This document shows positions 1-46,319 of a stretch of DNA of 46,319 nucleotides, piece after piece. The notes below the pieces were generated by a model, which worked only from the letters and a program-made list of their open reading frames with translations, ran no database searches and was not told the DNA's origin. The stretch comes from Flavobacteriales bacterium (GTDB taxonomy: Bacteria > Bacteroidota > Bacteroidia > CAIKAF01). Every line of letters starts with the position of its first letter. Within the stretch, counting starts at the first letter, position 1. The translations under genes were made by a program, and so were the position numbers. Location: positions 1 to 46,319 of the forward strand of contig JANWKT010000002.1 in the NCBI GenBank assembly GCA_025451235.1, in the 5' to 3' direction.

Positions 1-248
1 CTTTATTTGTTACCATTGCAGCAGAACAGTTTGGAACGAATATTAGGTCCACCGCTACATCAACGGTCCCTAACTTTGTTCGTGGAGCAGTGATCCCAAT
101 TACCAATTCATTCAAATACCTGGTACCGGCCATTGGTTTGATCAGCGGATCAATCTTGGTAGGAGTGGTATGCATTGCCTTGGCTATTCTATCCACTCTT
201 TTACTCAAAGAAAGTTTCAGCAAAGACCTTGATTATATAGAGAAATGA
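1..248 (+). CDS. MFS transporter, C-terminal fragment
   Basis: The open frame enters from the left edge and ends at TGA 246-248. About 81 residues are visible. They contain the stretch AAEQFGTNIRSTATSTVPNF, which I recognise from Bacteroidota major facilitator (MFS) sugar/metabolite transporters, then a hydrophobic helix (VPAIGLISGSILVGVVCIAL) and a short charged tail ending DYIEK. This fits the last one or two membrane helices of an inner-membrane secondary transporter. The substrate cannot be read from this fragment. Its stop overlaps the start of the next gene by four bases (ATGA), so the two are probably co-transcribed. Confidence 0.75.
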   Translation, partial: LFVTIAAEQFGTNIRSTATSTVPNFVRGAVIPITNSFKYLVPAIGLISGSILVGVVCIALAILSTLLLKESFSKDLDYIEK

Positions 249-625
249 GCGAATCCACCCAGCGTGTCGATAAATATTTGTGGAATGTAAGAATTTACAA
301 AACCCGTAGTATCGCCATTGATGCCTGTAATGGGGGAAAGATCAAACTCAATGGGTCAAATACCAAACCTTCAAAAGAATTAAAACCAGGTGATCAAATC
401 AATTTTAAGAGAGGTGTTGTACACCATACCATTGAGGTAGTTGCTTTCCCAAAGAGCAGAGTGCCGGCAAAGGATGTTCTATTGTACTATAAAGACCTTA
501 CACCTGAATCGGAGATCATCAAACTACAGGATATGAAATATGCAAAAGTGGAAAAAAGGGATAAAGGCTTGGGAAGACCTACAAAAAAAGAAAGAAGGGA
601 TATTGATAAACTAAAAGGGGGTTAG
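245..625 (+). CDS. hslR: S4-domain RNA-binding protein, Hsp15 (HslR) family
   Basis: This 126-residue protein starts with an S4 RNA-binding fold: RVDKYLWNVRIYKTRS, then KIKLNG, KPSKELKPGDQI and a basic C-terminal tail (GRPTKKERRDIDKLK). That order and length match the Hsp15/HslR heat-shock family. In Escherichia coli this protein binds free 50S subunits that carry a stalled nascent chain. The function here is inferred from family membership. The ATG at 245 overlaps the TGA of the upstream transporter by four bases, which fixes the start. It converges with the methyltransferase gene ending at 660, with 34 bases between them and no clear hairpin. Confidence 0.85.
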   Translation: MSESTQRVDKYLWNVRIYKTRSIAIDACNGGKIKLNGSNTKPSKELKPGDQINFKRGVVHHTIEVVAFPKSRVPAKDVLLYYKDLTPESEIIKLQDMKYAKVEKRDKGLGRPTKKERRDIDKLKGG

Positions 626-659
626 CATTTACCTCTCCTTACCCTATTCAGATAAAAAC

Positions 660-1247
660 TTATTTTCTTATCAACTCAATAAACAATTCATTGCCTGCCC
701 TTGGAGGAATAGAATTCGTGCAAAGATCCATATGCTTTATTTCAAAATAAGGTTCGAAATATTTCAGGTACTCTTGCTTGGTTCCGCCGAAGGGTGGCCC
801 CTGTTGATCAAATTCCTTTCCAAACAATACTCCTGCCAATATGCCTCCCGACCTTATCACTTCGTGCATTTTCTGGGCATATTGCTGGCGAAGATCTCTA
901 TCGATGGCACAAAAGAAAGTTTGTTCCAGCACCAGGTCAAAAGATCCTTCCAGTTCAAAAAAATCTATAAGCAACATTTGATCATTGGGAAAGGTAGGAT
1001 TTCTTTTTTTGAAATTTTCCAGCGGCAAAGAGGAAATATCCAATACGGATACATTTTTAAATCCCTGGTTCCATAAATATTCTACTTCGTAAGCATTGCC
1101 GGCCCCCGGTACAAGGATCTTCGCTTCCTTATTAGTCAATTGATCGATGTATTCTTTTAAAGGGGTGGATGGATATCCTATATCCCAACCTGTAATACCC
1201 TCTTCATATCGTTGGGTCCAGAATTTTTTGGAGAGGTCTTGTGTCAT
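660..1247 (-). CDS. TPMT-like SAM-dependent methyltransferase
   Basis: This 195-residue protein begins KFWTQRYEEGITGWDIG, the typical opening of the thiopurine S-methyltransferase-like family, which in other organisms includes halide/thiol methyltransferases. The SAM-binding glycine motif is LVPGAGNAYEVEYL (about residues 45-58), followed by the acidic strand end VLDIS and a later LVLEQTFFCAID segment typical of the family. It is probably cytoplasmic and soluble. The substrate (thiol, halide or small anion) cannot be told from sequence. It starts 15 bases after the stop of the upstream histidine kinase gene on the same strand, so the two are probably one transcript. I see no functional reason for the pairing. 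Confidence 0.8.
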   Translation of the reverse strand: MTQDLSKKFWTQRYEEGITGWDIGYPSTPLKEYIDQLTNKEAKILVPGAGNAYEVEYLWNQGFKNVSVLDISSLPLENFKKRNPTFPNDQMLLIDFFELEGSFDLVLEQTFFCAIDRDLRQQYAQKMHEVIRSGGILAGVLFGKEFDQQGPPFGGTKQEYLKYFEPYFEIKHMDLCTNSIPPRAGNELFIELIRK

Positions 1248-1262
1248 CAGATGAAAAGTTGA

Positions 1263-3197
1263 TTAGGAGGTTGGAAGCGTAAAGAAAAAACTGGCACCCT
1301 TTCCCTTGCTGCCTTTCGCCCAAACTTTACCACCATGCCTTGAAATGATCCGTTCAACAATAGAAAGGCCTGCCCCATTTCCCTCAAATTCGCTGGAGGA
1401 GTGCAAACGTGAAAATGGTTGAAACAATTGGTCTGCCTGCTTAGCATCAAAACCTGCTCCGTTATCCTTTATGCATACCTCAATAAAACCATTCCGTTCG
1501 CTTCCTTCAATATGAATAACCGGTTTTTTCTTTTTCGATGAATACTTAACCGCATTGGATAAAAGATTCATCATCACCTGGCCCAATAAAACCTTATCAG
1601 CATATATCACCGAAAGTTCCTTCAACGAAATATTTATCTCTACCAATGGTCCAACAGCTAAAGTCTCCGTACATTCCTTCACAATCATCTCCAAATCCAC
1701 TTTCTCTTTTTTTAAGGAAAGCTTACTAACCCTGGCAAACTCAAGTAAAGTAGAGATCATATTTTTCATTTGATCAGCACAGCTATCGATCTTTGCCATG
1801 AATTCCATTTGTTTCTCTGAAAGTTCGGTAGTACCTTGCATTACTTCAGAGAACATCTCAATAGCCCTTAATGGAATTCGGATATCATGGGAAATTGAAT
1901 AGTTGAAAGTATCTAACTCCTGATTAGCAATTTGCAGCTCCCTGGTTTGCCTTGCCACTTCCTTTTCCAATCTTATATTATAATCTGCCAGTTCGGCTTC
2001 CATTTTTTTTCGCTCGGTAATATCCTGAGCTGATAAACTAATTCCTATAATTTCGCTTTCCTGGTTTTTAACGGGAACAATGGTAACCCAAAAATGAATT
2101 TCACCACCACTCAAATCCAAATATTTTGTTTCATAGGAAATCACCTTGCCGCTATCCATTACCTGGTTCATTTGCGCCAACGCATTCAATCGGTTCTTTT
2201 CCGGAAGTAGATCAGGTAAACTATCGCCCACTTTCACCTTTAACCCAATGGCTTCTGCGTAACCTGTATTGAAGGGCTTGTTAAAAGATACAATTGTAAA
2301 ATCTTTATTAAGCAAGAGGTGTCCAACTTCTGTATGATCAAATATTGTCCGTAAATTAGCTTCTGATTTTTTAAGAACATCCCGTTCATGCACTCTTGTT
2401 AGATAAACCCGAATGATCTCAGCCAACATATTGATCAGGTTTCTTTCTTCATTGAGAAAAGCCCCTTCAAATTCAACAGGCATATTTTGTTTATAGCCCA
2501 CATCAATCTCACCTTTTAGATTATCTGGCAATTCAAACTGAGCTACCTGATGTTGTTCAAATTTTTTGAATCCTTTGGTTTGGAAAATTTGCTGACCTAT
2601 GGATATTCTTGCTTCCGTGATTTCAGGATATTGCCAGCCTCCTGGTAAAATATTTACTATTTCGGTGAGTATCTCCTCTGTAGATCTCTCTTCCTGATTA
2701 ACCAATCTACCCGTTTTATAAAGTGTGGTAAGCTCCTTTACCCTCTCTCCCAACTGGTATCGGGTATATTCCCGTTCAGTCTCCAGTCGCTTACGATGAT
2801 GAATGTCTATCAGAAATCCGGCAACAGCTGGCCGATTGTTGAAGGTGGTTTTAATTCCCAAAATCTCTACCCAGCGGGTTTCTCCTGATTTACGTACAAT
2901 CATCAATTCATGGGGAGCTTCATTCGGAATATCATTCAGACGTTTCTGGTATTCAATTTTAACTATTTCTCGGTATAGCGGAGAAATTACTGAATCCATA
3001 TGCTCTATATTCAACATTTCCTCCTGAGAATAACCAAAAATATCCGCCAAACGTTGGTTTACAAATACAAACTTTTGATCATGGATAACGTAAATACCCA
3101 CCAATGATTTTTCGTTTGTAGTTAATTCCAACAAAGGAAGATAATGAGAAAGGTTGGTTAAGTTATCCACCTCTATCCTCATTGGTTTTAGGGTCAT
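1263..3197 (-). CDS. Cytoplasmic PAS-domain sensor histidine kinase
   Basis: This 644-residue kinase has no membrane helix. In order it shows: a PAS domain at about residues 25-135 (GIYVIHDQKFVFVNQRLADI, ending VAGFLIDIHHRKRLE); a GAF-like middle region (about 150-270); a second PAS domain (about 280-400, ending SLSAQDITERKKME); a coiled coil; the dimerisation/phosphoacceptor helix with SISHDIRIPLRAI, whose His is the predicted phosphorylation site; and an ATPase domain with MNLLSNAVKYSS, IKDNGAGFD and GNGAGLSIVERIISRHGG. No cognate response regulator lies beside it; PorX is 20 kb away and I do not link them. The ligand is unknown. Met6 (position 3182) is an alternative start. Confidence 0.9.
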   Translation of the reverse strand: MTLKPMRIEVDNLTNLSHYLPLLELTTNEKSLVGIYVIHDQKFVFVNQRLADIFGYSQEEMLNIEHMDSVISPLYREIVKIEYQKRLNDIPNEAPHELMIVRKSGETRWVEILGIKTTFNNRPAVAGFLIDIHHRKRLETEREYTRYQLGERVKELTTLYKTGRLVNQEERSTEEILTEIVNILPGGWQYPEITEARISIGQQIFQTKGFKKFEQHQVAQFELPDNLKGEIDVGYKQNMPVEFEGAFLNEERNLINMLAEIIRVYLTRVHERDVLKKSEANLRTIFDHTEVGHLLLNKDFTIVSFNKPFNTGYAEAIGLKVKVGDSLPDLLPEKNRLNALAQMNQVMDSGKVISYETKYLDLSGGEIHFWVTIVPVKNQESEIIGISLSAQDITERKKMEAELADYNIRLEKEVARQTRELQIANQELDTFNYSISHDIRIPLRAIEMFSEVMQGTTELSEKQMEFMAKIDSCADQMKNMISTLLEFARVSKLSLKKEKVDLEMIVKECTETLAVGPLVEINISLKELSVIYADKVLLGQVMMNLLSNAVKYSSKKKKPVIHIEGSERNGFIEVCIKDNGAGFDAKQADQLFQPFSRLHSSSEFEGNGAGLSIVERIISRHGGKVWAKGSKGKGASFFFTLPTS

Positions 3198-3214
3198 AAG
3201 GTTGGTATTTTGAG

Positions 3215-3222
3215 CAAAAATA
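3215..3222 (-). promoter_or_regulatory. Candidate -7 element for the histidine kinase gene
   Basis: On the minus strand this reads TATTTTTG and matches the Bacteroidota -7 consensus TAnnTTTG exactly. It lies 17 bases before the ATG at 3197. I could not find a convincing -33 TTG at the usual spacing, so the call rests on one short motif in AT-rich DNA. Confidence 0.4.
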
Positions 3223-3312
3223 AGAATAAACGGTTAAACTATATCCCCTATCAGGTTAATTGACTCAACTCTCTGTGTTCTAATATAGTTCATCCTTTAA
3301 TAAGAACTAACA

Positions 3313-4479
3313 TTAGATCCATCGAAGCAAACATTTAACCAGAACAACTCCTATCACATTTGCAATTGCCAATCCAAGAATTCCTACGGCAATCCCCGGG
3401 GCCAACATATTTTTATTCTTAATCGCTTTTGCAATGGAAGGAATAAAAGGAGGACTCATGATACCTGCGGCGGAAGTAATAATCATGGTATCCCGATCAA
3501 TTTTAAAAATTTTACAAAGGAAAATATGGATTGACATGGAACCCACCAGCATTAAGAAAACAAAAAGGATATATGAAGCATTCAAATTCGCCAGGTCTTC
3601 AAAGTAAACCACAGTTCCCAACAAAGTAAAGAACAAGGAAAAAATAAAGTCACCGGACTTACGATTCCATTCATTTTTTTTTATGGGTTCTATAAACGAT
3701 AATAATACACTTATGAGGGTTATCCCTAAAATAACAAAAGCCATATCCATTTTTTGGGTACTTCCATAGATCCATATTCCTATTATTACGGTTACAGCAA
3801 ATACCAAAACCGCCAGCAATAGCCCCCAAATTACTTTGAGCCATTCAGCTGAACGGGTATTTGTTAGCGCTAATGATTCGATCTCCACCTCCTCATTTGA
3901 TGCTGATATGGGTCGATAGTTCTTTAACACCAGCCCAATACACTTGGGTCCAATAGTAAACATGAAAAGCAGGTAGATGCATCCTGCTAGGATATCACAT
4001 AAAAAGATCTGGTTGTACACAATATTATCAATATTGAAGGCGATTTTAATGGCTGACATATTTGCAGTTCCACCAATGCAGCTAGCTGATTCCATGCCAG
4101 AAATATGGGCGGCATCTGAGGTTGTGCCAAAAGCAAAAAACAGCCCAACACTCATGATTAAAACACCCGTTACACCCAGTAAAAATGCGAACAAGGTACG
4201 TAAGGACAACCCGATCCATTTTTTGAAATCTGATCCTAACAACATCAGTATAATTCCAACAGGTACGATCACATTATTAATGTCATCAACCAGATCCTTT
4301 TTTATCCAGATCCTTGGATAGATATTTCCTATAAGGATGCCAACAATAAAACAGCAAAGGGTAACCCCTAAAAAGTTCATAAGCTTTACCTTTTTGCATA
4401 AAAAAGTCAAGGCTATAGGCACTACAATAACAATAATCAGATAAAGACCGATTCCCCAAATATTGGTTGGTTGGTTCAT
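3313..4479 (-). CDS. DUF819 family inner-membrane protein, putative permease
   Basis: I chose the ATG at 4479 (388 residues) because it overlaps the TGA of the upstream dipeptidase gene by four bases (ATGA); the open frame itself extends further upstream. The protein has about ten hydrophobic helices. It also carries family-like segments such as GMESASCIGGTANMSAIK and, near the C terminus, TSAAGIMSPPFIPSIAKAIK. This matches the DUF819 (PF05684) family of predicted transporters, whose substrates are not established. It is the last gene of a three-gene operon with a thioesterase and a lipid-anchored VanX-like D,D-dipeptidase. That order suggests, by inference only, uptake of a dipeptide or cell-wall fragment. 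Confidence 0.8.
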   Translation of the reverse strand: MNQPTNIWGIGLYLIIVIVVPIALTFLCKKVKLMNFLGVTLCCFIVGILIGNIYPRIWIKKDLVDDINNVIVPVGIILMLLGSDFKKWIGLSLRTLFAFLLGVTGVLIMSVGLFFAFGTTSDAAHISGMESASCIGGTANMSAIKIAFNIDNIVYNQIFLCDILAGCIYLLFMFTIGPKCIGLVLKNYRPISASNEEVEIESLALTNTRSAEWLKVIWGLLLAVLVFAVTVIIGIWIYGSTQKMDMAFVILGITLISVLLSFIEPIKKNEWNRKSGDFIFSLFFTLLGTVVYFEDLANLNASYILFVFLMLVGSMSIHIFLCKIFKIDRDTMIITSAAGIMSPPFIPSIAKAIKNKNMLAPGIAVGILGLAIANVIGVVLVKCLLRWI

Positions 4480-5198
4480 GGCAATAAGGTATAATGTACC
4501 GCAGCATATGCTCTGCTGCATGAATTAAAATGCCACCATTCGAAAGTAACCGGTGAAAACTTGGCTTTCATCATGATCCGTCGAAGCATTTTCCGGTTAT
4601 TGAATTCCTCTTCAGTGATCTTACCCGAATTCTTCAAACCCCATTCATCACCAATATGCGATTCGTATCCGAAATGGTCGAATTCTGTTCCCATGGCAAT
4701 AGGATTCCCTTGGCTGTCACAAATGGTAAGGTCGACCGCCGCTCCGTAATTATGCACAGAATGGTTAGTGGGGTGGCTCAGATATAACCCTTGCGCTACC
4801 GGCATTTTTCGATAGAGATCGTACATGAGTTTTTGGATACGATGGGGCCGGGCCCCATCATAAATAAGAAAATGGTATTGGGGAAATTCTGCTTGTAGTA
4901 TGCTATCGGCCACCAACAGTTTTTGGACCGTTTCTTTATGCAGGTAACATTTCTCCAACCTGCCATATACATCTTGATGTAAAAAATTGCTGGTATCCGT
5001 ATAATCGAGCTTTACAAAAAATCGTGGGCTCTGCAGTTGGATATCAACCAATCCATATTTGATGAATTCTTTTTCAATAGAACCAGTATACTCTGTAGGT
5101 TGAAATGGATGGAGCATCCGAACCGGGTTTCCCGAATCAATCCCAGCGGATTCACAACCGATCAACATCAATAATATGATATGTAAAAAATTTCTCAA
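4476..5198 (-). CDS. Lipid-anchored D-Ala-D-Ala dipeptidase (VanX/DdpX family)
   Basis: This 240-residue protein starts at TTG 5198; its next Met would destroy the signal sequence. The N terminus RNFLHIILLMLIGCES is a lipoprotein signal with lipobox LIGC (Cys15). The rest is an M15D peptidase. It has YDGARPHRIQK (the Arg matching the VanX catalytic Arg), SVHNYGAAVDLTI (zinc-binding His and Asp, about residues 146-156) and EWWHFNS (catalytic Glu and zinc-binding His, about 218-224). VanX and DdpX cleave D-Ala-D-Ala and are normally about 200 residues without a lipid anchor. This one is predicted to be periplasmic or surface-attached. It overlaps both neighbours by four bases. Nothing here indicates glycopeptide resistance, since vanH and vanA are absent. 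Confidence 0.88.
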   Translation of the reverse strand: MRNFLHIILLMLIGCESAGIDSGNPVRMLHPFQPTEYTGSIEKEFIKYGLVDIQLQSPRFFVKLDYTDTSNFLHQDVYGRLEKCYLHKETVQKLLVADSILQAEFPQYHFLIYDGARPHRIQKLMYDLYRKMPVAQGLYLSHPTNHSVHNYGAAVDLTICDSQGNPIAMGTEFDHFGYESHIGDEWGLKNSGKITEEEFNNRKMLRRIMMKAKFSPVTFEWWHFNSCSRAYAAVHYTLLP

Positions 5199-5626
5199 GT
5201 GCTGGAGACAAAAAAATTCAAAAACTTTTCAGGCACTTCCTTCATTTTCTTTTCGTTATAGTTATAACAAACCATATGAGTTTTGGCCATGGCAATTATT
5301 TTCTGGTCAGATTTCCTGGTAACATAGTAGAAAAGATCAAAAGAAGTAACCCCAAAATCATAAGCGGTGAGCTCAATTTGTAAAACGTCGCCATGGTAAG
5401 CCTCGTTTTTATATTGAATGGCCACATCACTCATGATCAGTGAAACACCAAACAGATCAAGTTCCTTACATTCGTAATTCGCAAGAAAACGTATCCTGGC
5501 TTCATGTAAAATGGATAGAAGGGCATCATTTCCCATATGGTTCCCGTAGTTAATATCCGAAACACGAACATCTATTTCTGTTTTGAAATGGAATTGTTTA
5601 GGTACATCCAGTTTAATTCGGGCCAT
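5195..5626 (-). CDS. Hotdog-fold acyl-CoA thioesterase (4-hydroxybenzoyl-CoA type)
   Basis: This 143-residue protein begins MARIKLDVPKQFHFKTEIDV, followed by VSDINYGNHMGNDALLSILH, which contains the Asp-Asn-Gly-His region characteristic of the 4-hydroxybenzoyl-CoA thioesterase/YbgC branch of the hotdog family. The middle (SLIMSDVAIQYKNEAYHGD) also fits. It probably hydrolyses an acyl-CoA in the cytoplasm; the acyl group is unknown. The open frame runs up to 5758, but the extra N-terminal residues are encoded by GC-rich inverted repeats and do not look like protein, so I start at 5626. A second possible start is ATG 5662 (MKKTVFLDF). The stop overlaps the TTG start of the dipeptidase gene by four bases. 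Confidence 0.85.
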   Translation of the reverse strand: MARIKLDVPKQFHFKTEIDVRVSDINYGNHMGNDALLSILHEARIRFLANYECKELDLFGVSLIMSDVAIQYKNEAYHGDVLQIELTAYDFGVTSFDLFYYVTRKSDQKIIAMAKTHMVCYNYNEKKMKEVPEKFLNFFVSST

Positions 5627-5684
5627 GGTGTAAATAAAATCCAAAAATACGGTTTTTTTCATGCCGAGCACAGCGGCCCGGATA

Positions 5685-5732
5685 GGCGCCTGCCTGCCAT
5701 GGTGTAGGCCTACGCTTCGGCAGGCAGGCGCC
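5685..5732. repeat. GC-rich perfect inverted repeat (REP-like)
   Basis: Two 14-base arms, GGCGCCTGCCTGCC at 5685-5698 and GGCAGGCAGGCGCC at 5719-5732, are exact reverse complements. The 20-base loop contains its own 10-base palindrome GTAGGCCTAC (5704-5713). The high GC is sharply unlike the surrounding AT-rich DNA. It lies upstream of the thioesterase gene and could be a dispersed palindromic repeat. I see no second copy in this window. Confidence 0.8.
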
Positions 5733-5744
5733 ATCCTTTTTATT

Positions 5745-5836
5745 CCACCGAAGTACAAACTTTTACGAACTTACGAACTACGAACCACCTCTGGCGCGGT
5801 TCGTAAGTTCGTATTGTTTTATTCGTACTTCGGTGG
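5745..5836. repeat. Nested inverted repeats, possible miniature element
   Basis: The outer arms CCACCGAAGTAC (5745-5756) and GTACTTCGGTGG (5825-5836) are exact reverse complements. The inner arms ACGAACTTACGAAC (5765-5778) and GTTCGTAAGTTCGT (5799-5812) are also exact, and an alternative inner pairing uses TACGAACC (5779-5786) with GGTTCGTA (5798-5805). The unit is about 92 bases, encodes nothing, and sits between the divergent thioesterase and tpiA genes. It could be a small non-autonomous element, a dispersed palindrome or a structured leader. No clear flanking target duplication is visible. Confidence 0.75.
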
Positions 5837-5883
5837 AAATAAAAAGATATAGTGGATAGCCGGATAAGCCGCCCAAAAAATGA

Positions 5884-5891
5884 TATATTTG
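5884..5891 (+). promoter_or_regulatory. Candidate -7 element for tpiA
   Basis: The sequence TATATTTG matches TAnnTTTG exactly and lies 21 bases before the ATG at 5913. It also argues against the earlier in-frame ATG at 5880, which would be upstream of the transcription start. No clear -33 TTG is seen; the region where it should be adjoins the inverted-repeat element. Confidence 0.5.
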
Positions 5892-5912
5892 CCCTTAGAA
5901 TATAATAACAGT

Positions 5913-6671
5913 ATGAGAAAAAAGATTGCCGCAGGAAACTGGAAAATGAATACCACACCGGATGAAGGAAAACTCCTTGTAAAAAACATTATCTCCGGAA
6001 GCCCCAGCTTAAAAGAACATCAAGAAGTTTATTTCTTCCCTCCTTTTACTCATATTGGTTATATAGCAGAAGTAGTTGGCAAACCCAATTTTTATACCGG
6101 TGCCCAAAACTGTTCACCATTCGAAAAAGGTGCCTATACCGGCGAAATTTCCACCTCCATGCTCAAAGCTGTTGCTGCCACTCATGTGATCATCGGTCAT
6201 AGCGAAAGGCGAAGCCTCTTTAGTGAATCATATGAAAGTTTGCAACATAAATCATCTACGGTGGTGAATTCCGGAATGACCTTGGTGTTTTGTTGCGGAG
6301 AAACATTGGCCGAACGCGAAAGCAAGAATCAATATAAAATTGTACAAGAACAATTGGAAAGGTCCTTGTTGCATTTAAACAAAGATGAAATGCAGCAGGT
6401 AGTAGTGGCTTATGAGCCTGTTTGGGCCATTGGAACCGGGAAAACAGCCTCCCCTGCTGAAGCACAAGATATGCATGCATTTATTAGATCCCTGATAAAA
6501 GAAAACTATGATGAAACCATCGCCATGCAAACTTCCATTTTATATGGTGGTAGTGTGAATGCAGCCAATGCTAAAGAACTTTTTTCACAACCAGACATAG
6601 ATGGTGGACTTGTAGGGGGAGCTTCGTTGAAAGCAGAAGAATTTATTGAGATCATCAAAGCCCTTCCCTGA
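5913..6671 (+). CDS. tpiA: Triosephosphate isomerase
   Basis: This enzyme interconverts glyceraldehyde 3-phosphate and dihydroxyacetone phosphate in glycolysis and gluconeogenesis. The 252-residue length is normal. Signature elements are AAGNWKMN near the N terminus (catalytic Lys), HVIIGHSERR (catalytic His), VVAYEPVWAIGTGKTA (catalytic Glu and loop 6), and the phosphate-binding segments ILYGGSV and DGGLVGGASL. I chose ATG 5913 rather than the in-frame ATG 5880 because MRKKIAAGNWKMN is the family start and a -7 element lies at 5884-5891. The prmA start follows one base after the stop, so the two genes are co-transcribed. Confidence 0.97.
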   Translation: MRKKIAAGNWKMNTTPDEGKLLVKNIISGSPSLKEHQEVYFFPPFTHIGYIAEVVGKPNFYTGAQNCSPFEKGAYTGEISTSMLKAVAATHVIIGHSERRSLFSESYESLQHKSSTVVNSGMTLVFCCGETLAERESKNQYKIVQEQLERSLLHLNKDEMQQVVVAYEPVWAIGTGKTASPAEAQDMHAFIRSLIKENYDETIAMQTSILYGGSVNAANAKELFSQPDIDGGLVGGASLKAEEFIEIIKALP

Positions 6672-6672
6672 T

Positions 6673-7512
6673 ATGCCTTTTGCTGATTATATACAATACA
6701 GGATCCAAGTGAGTAACGGTGCGGAATCATGGGAAGAAAGACAAGAGATCATTATTAGTGAATTAGAGGATATGCCTTTTGAGAGTTTCGAAAATAATGA
6801 CGAATTTCTATTGGCTTATATTCGGGCCGACCTGGATGATCCCACTTTTTTGTCGACTATTTCCGCTTATGAAGGGATTGAAAAAATTGAAAAAATCCAT
6901 ATCAAGGGGGAAAACTGGAACAAAATCTGGGAAGGAAGTTTTCAGCCTATTACTATTTTAAACTCCGTTATTGTAAGGGCCCCTTTTCACCATGTTGATA
7001 AGAATTTTACCCACGAAATAATAATTGAGCCTAAAATGTCGTTTGGTACTGGTCATCACTCCACCACCCGTTTGATGATGGAATGTATGCTTGACCTCCA
7101 CTTTGAAAATAGATCCGTTTTGGACATGGGCTGTGGCACAGGAATTCTGGCCATTTTAGCCGCTAAGCTGGGGGCTAAAAGCGTTTTAGCAGTTGACAAT
7201 GACCTCCAATGCATAGAAAATACCCTTGAGAATATTTCGTTAAATAATTGCCAACAGGTTCAGGTTTACCTGAATGAGGAAATTTCTCCTAACTTTAAGA
7301 CTGATATTATACTAGCCAATATTCAAAAAAACGTCCTGATCGAGCAAATGCCATTGTATAAATCCTGGTTAACCCAAGAGGGGCAATTATTGGTGAGTGG
7401 CATATATCAAGAAGCTATAATGGATGTGATGAAATCGGCGGAAAAAGAAGGCATGAATTGTGTAAGTCAACATATGTTGAATGATTGGTGTTTGATCCAT
7501 TTTAAAAATTAA
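6673..7512 (+). CDS. prmA: Ribosomal protein L11 methyltransferase
   Basis: This 279-residue protein is PrmA, which trimethylates ribosomal protein L11 using SAM. The N-terminal substrate-recognition region contains GENWNKIWEGSFQPI. The methyltransferase core has MSFGTGHHSTTRLMM (a PrmA hallmark), then VLDMGCGTGILAILAAKLGA (SAM-binding motif I) and AVDNDLQCIENT. ILANIQKNVL is the equivalent of the NIL/NPP catalytic loop. The start at 6673 places the gene one base after the tpiA stop; the in-frame ATG 6646 lies inside tpiA and adds unrelated residues. The protein is soluble and cytoplasmic. The next gene begins 10 bases downstream. Confidence 0.95.
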   Translation: MPFADYIQYRIQVSNGAESWEERQEIIISELEDMPFESFENNDEFLLAYIRADLDDPTFLSTISAYEGIEKIEKIHIKGENWNKIWEGSFQPITILNSVIVRAPFHHVDKNFTHEIIIEPKMSFGTGHHSTTRLMMECMLDLHFENRSVLDMGCGTGILAILAAKLGAKSVLAVDNDLQCIENTLENISLNNCQQVQVYLNEEISPNFKTDIILANIQKNVLIEQMPLYKSWLTQEGQLLVSGIYQEAIMDVMKSAEKEGMNCVSQHMLNDWCLIHFKN

Positions 7513-7522
7513 TAATGGTAGA

Positions 7523-10500
7523 ATGAGAAAATTATTACTCCTGTTATTTAGTTTTTTCAGTTTTACGGTTGGATATCTCCAAACCGAAAGTTTTCCTCTT
7601 GATCCTACTGGGTTCAATGCCGAGATGAATAAGTTCATGCGGCAAAACGACAATAAAGAGATCAAAGATTTTATGAAGGAGTTCGATACCGTATGGAATG
7701 ATGGTCCGTTCCAGATCTATCGTGACCAGGTGATTGCTTTCTCCAATTTAATGCTCAAGAAAAAGTACCGTCCGGAAACCCAATTCAAAATATACCTGAG
7801 AGCTGTTATGGACTTTCATAAAGCAGGGCATCCTAAATCAAATTTTGATGGCTGGCAAAAAGGACTTGAATGGATCTTGAAAAAGAAAAGCTCTACTTAT
7901 TTTTCTGAATATGTTGAAGCTTCCGATTATCTATTTACGGAGAATGCCCTCATCAAATTGCCGGGTCATGTATGGTTTAGCGAGACTCCCAATTATAAGA
8001 TAGAACTGATGGAGGATGATAAGATCGTATGGATATTCCCGGACATGAATTTATATTGTGTTGGAAAAGAGGATACCATTCTGATCGAAAAAACCTCTGG
8101 CATATATTATCCTCATGAGGATAGATTCGTAGGAAAAAAAGGGACGATTTACTGGACACGGAATAAGTTCAAGCGTGATGAAGTATATGCGAATCTCAAT
8201 AATTATTCGATGAGCGTAAAACGGTCAACCGTCATTGCTGACTCTGTTATGTTCACACATAAGCAATATTTCCCCAGCCCACTGATGGGAAGATTGGAGG
8301 AAAAGCTGACCGATATTGTAGAAGGAAAAGATTATTTCTACCCGAAGTTCGATTCTTATTCCAAAAAGTTTGAGATCAAGAATATTTTTTATCATACGGA
8401 TTATGAAGGAGGGTTTTCTTTCTACGGGAAGAGATTTATAGCCAAAGGTGATAGCATTGATTTGGCTACTATTAGGGTATATGATGATGGAAAATTATTC
8501 TTAAAAGCGGCCTCAAAAAACTTTGCTATTGAAGATGAAAAATTCACTTCACAGAGGGCGGCGGTCTATATTTACCTGGGAGGTGACAGTATTTTTCATC
8601 CCGGGTTGGATTTTAAAATATTGAAATCAGATTCTTCACTTTCCCTCACCCGGGCCGGTGAAGGAACTGTGCAAACCCCTTTTCAGGATTCGTATCATGA
8701 CGTGGAAATGTATTTTGAGCTTCTTTCCTGGAAAATGACAACTAAATATATGAGGGCTTCCTCCAGCTTGGGAGCCGATGAGAATGTAGCCAGGTTCCGG
8801 TCGGTAAAATTTTTCAACGAGGTTGAATATGAACGAATGCGGGGGATGGATGATATCCATCCACTAACAAAGCTCAAACAGTTTATTTTTTCCAAAGGTG
8901 ATACCTCCAAAACATTTCTGGCCATTGACTTTGCCAAATTCCTGAAGTTTGATCTTTCACAAACCAGGCAAATGCTGATGCGTTTTTCAATTGCCGGTCT
9001 TATTTCATATAATATCGACCAGGAAATGGGTACGGTGAATGAAAGGTTCTTCCATGTGATCAATTCGGCGGCACGAACTACAGATTACGACGTGATCGAA
9101 TTTTATTCCTCCATGCCCAGAAGTAAATCTAAAACCGCCTGGAACAACCAGGATGCCAATGCCACCTTAAGTCTCCTGGATTATAGATGGGACCTTAAAG
9201 GAGTAAACAATGTAATTATTTCCGACTCACAGGATGTGGAGATTTTCCCTTACGCTTCGCAACTTGTGTTGAAAAAAGACTTGAACTTTACCTTCAACGG
9301 CAGGTTATTCGGCGGAAGATTTGCTTTATATGGAAAAAATTTCGACTTCAATTATAAATTATTCAATTTCAAAAGCCCGGATATCGATTCTTTGATGCTG
9401 ATTGTACGAGGTTTTAAAAAAGACAAGAACTATATTGGCGAATTGCCCGATACTATTTTGCACAGCGTAATTGAGGACCTGAGTGGAGAATTTTATGTGG
9501 ACCACCCCAATAACAAGTCGGGACTCAAGCCCTTTCCCGAATTTCCCAGTTTTACTTCTACTAAGAAATCGTATGTATATTATGATGATTTCTATATTGA
9601 AAAAGGAGTGTATAAACGCAACGAATTCTATTTTATGCTGGAGCCATTTAAAAAAGACAGCCTGGATGATTTCCAGACCCAGCATTTAAAATTTGCAGGA
9701 ACTTTTGTATCAGATGGAATATTCCCGGATCTCAAGGAGGATCTCATCGTCATGCCCGACTATTCCTTAGGTTTTTTCAAAAAAATAGACCAGAAGGGAT
9801 TGAAAGCTTATGGGGGAAAGGCCACGTATTATGATACGCTTACTTTAACCAATCGGGGTTTACGAGGAGGCGGACGACTTGATTACTTGACCTCAACAGC
9901 AAAATCAAGGGATTTTGTTTATTATCCCGATTCCATGAATGCTTTTGCTTATTCATTTGGAATTAAAAAAACAGTAGGAGGTATCGCTACTCCAGATGTA
10001 AAAGGAAAAGATGTAAATATTCATTGGGAACCCGGAAAAGATGAATTCCAGGCCACAGAAACCGGGACCAAATTCGAAATGTATGAAGGGGAAGGTACCA
10101 TGAACGGAAAATTGACCTTAACACCCAGTGGACTTGAAGGAGACGGTAACTATCATTTCGGTCAGAATGCTGATTTAAAATCTGATCTGATCAAATTTAA
10201 AACCGAAACTTTTAAAGCAGATTCAGCCGGATTTTATTTATCGGATAATCCAACTGAAATTGGCGATACCGCAACAGTTGCATTTAAAACAGATAATGTA
10301 AAAGCGGATGTAACCTACGTCGACAGAAATGCCAGTTTCAAATCAAATAGTCCTGAATCATTTGTTGAATTTCCCGAGAACAGGTTTGTTGCCTATATGG
10401 AAGAAATGATATGGTATATGGACGATGGGACCGTTGATATGAACTCAAAAATGGTGGATGAAATTGGTTTAAAAGGAGCACTTTTTGTCTCGACGGATAA

Positions 10501-12007
10501 GCGGCTCGACTCGCTGTCGTTTGTGGCGCCGAGGGCAGATTTCATTGTAAACGACCATATTATTAATTGTTCAGGTGTAAAATTTATTGATGTGGCGGAT
10601 AGCCGGATATTTCCGATCGATGAAAAAGTCGTGATCCGGGATGATGCGAAAATTGATCCGTTCATCGATGCCAAGATCTGGGTGGGTAAAACAGATAAGA
10701 TCCATGTATTGGAACATGCGAATATTACGATCTATACCAGCCATAAATACAGCGGAACGGCCGAATATACTTATGTAAATGAAATTGGTACATTCCAGGT
10801 CATCAAAATGCATTCGGTAGACGTGGATGAAAAAGATATTACGGTTGCAGAAGGAACCGTAGAACAAATTTCAGACTTCAGCATGAGCCCTGTTTTCGGG
10901 TTTAAGGGAAATGTGCATCTCTATGGTAAGAACCAATTCCTCACCTTCGATGGATTTACAAAAGTGATCCATACCTGTAAAAACATGAAAAATGATTGGA
11001 TGAAATTCCAGGCTGAAATTGATCCTAACAATATTTATATTCCGATTCCTCTGGAGCCCGAAAATGATAAGCAAGAAAAACTATATAATGGATTTTTATT
11101 TGCTGCCGACTCCACAGGATTGTATCCGGCAATGATGAGTGCCAAAAGAAAAGCAGGAAGTGATGTAGAAGTGTTGGGAGTGCAAGGTTATCTTTTCTTC
11201 GACAAGAAAACCCAGGAATTCAAGGTAGCCAATAAAGAAAAATTACAGGATGCCGAACTTCCAGGAAGTTATATGTCGTTCAACGTAAACACTTGTAACA
11301 GTTTTGGTGAAGGAAGAATGGACCTGGGTGCCAACCTTGGCCAGGTGGACCTTGCCTGCTCAGGTACCATTACCCATATGCAAACGGATGACAATGTTTC
11401 GATGGACATTTTATTTACTGTGAACTATAAAATGGATCCAACCATGACCAAGTTCATGGAGGATAAAATAAAGGCAGTACCTACCTTTGGAGCTGATGTA
11501 AAATCTGATCTGATCAAACGCCAGATCACAGATCTGCTGGATTCCGGTAAAGCGGATAAATTATACGATAATATGGCCGTAGATGGTAAGTTTAAAAGAC
11601 TGCCGAATGCGTTGAAGAAAATGTTGGTATTAACAGATCTGCATTTTGTTTGGGATAAAAATGCGAAGGCATTGTTCCATAATGGTCAGGCAGGTATTAT
11701 GGTGTTCAATGGGGAGCAGGTAAATAAATCGGCATTGGTACTATTGGAAATAGATAGAAAAACCAAGAACGATAATTTTACCATCTATATTGAATTTGAT
11801 GAAACTAACTGGTATTGGTTCTCGTACCGTGGCTCAACCAAACAAATGACCATCTATAGCGGTGTTAAAGAATTCATGGATGTTTTTGCCGCGGTTGATC
11901 AAAATAAGAGGATATTTCAACAGCCTGGGTTTGATGCTTATTATATCTTAACCGGAACTGCAAAAAAAGTTGATACATTCAAAAAGAAATTCGGTATTAG
12001 CGATTAA
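7523..12007 (+). CDS. Large secreted protein of unknown function (1494 residues)
   Basis: I do not recognise a named domain. The N terminus (MRKLLLLLFSFFSFTVGYLQ) is a signal peptide. No lipobox, later membrane helix or T9SS sorting domain is visible; the end is TFKKKFGISD. The first ~150 residues look helical. The remainder is rich in beta-strand-like repeats of aromatic, Asp and Gly residues (for example YEGEGTMNGKLTLTPSGLEG and SDLIKFKTETFKADSAGFYL), similar in texture to beta-jellyroll or OstA/LptD-like periplasmic proteins. A large periplasmic or surface-associated protein is likely. It lies 10 bases after prmA and 2 bases before plsY, so it probably shares their transcript. I vaguely recall similar long proteins as conserved hypotheticals in Bacteroidota. 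Confidence 0.8.
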   Translation: MRKLLLLLFSFFSFTVGYLQTESFPLDPTGFNAEMNKFMRQNDNKEIKDFMKEFDTVWNDGPFQIYRDQVIAFSNLMLKKKYRPETQFKIYLRAVMDFHKAGHPKSNFDGWQKGLEWILKKKSSTYFSEYVEASDYLFTENALIKLPGHVWFSETPNYKIELMEDDKIVWIFPDMNLYCVGKEDTILIEKTSGIYYPHEDRFVGKKGTIYWTRNKFKRDEVYANLNNYSMSVKRSTVIADSVMFTHKQYFPSPLMGRLEEKLTDIVEGKDYFYPKFDSYSKKFEIKNIFYHTDYEGGFSFYGKRFIAKGDSIDLATIRVYDDGKLFLKAASKNFAIEDEKFTSQRAAVYIYLGGDSIFHPGLDFKILKSDSSLSLTRAGEGTVQTPFQDSYHDVEMYFELLSWKMTTKYMRASSSLGADENVARFRSVKFFNEVEYERMRGMDDIHPLTKLKQFIFSKGDTSKTFLAIDFAKFLKFDLSQTRQMLMRFSIAGLISYNIDQEMGTVNERFFHVINSAARTTDYDVIEFYSSMPRSKSKTAWNNQDANATLSLLDYRWDLKGVNNVIISDSQDVEIFPYASQLVLKKDLNFTFNGRLFGGRFALYGKNFDFNYKLFNFKSPDIDSLMLIVRGFKKDKNYIGELPDTILHSVIEDLSGEFYVDHPNNKSGLKPFPEFPSFTSTKKSYVYYDDFYIEKGVYKRNEFYFMLEPFKKDSLDDFQTQHLKFAGTFVSDGIFPDLKEDLIVMPDYSLGFFKKIDQKGLKAYGGKATYYDTLTLTNRGLRGGGRLDYLTSTAKSRDFVYYPDSMNAFAYSFGIKKTVGGIATPDVKGKDVNIHWEPGKDEFQATETGTKFEMYEGEGTMNGKLTLTPSGLEGDGNYHFGQNADLKSDLIKFKTETFKADSAGFYLSDNPTEIGDTATVAFKTDNVKADVTYVDRNASFKSNSPESFVEFPENRFVAYMEEMIWYMDDGTVDMNSKMVDEIGLKGALFVSTDKRLDSLSFVAPRADFIVNDHIINCSGVKFIDVADSRIFPIDEKVVIRDDAKIDPFIDAKIWVGKTDKIHVLEHANITIYTSHKYSGTAEYTYVNEIGTFQVIKMHSVDVDEKDITVAEGTVEQISDFSMSPVFGFKGNVHLYGKNQFLTFDGFTKVIHTCKNMKNDWMKFQAEIDPNNIYIPIPLEPENDKQEKLYNGFLFAADSTGLYPAMMSAKRKAGSDVEVLGVQGYLFFDKKTQEFKVANKEKLQDAELPGSYMSFNVNTCNSFGEGRMDLGANLGQVDLACSGTITHMQTDDNVSMDILFTVNYKMDPTMTKFMEDKIKAVPTFGADVKSDLIKRQITDLLDSGKADKLYDNMAVDGKFKRLPNALKKMLVLTDLHFVWDKNAKALFHNGQAGIMVFNGEQVNKSALVLLEIDRKTKNDNFTIYIEFDETNWYWFSYRGSTKQMTIYSGVKEFMDVFAAVDQNKRIFQQPGFDAYYILTGTAKKVDTFKKKFGISD

Positions 12008-12009
12008 CC

Positions 12010-12651
12010 ATGTCAGCATTTTTCGTTTATATTTTATTGGCATATTTAATCGGTTCCATTCCTACGGCTATTTGGTATGGAAGAATATTTCATAAAACCG
12101 ATATTCGTCAACATGGGAGTGGGAATGCCGGAGCTACCAATACCATCCGTACCTTTGGAAAGAAAGCAGGCATCATTGTATTATTGATCGATATAGGAAA
12201 AGGAAGTCTGGGAGTATTGTTGCCAGTTATTATCGATCAATTTACTTCCCGCTTTCCGATAACAAATCCTTGGTTCCAATATCCCTCCTTAGCACTTGGT
12301 TTAGCTGCTGGATTGGGACATATCTATCCCATCTATGAAAAATTCAAAGGAGGTAAAGGGGTGGCCACACTTTTCGGTGTGATATTGGCGCTCAGTCCCA
12401 TAGTGGCCCTATGCGCTGTTATTTGTTTTGTACTGCTTTTCATTTTTACCAAAAGAGTTTCTGTAGGATCGATTTTCAGTTCTATCGCATTTGCAGTAGC
12501 CTTTATCTTGTTTCACCCTGATTTGGTAATAGGTGACTATATATTGGTGTGTATTTACCCTCTATTGCTTATTTATACCCATAGAAGCAATATCAAGCGA
12601 TGGCTGAATGGCACGGAACCTAAATTATCATTAGGAAAGAAGAAAGAATAG
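12010..12651 (+). CDS. plsY: Acyl-phosphate:glycerol-3-phosphate acyltransferase
   Basis: PlsY transfers an acyl group from acyl-phosphate to glycerol 3-phosphate, the first step of phospholipid synthesis, in the inner membrane. The 213-residue protein has the expected motifs: LIGSIPTAIWYG at the N terminus, HGSGNAGATNTIRTFGKKAG (motif with GSGNxGxTN) and GHIYPIYEKFKGGKGVAT (motif with HxxPxxxxFKGGKG). Between and after them are hydrophobic helices, about five in total. A basic C-terminal tail ends LGKKKE. The ATG lies two bases after the stop of the 1494-residue gene, which indicates a shared transcript. A 405-base gap follows. Confidence 0.95.
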   Translation: MSAFFVYILLAYLIGSIPTAIWYGRIFHKTDIRQHGSGNAGATNTIRTFGKKAGIIVLLIDIGKGSLGVLLPVIIDQFTSRFPITNPWFQYPSLALGLAAGLGHIYPIYEKFKGGKGVATLFGVILALSPIVALCAVICFVLLFIFTKRVSVGSIFSSIAFAVAFILFHPDLVIGDYILVCIYPLLLIYTHRSNIKRWLNGTEPKLSLGKKKE

Positions 12652-13056
12652 AACAAGAGCGTGCTTTTCAGGCTATTCTCAGTAGCTTCCTTGCCAGTAC
12701 TATGATTATTAGGAACTAGAATATTAAAAACTAATGGTTTGACTACCTCAAATATCTAAGTCGTATCATTAAATGTCAAATAGGTTTTTGTTTCTTAGCT
12801 ACCTTAAGGCTTTTTAACCATATTACTATATATATTTGGCTATCAGTATATTAGTCTTTTTGATTTCTAAAAGTTTAGATAATTGATAAAAGTCTAAAGC
12901 AGTTATTATTAGTCAATTAGGCAATGTCACTCTGTTAATTTGTTAATAACTTCCTAATTTCTTTGCCAATTTATCGGTCATTTATTTGCTTAGAACCAAA
13001 AAAAGTGTTTTATTTGCACCCTGTTAACAAATCTTATTTACTAAAATTTAACAATT
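12652..13056. other. AT-rich 405-base intergenic region
   Basis: No open reading frame, tRNA fold or strong hairpin is visible. The DNA is very AT-rich. It contains an exact -7-like TATATTTG at 12831-12838 that does not sit in front of any gene I can see, and near its right end the candidate promoter of the lipoprotein gene. The stray -7 motif could drive a small RNA, be a relic, or be chance. Confidence 0.6.
12985..13016 (+). promoter_or_regulatory. Candidate promoter of the DUF4878-like lipoprotein gene
   Basis: TTTG at 12985-12988 followed after 20 bases by TTTATTTG (13009-13016) gives the Bacteroidota -33/-7 arrangement, with one mismatch to TAnnTTTG. It is 40 bases before the ATG at 13057. 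Confidence 0.45.
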
Positions 13057-13491
13057 ATGAAGAAAGTATTTTTTGGTGTATTATCAGTAGCTTTCTTAGC
13101 TGCTTGCGGTGGCCCTAGCGGTGCCGAAAAGGCTGCTACTGAGTACTTAAACGCTCTAAAAAACAAAGATTTCGACAAAGCTAAAACTTTGGCTACGAAA
13201 GAAACTGCCCAGAACCTGGATATGATGAAATCTCTAGGAACTGACTTCGGTTTAACTGAAGTAAAAGATGTAAAATGTACTGTTAAAGAAAACGAGGCAA
13301 CTTGTACTTTCTGCTGTACAAAAGACACTTCTTTTAAAGAATTGAAACTTAAAAAAGAAGGTGACAAATGGTTAGCTCACCAACCAAAAGAAACACCTCC
13401 ACCAGTTGAAGACACAACTGCCGTTACCCCAGACACTACAGACTCTTTGAGTACTGAAATGGATGAGGCTACAATGGAAGAGAAGAAATAA
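13057..13491 (+). CDS. Small lipoprotein, DUF4878-like
   Basis: The N terminus MKKVFFGVLSVAFLAACGG is a lipoprotein signal with lipobox LAAC (Cys17). The mature part starts with a short helical segment, AEKAATEYLNALKNKDFDKA, then a compact strand-rich region ending FKELKLKKEGDKWLAH. This organisation matches the DUF4878/NTF2-like lipoproteins found in Bacteroidota. Four cysteines occur close together (KCTVKENEATCTFCCTK), which is unusual for so small a domain. The C-terminal 33 residues are a low-complexity Pro/Thr/Asp/Glu tail. Function is unknown. The gene has its own candidate promoter, and the papain-like gene begins 18 bases downstream. Confidence 0.75.
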   Translation: MKKVFFGVLSVAFLAACGGPSGAEKAATEYLNALKNKDFDKAKTLATKETAQNLDMMKSLGTDFGLTEVKDVKCTVKENEATCTFCCTKDTSFKELKLKKEGDKWLAHQPKETPPPVEDTTAVTPDTTDSLSTEMDEATMEEKK

Positions 13492-13509
13492 TTTATTTAT
13501 TTCAATATT

Positions 13510-14196
13510 ATGAAAAGGGTTAAGATACTTATCGTGTTCTTAACCCTTTTTTCTATTTTATCTGCTGCCAATCTTAAATATATCATCGATGTAAGCAGCA
13601 CCAAGCTCGATACCAAACCAACTGTTAAATATTACCTCAAACCTGAGGAAAAGGCCCTGCTCCGCGAAGGAGATATCATCATGAGAAGGGGTTATGGAGT
13701 GGTAAGCAGTATGATCTCCAATATGAATGATGCTCCTTATAACCTTTCACATTGCGCATTTCTGGTGAAAGAACCCAATGGGCAATTCTCAGTGATCCAT
13801 TCGGTGTCAAGTGACTTGAGTGAAATTGACGGAATGCAAAAACAAGGCCTTGACAGGTTCACCAATGAAAGTGTCCTAGGCACCCTGGTGGTTGTTCGCC
13901 ATAAGGGGGGAGATACCCTCATTGGTCATCAAATTGCCAATGCGGCCAAAATATACCTGGCTGACGAAATAAAATTCGATCATCATTTCGACATCTCTGA
14001 TTCTTCTACTTTCTACTGTAGCGAATTAATTTACAGAGTATATGGGGACGTTTTTAAAAAAGATTGTTTCCCCGAACGTAACAAAACCAACCATCCGGAC
14101 TTTATTACCTTCCCTGCTTTCATAGATTCTACTAAATTTGACCTTATTATTAATCATCAGGGAGACAAGGTTGGCACGTATTTTCAAAAAAAATAA
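13510..14196 (+). CDS. YiiX-type permuted papain-like protein
   Basis: This 228-residue protein has an N-terminal signal peptide or membrane anchor (VKILIVFLTLFSILSAANL). It then shows the layout of the YiiX/YaeF permuted NlpC/P60 papain-like family: LLREGDIIMRRG, then NLSHCAFLVK (predicted catalytic His) and finally TFYCSELIYRVYGDVF (predicted catalytic Cys). In this family the His precedes the Cys, the reverse of classical papain. Members are thought to be amidases or acyltransferases acting on lipids or peptides; the substrate here is unknown. It is probably periplasmic. Its end overlaps the beginning of the TPR gene. Confidence 0.85.
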   Translation: MKRVKILIVFLTLFSILSAANLKYIIDVSSTKLDTKPTVKYYLKPEEKALLREGDIIMRRGYGVVSSMISNMNDAPYNLSHCAFLVKEPNGQFSVIHSVSSDLSEIDGMQKQGLDRFTNESVLGTLVVVRHKGGDTLIGHQIANAAKIYLADEIKFDHHFDISDSSTFYCSELIYRVYGDVFKKDCFPERNKTNHPDFITFPAFIDSTKFDLIINHQGDKVGTYFQKK

Positions 14197-15223
14197 ATTT
14201 TTATTTCTCTTTCTTATCCACTTATTTCTTGTAACCACCTCGTTACAAGCTCAAAACTCTATTGTTGATGCTGAAAATCATTATCAGGCAGGATTAAAAT
14301 TGTTTCAGGAAAATAAATTGGATGAAGCCCTGGATGAGTTTACTTATAGCATTTCGAAAAATCCAAATCATGCACATGCTAGGTTTAACAAGGCCATGAT
14401 ACATATCAGGAAGCAACAATATAACCAAGCCATCCTGGATCTTGAGGACCTTAGAAGAATCAGCCCTTTGTTCGATAAAGTGAATTATTTTCTGGGATTT
14501 TCAAAATATAAGATTGAGGTAGCTGACTCAGCGTTGAGCGATCTGAAGAAAGAGATCAGGAACCACCCCCAATACTATGAACCATTTTATCTGGCGGGCA
14601 GAATATTTTTACATCATCAGCAAGCTGATTCCGCGATCTATTACCTCAATAAATCTATATGGCTTAACCCCAAGTATTATATCTCCTATCATGATATGGG
14701 GGTCGCCTATTTCTTAAAAAATTCTTTGGATACCGCTGCCAGTTTTTTTATAGAAGCTATCAAACTTAGGCCGGCTGCTGTGATGTCGCACCGCGACCTG
14801 GGTATGATCTACTATTATAAGGGGAACCTGGATCTGGCCACCGAAAAATTGAACAGGGCTTTCCAAATAGATAGTCTGGATATTTATACCTTAATGAATC
14901 TTGGTACCATTCTGTATGAAACCCAGAACTATATTGAATCAAAAAATATGTTTAGCCGATGCATCCAGGCCCATCCGGATTATTTACCCGCTTATATTAA
15001 CCGATCAGCCATTTATATTGAAATGGGAAAATACGAAGAAGCCATTGCTGATCTTGATTATTATATTTTCAATAACGAAAAGAATGGTATTGCCTATTTA
15101 AACAGGGGCATAGCCAATGAAAATACATTCAGGTGGAAAGAAGCCTGCAGGGATTGGAAAAAAGCCGTAGAGCTTGGAGTTACGAAGGCACAAAAATATG
15201 TAGAAGAGCAATGCAAAGAATAA
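14171..15223 (+). CDS. Secreted tetratricopeptide-repeat protein
   Basis: The open frame begins at ATG 14138. I prefer TTG 14171, because it gives the clean signal peptide MARIFKKNKFLFLFLIHLFL...SLQAQ and reduces overlap with the papain-like gene to 26 bases. The mature protein is built of about nine TPR units, for example AENHYQAGLKLFQENKLDEA, AYFLKNSLDTAASFFIEAIK and AIYIEMGKYEEAIADLDYYI. It ends with the common TPR tail in which the last unit reads WKEACRDWKKAVELG. It is probably a periplasmic or outer-membrane-associated scaffold for protein contacts; partners are unknown. The next gene starts 13 bases before its stop. Confidence 0.82.
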   Translation: MARIFKKNKFLFLFLIHLFLVTTSLQAQNSIVDAENHYQAGLKLFQENKLDEALDEFTYSISKNPNHAHARFNKAMIHIRKQQYNQAILDLEDLRRISPLFDKVNYFLGFSKYKIEVADSALSDLKKEIRNHPQYYEPFYLAGRIFLHHQQADSAIYYLNKSIWLNPKYYISYHDMGVAYFLKNSLDTAASFFIEAIKLRPAAVMSHRDLGMIYYYKGNLDLATEKLNRAFQIDSLDIYTLMNLGTILYETQNYIESKNMFSRCIQAHPDYLPAYINRSAIYIEMGKYEEAIADLDYYIFNNEKNGIAYLNRGIANENTFRWKEACRDWKKAVELGVTKAQKYVEEQCKE

Positions 15224-16575
15224 TCATCACATTCATATTATCATTTTTGTTCACTCTTTCAATCAGGAGTCAAACCACCATTCATAGGGAGGCTAAAAAA
15301 TATTATCAGAATGCTGTACAACTGATCGAAAAGAAAAATTTTGAGAATGGGCAACTGAATACCGCTGTTGAAAATTTATTAAAAGCCTACGAGATCGATC
15401 CAACGTATGGCAATATTAGTTTTTATTTGGGAATGGCCTATTATTATCTTACAGATTATTACACCGCTGATAAATATTTTTTAAAATATAGGTCTTTGGT
15501 CGAACAAATGCATCCAGACTATTATTTGTATGAAGGGATCGTTAAGTATAAACTTACCGATAATACCGCTGCCCAAGAGCATTTGCAATATTTTTTAAAT
15601 ACAATGGCGGCTGATAAAGACCGGTTCAAAGATTCAATGGCGCGAAGGGGACTTCAATTATCCAAACAAAGCCAGACCCTGATGTCGAAGATCCTTCCTT
15701 CTAAAAAAGAACCTTATAGTGCAATCAATACAATAGAATACGATGAATACTATCCTATTCTTAGCTCCGATCGGAAAAAGATCATTTATAACCGGTTGGA
15801 AACAGATTCCACCACCGGTAAGCCCATTAACCGGATCTATATTTATTTTATTGAAGGAGATACCATAGGACCTAATCCGCGGTTATTGCCACTCAATAAT
15901 ATTGAGAACCGTGAGTTTATTATCACTTCCATGCATACCAATGGCAAAAGGATATTGCTCATCTCAAAAGATAACAAGGGATTGTATGATATTTACGAAA
16001 GCGAATGGATGGTAAGGGAATTTACAGCTCCACTCAAAATGTATTCGCAGATCAATTCGTATGCAGATGAAAAATTCGCCACCTATGGCCATAATGATAG
16101 CCTCATCTATGTGGTAAGTAACCGACCCGGGGGCTATGGAGGTTACGACATCTGGAAGATCAATTATAATTCGAGATACATCAACGAAAGTATGATCAAT
16201 CTCGGCCCCACCATTAATACCGAATACAATGAAAATTATATTGCCACCGTTAATAATAGCAACCTGCTCTTTTTTGCCTCAGAAGGTCATTTGAATATCG
16301 GTGAGTCGGATATTTTCAAAACCAGGCTGGAGTATGGACAATATACCAGGCCGGTTAACCTGGGTTATCCGATCAATACTACCGGCAATGAAAATACTTT
16401 CTTTCCATATCCATCAGCCAATATGGGATTATCGACCCTTAAAAGTACAAGCTGGGATATTACCATTACTTATTTACCACCGAAGGCAAAAAGTCCCGCA
16501 TATATTATGGAAGAACAATACCTGGAAGATGCGAAACTTTTAAAATCAACTGTGATCATTCCCAAAGATGAGTGA
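15211..16575 (+). CDS. TPR / PD40 beta-propeller-like envelope protein
   Basis: I start at ATG 15211 (454 residues), which gives a signal peptide MQRIIITFILSFLFTLSIRS; the frame also extends 26 codons upstream inside the TPR gene. After the signal come two or three TPR-like units (AKKYYQNAVQLIEKKNFENG and on to about residue 165). PD40/WD40-like blades follow: EYDEYYPILSSDRKKIIYNR, SLIYVVSNRPGGYGGYDIWK and LLFFASEGHLNIGESDIFK. The TPR-PD40 order resembles OmpA-family proteins such as PorE of the T9SS, but the C-terminal OmpA peptidoglycan-binding domain is absent. It overlaps the TPR gene by 13 bases and mnmD by 8. Function is unknown. Confidence 0.8.
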   Translation: MQRIIITFILSFLFTLSIRSQTTIHREAKKYYQNAVQLIEKKNFENGQLNTAVENLLKAYEIDPTYGNISFYLGMAYYYLTDYYTADKYFLKYRSLVEQMHPDYYLYEGIVKYKLTDNTAAQEHLQYFLNTMAADKDRFKDSMARRGLQLSKQSQTLMSKILPSKKEPYSAINTIEYDEYYPILSSDRKKIIYNRLETDSTTGKPINRIYIYFIEGDTIGPNPRLLPLNNIENREFIITSMHTNGKRILLISKDNKGLYDIYESEWMVREFTAPLKMYSQINSYADEKFATYGHNDSLIYVVSNRPGGYGGYDIWKINYNSRYINESMINLGPTINTEYNENYIATVNNSNLLFFASEGHLNIGESDIFKTRLEYGQYTRPVNLGYPINTTGNENTFFPYPSANMGLSTLKSTSWDITITYLPPKAKSPAYIMEEQYLEDAKLLKSTVIIPKDE

Positions 16576-17248
16576 TGAAAAGATCCATTTAAAAGTTACC
16601 GGAGATGGTTCTCATACACTCTTTGTTCCTGAACTGAATGAAAACTATCATTCATGGCATGGAGCGTATACAGAATCCGTTCATGTTTTTATCGAAACCG
16701 GATTAAAAATAGCGGCCGAAAAATTTAAGCCTGTTCATATTTTTGAAGTAGGTTTTGGTACCGGATTAAATGCTATATTATCATATGAATTTGCCCGTAA
16801 GACTGCACATGCAGTAACGTATACAGGCATAGAAAAAAATCCGTTGAATATGGACCTGGTTGCGCAGTTAAACTATAGGGATCATTGGAAAGACGAAAAC
16901 CTGGATGAAGTTTTCATGCAGATGCATTCGAAGAAATGGGATGAAGAATGGAATGCCGCCCCCTTTTTCCGTTTTAAAAAATTAAACGGATCCGTACTAG
17001 ATTATATCTTTCCTACTGCAGAGTACCACGTCATTTTCTTTGATGCTTTTGCGCCGGAGAAGCAACCAGAAATGTGGACCGTTGAATTATTTTCGAAATT
17101 ATATGCATCTCTTCAGCCCGGAGGCATGTTGGTTACTTATTGTGCCAAGGGTCAATTCAAAAGGGACTTGAGATCCGCAGGATTTGAAGTGGAAACTTTG
17201 CCTGGACCTCCAGGGAAAAGGGAAATGGTGAGGGGAACGAAGAGGTAA
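16568..17248 (+). CDS. mnmD: tRNA 5-methylaminomethyl-2-thiouridine methyltransferase, MnmD type
   Basis: This 226-residue protein matches the methyltransferase half of MnmC. It has the SAM motif FEVGFGTGLNAIL (about residues 59-71), TGIEKNPL, and the catalytic loop FFDAFAPEKQPEMWT (about 157-171). Later comes GGMLVTYCAKGQFKRDLRSA, then GFEVETLPGPPGKREM. In E. coli this domain is fused to an FAD oxidoreductase (MnmC). Here, as in many other bacteria, it stands alone, giving the name MnmD. It modifies the wobble uridine of certain tRNAs in the cytoplasm. Its start overlaps the PD40 gene by eight bases, an operon arrangement with no obvious functional link. Confidence 0.9.
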   Translation: MSDEKIHLKVTGDGSHTLFVPELNENYHSWHGAYTESVHVFIETGLKIAAEKFKPVHIFEVGFGTGLNAILSYEFARKTAHAVTYTGIEKNPLNMDLVAQLNYRDHWKDENLDEVFMQMHSKKWDEEWNAAPFFRFKKLNGSVLDYIFPTAEYHVIFFDAFAPEKQPEMWTVELFSKLYASLQPGGMLVTYCAKGQFKRDLRSAGFEVETLPGPPGKREMVRGTKR

Positions 17249-17340
17249 TTGAGCCTTGCACAAGGGGATTCCCCCTTCCAGGGAAATGACAACGTCTTAA
17301 ATAGAGATAACTTTAATATTTCGTAGTGAGAACCTGCGCC

Positions 17341-17429
17341 AGCGATGTGTAGGGTTTAGCTCCTTTTGCCTTTTAAGCAAAAGAGCCGAGCGAATAGTGA
17401 GCCCGGAACAGAGCGCCCGGGCGCCCTAC
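17341..17429. repeat. Structured GC-rich element between convergent genes
   Basis: The segment contains a hairpin formed by GCTCCTTTTGC (17359-17369) and GCAAAAGAGC (17377-17386) with one bulge, and a perfect 12-base palindrome GCGCCCGGGCGC at 17413-17424. Short outer arms GTAGGG (17349-17354) and CCCTAC (17424-17429) enclose both. It abuts the stop codon of the ABC ATPase gene and lies downstream of mnmD. A bidirectional terminator or a palindromic dispersed repeat are both possible. Confidence 0.55.
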
Positions 17430-18043
17430 TTCAATTCAATTACTTCCTTACAAAAACTATATTCTTCCGACAAGTGGTTAGAGGCCACGATCATGAGTCG
17501 ATTGTTTGTATATTTCTCCACCAGGTCTTTGTACCATTGTTTACCGGCCGCATCTAAATTGGATGTAGGTTCGTCTAACAGCAAAAGATCCGATTCGGTA
17601 AAAAATGCCAGCATGAGTCTTACTCTTTGCTTCATACCTGAAGAGTATTGGTGGATGAACTTACCTGCCGATGATTCTAAACCAGAAATAGCGATCATTT
17701 CATGTTGGGATATTCCCTGAATAGGTTGGCGGAATTTATACTGAAAACTAATCAATTCGCGTAAGGTAAAATCTTCTATCACTTCGCTCCAGGGTGCGGC
17801 CAGCGAAACATAACTAAACACCTCGTCAGCGGGAATGGATTGATCATTTTTGCTGAATTGGATATCTCCTTTTGAGGGACTGTATAATCCACTCAATAGC
17901 TTAACCAGTGTGCTTTTTCCACTTCCATTCGCCCCAAGAATGGCGTAGGAATTATTTCCGGAGAACCGGTACGAAAAATCTTTTAGAATAAAATGATTTG
18001 AATACTTCTTGCTAATGTCTTTCAACGTTATTTGCAAGCTCAT
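17426..18043 (-). CDS. Stand-alone ABC transporter ATPase
   Basis: This 205-residue protein is a single ABC ATPase domain. It has Walker A GANGSGKST (residues 37-45), signature YSSGMKQRV (133-141), Walker B LLLLDEPTSNLD (153-164) and the switch His in MIVASNH (190). There is no membrane domain and no permease gene beside it, so the partner must be elsewhere or it acts alone. The size resembles CcmA-like and other small exporter ATPases. Its ATG overlaps the TGA of lpxC-fabZ by four bases, placing it last in the lipid A operon. That suggests, without proof, a role connected with the envelope. Confidence 0.88.
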   Translation of the reverse strand: MSLQITLKDISKKYSNHFILKDFSYRFSGNNSYAILGANGSGKSTLVKLLSGLYSPSKGDIQFSKNDQSIPADEVFSYVSLAAPWSEVIEDFTLRELISFQYKFRQPIQGISQHEMIAISGLESSAGKFIHQYSSGMKQRVRLMLAFFTESDLLLLDEPTSNLDAAGKQWYKDLVEKYTNNRLMIVASNHLSEEYSFCKEVIELK

Positions 18044-19437
18044 TCATCTGGATTTTTAATGATCTGCGCCATCATTTCAGCTTCCATCACTGCTTTGCCA
18101 TTTACATAGGCTGTTCCTTCCATGTGCACCAATCCTCGACGGATAGGCTCCAGTAAGTTTAGGATAAAAATGATCGTGTCGCCAGGAACCACTTTTTGTT
18201 TGAATTTTACCGACTCTATTTTAACGAAGTAAGGCGTATATTTTTTAGGATCATCCAAACCGGCCATTGCCAATATTCCACCTACCTGCGCCATGGCTTC
18301 AATCTGCATTACTCCCGGGAATATAGGATTGCCCGGAAAATGCCCCATGAAACAAGGTTCGTTCATCGTAACATTTTTTACTCCGATCACATGGGTCTCA
18401 CTTACCTCAATAATTTTATCAATCAACAAAAACGGATACCTATGCGGAAGGATCTCCATGATCTGATAGATATCGTAAGCTGGTTTTTTGTCAAGGTCAA
18501 CAAAGGGCATGGCCTTTTTTGCTTTTTGATCCTTTACCATTTGTTTAAGTTTTTTGGTAAAGGCTACATTCGCAGTATGACCGGGACGTGTGGCAATGAT
18601 ACTTCCTTTAACCGGCATCCCCAATAAATACAGGTCGCCAATGAGGTCTAACATTTTATGCCTGGCAGGTTCATTGGAAAAATGCAGTTCCACATTGTTC
18701 AATGTATTGCTTCCATTTACTTTTACATCAGGCTTGTTAAAGAGAGTTGCCAATTCCTTCAACTTATCTTCGCTCAGTTTTTGCTCTACAAAAACGATGG
18801 CATTGCTGAGGTCTCCCCCTTTGATCAAATTATTTTTTGCGAGGTATTCTACTTCATGCAAGAAAACAAAAGTTCTGGCTTTAGAAATCTGGTCAGCAAA
18901 AGAAGAAAAATCTTCAAAAAATGCACCTTGGGTAGTTAAGGCATTGGAAGAAAAGTCGATCATCACGGAGGCTTTGAATCCGTCATGACGAACGCCTGTA
19001 ATTTCTACTCCATTCTGTTCGTCTTTAAAAGAGATATTTTCTCCGATCTCAAAATATTTTCTAACTGCGTCCTGTTCTTGAACACCTGATTCTAGGATTG
19101 ATAATACATATGGATATGCGCTTCCATCTAAAATAGGAACCTCTGGTCCGGTAAGATCCACCATGGCATTATCTACCTGGCATCCGGCAAATGCTGCCAG
19201 TATATGCTCCACTGTATAAACAATGGCATCATTCTTTTTAAGGGCGGTACATCGGTTTGTATCCATCACCAGGTCCACATCTGCTGGAATAATAGGCTGA
19301 TCAGGAAGATCAGTCCTTCGGAACTTGATACCATGATTCGGTTCCGCCGGATGAACGGTACAGGTAATAAACTCGCCGGTATGTAGTCCTATCCCTTCTA
19401 AGCTAAACGATTGGACGATAGTATGTTGTTTATCCAT
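18040..19437 (-). CDS. lpxC/fabZ: Bifunctional LpxC deacetylase / FabZ dehydratase
   Basis: Residues 1 to about 305 are LpxC, the zinc-dependent UDP-3-O-acyl-GlcNAc deacetylase that commits the cell to lipid A synthesis. Visible motifs are QSFSLEGIGLHTGE, VYTVEHILAAFAGCQVDNAM (zinc His), RHKMLDLIGDLYLLG (zinc His and Asp) and RPGHTANV (catalytic His). Residues about 320-465 are FabZ, a 3-hydroxyacyl-ACP dehydratase of fatty acid synthesis, with ILPHRYPFLLIDKI and GHFPGNPIFPGVMQIEAMAQ (catalytic His and Glu). This fusion is characteristic of Bacteroidota and related phyla. The two activities draw on the same 3-hydroxyacyl-ACP pool. The gene follows lpxA after a 150-base gap. Confidence 0.96.
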   Translation of the reverse strand: MDKQHTIVQSFSLEGIGLHTGEFITCTVHPAEPNHGIKFRRTDLPDQPIIPADVDLVMDTNRCTALKKNDAIVYTVEHILAAFAGCQVDNAMVDLTGPEVPILDGSAYPYVLSILESGVQEQDAVRKYFEIGENISFKDEQNGVEITGVRHDGFKASVMIDFSSNALTTQGAFFEDFSSFADQISKARTFVFLHEVEYLAKNNLIKGGDLSNAIVFVEQKLSEDKLKELATLFNKPDVKVNGSNTLNNVELHFSNEPARHKMLDLIGDLYLLGMPVKGSIIATRPGHTANVAFTKKLKQMVKDQKAKKAMPFVDLDKKPAYDIYQIMEILPHRYPFLLIDKIIEVSETHVIGVKNVTMNEPCFMGHFPGNPIFPGVMQIEAMAQVGGILAMAGLDDPKKYTPYFVKIESVKFKQKVVPGDTIIFILNLLEPIRRGLVHMEGTAYVNGKAVMEAEMMAQIIKNPDE

Positions 19438-19587
19438 GTATGATAAAAAAGCGCCTGTGTTAATGTTTAAGGTCCATTCTAAGGGGAGTGAACCCTCAAA
19501 ACCGAACGCAAGATTAGCAATTTTTTTTGAATTAAGCGGTAAAAAAGGCTGTGGTAATGGCCGGTTTAGATTAAAAAAAGGGCAATT

Positions 19588-20394
19588 TTACTGGTAATTA
19601 GCTTCTTCTTCACTTTCCTGTGAATGTCTTCTCACAATACCTCTCGGGCTATTGCGAATAAACTCAACGATCTCATTTTTTTCGGCCGATTCAGGAAATT
19701 CCCTTTCCAGGTATTCCAACGCCTGTGTGGGATTCAGCCCACTATTGTATACCACCCGGTATATATCAAGTATGGTATTGATCCTCTCCGCTGAAAATCC
19801 TCTTCTTTTAAGTCCTACTGAATTAATACCCCCATAGCTAAGTGGATAACGACAAGCAACGGTATAAGGGGGAATATCTTTCCCCACCAAAGAACCTCCA
19901 CTCACAAAAGCATGCTTGCCAATTTTTACAAACTGATGTAAGGCGCACATTCCACCAAGAATAGCATAGTCCTCGACAATAATATGACCTGCTAACTGGG
20001 TATTGTTACTCATAATGCAATGATTACCAATGATGCAATCATGGGCAATATGACAATAAGCCATGATCAGGCAATTATTTCCAACAATGGTTTTCCAACG
20101 GTCCTTGGTTCCTCTGTTAATGGTTACGAACTCTCTGATTGTTGTATTATCCCCTATTTCTGTTGTGGTATCTTCGCCAGCAAATTTAAGGTCTTGGGGT
20201 ATGGCCGAAATAACGGCTCCAGGAAATATTTTACAGTTCTTGCCAATCCTGGCACCTTCCATGATGGTAACATTGCTTCCAATCCATGTACCATCTCCGA
20301 TCTCCACATTTTTATGGATCACTGTAAAGGGATCAATCTTTACATCTTTACCAATGATAGCCGCCGGATCTATGGATGTGTTTGGATAATTCAT
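19588..20394 (-). CDS. lpxA: UDP-GlcNAc O-acyltransferase
   Basis: LpxA adds a 3-hydroxyacyl chain to UDP-GlcNAc in the first reaction of lipid A synthesis. The 268-residue protein has the left-handed beta-helix hexapeptide repeats from residue 1 to about 185 and the family segments GDNTTIREFVTINRGT, MAYCHIAHDC (catalytic His) and YPLSYGGINSVGLKRRGFS. A helical C-terminal domain follows. It is a cytoplasmic trimer by family knowledge. It lies between lpxD (145-base gap) and lpxC-fabZ (150-base gap); as I recall, the usual Bacteroidota order is lpxD, lpxC-fabZ, lpxA. A candidate -7 element at 20450-20457 suggests it may have its own promoter. Confidence 0.95.
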   Translation of the reverse strand: MNYPNTSIDPAAIIGKDVKIDPFTVIHKNVEIGDGTWIGSNVTIMEGARIGKNCKIFPGAVISAIPQDLKFAGEDTTTEIGDNTTIREFVTINRGTKDRWKTIVGNNCLIMAYCHIAHDCIIGNHCIMSNNTQLAGHIIVEDYAILGGMCALHQFVKIGKHAFVSGGSLVGKDIPPYTVACRYPLSYGGINSVGLKRRGFSAERINTILDIYRVVYNSGLNPTQALEYLEREFPESAEKNEIVEFIRNSPRGIVRRHSQESEEEANYQ

Positions 20395-20449
20395 CGTTTT
20401 TTGAAAGCTGTATACGAAAATACCTGGCTTCCATTTTTTTAAGTTAGCA

Positions 20450-20457
20450 CAAAAATA
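20450..20457 (-). promoter_or_regulatory. Candidate -7 element for lpxA
   Basis: On the minus strand this reads TATTTTTG, an exact match to TAnnTTTG, 55 bases before the lpxA ATG in the 145-base gap after lpxD. I could not find a well-spaced -33 TTG, so an independent promoter for lpxA and lpxC-fabZ is only possible. Confidence 0.35.
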
Positions 20458-20539
20458 TAATTAAAACTGGAATGTTCTTTTTCGTTAAGAGCAAAGTGGC
20501 AAATAAATGCAGGAAAGAACCTGCTGTAGGAGTATTATA

Positions 20540-21586
20540 TTATTTACCCAACTGGGCCTTTAATTCCTTCATTTCCTTTTCAAGCAACCTGAGCTTATCC
20601 ATCATATCCGGAAGTCTTCTGGTAGCAATAAAGATCTTTTTGCTTTCATTCAATTCATAAGCGGGACCACCAAGTATGGTAATTCCTGGGGTGGTAAAGG
20701 AGCGGGTAACGCCTGATTGGGCTCCGATGGTAATGTCATCGGCAATTTCCACATGACCAACGATGCCCACCTGACCGGCGATGGTGCATCTTTTGCCAAT
20801 CTTGGTGCTTCCGCTAATCCCTACCTGAGCAGCGATGGCAGTATATTCTCCAATATCTACGTTATGTGCTATCTGGATCAAATTATCGAGTTTTGCCCCT
20901 TTGCGAATATAGGTTGACCCCAGGGTAGCGCTATCAATGGTAGTATTGGCACCAATTTCCACATCCTCCTCAATGACCACATTTCCAATTTGGGCCACTT
21001 TTGCATAGCTTCCATCATCATTTTTGGTGAATCCAAATCCGTCTGATCCGATCACCGCATTTGAATGGATGATAGTTCTATCGCCTATTACACATTTCTG
21101 ATATATTTTCACCCCTGGATGGATAATGACATCGTTCCCAATGATCACATCATTTCCAATAGATACGTTGCTATATATTTTACAGTTCTTACCAATTTTA
21201 GCACGGTGGCTTACATAAACGAAAGCCGCCAGGGCTGAGTTATTCCCAATGGTTGCAGTAGGAGCAATATGACAGGGTTGTTCAATGCCATGCAGACCGT
21301 TGGTTTTGGTATTATATGCTTCTAATAATTTGGCAAAAGCTTTATAGGCATCATCCACTTTTATCAAGGTGGCTTCGACCTGGTTTTTAGGAATAAAATC
21401 CTTATTGACGATCACAACACTTGCCAGTGTATTGTATATATAATCTTCATATTTAGGATTGCCTAAGAAACTGAGTGTACCTGGAGCTCCTTCTTCGATT
21501 TTTGATAGGTTATTAACCGTAACCTGCGGATCCCCGATGATTTCTCCATTAATCAATGAGGCAATTTGGTGGGCTGAGTACTCCAT
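20540..21586 (-). CDS. lpxD: UDP-3-O-acylglucosamine N-acyltransferase
   Basis: LpxD adds the second 3-hydroxyacyl chain, to the amino group, after LpxC action. The 348-residue length is typical. The N-terminal uridine-binding domain (about 1-100) contains GAPGTLSFLGNPKYEDYI. The hexapeptide beta-helix (about 105-310) includes HSNAVIGSDGFGFTKNDDGS and LIQIAHNVDIGEYTAIAAQ (catalytic His). A C-terminal helix ends LEKEMKELKAQLGK. It starts 16 bases after the HD-domain gene, so both share a transcript. The protein is cytoplasmic and forms trimers by family knowledge. Confidence 0.95.
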   Translation of the reverse strand: MEYSAHQIASLINGEIIGDPQVTVNNLSKIEEGAPGTLSFLGNPKYEDYIYNTLASVVIVNKDFIPKNQVEATLIKVDDAYKAFAKLLEAYNTKTNGLHGIEQPCHIAPTATIGNNSALAAFVYVSHRAKIGKNCKIYSNVSIGNDVIIGNDVIIHPGVKIYQKCVIGDRTIIHSNAVIGSDGFGFTKNDDGSYAKVAQIGNVVIEEDVEIGANTTIDSATLGSTYIRKGAKLDNLIQIAHNVDIGEYTAIAAQVGISGSTKIGKRCTIAGQVGIVGHVEIADDITIGAQSGVTRSFTTPGITILGGPAYELNESKKIFIATRRLPDMMDKLRLLEKEMKELKAQLGK

Positions 21587-21602
21587 AATCTATACTGTAA
21601 AA

Positions 21603-22820
21603 TTATTCAATATCCTTGGGATAACAAACAAAATGCTTCGTTATTACCCTTGTCATATCCTCCGGAAGCAGGTGATCTGAGACTTTGAAGAGAGGTTCAA
21701 CACTCCCTTTTTTATCCATGATCATCACGTCTCCCGCAGTTTCCTCATATGCCAGTGTACTAACGACTGAGTTGCTAACGTAGTAGTTAGCCTGTTTATT
21801 GTCCTTCAGTTTAAATTTATTCAATACTTTTTCCTTAATATCATCTATCTCTGCCTGTTCAAAAGGGTTTGGTTGTAATTTTACCCTCAATAATTTTCTA
21901 TATACCAGCCTAAAGCACAGGTCCGACAGGATCCTATCCTGGTGTTGCACCCATTCCTTGATCGAAGCCAGGATATCCATGTCATCCAACCGAACAAAAT
22001 GCTCCAGGTTCTCTTTTTCGGAGGTGTTTTCTTTTCTATACAGGAAGTTTTTTAATGCAGATGTACAAAACAACTGTTCCCCTTGTATACAAAGATCTTT
22101 GGCCCTTTTTAAAATAGCAGTCAGCAAAGCTTCCGCACCAATTACGGTCTTATGGAAGTATACCTGCCAATACATCAGCCTTCGGGCAATCAGAAATTTC
22201 TCCACTGAATAAATTCCCTTTTGTTCTACCACCAAATGATTATCTGCAACATTCATCATTTTTATAATCCTTTCGGAGCCTATGACCCCTTCGGCCACTC
22301 CTGTATAAAAGCTATCTCTCATTAAATAATCCAGCCGGTCAACATCTAGTTGACCAGATACCAATTCTGTAAAAAATGCCCGGTGGTAATTGCGTGTAAA
22401 TATAGAGATGGCCAAATCAAGTTCTCCGTTGCATTGACGGTTCAACTCCTCCATAATTTGGAGAGAAATGGCCTCATGCTCCACCCCAGGCATAATGGAT
22501 TTCTCCAGGGTATGCGAAAACGGACCATGACCTATATCATGCAAAAGTATAGCTATACGAGCTGCTTGGGCCTCTTCCTTGGATATTTCTATACCTTTCT
22601 GGATCAAAACTTCTAAGGCAGCATCCATTAAGTGCATGGCGCCTAACGCATGGTGGAACCTGGTATGGTGGGCTCCAGGATATACCAGGTATGACAAACC
22701 TAACTGGCTGATCCTCCCCAACCTCTGAAAATAAGGATGGTCGAGCAATCGTTGAACCAATGGGTCGTTCACCGAGATGAATCCATATACAGGGTCATTA
22801 AAAATTTTCAGTTTCGCCAA
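21603..22820 (-). CDS. HD-domain phosphohydrolase (dNTPase/SAMHD1-like)
   Basis: This 405-residue protein starts at TTG 22820; no better in-frame start precedes the conserved DPVYGFI region. It shows HHTRFHHALGAMHLM (about 51-65) and the HD pair in LLHDIGHGPFSHTLE (His94-Asp95), followed by DRLDYLMRDSFYTGV, the fourth metal-ligand region of dGTPase-like HD enzymes. Family members hydrolyse nucleotides, but the substrate here is unknown. The gene heads the lipid A cluster and is next to lpxD, an arrangement I recall in other Bacteroidota. Whether it contributes to lipid A synthesis is not known. A promoter element lies 18 bases upstream. Confidence 0.88.
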   Translation of the reverse strand: MAKLKIFNDPVYGFISVNDPLVQRLLDHPYFQRLGRISQLGLSYLVYPGAHHTRFHHALGAMHLMDAALEVLIQKGIEISKEEAQAARIAILLHDIGHGPFSHTLEKSIMPGVEHEAISLQIMEELNRQCNGELDLAISIFTRNYHRAFFTELVSGQLDVDRLDYLMRDSFYTGVAEGVIGSERIIKMMNVADNHLVVEQKGIYSVEKFLIARRLMYWQVYFHKTVIGAEALLTAILKRAKDLCIQGEQLFCTSALKNFLYRKENTSEKENLEHFVRLDDMDILASIKEWVQHQDRILSDLCFRLVYRKLLRVKLQPNPFEQAEIDDIKEKVLNKFKLKDNKQANYYVSNSVVSTLAYEETAGDVMIMDKKGSVEPLFKVSDHLLPEDMTRVITKHFVCYPKDIE

Positions 22821-22838
22821 GGTCGGCTAATTTTCCCG

Positions 22839-22846
22839 CGAAAGTA
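22839..22846 (-). promoter_or_regulatory. Candidate -7 element of the HD-lpxD-lpxA-lpxC operon
   Basis: The minus strand reads TACTTTCG, one base from TAnnTTTG, in the 37-base gap between the DUF3667 gene end and the HD gene start. It is 18 bases before the TTG at 22820, which supports that start codon. Confidence 0.4.
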
Positions 22847-22857
22847 CGTTTTTTATG

Positions 22858-23625
22858 CTAGAATATCTTGTCTAACCAGGTAGTAAAAGGTCGCAATAAG
22901 CCAAAAACAGCATAGTTAAAGGGGGTCTGTACAACAAATGCAAGACCGATCGCCAGTGAGCTTTTGATGATGTTAAGCCAAATCTTTCCAGTAAAAAGAG
23001 TGGAATATACCCAAATATTATAGATAATGGTAATCACAGTATATGTAATGATGATCTCTCCTCTTTGTGCCTTGAATATTTCCAGGAAAGGAATAAATAA
23101 GAGCAAGAAAAGCATTTGTTGGGCCGCAATGTAAACGTTGAGAATGAAGTGTTCTGCGTAGTTATACTTTGAATTCCGGAAAAATAAAAACGAAAAGAGG
23201 GCAAAGAATGGAATGGCCACTATATTTACAATGGTAGCAAACTCCTCAGCATAAAAGAAGAAGGCAACCCTGAATTCCTTATCAAATCCCATGGAGTTTA
23301 AGACCAGGTCAAGAAAACTGCTTTGGTCACCAATATCGTAGCTACTTACAAAAAACTTATAGCGTACAGATAAAAAAATGGTAATCGCACCAATAACCAC
23401 CAGGTAATTGAAATAAGGATATAGGTACTTTCTATATCCCGACAAAACCATTCTGATGGCTTTAGCGGGTCTAACCGTAAGATCCCAGGCAGTATAAAAG
23501 AACTTTCTTCGTTCAAGGTGGATGAAATTATACAGCTCATCCTCTACCATACCTTTTACAGTATACCTTTCGTCGGATTTTTCCAACCTTGACTTATCCA
23601 GATATTCTTTTGTATGCCTTGGCAT
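22858..23625 (-). CDS. DUF3667-like membrane protein
   Basis: This 255-residue protein has a soluble basic N terminus with FIHLERRKFFYTAWDLTVRP, followed by VLSGYRKYLYPYFNYLVVIG and about five hydrophobic helices (around residues 80-100, 130-150, 165-190, 200-220 and 225-245). The N-terminal segment leading into the helices is what I recognise from Bacteroidota DUF3667 proteins, of unknown function. It is an inner-membrane protein. It ends 38 bases before the start of the HD gene on the same strand but appears to have no functional relation to it. It is divergent from porX across a 106-base gap. Confidence 0.7.
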   Translation of the reverse strand: MPRHTKEYLDKSRLEKSDERYTVKGMVEDELYNFIHLERRKFFYTAWDLTVRPAKAIRMVLSGYRKYLYPYFNYLVVIGAITIFLSVRYKFFVSSYDIGDQSSFLDLVLNSMGFDKEFRVAFFFYAEEFATIVNIVAIPFFALFSFLFFRNSKYNYAEHFILNVYIAAQQMLFLLLFIPFLEIFKAQRGEIIITYTVITIIYNIWVYSTLFTGKIWLNIIKSSLAIGLAFVVQTPFNYAVFGLLRPFTTWLDKIF

Positions 23626-23731
23626 TTATTAGGTTTGAATTATGCAAGTTTAATAAAGAATCATGAACATGCAATAAATAAAAAATTACTATGTTTACTA
23701 AAGCATTCTAATTATTAGTATAACTCAAAAT

Positions 23732-25285
23732 ATGGAAAAAGTAAACATTCTCTGGGCCGACGATGAAATTGAACTCTTAAAACCACATATATTATTCCTC
23801 AAAGAAAAAGGTTATAATGTAAATACTGTAAACAATGGAGATGAAGCCATTGACATTTTTAAAACTCAGGATTTCGACCTCGTTTTTCTGGATGAGAATA
23901 TGCCAGGTATGAGTGGGCTTGAAACCTTACAGGAATTAAAAAGTATCCGAGCAGAGGTCCCTATTATTATGATCACCAAAAGTGAAGAGGAACATATCAT
24001 GGAAGAGGCCATTGGGTCCAAAATCGCAGATTATCTCATCAAGCCGGTCAATCCCAATCAGATCCTTCTTTCTATCAAAAAGAATTTAGACAATAAAAGG
24101 ATCATCAGCGAAAAAACCACCAGTGCATATCAGCAGGAATTCAGAAGCATTGGAATGACATTGACCGATGACCTGGATTTTGAAGAATGGGTAGATATTT
24201 ATAAAAAACTCATTTATTGGGAAATGGAACTTCAAAGCAGTGATAATGAAGGCATGGAGGAAATCCTGAAAATGCAAAAAAGCGAGGCGAACCAGCGTTT
24301 TTGTGATTTTATCGAAGATAATTATGTAGATTGGTTGAGCGGCGAAGCAAAGAACCGGCCTGTTCAATCACATACCCTTTTCAAAAACAAAGTAGCACCG
24401 GATATTACCAAAAACGAATCTACCTTTTTCATTGTGATCGACAACCTTCGCTTCGATCAATGGAAAATGATCCAACCACTGATCACTGAATTGTACAAAA
24501 TAGAAAGCGAAGAGATCTTTTATAGCATTTTACCAACTGCCACGCATTATGCCCGTAACGCATTATTTGCCGGCCTCATGCCAAGTGAAATTGAAAAACT
24601 ATATCCGAAATTATGGGTAAGTGAAGAAGAAGAAGGTGGAAAGAATATGCATGAGGAAGCATTAATGGCAGAGCAGTTGAAAAGACTGAACATGAACATT
24701 AAATTCTCTTATAATAAGATCACCAACTTATCTGCAGGGAAAAAATTGGCCGATAATTTAAAAAATCTGATGACCAACAAAATGAATATCATCGTGTATA
24801 ATTTTGTTGACATGCTTTCTCATGCCCGAACAGATATGGAAGTGATCAGAGAATTGGCCGATGATGAGCCAGCTTATAGATCACTTACCCTTAGCTGGTT
24901 TGAGCACTCTCCCCTATTTGATATCGTCAAAAAAGCGGCTGAATTCAAAGCCCCGGTCATCATCGCAACAGACCATGGAACCATTCGTGTAAAGGAACCC
25001 AGCCAAGTGGTGGGTGATAAGAATACGACCACTAACCTTCGATACAAACAAGGAAAGAATTTAAGATATGAAGCCAAAGAAGTTTTCGAAATTTCGGATC
25101 CCGCCAAGGCATTTTTACCAAGAGTGAATGTAAGTACCCGGTATATATTTGCCAAAGAAGATAAATTCTTTGCTTATCCGAACAATTATAATTATTACGT
25201 TAATTTTTACCGAAATACATTCCAGCACGGAGGTATCTCCATGGAAGAAGTGCTGATCCCTTTAATAAAATTAAGCCCCAAATAG
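23732..25285 (+). CDS. porX: PorX-type regulator of type IX secretion
   Basis: This 517-residue protein has an N-terminal CheY-like receiver: Asp10-Asp11, the phosphoacceptor Asp54 in VFLDENMPG, Thr82 and Lys104 in LIKPVNP. A helical linker leads to a PglZ domain of the alkaline phosphatase superfamily. Metal/active-site segments there are VIDNLRFDQW (about 235), ILPTATHYARNALFAG (likely Thr nucleophile, about 270), ATDHGT (about 412) and QHGGISMEEVLIP (about 498). This is PorX, studied in Porphyromonas gingivalis with the kinase PorY and the sigma factor SigP as a controller of T9SS genes; a phosphodiesterase activity has been reported for it. No porY lies beside it. Three T9SS cargo proteins occur elsewhere in this window. 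Confidence 0.94.
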   Translation: MEKVNILWADDEIELLKPHILFLKEKGYNVNTVNNGDEAIDIFKTQDFDLVFLDENMPGMSGLETLQELKSIRAEVPIIMITKSEEEHIMEEAIGSKIADYLIKPVNPNQILLSIKKNLDNKRIISEKTTSAYQQEFRSIGMTLTDDLDFEEWVDIYKKLIYWEMELQSSDNEGMEEILKMQKSEANQRFCDFIEDNYVDWLSGEAKNRPVQSHTLFKNKVAPDITKNESTFFIVIDNLRFDQWKMIQPLITELYKIESEEIFYSILPTATHYARNALFAGLMPSEIEKLYPKLWVSEEEEGGKNMHEEALMAEQLKRLNMNIKFSYNKITNLSAGKKLADNLKNLMTNKMNIIVYNFVDMLSHARTDMEVIRELADDEPAYRSLTLSWFEHSPLFDIVKKAAEFKAPVIIATDHGTIRVKEPSQVVGDKNTTTNLRYKQGKNLRYEAKEVFEISDPAKAFLPRVNVSTRYIFAKEDKFFAYPNNYNYYVNFYRNTFQHGGISMEEVLIPLIKLSPK

Positions 25286-25330
25286 ATTTTAGACGTTAGA
25301 CATTAGAAAACATCTAACGTCTCAAATCTA
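25283..25330. terminator. Long hairpin downstream of porX
   Basis: TAGATTT plus AGACGTTAGA (25283-25289 and 25291-25300) pairs with TCTAACGTCT plus AAATCTA (25313-25322 and 25324-25330), giving about 17 paired bases with one mismatch and a 12-base loop. It begins inside the porX stop codon. There is no strong T-run after the stem, so either a terminator or a dispersed palindrome is possible. Confidence 0.55.
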
Positions 25331-25381
25331 AGGTCTTTTATACGGCGCATGCCCACATCCTGGTACAAAAAGCAACCTATA

Positions 25382-25412
25382 TTGCAAATGACCAGTCTTT
25401 ATATTATATTTA
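25382..25412 (+). promoter_or_regulatory. Candidate promoter of the T9SS cargo gene
   Basis: TTG at 25382-25384 and TATATTTA at 25405-25412 are separated by 20 bases, giving a Bacteroidota-like -33/-7 pair with one mismatch in the -7. The ATG follows 19 bases later. Confidence 0.35.
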
Positions 25413-25431
25413 AACCATATTTACATTAATA

Positions 25432-26337
25432 ATGAAAAAGAGATCCATTCTTACATTATTAACCTGGGCTTGTTTTTTTGTTCCTTCCTTCAGTCAGTAT
25501 CTTACTCTTACGGATTCCAATGCCGTATGGAGCGTTCAGCAATGGAAATTCTTTTCCATTGGGGATACCATGATTGCCTCTAACAATTATATTAAAATTA
25601 CCGAAGGTGCTTTACCTGGTTTTACGGTCCCCTTAAGTCCGGTTAGTCATTTCATTCGCTCGGAACCTAATGGCAAAAATTATTTCAGGTCAGGAGGTGT
25701 GGATTATTTATTATTTGACCTTTCCCTCAACGTTGGGGATACCGGAACTGTTTATATGACCCCTGGAACCGGAAACCCGGGCCATTTTATCGTTGATTCT
25801 ACCGACGTGATCTTCATGGCCGGAGCCAATCGCAAATTTGTATATGTACATAGCCCCATATATCAAGGCAGGGAAACCTGGGTAGAGGGTATCGGCACCC
25901 TGAATGGTTTTGACCTTGCCAATTATTGCCTAACCGGATTGATCATCGACTTTTTCTGTTGGAATGATCCTTTTCTTTTATGTTATCACGAAAATGGAGT
26001 AAAATTATTCCAGAGTTCGGATACACCCTGGAATCCTGATATGCATATGGTAGATTCCTGTTATTGGATGTGTACCATGGGATTGGATGGAGATGAACCT
26101 TCCATTTTTACGGTTTATCCAAATCCAACAAGCGATTTCATTACTATTTCTGGTTTAGAAGATACATACGTATGTACCATCATCAACAGCTTTGGACAGG
26201 AAATAAGATCAGAAACTTTATCCGTTACAAATTCAAAGGTAGATGTGTCCGCATTGTCTCCGGGAATTTACTTTTTGGTAATTACCCATCTGCAAACCAA
26301 AAAGAAAACGGTCCTGAAATTTTCGAAGATGGATTAA
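25432..26337 (+). CDS. Secreted protein with type A T9SS sorting domain
   Basis: This 301-residue protein has a signal peptide (MKKRSILTLLTWACFFVPSF) and a short unrecognised middle rich in aromatic and Gly residues. Its C-terminal domain of about 75 residues is a type A type IX sorting signal: VYPNPTSDFITISGL, then VSALSPGIYFLVITH and the last residues KTVLKFSKMD. It is predicted to be exported by the Sec system and then moved across the outer membrane by the T9SS, with removal of the sorting domain. The middle region contains several cysteines (YCLTGLIIDFFCWNDPFLLC). No enzymatic motif is evident. It is probably monocistronic, with its own promoter, next to porX. Confidence 0.87.
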   Translation: MKKRSILTLLTWACFFVPSFSQYLTLTDSNAVWSVQQWKFFSIGDTMIASNNYIKITEGALPGFTVPLSPVSHFIRSEPNGKNYFRSGGVDYLLFDLSLNVGDTGTVYMTPGTGNPGHFIVDSTDVIFMAGANRKFVYVHSPIYQGRETWVEGIGTLNGFDLANYCLTGLIIDFFCWNDPFLLCYHENGVKLFQSSDTPWNPDMHMVDSCYWMCTMGLDGDEPSIFTVYPNPTSDFITISGLEDTYVCTIINSFGQEIRSETLSVTNSKVDVSALSPGIYFLVITHLQTKKKTVLKFSKMD

Positions 26338-26343
26338 TATTCC

Positions 26344-26736
26344 TTAACCCACGGCATATACTGCCCAATCTTCACCTGGATAAATGAGCACTGGATTATT
26401 CATATCGATCCGGATGGATATGGTGCTCCCTTCCACCAATTCCTTGAAATGGGTTACCTCCACGATCCATTTAGTGCTGGCGGCATAGGGCTGGGAATGC
26501 TCGTCGTACACCCAAACATTTAGGTGCACCAACTCCTTTTCTCTTCTCCCATTCCTCTGATGGTATATAGAAATGATCCGGGCTTTGGCCAACCTGGAAT
26601 TATCCAATCTTTTTTTTGTTTTTTCCGACCATTTCCTGGAATCCTTAAAATCCTTTTTAACCAATAACAGGATAATTACTCCTCCCATAAAAATAAGTCC
26701 GGCAATGACCAAGGTATATAGGCGGTTATTATCCAT
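26344..26736 (-). CDS. Small single-span membrane protein, unknown function
   Basis: This 130-residue protein has one N-terminal hydrophobic segment (LVIAGLIFMGGVIILLLVKK, about residues 9-28). A basic stretch (KKRLDNSRLAKARI) follows, then a beta-rich soluble domain of about 80 residues (LVHLNVWVYDEHSQPYAAST, ISIRIDMNNPVLIYPGEDWA). The arrangement looks like a membrane-anchored protein with a small barrel-like domain, but I recognise no family. It converges with the T9SS cargo gene (6-base gap) and lies 13 bases downstream of tsaD on the same strand... in minus-strand order it begins just after the tsaD stop region's opposite end, so co-transcription should be read as tsaD after this gene only if orientation allows: this gene in fact lies downstream of tsaD. 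Confidence 0.65.
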   Translation of the reverse strand: MDNNRLYTLVIAGLIFMGGVIILLLVKKDFKDSRKWSEKTKKRLDNSRLAKARIISIYHQRNGRREKELVHLNVWVYDEHSQPYAASTKWIVEVTHFKELVEGSTISIRIDMNNPVLIYPGEDWAVYAVG

Positions 26737-26749
26737 AGATTCAAAAATT

Positions 26750-27778
26750 CTACATTTTTAATTTCGCCATTGCCGAAACATCATGATGAACAAAATCCTG
26801 CTTTAAGAATTTATAATATCCGGTAATCGCAATCATAGCTGCGTTGTCGGTACAGTATTCAAACTTTGGAATATGCAGCTGGTAGTTATTTTCGACCGAA
26901 AGATCTTCCAGCCTTTTTCGCAGATATGAATTGGCCGAAACCCCTCCCGCTACCCCAATACATTTTATTCCATTCTCTTTGGCAGCTCTATCCAATGTAT
27001 CAACTAATATATTTACGACAGAATATTGGAACGAGGCACAAATATCATGTATGTTATTTTTTATAAAATCCGGATCCTCTTTTATCTTTTTCTGAATAAA
27101 ATAGAGTACCGAAGTTTTAAGTCCGCTGAAACTAAATTGGTAACCGGGTAAATGTGGTTTGGGGAATTCGAATGCATGTATATTTCCTTGAGCAGCCAGT
27201 TGGTCAACAATGGGTCCGCCTGGATAGGATAAACCCAACATTTTGGCCAGTTTATCAAAAGCTTCCCCGGCAGCATCGTCGATGGTTTCACCCAACACTT
27301 GAAAGCTTAACGGTTCTTTAACGAGTACGATTTGAGTATGCCCACCACTCACGGTAAGACATAGAAATGGGAACTGGGGTTCACGGTTATGTGTTATGCT
27401 ATTGCTGCCTTTAATGAAATGCGCCATGATATGGGCCTCCATATGGTGAACGTCGATCAAAGGTATCCCCAAACTAAGAGAAAGACCTTTGGCAAAAGAA
27501 GTACCTACTAATAAAGAGCCCAAAAGTCCGGGCCCACGTGTAAATGCTATCGCTGATAGCTGATCTTTTGTTATATTTGCTTGGCTGAGCGCCATTTCTA
27601 CCACAGGAACGATATGTTCCTGGTGACTGCGTGAAGCCAGTTCAGGGACAACCCCACCATATTGGCGATGCACTTCCTGATTGGCAACAATATTGCTAAG
27701 GATTTGATCGTTAAGGATCACGGCCGCCGAGGTGTCGTCGCAACTGGACTCAATACCTAAAATATAAACTGGTGCCAT
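26750..27778 (-). CDS. tsaD: tRNA N6-threonylcarbamoyladenosine synthesis protein TsaD
   Basis: TsaD transfers the threonylcarbamoyl group to A37 of tRNAs that read ANN codons, together with TsaB and TsaE. I start at ATG 27778, giving MAPVYILGIESSCDDTSAAV, the family N terminus (342 residues). The open frame extends to 27961, but those residues come from DNA encoding tamB on the other strand. Other signatures are RGPGLLGSLLVG, the metal-binding HHMEAHIMAH (His112 and His116), VSGGHTQIVLV (about 139-149) and DDAAGEAFDKLAKMLGL. TsaD is cytoplasmic. The gene is divergent from tamB, and its -7 element lies within the first codons of tamB. Confidence 0.95.
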   Translation of the reverse strand: MAPVYILGIESSCDDTSAAVILNDQILSNIVANQEVHRQYGGVVPELASRSHQEHIVPVVEMALSQANITKDQLSAIAFTRGPGLLGSLLVGTSFAKGLSLSLGIPLIDVHHMEAHIMAHFIKGSNSITHNREPQFPFLCLTVSGGHTQIVLVKEPLSFQVLGETIDDAAGEAFDKLAKMLGLSYPGGPIVDQLAAQGNIHAFEFPKPHLPGYQFSFSGLKTSVLYFIQKKIKEDPDFIKNNIHDICASFQYSVVNILVDTLDRAAKENGIKCIGVAGGVSANSYLRKRLEDLSVENNYQLHIPKFEYCTDNAAMIAITGYYKFLKQDFVHHDVSAMAKLKM

Positions 27779-27797
27779 ACCCATTGATTCATCGACT

Positions 27798-30700
27798 TTG
27801 AGCAAAGATATAGAAACCATACAAGGATTGGAAAAAGAAGAGGTTCCTACACCGAAAAAGAAAAGATCGGTGGGAAGAACCATATGGAAATGGTTTAGAA
27901 GAACTGTTTTAACTATTTTTATTATTGTTGTTGCGGCCCTGATCGCTTTACAACTACCCATCGTTCAAACCTGGATGGCTGGGCAACTAAGCAGTTATTT
28001 AAAAAGGAAATACGATCTGAACGTAAAAATTGACCGGGTCAATATTAATCTCTTTAGAAAAACCATAGCATTGAACCAAGTGATCGTGGGTGATCATCAT
28101 AACGACACCATTCTTCATGCTGGAATTGTAAAAGTGGATATTAAAAATATTTATCCCGGCAAGCAGTACATCGATGTAAAAAGGATAGTGATAGAGGATG
28201 GCTACGTGAACATCAGGACCTATAAAGGTGAAAAGATTCCGAATATTACCCAGTTCATCAATACACTCAGGGGGAATACCCAAAAAATAAAAAAGAAAAC
28301 CAAGAAATTTTGGGTTTTTAATGTATCCACGGTCGTTTTAGATGAATGTAATTTGCGGGTAAGAAATGAAAATCAAAAACTGTTCGATTCAGATTTTCTT
28401 CCCTCCGACATTCGTGTGCATAGTATTGGGGGAAAGGTAGGAAATTTTCAAGTAAGAGGTGATACACTGGAAATGGATGTTGAAAATCTCAGGGCTTTCG
28501 AAGAAAGCGGTCTGGCCATGAAGAAATTTTCTTCACACGTAGTGATCAGTTCCAAAGAACTTACTTTTAAAGGGTTTAAGATCAATACGTATAGAAGTTC
28601 CTTAGGAGGATATTTTTCCATGCGTTATGCCAACTGGAAAACCTTCGGTCATTTCAACGACAGTGTTTTCATGATCGCTGATCTGGATATGAGTGATATC
28701 AATGCAGCAGACCTCTCGTACTTCACCAATAATCTGAAAGGAATTGATTTTGACTTTAGGTTCAAGGGTGGAATGTCGGGAACCTTGGGCAATTTAAAAA
28801 GCGATGGATTCGCTTTGTATTTCGGAAGTGTAAGTCAAATGGTAGGAGATATTGAATTAAAGGGCCTTCCAAATATAGACTCCACCTATTTTTCGTTCCA
28901 GGTAAAAAAACTAACTACAAATGCCCTTGACCTTGAAAAAATACCCATACCCCCTTTTTATAAAAAAGAATATGTAAAAGTCCCGAAGGAAATTGAACGG
29001 CTGGGTGTAATCAAATACGAAGGACATTTAAAAGGTTATTTCTCAGATATGCATATCGACGGTTTTGCCACCACCAAGATCGGGAATGCTGACCTGGATG
29101 TACACCTGTTTAAACCATCTAAAAAGGAGGATTATCGTTATAATGGTAAGGTGGATGCCCAGCATTTCAATATAGGTGCCTTAACGGGCATCAGCTTATT
29201 GGGAAATGTTACTTTCAACGGGCATATTGATGGAAAAGGTTTCAATTTTCAAAAAGGATATATCAATTTCGACGGAAGGATCCAGCAGCTTGAATTTTAC
29301 GGATACAATTATAAAAACATAGATGCAAATGCCAAATATGGAAAAAATATTTTCGAAGGCATCGTCGACATCAAGGATTCAAATGCAAATGCCTCTTTTG
29401 TTGGAACCATTGATCTGAACAATAAAGATAAACCTGTTTACGACTTTACTGCTGAAATACGTAAAGCCGACCTGGTAGCTATTCACCTGGTAAAAAATCA
29501 ACAGGTATCTACTATTTCTACAGTATTGACGGTTCAACTGGAAGGAAAAACCATTGATGATTTGGTGGGTCAGGTAAGAATTTGTGGAACGGATTACCAG
29601 CAGGGCGACAAAACCTATCATATCGAAACCCTGGTATTGAATTCATTTATCAAAGATACTACCAAGACCATTGACCTGCACAGTGATATCATCAATGCAA
29701 AATTCAGCGGGCAGTTTAAATTCATTCCATTGATCAATGAGATCAAGCGACAGATCAACCATGCTGCGCCCAGCATGGGCATGAAGCCAGATGACAAGAT
29801 CGAGCATACACCGCAGAATTTTTATTTCTATGTGGTATTATCTCATCCGGAATTGCTAACACAGATCTTTATTCCGGATCTATCCATTTCCGATGGTTCA
29901 ACCATTGATGGGAGATTAGCATCCAAGGATAATTATTTGTCGATTGAGGTGAACTCAGAAAGAATTAAATACAAAAAGTTTGCCATAGACGAATTGTATT
30001 TCAACGCCAGGAATAAAGGCGAAAAATTAAGGATCATTTCTGATGCCAGTGCGTTCTATCTATCCGATAGTACAAAAATAGACAATCTAAATATAACCGC
30101 TACTGCAGTGAATGATTCCCTGGATCTATGGTTGGGATTCCAAAACGAGGCCTCGAATTTAAACGGAGCCAGCATTAATCTGCTTACTTATTTTGGGAAT
30201 GCTCCTGCCTATGAATTTCAGTTCCACGATTCCTATTTCTATTTCAATGATTCGCTTTGGGTATTAAATGATGACAACAAGCTAGTGCTTGATGGAAAAA
30301 CCTTAACGGTTGATAACCTCAATATCCGCACCCCCAGCTCATCCAAACCAATTTTAAGCATCAACGGGAAAAGCAGTGATTCGGATTCAAATAAAATATC
30401 GATCACTTTAAATAATTTTCCGTTGGAGATCGTGGATGGATTTATTCCATCGGATAAAATTAGACTGGAGGGTAGGATGGTAGGTAATATTGAGGTATAT
30501 AAAGTATTACAGAAACCATATTTTACCAGTTCCTTGGCCATTAAGGATACTGAGTTGAACGATATTTTAATAGGAAATTTTGGGCTCTCCTCTGTATATG
30601 ATCCGGTAAAACAAGACCTCACCCTTAATGCCGATCTTGTTTACGATGGTAAAAAGATCATATCCATTCAAAATGGGGTTATCAAGCTGAATACGAAGGA

Positions 30701-32414
30701 GGATGCTTTTAATGTAAAGGCTGATATTCATGGATTGGATCTTAGCATCGTTGAAAAAATGGCGAATCCTGTATTCACCAATTTGAAGGGCAGGGCATCT
30801 GGTTCCTTTTCTTTGACAGGAAAATTTAATGATCCACAAATATATAGCAAATTAAATTTACAGGGAGCTGGAATGAGACTGGCTTACCTGAATGCATATT
30901 TCAATTTCGATATGGATGATAAAGAGATCATCCTAACCAACGAATTAATTCGGATTCCTCAGATGAATATGACAGACCGGTATGGAAATGCGGGAACTGT
31001 AAAAGGAAAAGTGAACCATGTTCTATTTAAGAAGATCTTCCTGGATATAAGGCTGGAATGTAGGAACATGTGTGTAATGGAAACCACCGAAAAAGACAAT
31101 GAGCAGTTTTATGGGAAAGCCTATACAACAGGTAAAGCAACCGTTCTGGGCCCTATGGAAGATATCGTTGTGGTAGCCAATCTGGTAACCGAAAAGAATA
31201 CGGTTCTAAATATTCCTATTAATACAAAAAAATCGGTGAAGGAAAATAATTTTGTAATTTTTGTAAATCCTAATGATTCTACCGATGATACGGAAGTAAA
31301 AACGGAAGAAAAAGGAAATTTTACACTTGACCTGAATGTAAAAGCAACCCCGGATGCAAAGGTGAGGATCATCTTCGATGAAACGGTGGGAGATGTGATC
31401 ACATGCCAAGGTTATTCAGACAATATTAATCTTACGTTGAATACTAAAGGTAAATTTACCATGCTCGGTGCTTATGAAATAACCAAGGGGGATTATCTCT
31501 TTACTTTAAGAAATGTGATCAATAAATCGTTTACGATCAAACCGGGCAGTAGCATTATTTTTACCGGAGATCCTTACGATGCTTTGGTAAATGCCACTGC
31601 AGTATACAGGGCCAATGCTTCGATTTATCCTATTGTTTCGAGCTTCCTGGATCCAACCGAAGCAGAGAAATATAAAAAACCGGTAAGGGTAAATTGTGAA
31701 TTGGTCCTTACCAATACACTTTCCGACCTGTTGATCGGTTTTAATATTCAATTACCCAATGTAGACCAAAATGCAGCCAGCATTGTAAGATCATCCTTAA
31801 ATACCCAAGAAGAAATGAACCGACAGGTTTTTGCCCTCCTCGTATTGAACCAATTCTTACCATTGGAAAGCAGGGCGTCGGCTTCGAGCTTTAGTAACAA
31901 TGCCGCAACCAGTACTTTGGGTAATTCTTCTCTCGAATTGGTTTCAGGCCAATTGAACAACTGGCTCTCGAAGATCACCCAGGATGTAAATATTGACCTG
32001 CGGTATAACAGCGCGTCTAATAATCCCAACCAAAACAGTTATGCCAACGACCAGGTAAATGTCGCCTTAAGCACTCAATTGTTCAACGATAAGTTGATCA
32101 TCGATGGTGATGTGGGTGTGGGTGTAGGATCCAATACAACCACAAAAAGTAATATTGCCGGGAACGTATCCGTAGAGCTGAAACTTACCAATGATGGCAG
32201 GTTAAGGTTACGTGCTTTTAACAAGGTAAACGATAACCAGCTGGTAAACCCGCAATACAATTTTTACTCCCAAGGGATCGGTATCAACTATAAGGTGGAG
32301 TTCGATAACTGGGCTGATCTTTTTAAAAAGAAAGAAGAACCCAAAAAGCCGGTGGTAAAGAGAAGAAAGGATAATAAAGTGGAAGAGGTGAACGATTCGT
32401 TGAAGACGGATTGA
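27798..32414 (+). CDS. tamB: TamB-family outer-membrane assembly/lipid transfer protein
   Basis: This 1538-residue AsmA/TamB-like protein starts at TTG 27798; an in-frame stop at 27765-27767 limits any upstream start. A cytoplasmic N terminus of about 34 residues precedes one inner-membrane helix (VLTIFIIVVAALIALQLPIV). A long beta-rich body follows, opening with the AsmA-like VNINLFRKTIALNQVIVG. The C-terminal ~400 residues are the TamB (DUF490) domain, with GDYLFTLRNVINKSFTIKPG and, near the end, GIGINYKVEFDNW. A charged tail (KKKEEPKKPVVKRRKDNK) ends the protein. TamB-like proteins bridge the two membranes and are thought to help insert outer-membrane proteins or move phospholipids. It lies next to tsaD, as I recall for other Bacteroidota. 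Confidence 0.9.
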   Translation: MSKDIETIQGLEKEEVPTPKKKRSVGRTIWKWFRRTVLTIFIIVVAALIALQLPIVQTWMAGQLSSYLKRKYDLNVKIDRVNINLFRKTIALNQVIVGDHHNDTILHAGIVKVDIKNIYPGKQYIDVKRIVIEDGYVNIRTYKGEKIPNITQFINTLRGNTQKIKKKTKKFWVFNVSTVVLDECNLRVRNENQKLFDSDFLPSDIRVHSIGGKVGNFQVRGDTLEMDVENLRAFEESGLAMKKFSSHVVISSKELTFKGFKINTYRSSLGGYFSMRYANWKTFGHFNDSVFMIADLDMSDINAADLSYFTNNLKGIDFDFRFKGGMSGTLGNLKSDGFALYFGSVSQMVGDIELKGLPNIDSTYFSFQVKKLTTNALDLEKIPIPPFYKKEYVKVPKEIERLGVIKYEGHLKGYFSDMHIDGFATTKIGNADLDVHLFKPSKKEDYRYNGKVDAQHFNIGALTGISLLGNVTFNGHIDGKGFNFQKGYINFDGRIQQLEFYGYNYKNIDANAKYGKNIFEGIVDIKDSNANASFVGTIDLNNKDKPVYDFTAEIRKADLVAIHLVKNQQVSTISTVLTVQLEGKTIDDLVGQVRICGTDYQQGDKTYHIETLVLNSFIKDTTKTIDLHSDIINAKFSGQFKFIPLINEIKRQINHAAPSMGMKPDDKIEHTPQNFYFYVVLSHPELLTQIFIPDLSISDGSTIDGRLASKDNYLSIEVNSERIKYKKFAIDELYFNARNKGEKLRIISDASAFYLSDSTKIDNLNITATAVNDSLDLWLGFQNEASNLNGASINLLTYFGNAPAYEFQFHDSYFYFNDSLWVLNDDNKLVLDGKTLTVDNLNIRTPSSSKPILSINGKSSDSDSNKISITLNNFPLEIVDGFIPSDKIRLEGRMVGNIEVYKVLQKPYFTSSLAIKDTELNDILIGNFGLSSVYDPVKQDLTLNADLVYDGKKIISIQNGVIKLNTKEDAFNVKADIHGLDLSIVEKMANPVFTNLKGRASGSFSLTGKFNDPQIYSKLNLQGAGMRLAYLNAYFNFDMDDKEIILTNELIRIPQMNMTDRYGNAGTVKGKVNHVLFKKIFLDIRLECRNMCVMETTEKDNEQFYGKAYTTGKATVLGPMEDIVVVANLVTEKNTVLNIPINTKKSVKENNFVIFVNPNDSTDDTEVKTEEKGNFTLDLNVKATPDAKVRIIFDETVGDVITCQGYSDNINLTLNTKGKFTMLGAYEITKGDYLFTLRNVINKSFTIKPGSSIIFTGDPYDALVNATAVYRANASIYPIVSSFLDPTEAEKYKKPVRVNCELVLTNTLSDLLIGFNIQLPNVDQNAASIVRSSLNTQEEMNRQVFALLVLNQFLPLESRASASSFSNNAATSTLGNSSLELVSGQLNNWLSKITQDVNIDLRYNSASNNPNQNSYANDQVNVALSTQLFNDKLIIDGDVGVGVGSNTTTKSNIAGNVSVELKLTNDGRLRLRAFNKVNDNQLVNPQYNFYSQGIGINYKVEFDNWADLFKKKEEPKKPVVKRRKDNKVEEVNDSLKTD
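27803..27810 (-). promoter_or_regulatory. Candidate -7 element for tsaD, inside the tamB start region
   Basis: The minus strand reads TATCTTTG, an exact match to TAnnTTTG, 24 bases before the tsaD ATG at 27778. It supports that start over the longer open frame. It also covers codons 2-5 of tamB if tamB starts at TTG 27798. No clear -33 was found. Confidence 0.45.
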
Positions 32415-32416
32415 TC

Positions 32417-33412
32417 CTAGTAAACCTCATCTGCCCATTCAGGCAAAAATGTTCTGAACTTTGTGCTATCATAGTTAACAGAATCAAGCAATACCAACTT
32501 GTTATTTTGAAATGAATAAATGAGGTCATAAAGCGCATATTCCTTGACCGTATAGTCGCGGTTCTCTTCGGTTAAATGTTCAGTGAAATTTTCACCATAA
32601 CTTCTCTTAATAAATAATGGGAAATGATCAACAAAACGTGTTATGTCCTCATCGTATTCCATATTGAGCAATTTACCATCAGACAAGGCATACAGGCCCT
32701 CCCGTTTATTGGTAGGTACATAAACATATTCCCCCTCATTCACCAATTCCACTCCACTGGTACTGTAGTACAATAAAGAATCAAAGTGGTCAGTATAGCG
32801 GAATAAATAATTTTCGGTCATAAAGCCACAAGCTGCCCATTCAAAATTTACATGGAAGAATAATTCATTCCCATCACCTAAAAAATCAAGCCGTTTAAAT
32901 GTACCTCCTTGTTCCATTTCATCATAATAAGGGTTTCCAAATCTATACCTGGATTTTATTACCTTGTTTTCAAAAGCTCTTAATTCACAATAATAATGGA
33001 AATTGGTATCTATTTCCTCAAACCCGAATAAGAAAAGTTGGGCCGTATCCTTTGGATGAATATAATACTCAATTGTCAAATCGTCTTCTTGAACATACCC
33101 CTTTTTCCAAACATTATTCTTAAAATATTTTCCTACATAAAAAAAATCTCGTTCTTTTTTACTATAAATTCTACTTTTAACCGTATCCACCCAAAAAATG
33201 GTAGCCATATCTATGCTATCCATCAATAATCTTTTATCGGGTCCCAAATAGATCCTACTGGTTGCAGAAAAAGAATAGAATTTCTGTAAATGTCCGCTTA
33301 TCTGGATAGTATCACCATTAGGTAAATCAATCACCGGGATCTTTACCGGCTTACCTGAATTGCAGGAAAGTATCAATAAAATACCTATTATGCCCACGAT
33401 CGTTCTGTTCAT
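32417..33412 (-). CDS. Lipoprotein of unknown function, copy 1 of a pair
   Basis: This 331-residue protein has a lipoprotein signal MNRTIVGIIGILLILSCNSG (lipobox LILSC, Cys17). I recognise no named domain. The mature part is beta-rich and contains a distinctive core, FFHVNFEWAACGFMTENYLF (around residues 185-205). A region aligning with EGEYVYVPTNKREGLYALSD follows. The same core occurs in the next gene upstream (YLHTYYPACGYMSTHSYVNY, then PVIYFPT), so the two are diverged tandem copies of equal length. It is the last gene of an apparent operon with a CotH-like T9SS protein and copy 2. It converges with tamB, leaving two bases between the stops. Confidence 0.75.
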   Translation of the reverse strand: MNRTIVGIIGILLILSCNSGKPVKIPVIDLPNGDTIQISGHLQKFYSFSATSRIYLGPDKRLLMDSIDMATIFWVDTVKSRIYSKKERDFFYVGKYFKNNVWKKGYVQEDDLTIEYYIHPKDTAQLFLFGFEEIDTNFHYYCELRAFENKVIKSRYRFGNPYYDEMEQGGTFKRLDFLGDGNELFFHVNFEWAACGFMTENYLFRYTDHFDSLLYYSTSGVELVNEGEYVYVPTNKREGLYALSDGKLLNMEYDEDITRFVDHFPLFIKRSYGENFTEHLTEENRDYTVKEYALYDLIYSFQNNKLVLLDSVNYDSTKFRTFLPEWADEVY

Positions 33413-33431
33413 TGTTTCAAAAATACAAAAA

Positions 33432-34421
33432 CTACTTTATACTTAGATCTTCCAGTTGAGTTCCATTCCAACGATACAATTTCCGGTCCGATATAATATC
33501 AAATAAAAGAGGCTCTTGATATTCGTCCAACAATACCTCTCCGTTCACTACCGAATCTGTATTTTCCCAACGTTCGATATAGATCAATTGGTTGACCGGA
33601 ATATTTAATGAATCAGGAACTCTATACGTTTTTGGTCTTCCGTTCTCATCTCTGGTTATGTAGTTATCCCACATATCATATAATAGATTCTTTTTATTGA
33701 GTACAGTGGGGAAATAGATCACAGGTGAATTATAATAGGGAGCATCAGCCCAGGAAATATCTTGTAAAATAAGATTGAAAGAACCTTTGGTGTAGTTCAC
33801 ATAGCTATGCGTACTCATATATCCACAGGCAGGATAATAGGTATGTAGATAGATGAGCTCATAGGTGTTCGACAATCTCACCGAATCGAGACTTACCAGC
33901 TCCAGATAAGTAATATCCGATGTTACCGTATCCACTGCTTTTTCTACCAGTGTTTTTCCATTTCTAACCGCTTTTAATCTTACTTCCCGAAAGCCAGGCT
34001 CTGTAAGAATAAAATTGCCCAGATAAATAATACTCGTATCTTTTTGTGACCTGAGTGATCCAGCTGAAAGACTGCTGCCATTCATCACTCCTCTCCCTAT
34101 TTTCCCATTATTAATATAGTTAACATCCATACATTCACGCCAACCATCACCATCCACCACATAATAAACCGAATCGATGAATACTTGAAACCCTACGATC
34201 AAGGTATCAAGGATGGTGGATTCTGTCGTATCAGCAAAAACAAAATTCATTTCATCGAAAGTAAATAAGGAAGTCACCGTGTTCCTTGGATTCATTAAAT
34301 CGGGTATGGTCTGGTGATTTTGAGCCACCTTTGCATGTACCTCACCTGATCTTTTGGAGTGACAACTGTATAAAATCCATCCAACAGGTATAAAAAACAA
34401 AAAAAAAGTAAGTCTTTTCAT
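33432..34421 (-). CDS. Lipoprotein of unknown function, copy 2 of a pair
   Basis: I start at ATG 34421 (MKRLTFFLFFIPVGWILYSC), 329 residues; the first in-frame ATG, two codons earlier at 34427, is equally possible. The lipobox is LYSC, with Cys20 of this start. After a Ser/Arg-rich spacer comes a beta-rich domain with YLHTYYPACGYMSTHSYVNY (about residues 193-212) and PVIYFPT, aligned by eye with the equivalent region of copy 1. It ends FDIISDRKLYRWNGTQLEDL, where copy 1 has a similar YDLIYSFQNNKLVLLD. The gene lies 13-19 bases after the CotH-like gene and 19 bases before copy 1, so the three are very likely one transcript. Function is unknown. Confidence 0.75.
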   Translation of the reverse strand: MKRLTFFLFFIPVGWILYSCHSKRSGEVHAKVAQNHQTIPDLMNPRNTVTSLFTFDEMNFVFADTTESTILDTLIVGFQVFIDSVYYVVDGDGWRECMDVNYINNGKIGRGVMNGSSLSAGSLRSQKDTSIIYLGNFILTEPGFREVRLKAVRNGKTLVEKAVDTVTSDITYLELVSLDSVRLSNTYELIYLHTYYPACGYMSTHSYVNYTKGSFNLILQDISWADAPYYNSPVIYFPTVLNKKNLLYDMWDNYITRDENGRPKTYRVPDSLNIPVNQLIYIERWENTDSVVNGEVLLDEYQEPLLFDIISDRKLYRWNGTQLEDLSIK

Positions 34422-34440
34422 GGTCAATAAAAATCTTTGG

Positions 34441-37400
34441 CTAAAACTTCACAAATTTTAAACTCACCATTTGGTGAGAAGAGGTTTTCAACCTGATAAA
34501 ATAGATCCCTGCCTCCAATCGGGCTACCTGAAGAATGGTTTGTGCAGAATGGTTGCTAAGAATTCCATTCATGGTAATTCTGCCTTGAATGTCTACAATT
34601 TCAAACGAGTAAGGTTTTTCTGTAGAAAAATGTGTATTTACAACATGCAGTATATTATTCGTAGGAGATGGGTACAATTGAAAATCAAGTTCTAACTCAT
34701 TTTCAATTCCTGCACCAGGTATGAGTTCGAAATATGCTTTGAACAGGATGGTACTCGTGGTTAACGTGTCGTTGTAAACACTGTTTAAAGTATCCGCAAT
34801 CAATCCATTGGGCTCCCAATGAGAAAACTGATATCCACTATCGGCAATCGCTTCAATTTTTACGGGTAATCCATCAAAATAAATTCCATTCCAAGGATAA
34901 GGTTCGGGAGTAATGGTACTGATATGGATCTTGCCTGCATTTGCCGGATAAACATCCAGCGTTACATCCACTTGCTGAGGTAATCCGTAATTGTTTTGGA
35001 TATGATTTCTTACTTGCGGAGTTCGGCAAACCAACTCATCCCGAAACTCAAGGTGATTGTCATAAAAATCCATCATTTGCGCCGGTACATTCCATGGATC
35101 TCCCCAACGCTGAAACTCGTTGGCCATTTCTGATGCCGTTTGATCAAACATTTCCTGTTCTATCATTAACATCCGATTAGGCTGGTACAAAGTATTCATG
35201 AGGTCCGCAAACCGATTGATAAAATAATTTTTAAACTTGCCGTTTTGCATGCCTACCATCCAGATATTGATATAAGGGTGTCCTGGATTTTGGTTAATGA
35301 TGTAGTTGATATGATCAAAGTAGCAATCCGTCCATCCATTGGGTTCAAGGGCCAGCTCCTGATCTATCAGGCAAAACCTCCAACGATGGTTGGTAGCATT
35401 CGAGCGATAGATCTTAACATTGTTATGTGGCCAGTCTGTATTACCCATCCAGGACTCAGCAATGATGTAGTCATTGTAATATTGCATATCGAAATATTGA
35501 TCCGACTGGGTCCAAAATCCAGTATCAGCAGGATTGATCAATAAAAAGCTGTTATAATCATCATAAAAATTCTGCACATCTCCCACCAAGGCCCTTAAGG
35601 TAGAATTATAAAATGCACTTAAGGAAAGAATTTCAGTAGAGTCAGGATCTGCATTTTCGAGGGTATTGAACATTTCCATATTCCATTTTTCCCGCAATTC
35701 ATACAGCCCAAAATATGCTCCATTGATATAAACTGAAACTGGTCGCCAGGCTGAATAGTAATTATTGGACCCCTTGGCTAATATCTTCACCTGACAAGCA
35801 TCTTTATATGGAAATTGCAGGTATTGGTTGCTCCCGTTCCTCAAATAAAAATCGCTGAATATTGTTCTATCGGGTCGATCGGGAATAACCTGATAGTTCA
35901 CCAGGCCCTCACCCAAAACTCCATCCGCAAATTTTATCCTAAAAGAATGTTGCGGCTGCGACCTGCTTCCTCCCCAACCTCCATCCATAATAATTCCAAC
36001 TCTCCTTTTAAATAGTAAATTGTGAGCATCCGTAGAGTCAAAATAATCCACATGTGCCGCCTTTAACCAATCTTCATTGTAATTATCAAACATTCCGTTA
36101 GGTCCATACAAGTTATTATCGTCCGTTACCAATGAGATAATGGGTGTAATATGATCCACATTGAAAAAATAGGAAACACTCGTACAGGTACTGGGTAAAA
36201 ATCCTGGGGCATAGGCCTTGGCCCTTAAAACAGTTGTTTGATAAATGGGAATGGGTGTCCCGTTAAACAGGATATCCGAATTATCAGGTTCACTTCCATC
36301 GGTGGTATAGTAAATCTGCGCCAATGGAACATTTGGGTCAATAATATTTACTGAAAAAGGAACCGAATGAAAACTGCTATTTACACTAAAAATGGGTGCC
36401 AGTGAAAAATCATCATAAGGAATGGATCCGTTGTTAGTAGCATTGGGTGTAGGTGGTTGAAATTTCTTGATGAGTGCAGAACCATCGGGAAAAGATCCTA
36501 TGCTTAGATCATAAGTGCTTCCACAATCCACCTGAAGGCTACTTAACAATACCTGAGAGGGTGAAAATAAATATACCTGTTCGCCATTCGACGAAAGTTT
36601 GAAATTGGTATGATTGAGATAACCTTGTAAAGGATAATAGGTGCTTGGCATTTGGTAATCGTTCACGGCAAGAATGCTGTATTCGATATAGGTATAATTC
36701 ACTGAATCGGTCGACACAATATCAAATGACAAAGAGTTGATATTACCGGCTGATAATCCAGCTGCTGTGAGCTCCGGCTGTTTGATCATCATTTGATGTC
36801 TGGCTCCCCAATACCAGTTGCCATAGGGAGCAGGGTAACTGTAAGGTGAGTTCATAACAGAATCAGTTCCAATGGTCAATCCGTTCAACCGAATATTGGG
36901 GCGTTGTGCAAGCACAGTTCCTATCTGGTCATAACATGCATTATTGCTTCCATCTTCGTAAGAAAAAAGAGTGGAGTGGTAATTTGTATAGGATTGGTTA
37001 TGTACTGAATTGGTAATGTATCCCGTATTGCTATAAGAACAAACGTTGATCACAATGTTTGAAATCCCATCCCAATTGAAAGGGGTTGTAAAATTATGAA
37101 GGTTCCAGCCGGTGGTGGGTATAAATGATCCGGTGTTCAGTACGGTTGTAAAAGCTGTGGTGGCATATCTATCCTTTTCGCTGCAAAATATAACCGTATA
37201 TCCTCCAGCAGGTATAATGAGATGGGGTAATATCCATTTACCTGGAATTAATGGGTCATCCGTTAATGAATAATTATAAACATCCACTGGTGCTGCTCCG
37301 GCATTGTGTAATTCAATCCAATCAGGGTACTCTCCATCCTCATCGGCAAGGGTTGAATAATTTTTATTGCTGCCTTCGTTGATAACGATTTGGGCCTGCA

Positions 37401-37449
37401 AAAAATAAAAAGGAATACACGCGAAAATGACGAGGAAGGCTTTTTTCAT
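34441..37449 (-). CDS. Secreted CotH-kinase-like protein with lamin-tail and T9SS domains
   Basis: I start at ATG 37449 (MKKAFLVIFACIPFYFLQAQ, 1002 residues) because a -7 element overlaps the earlier ATG at 37467. Domain order: signal peptide; lamin-tail domain (about 20-120, NEGSNKNYSTLADEDGEYPD and DWIELHNAG); a jellyroll-like region; a chitobiase/hexosaminidase C-terminal-like domain (IYYTTDGSEPDNSD, about 375); a CotH kinase-like domain (about 430-780) with RRVGIIMDGGWGGSRSQPQH, ELREKWNMEMF, GNTDWPHNNVKIYR and RFCLIDQELAL; an InlB-like beta domain; and a type A T9SS signal (FQLYPSPTNNILHV ... IYFIRLKTSS). CotH proteins have an atypical protein-kinase fold, and both key Asp positions appear present here. 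Substrate unknown. Confidence 0.88.
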   Translation of the reverse strand: MKKAFLVIFACIPFYFLQAQIVINEGSNKNYSTLADEDGEYPDWIELHNAGAAPVDVYNYSLTDDPLIPGKWILPHLIIPAGGYTVIFCSEKDRYATTAFTTVLNTGSFIPTTGWNLHNFTTPFNWDGISNIVINVCSYSNTGYITNSVHNQSYTNYHSTLFSYEDGSNNACYDQIGTVLAQRPNIRLNGLTIGTDSVMNSPYSYPAPYGNWYWGARHQMMIKQPELTAAGLSAGNINSLSFDIVSTDSVNYTYIEYSILAVNDYQMPSTYYPLQGYLNHTNFKLSSNGEQVYLFSPSQVLLSSLQVDCGSTYDLSIGSFPDGSALIKKFQPPTPNATNNGSIPYDDFSLAPIFSVNSSFHSVPFSVNIIDPNVPLAQIYYTTDGSEPDNSDILFNGTPIPIYQTTVLRAKAYAPGFLPSTCTSVSYFFNVDHITPIISLVTDDNNLYGPNGMFDNYNEDWLKAAHVDYFDSTDAHNLLFKRRVGIIMDGGWGGSRSQPQHSFRIKFADGVLGEGLVNYQVIPDRPDRTIFSDFYLRNGSNQYLQFPYKDACQVKILAKGSNNYYSAWRPVSVYINGAYFGLYELREKWNMEMFNTLENADPDSTEILSLSAFYNSTLRALVGDVQNFYDDYNSFLLINPADTGFWTQSDQYFDMQYYNDYIIAESWMGNTDWPHNNVKIYRSNATNHRWRFCLIDQELALEPNGWTDCYFDHINYIINQNPGHPYINIWMVGMQNGKFKNYFINRFADLMNTLYQPNRMLMIEQEMFDQTASEMANEFQRWGDPWNVPAQMMDFYDNHLEFRDELVCRTPQVRNHIQNNYGLPQQVDVTLDVYPANAGKIHISTITPEPYPWNGIYFDGLPVKIEAIADSGYQFSHWEPNGLIADTLNSVYNDTLTTSTILFKAYFELIPGAGIENELELDFQLYPSPTNNILHVVNTHFSTEKPYSFEIVDIQGRITMNGILSNHSAQTILQVARLEAGIYFIRLKTSSHQMVSLKFVKF

Positions 37450-37464
37450 AGACCGGTTAATGGT

Positions 37465-37472
37465 CAAATTTA
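37465..37472 (-). promoter_or_regulatory. Candidate -7 element of the CotH-like operon
   Basis: The minus strand reads TAAATTTG, an exact match to TAnnTTTG, 15 bases before the ATG at 37449. Because it overlaps the in-frame ATG at 37467, it favours the later start. A -33 TTG at normal spacing was not found. Confidence 0.45.
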
Positions 37473-37500
37473 AGCAATTTTATTTTAATATAACCCCTTG

Positions 37501-37680
37501 AATCCTAGTATGATTTCAGCCCAAAAGATCATTTGTCCACGTATCCGGGTGGCATGCGCAGCGGGGAAACGCAGGTATCTCTTGTTACTGTTGATCGGGA
37601 GGCGGCCAAAGAATGGCTATACAATCAACCATATAGCCCGTTGTTGAGATGGATAATTATCCATCTTTTCCCATTTAGCC
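37501..37680. other. Non-coding segment with GC-rich tract and hairpin
   Basis: This part of the 283-base gap between the CotH-like gene and icmF is more GC-rich than its surroundings (37530-37610). It contains a 7-base hairpin, GGCTATA (37615-37621) with TATAGCC (37632-37638). A 67-codon open frame (37533-37736) covers it, but its product matches nothing I recognise and overlaps the icmF promoter and start, so I do not call it a gene. Confidence 0.45.
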
Positions 37681-37696
37681 CCAAGAGTTTTTTGCG

Positions 37697-37704
37697 TATA
37701 TTTG
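37697..37704 (+). promoter_or_regulatory. Candidate -7 element and ribosome site for icmF
   Basis: TATATTTG is an exact match to TAnnTTTG, 28 bases before the ATG at 37733. A Shine-Dalgarno-like GGAG sits just before that ATG (about 37727-37730), which supports the start. Confidence 0.5.
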
Positions 37705-37732
37705 TATATACCATTAAGGTTATTTCGGAGCT

Positions 37733-40700
37733 ATGACTGAAGTAGAAATTTACCAGGCAAAAAATAAAATCAGAATTGTTACCGCCGCCTCTTTATTCGA
37801 TGGACATGATGCTGCCATTAATATTATGCGCAGAATTATCCAGGCTAGCGGAGCTGAAGTGATCCACCTGGGGCACGACAGAAGTGTGGATGAAGTAGTG
37901 AACTGTGCCATACAGGAAGATGCCAATGCAATCGCCATTACCAGTTACCAGGGCGGACATATAGAATATTTTAAATATATGTACGACCTGCTGAAACAAC
38001 GAGGTTGCGGACATATAAAAATATTTGGTGGGGGTGGTGGAGTTATTCTCCCTACCGAAATTGAAGAACTCCATGCATATGGAATTACCAGGATCTATTC
38101 GCCCGACGATGGAAGATCGATGGGATTGCAAGGAATGATCAACGACCTGATGATGAAATCTGATTTCCCTACAGGGTATAGATTGAACGGAGAAGCGGCA
38201 CATTTAAAAGAACAGGATGCAAAATCAATCGCTACTTTAATTTCGGCTGCAGAAAATTATCCGGAAGAGAACAAAGAAGTTTTTGAAGAGATCAATAAAA
38301 AAGCAGCCACCAGCAAAACTCCTATTTTAGGAATTACCGGTACAGGTGGTGCTGGAAAAAGTAGTTTGGTTGATGAGTTAGTCCGTCGTTTCCTGGTTGA
38401 TTTTACAGATAAGAAAATAGGGATTGTATCGGTGGATCCCTCTAAACGTAAAACAGGTGGTGCTTTATTAGGTGATAGGATCCGGATGAATTCCATCAAT
38501 AGTCCAAGGGTATATATGCGCTCTTTGGCCACACGTCAAAGTAACCTGGCGTTGAGTAAACATGTAAAAGAAGCAGTGGATATTTTAAAAGCTGCCCATT
38601 TCGACCTGATTATTTTAGAAACCAGCGGAATTGGGCAAAGTGATACGGAGATTATTGAGCATAGCAATGTAAGCTTATATGTAATGACCCCTGAATACGG
38701 GGCCGCCACCCAGCTCGAAAAAATCGATATGCTCGATTTTGCGGACATCATTGCATTGAACAAATTTGATAAACGAGGTGCGTTGGATGCCATCCGTGAT
38801 GTAAAAAAGCAATATAAGCGTAACCATCAACTATGGGAAGTGGATGATGAAAAACTTCCGGTATTTGGAACCATTGCATCTCAATTCAACGATCCTGGTA
38901 TGAACAGTTTGTATAAAGCTGTGATGGATAAAGTAGTGGAAAAAACAAATGCCCCTTTAAAAAGCACTTTCTCGACCACCGATGAGATGAGTGAAAAAAT
39001 TTATATCATTCCTCCGCAGCGTACCAGGTATTTATCTGAAATTAGTGACACAGTTAGAAAATATAATAAATGGGCTGAAGAACAGGGAGAAATCGCCCAA
39101 CAATTATATTCCCTGCGCAATTCCATTGAGATCGTCAAAAAGAAAAAGGGGAATGAAGCTTTGGTGGACCATCTGGAGAAAGAGTATGAGGAGATCAAAT
39201 TAAAACTGGATGGGCAGAACTGGAAGTTGATTGAAACCTACCCAGCCCTGGCTGAAGCCTATACCAAAGATGAATTTATTTTTAAGGTAAGAGATAAAGA
39301 AATAAAAATACAAACCTATTACGAATCCTTATCACATACCAAAATCTCCAAAGTCTCTTCGCCGAAATATAAAGCATGGGGTGATCTGTTGAAATGGCAA
39401 TTGCAAGAAAATTTCCCAGGATATTTTCCCTATACATCCGGAGTATTTCCATTCAAACGCGAAAACGAAGACCCTACCCGAATGTTTGCCGGTGAAGGTG
39501 GACCCGAACGTACCAACAAACGTTTCCACTATGTAAGTTTAGGAATGCCAGCCAAACGTTTGAGTACTGCTTTTGATTCCGTAACTCTATACGGACGTGA
39601 TCCGCATCATCGTCCTGATATTTATGGTAAAGTGGGGAACAGTGGAGTAAGCATTTGTTGTTTGGACGATGCAAAAAAATTATACAGTGGTTTCGATCTT
39701 TCTGCTCCCAATACTTCGGTGAGTATGACCATTAATGGACCGGCCCCAACGATTGCCGCTTTCTTTATGAACGCAGCTATCGATCAGAATTGCGAAAAAT
39801 ACATCAAGGCCAATGGGCTTGAAAAAGAAATAAAAGCAAAGATCGACCAGATGTTTGCTGCCAAAGGCATGACGCAACCTGTTTACCAAGGTGATATTCC
39901 GGAAGGAAATGATGGATTGGGTCTCATGTTATTGGGCTTAACAGGTGATCAGGTGCTCCCAGCTGATATCTATGCAAAAATTAAAAAAGAAACCATTGCG
40001 GCGGTTCGTGGAACTGTGCAAGCTGATATTTTAAAAGAAGACCAGGCACAGAATACTTGTATTTTCTCCACCGAATTTTCGTTACGTGTAATGGGTGATA
40101 TGCAACAATATTTTATCACCAACAATATTCGTAATTTTTATTCGGTATCTATCAGCGGTTATCATATTGCTGAAGCCGGTGCAAATCCCATCTCACAATT
40201 GGCCTTTACACTCGCCAATGGATTTACCTATGTTGAATATTACAGAAGCCGGGGAATGGATATCAATTCATTTGCTCCCAATTTATCTTTCTTCTTCAGC
40301 AATGGGATCGATCCTGAATATTCAGTCATAGGTCGTGTAAGTCGTAGAATTTGGTCAAAGGCCATGAAGAATTTATATGGCGCCAATGAAAGAAGCCAGA
40401 TGTTGAAATACCATATCCAAACATCTGGCAGAAGTTTACATGCACAGGAAATCGACTTCAATGATATTCGAACCACCTTGCAAGCCTTATACGCTATTTA
40501 TGATAATTGCCAGAGCTTGCATACGAATGCTTATGATGAGGCGATCACCACCCCTACCGAAGGATCGGTAAGAAGAGCCATGGCCATACAGCTCATCATT
40601 AACAAAGAATTGGGGTTGGCAAAAAATGAAAATCCTATCCAGGGTTCGTTTATTATTGAAGAATTGACCGACCTGGTTGAGGAAGCGGTGATGACTGAAT

Positions 40701-41107
40701 TCGACCGGCTTACTGAACGTGGTGGAGTATTGGGTGCTATGGAAACCATGTACCAGCGGGGAAAGATCCAGGAAGAAAGTTTGTATTATGAAATGTTGAA
40801 ACATACAGGTGAATATCCGATTATTGGCGTAAATACATTTTTAAGCAGCCAGGGTTCACCTACCATCATTCCAAAAGAAGTGATCCGATCAACTCCTGAA
40901 GAAAAAGAATACCAGATCAGCATGCTGGACAATCTGCATCAATTCAATGACGAAAAAAGCCATCAGTTATTGAGAGATATTCAATTAGCCGCGATCAAAA
41001 ATGAAAATATTTTCGAAAAGCTGATGGAAGTTTCCAAATATTGTTCGCTGGGACAAATTACCCAGGCCTTGTTTGAGGTGGGTGGGCAGTATAGAAGGAA
41101 TATGTAG
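37733..41107 (+). CDS. icmF: Fused isobutyryl-CoA mutase (IcmF)
   Basis: This 1124-residue enzyme joins three parts. A B12-binding domain (about 12-150) has [12 protein letters not shown]; His25 is the predicted lower cobalt ligand. A MeaB-like G-protein chaperone (about 195-400) has [38 protein letters not shown] and NKFDKRG. An acyl-CoA mutase TIM barrel (about 520-1124) has [14 protein letters not shown] and [14 protein letters not shown]. This order is IcmF, which uses adenosylcobalamin to interconvert isobutyryl- and n-butyryl-CoA. By eye, positions matching methylmalonyl-CoA mutase Tyr89 and Arg207 (Propionibacterium numbering) are Phe574 and Gln773. That is the isobutyryl type, so I do not call it a methylmalonyl-CoA mutase. 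The gene has its own promoter. Confidence 0.93.
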
Positions 41108-41151
41108 GATTGAGAACTTAGCATTTACAATTAACTTATGAAAAAGTAACT

Positions 41152-41826
41152 TTGGATACACAAACCAATATACAGTCTTATTATAATAACCTAGCCGAAA
41201 CCTATGATGAGAACCGTTTTGGAAATTCGTACGGACAATACCTGCACCAGCAGGAAACAAAATTTTTAGAAAAGGTAATTGTTCAAGGCAATCAAATCCT
41301 CGACCTGGGATGCGGCACAGGTAGGCATATGAGCTTAGCAACACATGGTTTGGATATCAGTGAAAATATGTTGCAGGAAGCCAGGAAGAAATTTCCTAAA
41401 AAAGAGATCCGGACAGGGTCAGTATTTCAATCACCCTTCGAACATGATTTTTTTGACCAGGTATTTTCTTTTCATGTATTGATGCATTTAACAAAAAAAG
41501 AAATCGAACTCACTTTTCAGGAAGCTCACAGGATATTAAAACCTAGGGGACAGTTTATATTCGATATTCCTTCATTTAAACGCAGAAATCTATTCAATTA
41601 TAAAACGCAGGGATGGCATGGGGCGGCTTCTTTAAGTATGAAAGAGGTTCAAGAGATGGCCGGTGCAGACTGGGTGATCAAAAAATATCAGGGAGCCCTG
41701 AGTCTCCCTATCCATAGACTTCCCAAAGGGATCAGAAAAGTCATGCTTCCCATAGATACTGGGTTAAGTAAATCCTTCATGAGGGAATATGCCTCCTATT
41801 TAATGGTGATGTTGGAAAAGAAATGA
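41152..41826 (+). CDS. Class I SAM-dependent methyltransferase
   Basis: This 224-residue protein starts at TTG 41152, 44 bases after icmF; no in-frame ATG lies nearby. It begins with the helix YYNNLAETYDENRFGNSYGQ, often seen in small-molecule methyltransferases. SAM motif I (QILDLGCGTGRHMSLA) follows, then GLDISENMLQEARKKFP, QVFSFHVLMHL and RILKPRGQFIFDIPSFKRR. The fold is clear but the acceptor is unknown. Its TGA overlaps the ATG of the VanW-family gene by four bases, so the two proteins are made from one transcript and may act in one process. The protein is predicted to be cytoplasmic. Confidence 0.85.
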   Translation: MDTQTNIQSYYNNLAETYDENRFGNSYGQYLHQQETKFLEKVIVQGNQILDLGCGTGRHMSLATHGLDISENMLQEARKKFPKKEIRTGSVFQSPFEHDFFDQVFSFHVLMHLTKKEIELTFQEAHRILKPRGQFIFDIPSFKRRNLFNYKTQGWHGAASLSMKEVQEMAGADWVIKKYQGALSLPIHRLPKGIRKVMLPIDTGLSKSFMREYASYLMVMLEKK

Positions 41827-42524
41827 AAAAATACATTCCATATTCGTTTCGTCTTTTCGTTAAACAAAGTTTGAGGGGATGTAAGGATTTTAGCGAAGGA
41901 AATTTTAAAAAATTCGCCAAAGTAACAAACGGAAACACCATTTTCCCATTTCAACACGAATTGGACCAACCTATTTTTTCCACCACCCTCTCCGAAAATA
42001 AAATTCATAACCTGGGCATTGCCGTTAATGAGATCAGTAAATATCTCATACGCCCGGGAGAGATCTTTTCGTTCTGGAATATTGTAGGGAAACCCACCTC
42101 ATCAAAAGGATATAAAAAGGGCAGGAACCTGGTTGCGGGAAAACTGAGTGAAGAAGAAGGGGGTGGATTATGCCAGCTATCCGGTATCATATACCATATT
42201 TCGTTAATCAGTGGATTAGAAATTCTGGAAAGATATCCGCATTCAGTGGATATTTATACTGATGAAAACCGTTTTACTCCATTGGGAGCCGATGCTACCA
42301 TTGTTTATGGATATAAAGACCTGCGGATCAAAAACAACACAAAAGGCTCCCTTCTTTTTAATTTTACCATTACAAAAAATAACCTCACCTGTGTATTGTG
42401 TTCAACAGAAAAAATAGAACCTCTGGAAATTATTTTCGAAAAAATAAATGAACAGGAAGTAATCACCAAATCGGTGGAAAATGGGAAGCGGGTTGAACTG
42501 GAAAAATCTTTCTACAAAAAATAG
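41823..42524 (+). CDS. VanW family protein
   Basis: This 233-residue protein carries the VanW domain (PF04294): IRPGEIFSFWNIVGKPTSSK, then KGRNLVAGKLSEEEGGGLCQ, LSGIIYHISLISGLEILERY and DATIVYGYKDLRIKN. VanW was named from a vancomycin-resistance cluster, but its function is not established and most homologues lie outside such clusters. No clear signal peptide is visible; the N terminus is basic (MKKYIPYSFRLFVKQSLRG). It overlaps the methyltransferase gene by four bases. A short structured non-coding stretch and a terminator hairpin follow. Confidence 0.87.
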   Translation: MKKYIPYSFRLFVKQSLRGCKDFSEGNFKKFAKVTNGNTIFPFQHELDQPIFSTTLSENKIHNLGIAVNEISKYLIRPGEIFSFWNIVGKPTSSKGYKKGRNLVAGKLSEEEGGGLCQLSGIIYHISLISGLEILERYPHSVDIYTDENRFTPLGADATIVYGYKDLRIKNNTKGSLLFNFTITKNNLTCVLCSTEKIEPLEIIFEKINEQEVITKSVENGKRVELEKSFYKK

Positions 42525-42527
42525 TTT

Positions 42528-42672
42528 TTTATTTGGGCCTTTCCCTGTGCTCCGCTTTACTCCTCCCCAGCATTGCTTATACGGCTAGGTTCATCCTCAG
42601 CTTACGCTGCTCGCTGGTATTCACTAAGCCATATAGGCAATGCAGGGTCCGGGGTACCGCTTCGCCCAGGGG
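42528..42672. repeat. Imperfect palindromic GC-rich element
   Basis: The arms at 42570-42586 (GCATTGCTTATACGGCT) and 42627-42643 (AGCCATATAGGCAATGC) pair over 17 positions with one wobble and one mismatch. Between them is a 40-base loop that holds a small hairpin (CAGC-TTAC-GCTG). The flanks are also GC-rich (for example GGGGTACCGC). It lies between the convergent VanW and giant Ig-repeat genes. It does not resemble an integron attC closely enough to call. A dispersed non-coding repeat is my best guess; no second copy is visible here. Confidence 0.55.
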
Positions 42673-42676
42673 CAAA

Positions 42677-42710
42677 AAAAAATCCCTATCATAAATTAAC
42701 AGGGATTTTT
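42677..42710. terminator. Bidirectional intrinsic terminator
   Basis: AAAAATCCCT (42677-42686) pairs exactly with AGGGATTTTT (42701-42710) around a 14-base AT-rich loop. The arms end in A and T runs on either side, so the structure can terminate transcription from both directions. It lies 18 bases beyond the stop of the giant Ig-repeat gene and downstream of the VanW gene. Confidence 0.75.
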
Positions 42711-42728
42711 AGTGAAAATATTTCGGTT

Positions 42729-45700
42729 TTATTTGATCAAGGTAACTCTTCCTATAAACTCATGGAAGTCATTATGTCCATCCACTACCTCTATTCGATA
42801 CACATATACTCCCTGCGGACAAATATTTCCGTTTAAAGTGGTTCCAGGCCAACCTTTAGCAATGTTATCAAAGGTATAGATCTCTTCACCCCATCGGTTG
42901 AATATTCTAGCCATGATGGTTTTAATTCCCATTCCATATACATTCCAGGTTTCATTCAAATTATCATCATTTACGGTAAACGCATCTGGAATAAATAAAG
43001 TAAATACAGGTGCCACATATAAGCAACCGGTAGTTGTATCTGTACAACCGGCATTGTTCGCTACGGTCAATACGATGCAATAAGTTCCAGTGTCTGGATA
43101 TGCATGAATTGGATTCTCCAGATTGGATGTTCCACCATCCCCGAAAGTCCAGAACCAGGTGGTCGCTCCGGTAGAAGTGCTGGCAAAAATAACTTCCGGA
43201 TCAGATATCTCAATTTCCTGTGGAGTAAACATAAAAGATGCCACCGGATTAGGACTCACGGTTATATAATTGGGCATGGTTAATACCGAAGAACATCCGT
43301 CAGACGTAATAACGGTTAAGGAAGCATCATAAACTCCTGGAGAATTAAAACAGAAGGTTTCATTTTGATTGGTAGAAGGATTTTGTCCTTCTACATTCCA
43401 ATTCCAGGTGGTGATCGTTCCACCGTTTCCAATACTTTGATCTGTTAAGTTTACACAAAGTGGAACACAACCAGATAAAGGACCACCAACAAACTGTGCA
43501 GTAGGCAATGGGTTAATGACCACATTCACAGTCGCAGTCCCTGTGCATCCTGACGCATTGGTAGCTAACACCGTATAAGTTCCGGTTGCTAAAATGGTAG
43601 CATTCACGATACTTGGATTCTGTTGGTTAATCGCAGTAAATCCATTCGGACCTATCCAATCATAATTAGCACCGGGAATGTTTTGTGCCCCCAGATCAAG
43701 TTGTACACCTTCACAAATAGGTCCGTTACTGAACGCATTAAACACCAGGTTCGTATTAATAATGGCGGTAGTAGTAGCTGTTGAACTACAACCATTCGCA
43801 TCCGTTACAGTAACTGTATAAACACCTCCTGCTGCTAATGGCGCATTCGCAATGCTAGGGTTCTGGGTGGCGGCTGCAGAGAAACCATTTGGTCCGGTCC
43901 AATCGTAGGCGATACCTCCATTTGCAGTAAGATCTAATTGTTGTAATTCGCAAATAGGTGTATTGTTATTCGCAACTGCATTTGGAAGCGAATTGATGGT
44001 AACATTTGTAGTCGCTGTTGAACTACAACCATTCACATCCGTTACGGTTACTGTATAGGTTCCACTCATGGCAGGAGTAACTCCAGGTATCGAACCATTT
44101 TGTGTATTGTTCAATGAAAAACCTCCAGGTCCTGTCCAATCAAAATCAATTCCACCATTTGAACTGAGGTCCATTGTTGAGCCATCACAATAAGGTCCGG
44201 TATTAGCTGCATTTGGAACTGGTAATGCATTTACTGTTACAACTGTTGTTGTGCTCGAAGTACATCCTGCAGCATCGGTTACAGTAACTGAATAAGTTCC
44301 ACTCATTCCAGTCGTCGAAGAACCGATGGTTGGATTTTGGGTTCCGTTTGCATAAGTCAATGGCCCTGTCCAACTATAACTATTTCCTCCCCCTGAATTC
44401 AATTGTATGGTGGCACCTTCGCAATAAGGGCCTGTGTTAGATGCATTCGGAACTGGCAGTGCATTTACAACCACATTCGTGGTGGAAGAAAAAGTACATC
44501 CTGCGGCATTCGTAACTGTTACTGTATAGATGCCGGACATGGCTGGTGTGGATGATCCTATGGTTGGATTTTGAGTTCCATTTGCATACGCAGCAGGTCC
44601 CGACCAGGAATAAGTTCCTCCTCCGGTTCCATTTAATTGTATCGTTGCACCTTCACAATAAGGTCCCGTATTCGATGCAGTTGGTGTTGGCAATGCATTT
44701 ACCGTAACAACCGTGGTTGTACTCGAAGTACATCCTGCTCCATCCGTTGCAACAACCGTATAAGTTCCTGTCATTCCAGCGGTGGACGAACCGATGGTTG
44801 GATTTTGCGTTCCATTACTATATGCTAAAGGTCCACTCCAACTATAACTATTTCCACCTCCTGAATTCAATTGTATCGTAGCTCCTGCACAATAAGGTCC
44901 GGTATTCGAAGCATTGGGTACAGGCAATGGATTCACGGTTACAGTTGTGGTTGCCGTTGAAGTACACGCTGCGGCATTGGTCACCGTTACTGTATATATT
45001 CCACTCATTCCTGTTGCGGATGATCCGATCGTTGGGTTTTGTGTTCCGTTGGCATAAGCCAATGGTCCACTCCAACTATAACCGGTTCCACCAGATGAAT
45101 TCAATTGTATAGTTGCACCAGCACAATAGGGACCTGTGTTGGATGCATTTGATGTTGGTAATGCATTTACGGTAACAATCGTAGTTGTGCTGGAAGTACA
45201 TCCGGCTCCATCCGTTGCAACAACCGTATAAGTTCCAGTCATTCCAGGTGTTGATAAACCAATCGTTGGGTTTTGGGTTCCGTTGCTATAAGCCAATGGT
45301 CCACTCCAGCTATAACTGTTTCCTCCTCCTGAATTTAATTGTATAGTTGCTCCTGCACAATATGGGCCGGTGTTGGATGCATTTGGAGTTGGAAGCGGAT
45401 TCACGGTTACCGTGGTTGTTCCAGTTCCAGTACATCCTCCGGCTACTGTTATCTGTACAGTATAAACACCGCTCATCGCTGTAGTTGAAGAACCAATGGT
45501 TGGATTCTGTGTTCCATTTGTATAAGTCAACGGTCCTGTCCATGAATAAGCGGTTCCTCCGGCCGTTGCATTTAATTGTATGGTCGCACCGGCACAATAG
45601 GGTCCAGTATTTGATGGCGAAACAGCGGCAGATGCATTGACGGTTACTGTTGTAGTAGCAGTCGAGGTGCAGCTACCAGCACCGGTAACCGTAACTGTAT

Positions 45701-46319
45701 ACACTCCGCTCATTGCTGGAGTCGATAAACCAATGGTGGGATTTTGTGTTCCATTTGCATAAGTCAATGGTCCACTCCAAGCATAAGTTCCACCGCCCGA
45801 TGAATTTAATTGTATGGTAGCGCCAGCACAATAAGGTCCGGTATTCGATGCATTGGCTATGGGTAATGCATTTACCGTAACTGTTGTTGTAGCTGTTGCT
45901 GTGCAACTGCCGGCTCCAGTAACGGTTACGGTGTATACTCCACCCATGGCAGGAGTAGATGATCCCAAGGTTGGATTTTGTGTACCGTTTGCATACGTTA
46001 AAGGTCCACTCCAAGCATAAGTACCTCCACCTGAAGAGTTCAATTGTATAGTTGCCCCCTCACAATAAGGCCCGGTATTCGATGCATTCGGAACGGGAGT
46101 TGCATTTACAGTTACGGTTGTGGTGCTTGTTGAGGTGCAACTTCCGGCACCTGTTACTGTTACTGTATAGACTCCACTCATGCCAGTTGTCGATGGACCT
46201 AATGTTGGATTTTGTGTTCCATTTGAATATGTCAATGGACCACTCCACGCATAAGTTCCACCACCAGATGAATTTAATTGTATGGTTGAACCTGCACAAT
46301 AAGGTCCGGTATTCGATGC
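42729..46319 (-). CDS. Giant Ig-like-repeat surface protein with type B T9SS signal (5' end missing)
   Basis: The coding frame continues without a stop to the right edge, so the N terminus is outside the window; the TTG at 46235 is not a real start. Visible from the N-terminal side: 12 Ig-like repeats of about 78 residues (typically NTGPYCAGATIQLNSSGGG, then YSWSGPLTYANGTQNPTIG, then AMSGVYTVTVTGAGSCTS), each with two Cys that probably form a disulfide. Two PKD-like domains follow (starting near 43502 and 43244; WTFGDGGTSNLENPIHAYPD). The C terminus (43001 down to 42732) is the gliding-motility-type, type B T9SS domain: FIPDAFTVNDDNLNETWNVY, ARIFNRWGEEIYT, GVYVYRIEVVD. An adhesin-like surface or released protein is likely. 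Confidence 0.92.
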   Translation of the reverse strand, partial: ASNTGPYCAGSTIQLNSSGGGTYAWSGPLTYSNGTQNPTLGPSTTGMSGVYTVTVTGAGSCTSTSTTTVTVNATPVPNASNTGPYCEGATIQLNSSGGGTYAWSGPLTYANGTQNPTLGSSTPAMGGVYTVTVTGAGSCTATATTTVTVNALPIANASNTGPYCAGATIQLNSSGGGTYAWSGPLTYANGTQNPTIGLSTPAMSGVYTVTVTGAGSCTSTATTTVTVNASAAVSPSNTGPYCAGATIQLNATAGGTAYSWTGPLTYTNGTQNPTIGSSTTAMSGVYTVQITVAGGCTGTGTTTVTVNPLPTPNASNTGPYCAGATIQLNSGGGNSYSWSGPLAYSNGTQNPTIGLSTPGMTGTYTVVATDGAGCTSSTTTIVTVNALPTSNASNTGPYCAGATIQLNSSGGTGYSWSGPLAYANGTQNPTIGSSATGMSGIYTVTVTNAAACTSTATTTVTVNPLPVPNASNTGPYCAGATIQLNSGGGNSYSWSGPLAYSNGTQNPTIGSSTAGMTGTYTVVATDGAGCTSSTTTVVTVNALPTPTASNTGPYCEGATIQLNGTGGGTYSWSGPAAYANGTQNPTIGSSTPAMSGIYTVTVTNAAGCTFSSTTNVVVNALPVPNASNTGPYCEGATIQLNSGGGNSYSWTGPLTYANGTQNPTIGSSTTGMSGTYSVTVTDAAGCTSSTTTVVTVNALPVPNAANTGPYCDGSTMDLSSNGGIDFDWTGPGGFSLNNTQNGSIPGVTPAMSGTYTVTVTDVNGCSSTATTNVTINSLPNAVANNNTPICELQQLDLTANGGIAYDWTGPNGFSAAATQNPSIANAPLAAGGVYTVTVTDANGCSSTATTTAIINTNLVFNAFSNGPICEGVQLDLGAQNIPGANYDWIGPNGFTAINQQNPSIVNATILATGTYTVLATNASGCTGTATVNVVINPLPTAQFVGGPLSGCVPLCVNLTDQSIGNGGTITTWNWNVEGQNPSTNQNETFCFNSPGVYDASLTVITSDGCSSVLTMPNYITVSPNPVASFMFTPQEIEISDPEVIFASTSTGATTWFWTFGDGGTSNLENPIHAYPDTGTYCIVLTVANNAGCTDTTTGCLYVAPVFTLFIPDAFTVNDDNLNETWNVYGMGIKTIMARIFNRWGEEIYTFDNIAKGWPGTTLNGNICPQGVYVYRIEVVDGHNDFHEFIGRVTLIK
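43503..46319 (-). repeat. Tandem ~234-base repeats encoding Ig-like domains
   Basis: Units begin near 46088, 45854, 45620, 45383, 45149, 44915, 44681, 44447, 44213, 43979 and 43745, plus one cut by the right edge. Most are 234 bases (78 codons); one is 237 and the last 243. The units nearest the window edge are the most alike; the three nearest the C terminus (starting 44213, 43979 and 43745) are the most diverged. A two-unit pattern is visible: the units at 45383 and 44915 share one variant, and those at 45149 and 44681 share another. Confidence 0.9.

Follow-up and report, generated by a model that had tools for sequence, protein, structure and literature searches.

Does an exported protein with a CotH kinase-like domain, encoded directly ahead of two lipoprotein genes, form a conserved three-gene phosphorylation system with them, or is it a protein that acts alone and lies beside the lipoprotein genes in this lineage only? 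The question is raised by a locus within 46,319 nucleotides from a Flavobacteriales bacterium (contig JANWKT010000002.1; this whole stretch is referred to as the window), which an earlier note had read as an unusual system of a surface or extracellular kinase-like enzyme with two lipid-anchored partners. Three consecutive open reading frames occupy the minus strand, at the positions and in the orientation first described, and are bordered by two oppositely oriented genes:

27798-32414, convergent with and downstream of the lipoprotein genes: tamB
32417..33412, minus strand: lipoprotein B, 331 aa, lipobox ILSC (Cys17), apparently a diverged homologue of lipoprotein A
33432..34421, minus strand: lipoprotein A, 329 aa, lipobox LYSC (Cys20), no Pfam or NCBIfam family
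34441..37449, minus strand: cotH-like gene, ATG start, 1002 aa, predicted type IX secretion system (T9SS) cargo
37733-41107, divergent and upstream of cotH: fused methylmalonyl-CoA mutase-type gene

Both gaps between the three genes measure 19 bases, in agreement with the earlier figure of fewer than 20, and the two lipoproteins, described as equal in length, are nearly but not strictly so. Pattern scans for promoters and terminators gave matches at chance level, with no terminator-like site in either 19-base gap, and TAnnTTTG motifs showed no excess (3 versus 3.2 expected from shuffling), so that gap size is the basis for any operon structure. The short gaps suggest co-transcription of cotH and the lipoprotein genes, an arrangement that also fits a real local partnership. 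The G+C content of the lipoprotein genes (37.7% and 34.8%) is slightly lower than that of cotH (39.9%) and of the window (39.6%), a difference faintly compatible with later acquisition.

The large protein is a mosaic of the following parts:

N-terminus of the 1002-aa protein: signal peptide
aa 21-102: LTD-like domain (Pfam LTD, 27.0 bits, under the cut-off of 34.3, E 6e-6)
aa 376-424: CHB_HEX_C_1/Fn3_assoc (Pfam, 37.9 bits with a cut-off of 22 and 33.8 bits with a cut-off of 23)
About aa 430-825 (Pfam span 494-801): CotH kinase-fold domain, from the model and Pfam
35362..35436, minus strand (coordinates from the reading frame): predicted catalytic segment of the CotH domain, with D672 and N677 (GNTDWPHNN) and D696 (LIDQE)
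aa 856-909: B-repeat-like stretch, below cut-off
34444..34677, minus strand (about aa 925-1002): T9SS type A C-terminal sorting domain, from Pfam and NCBIfam

Pfam thus upholds the T9SS tail, chitobiase-like, and CotH domains named in the earlier note, while the lamin-tail match is sub-cut-off. The sorting domain, which is evident in the sequence itself, scores 39.4 bits as Por_Secre_tail (cut-off 27) and 38.2 bits as TIGR04183 (cut-off 23), and the T9SS translocon protein SprA is encoded in the same genome (2315.9 bits). The CotH protein consequently combines the two properties by which T9SS cargo is recognized (a C-terminal sorting domain and a T9SS in the genome), and is likely to be exported by this route. 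No paper treating CotH-fold proteins as T9SS cargo was found in the open-access literature searched, and looking there for CotH together with type IX secretion or lamin-tail likewise gave nothing relevant.

The CotH domain was assessed at the level of both sequence and predicted structure. The match to Pfam CotH (PF08757) scores 54.3 bits against a cut-off of 23.8 and spans profile positions 7-320 of 322, and the AlphaFold model, built from an alignment of 62 CotH domains, has a pLDDT of 94.1 and a pTM of 0.92. The best PDB matches to this model are two entries for the Bacillus cereus CotH kinase, 5jd9 and 5jda (Foldseek E 1.1e-10 and 6.6e-11), with Z scores of 33.5 and 33.3 and an rmsd of 2.5 A over 335 and 334 aligned residues; the superposition with Z 33.5 covers 335 of 358 residues. 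The next fold after CotH (PI4K, CtkA) reaches Z 11.4, and HipA, PI4K, CtkA, and Fam20, considered as families for the domain, were rejected as remote kinase-fold relatives with Z scores of only 8-11. Identity to the solved B. cereus kinase is about 10-11%, and searches of PDB sequences, whether with one protein or with a profile, did not reach B. cereus CotH. Taken together, the Pfam match, the high-confidence model, and the Z score of 33.5 indicate a complete CotH fold and more than a weak profile match. As modeled, the domain is a genuine CotH atypical-kinase fold, and the original CotH-kinase-like assignment is borne out.

Both aspartates pointed out previously are present (D672 and D696) and, together with N677, are invariant in 83/83 homologues compared, a set in which identity to the window protein across the CotH region is at least about 23%; the full protein of a congener reaches 73%. 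N576 and G581 are likewise invariant across the 83 sequences. D672 and N677 are separated by five positions, as are the catalytic Asp and the metal-binding Asn of ordinary protein kinases (e.g., D166 and N171 in PKA). In the model, a two-strand hairpin separates D672 and N677 on its near side from D696 directly behind it, as expected if the first two belonged to the catalytic loop and D696 were the metal-binding Asp. In Bacillus subtilis CotH, the D228Q and D251A forms are reported to lack catalytic activity (PMC7821199). D672 and D696 are 24 positions apart, close to the 23 for D228-D251, which together with their conservation strongly suggests that the two pairs correspond. At position 698, the second acidic residue, the window protein has Glu, most distant homologues have Asp, and 26 of the 27 members of its own clade have Glu. 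Judged by spacing, conservation, and overall fold, D672 probably serves as catalytic base, with N677 and D696 as probable metal/ATP ligands. The protein is probably an active atypical kinase.

The two lipoproteins share about 20% identity, with a direct BLASTP E of 0.013 and a local alignment Z of 5.3, a score reached by 0 of 1000 shuffles. A protein from genome G201 aligns to both (Z 11.3 for A and 6.7 for B), and one from G091 aligns significantly to A only. The term 'paralogous', as first applied to the pair, therefore finds weak but real support in the BLASTP value, the Z score, and the shared G201 relative, and the absence of any Pfam or NCBIfam match for either protein accords with the earlier view that they belong to no assignable family. 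Apart from weak distant matches, A and B are absent from 345 class genomes, and profile searches of 295 and 395 class genomes recovered further family members only in G091, G183, G201, G068, and marginally G304. A low-scoring match to lipoprotein B in G108 was discarded because of three stop codons. The relative in G183 (L048) carries an N-terminal SH3_3 domain (PF08239, 29.3 bits, cut-off 27), and the alignment places this region over a segment of A and B lacking a Pfam match of its own. Structure prediction for the pair from the two sequences yielded no confident structure (pLDDT 31.6). The alignments suggest that the lipoproteins are diverged homologues within a rare, scattered, envelope-directed Bacteroidia family. 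The surface lipoprotein export signals described for Bacteroidetes are acidic and follow the lipobox Cys (K-(D/E)2, SDDDD, SDDFE; PMC5080379). By-eye comparison with these signals found no acidic export signal in CHSKRSG (A) or CNSGKPV (B), although this clade may use others. Since no such signal follows the lipobox cysteine, the periplasmic face is the most likely location for both proteins, and their proposed placement at the surface is not indicated.

If the three genes formed a system, their order would be expected to recur, and the earlier note had proposed looking for it in other Bacteroidota genomes. The lipoprotein pair was found in 0/60 relatives, of which 49 have some match to the large protein, in many cases to its accessory domains and not to the CotH domain. 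Of the 83 CotH homologue loci, 60 extend 2.2 kb or more beyond CotH on its downstream side, and in these 60 no lipoprotein of the family adjoins CotH. In G001, the one congener compared (77% complete), cotH (73% identity), tamB (71%), and tsaD (84%) have the same arrangement, and a DUF2071 gene and a small ORF take the place of the lipoproteins in the cotH-tamB interval. Behind close CotH orthologues lie unrelated genes, frequently in convergent orientation, and orthologues of 43-73% identity share no downstream gene. Conversely, no CotH is found near the lipoprotein relatives in G201, G091, G183, and G068. The absence of the gene order elsewhere, combined with the differing congener interval, makes it particular to the window genome among those compared. 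Nonconservation in relatives, which the earlier note itself regarded as refuting its proposal, is thus what was observed, and the idea of an unusual kinase with two partners finds no support: the pair is missing from relatives and congener, and lipoprotein relatives sit away from CotH. As judged from gene order, the lipoproteins are a local, lineage-specific addition and not part of a conserved three-gene kinase system; a three-gene partnership is possible but unsupported, and a subclade outside the sampled genomes may conserve the pair.

Such a partnership could nevertheless have arisen within this lineage, with lipoproteins acquired there that the CotH kinase uses as substrates or anchors, or that regulate it. 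The shared strand, the two 19-base gaps lacking a terminator-like site, and the homology of A and B to each other are what a true unit would show, but the pair is not beside CotH in the congener or any other genome tested, lipoprotein homologues occur without CotH nearby, and no surface-export signal follows the lipobox Cys, which together leave this explanation improbable. Its more specific form, in which a T9SS-delivered CotH kinase came to have two lipoproteins of its own, as substrates or as regulators, from an undescribed family that may contain SH3b, to make an envelope phosphorylation unit present in one genome so far, is slightly more improbable again. A different partnership is suggested by some Bacteroidota loci with distant CotH proteins (L033, L035, L036, L081, L104), where a different lipoprotein of about 132 aa begins about 14 bases after CotH and genes for VTC (polyphosphate-polymerase type), DUF4956, and DUF2490 often follow. 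CotH, poly-phosphate polymerase, and DUF4956 genes have also been reported side by side next to Gram-positive pel clusters (PMC7112168), and a second CotH of the window genome (contig C34, L044) has this small lipoprotein, an adjoining DUF4956, and DUF2490 nearby. A partnership of the window CotH with DUF4956, a membrane protein, and a VTC protein resembling polyphosphate polymerase, on the pattern of this cassette of other bacteria, is highly unlikely, given that the window genome has no VTC family match and that neither the window CotH nor its close orthologues (L050-L068) have such neighbors within the flanks examined; the genes adjoining the window CotH are the lipoprotein, tamB, and methylmalonyl-CoA mutase-type genes.

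A further explanation, unlikely but deserving more weight than either partnership, is that the CotH domain has lost its kinase function and acts as a pseudokinase-like or binding module, the whole protein being an adhesin or matrix protein. Glu698, standing where most distant homologues have Asp, could be taken as a trace of such decay, but Glu is the normal residue in the protein's own clade, the modeled fold is complete, and D672, N677, and D696 are retained in every homologue compared, which is not usual where an active site has decayed. Modules of the LTD, CHB, and B-repeat kinds characterize proteins that bind at the surface and agree with a binding role. The extracellular side is normally without ATP, which favors a pseudokinase; a supply of extracellular ATP for such a kinase is doubtful, and this also counts against the explanation preferred here.

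That preferred explanation, which is probably correct, is a standalone T9SS-exported CotH-type kinase-like surface protein of a common kind, located beside a lineage-specific lipoprotein pair. Passage through Sec and then through the T9SS, by means of the type A sorting domain, would place the CotH protein on or outside the cell surface, where the CotH domain would most likely phosphorylate Ser/Thr in proteins of the envelope or in proteins secreted along with it, as export proceeds or once it is complete, and the lamin-tail and chitobiase-like modules may bind surface components. The protein would work alone, its orthologues being single genes whose neighbors vary. The lipoprotein genes lie between cotH and tamB, which converge on each other, in a stretch whose content differs between congeners; they probably share the cotH transcript owing to this position, and their products most likely face the periplasm. 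Bacteroidota commonly encode CotH-fold proteins that have T9SS signals and fully conserved predicted catalytic residues, and the phosphorylation of proteins outside the cytoplasm by T9SS CotH proteins is a testable question. The window CotH is a good but ordinary example, and what the lipoproteins contribute is a small family without earlier description, not a system.

Comparison with known systems places the window protein accordingly. With the Bacillus CotH spore-coat kinase (5jd9/5jda; PF08757) it shares the fold over nearly the whole domain, the Pfam family, and an Asp pair at near-equal spacing. In contrast to Bacillus CotH, it has only about 10% identity to that kinase, is predicted to be T9SS-exported from a Gram-negative bacterium, and carries LTD, CHB, and sorting domains in the same polypeptide, and no counterpart of the spore-coat substrates is known for it. 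The CotH/VTC/DUF4956 cassette has only the CotH-family gene in common with the window locus, which lacks both VTC and DUF4956, whereas the CotH on contig C34 adjoins DUF4956. With respect to exported SH3_3 proteins, the SH3 domain is carried by the distant relative in G183 and is not Pfam-detected in the window lipoproteins. The closest likeness is to LTD-CHB-CotH T9SS proteins of Bacteroidota and neighboring phyla, which have a similar architecture at about 25-73% identity and occur at hundreds of loci; a pattern-based genome scan gave 524 relatives from these phyla among 586 pattern matches. There is no essential difference between these proteins and the window CotH protein, which belongs to a common, widespread Bacteroidota kind, the window copy only adding two lineage-specific lipoprotein genes behind it.

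The convergent genes cotH and tamB enclose entirely different content in two species of the genus: window 32415-34440 holds the lipoprotein pair, whereas the equivalent stretch of the congener's locus (L025, 7603-8760) is occupied by a DUF2071 gene together with a small membrane ORF. Elsewhere, a distant relative of the lipoproteins (locus L139, G068:C51, 555-2826) adjoins a gene for a 404-aa recombinase-like protein, and a resolvase-like gene lies within about 7 kb; both calls were made by reading the translation by eye, and the relative possibly sits on a mobile island.

Residues 96-259 of the window CotH protein, P0001 (window 36673-37164), carry a WYWGARHQ... motif, lack a Pfam match, and probably constitute an unnamed domain. 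Very large surface proteins encoded in the source genome and related ones contain this region too (e.g., G000:C1:144386-144568). The window additionally encodes a large, probably adhesive surface protein (42729-46235, minus strand) built of repeated Ig_7/PKD units, with a CHU_C domain for type IX secretion at its C-terminus. A tandem array of four LTD-CotH T9SS paralogues was observed in a single genome (L032, G044:C38, 6579-19229).

The second CotH locus of the source genome (L044, G000:C34:88000-107000; 8569-13737) encodes CotH followed by a 134-aa lipoprotein, a 162-aa protein, and DUF4956 and DUF2490 proteins. The gene for VTC, a polyphosphate-polymerase type protein usual in CotH/DUF4956 cassettes, had no match in the whole source genome (G000). 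Some Bacteroidota loci share a recurring cassette of CotH, a small lipoprotein (motif C..EGEGG..I.GKVY), VTC, the membrane protein DUF4956 and DUF2490, in varying order:

CotH-VTC-DUF4956-DUF2490 cassettes in Bacteroidota loci
L033, 7688-13942
L035, 2876-9111
L036, 6518-13895
L081, 3687-10341
L104, 8001-14068

This cassette suggests that exported CotH proteins are linked to polyphosphate-type polymerases.
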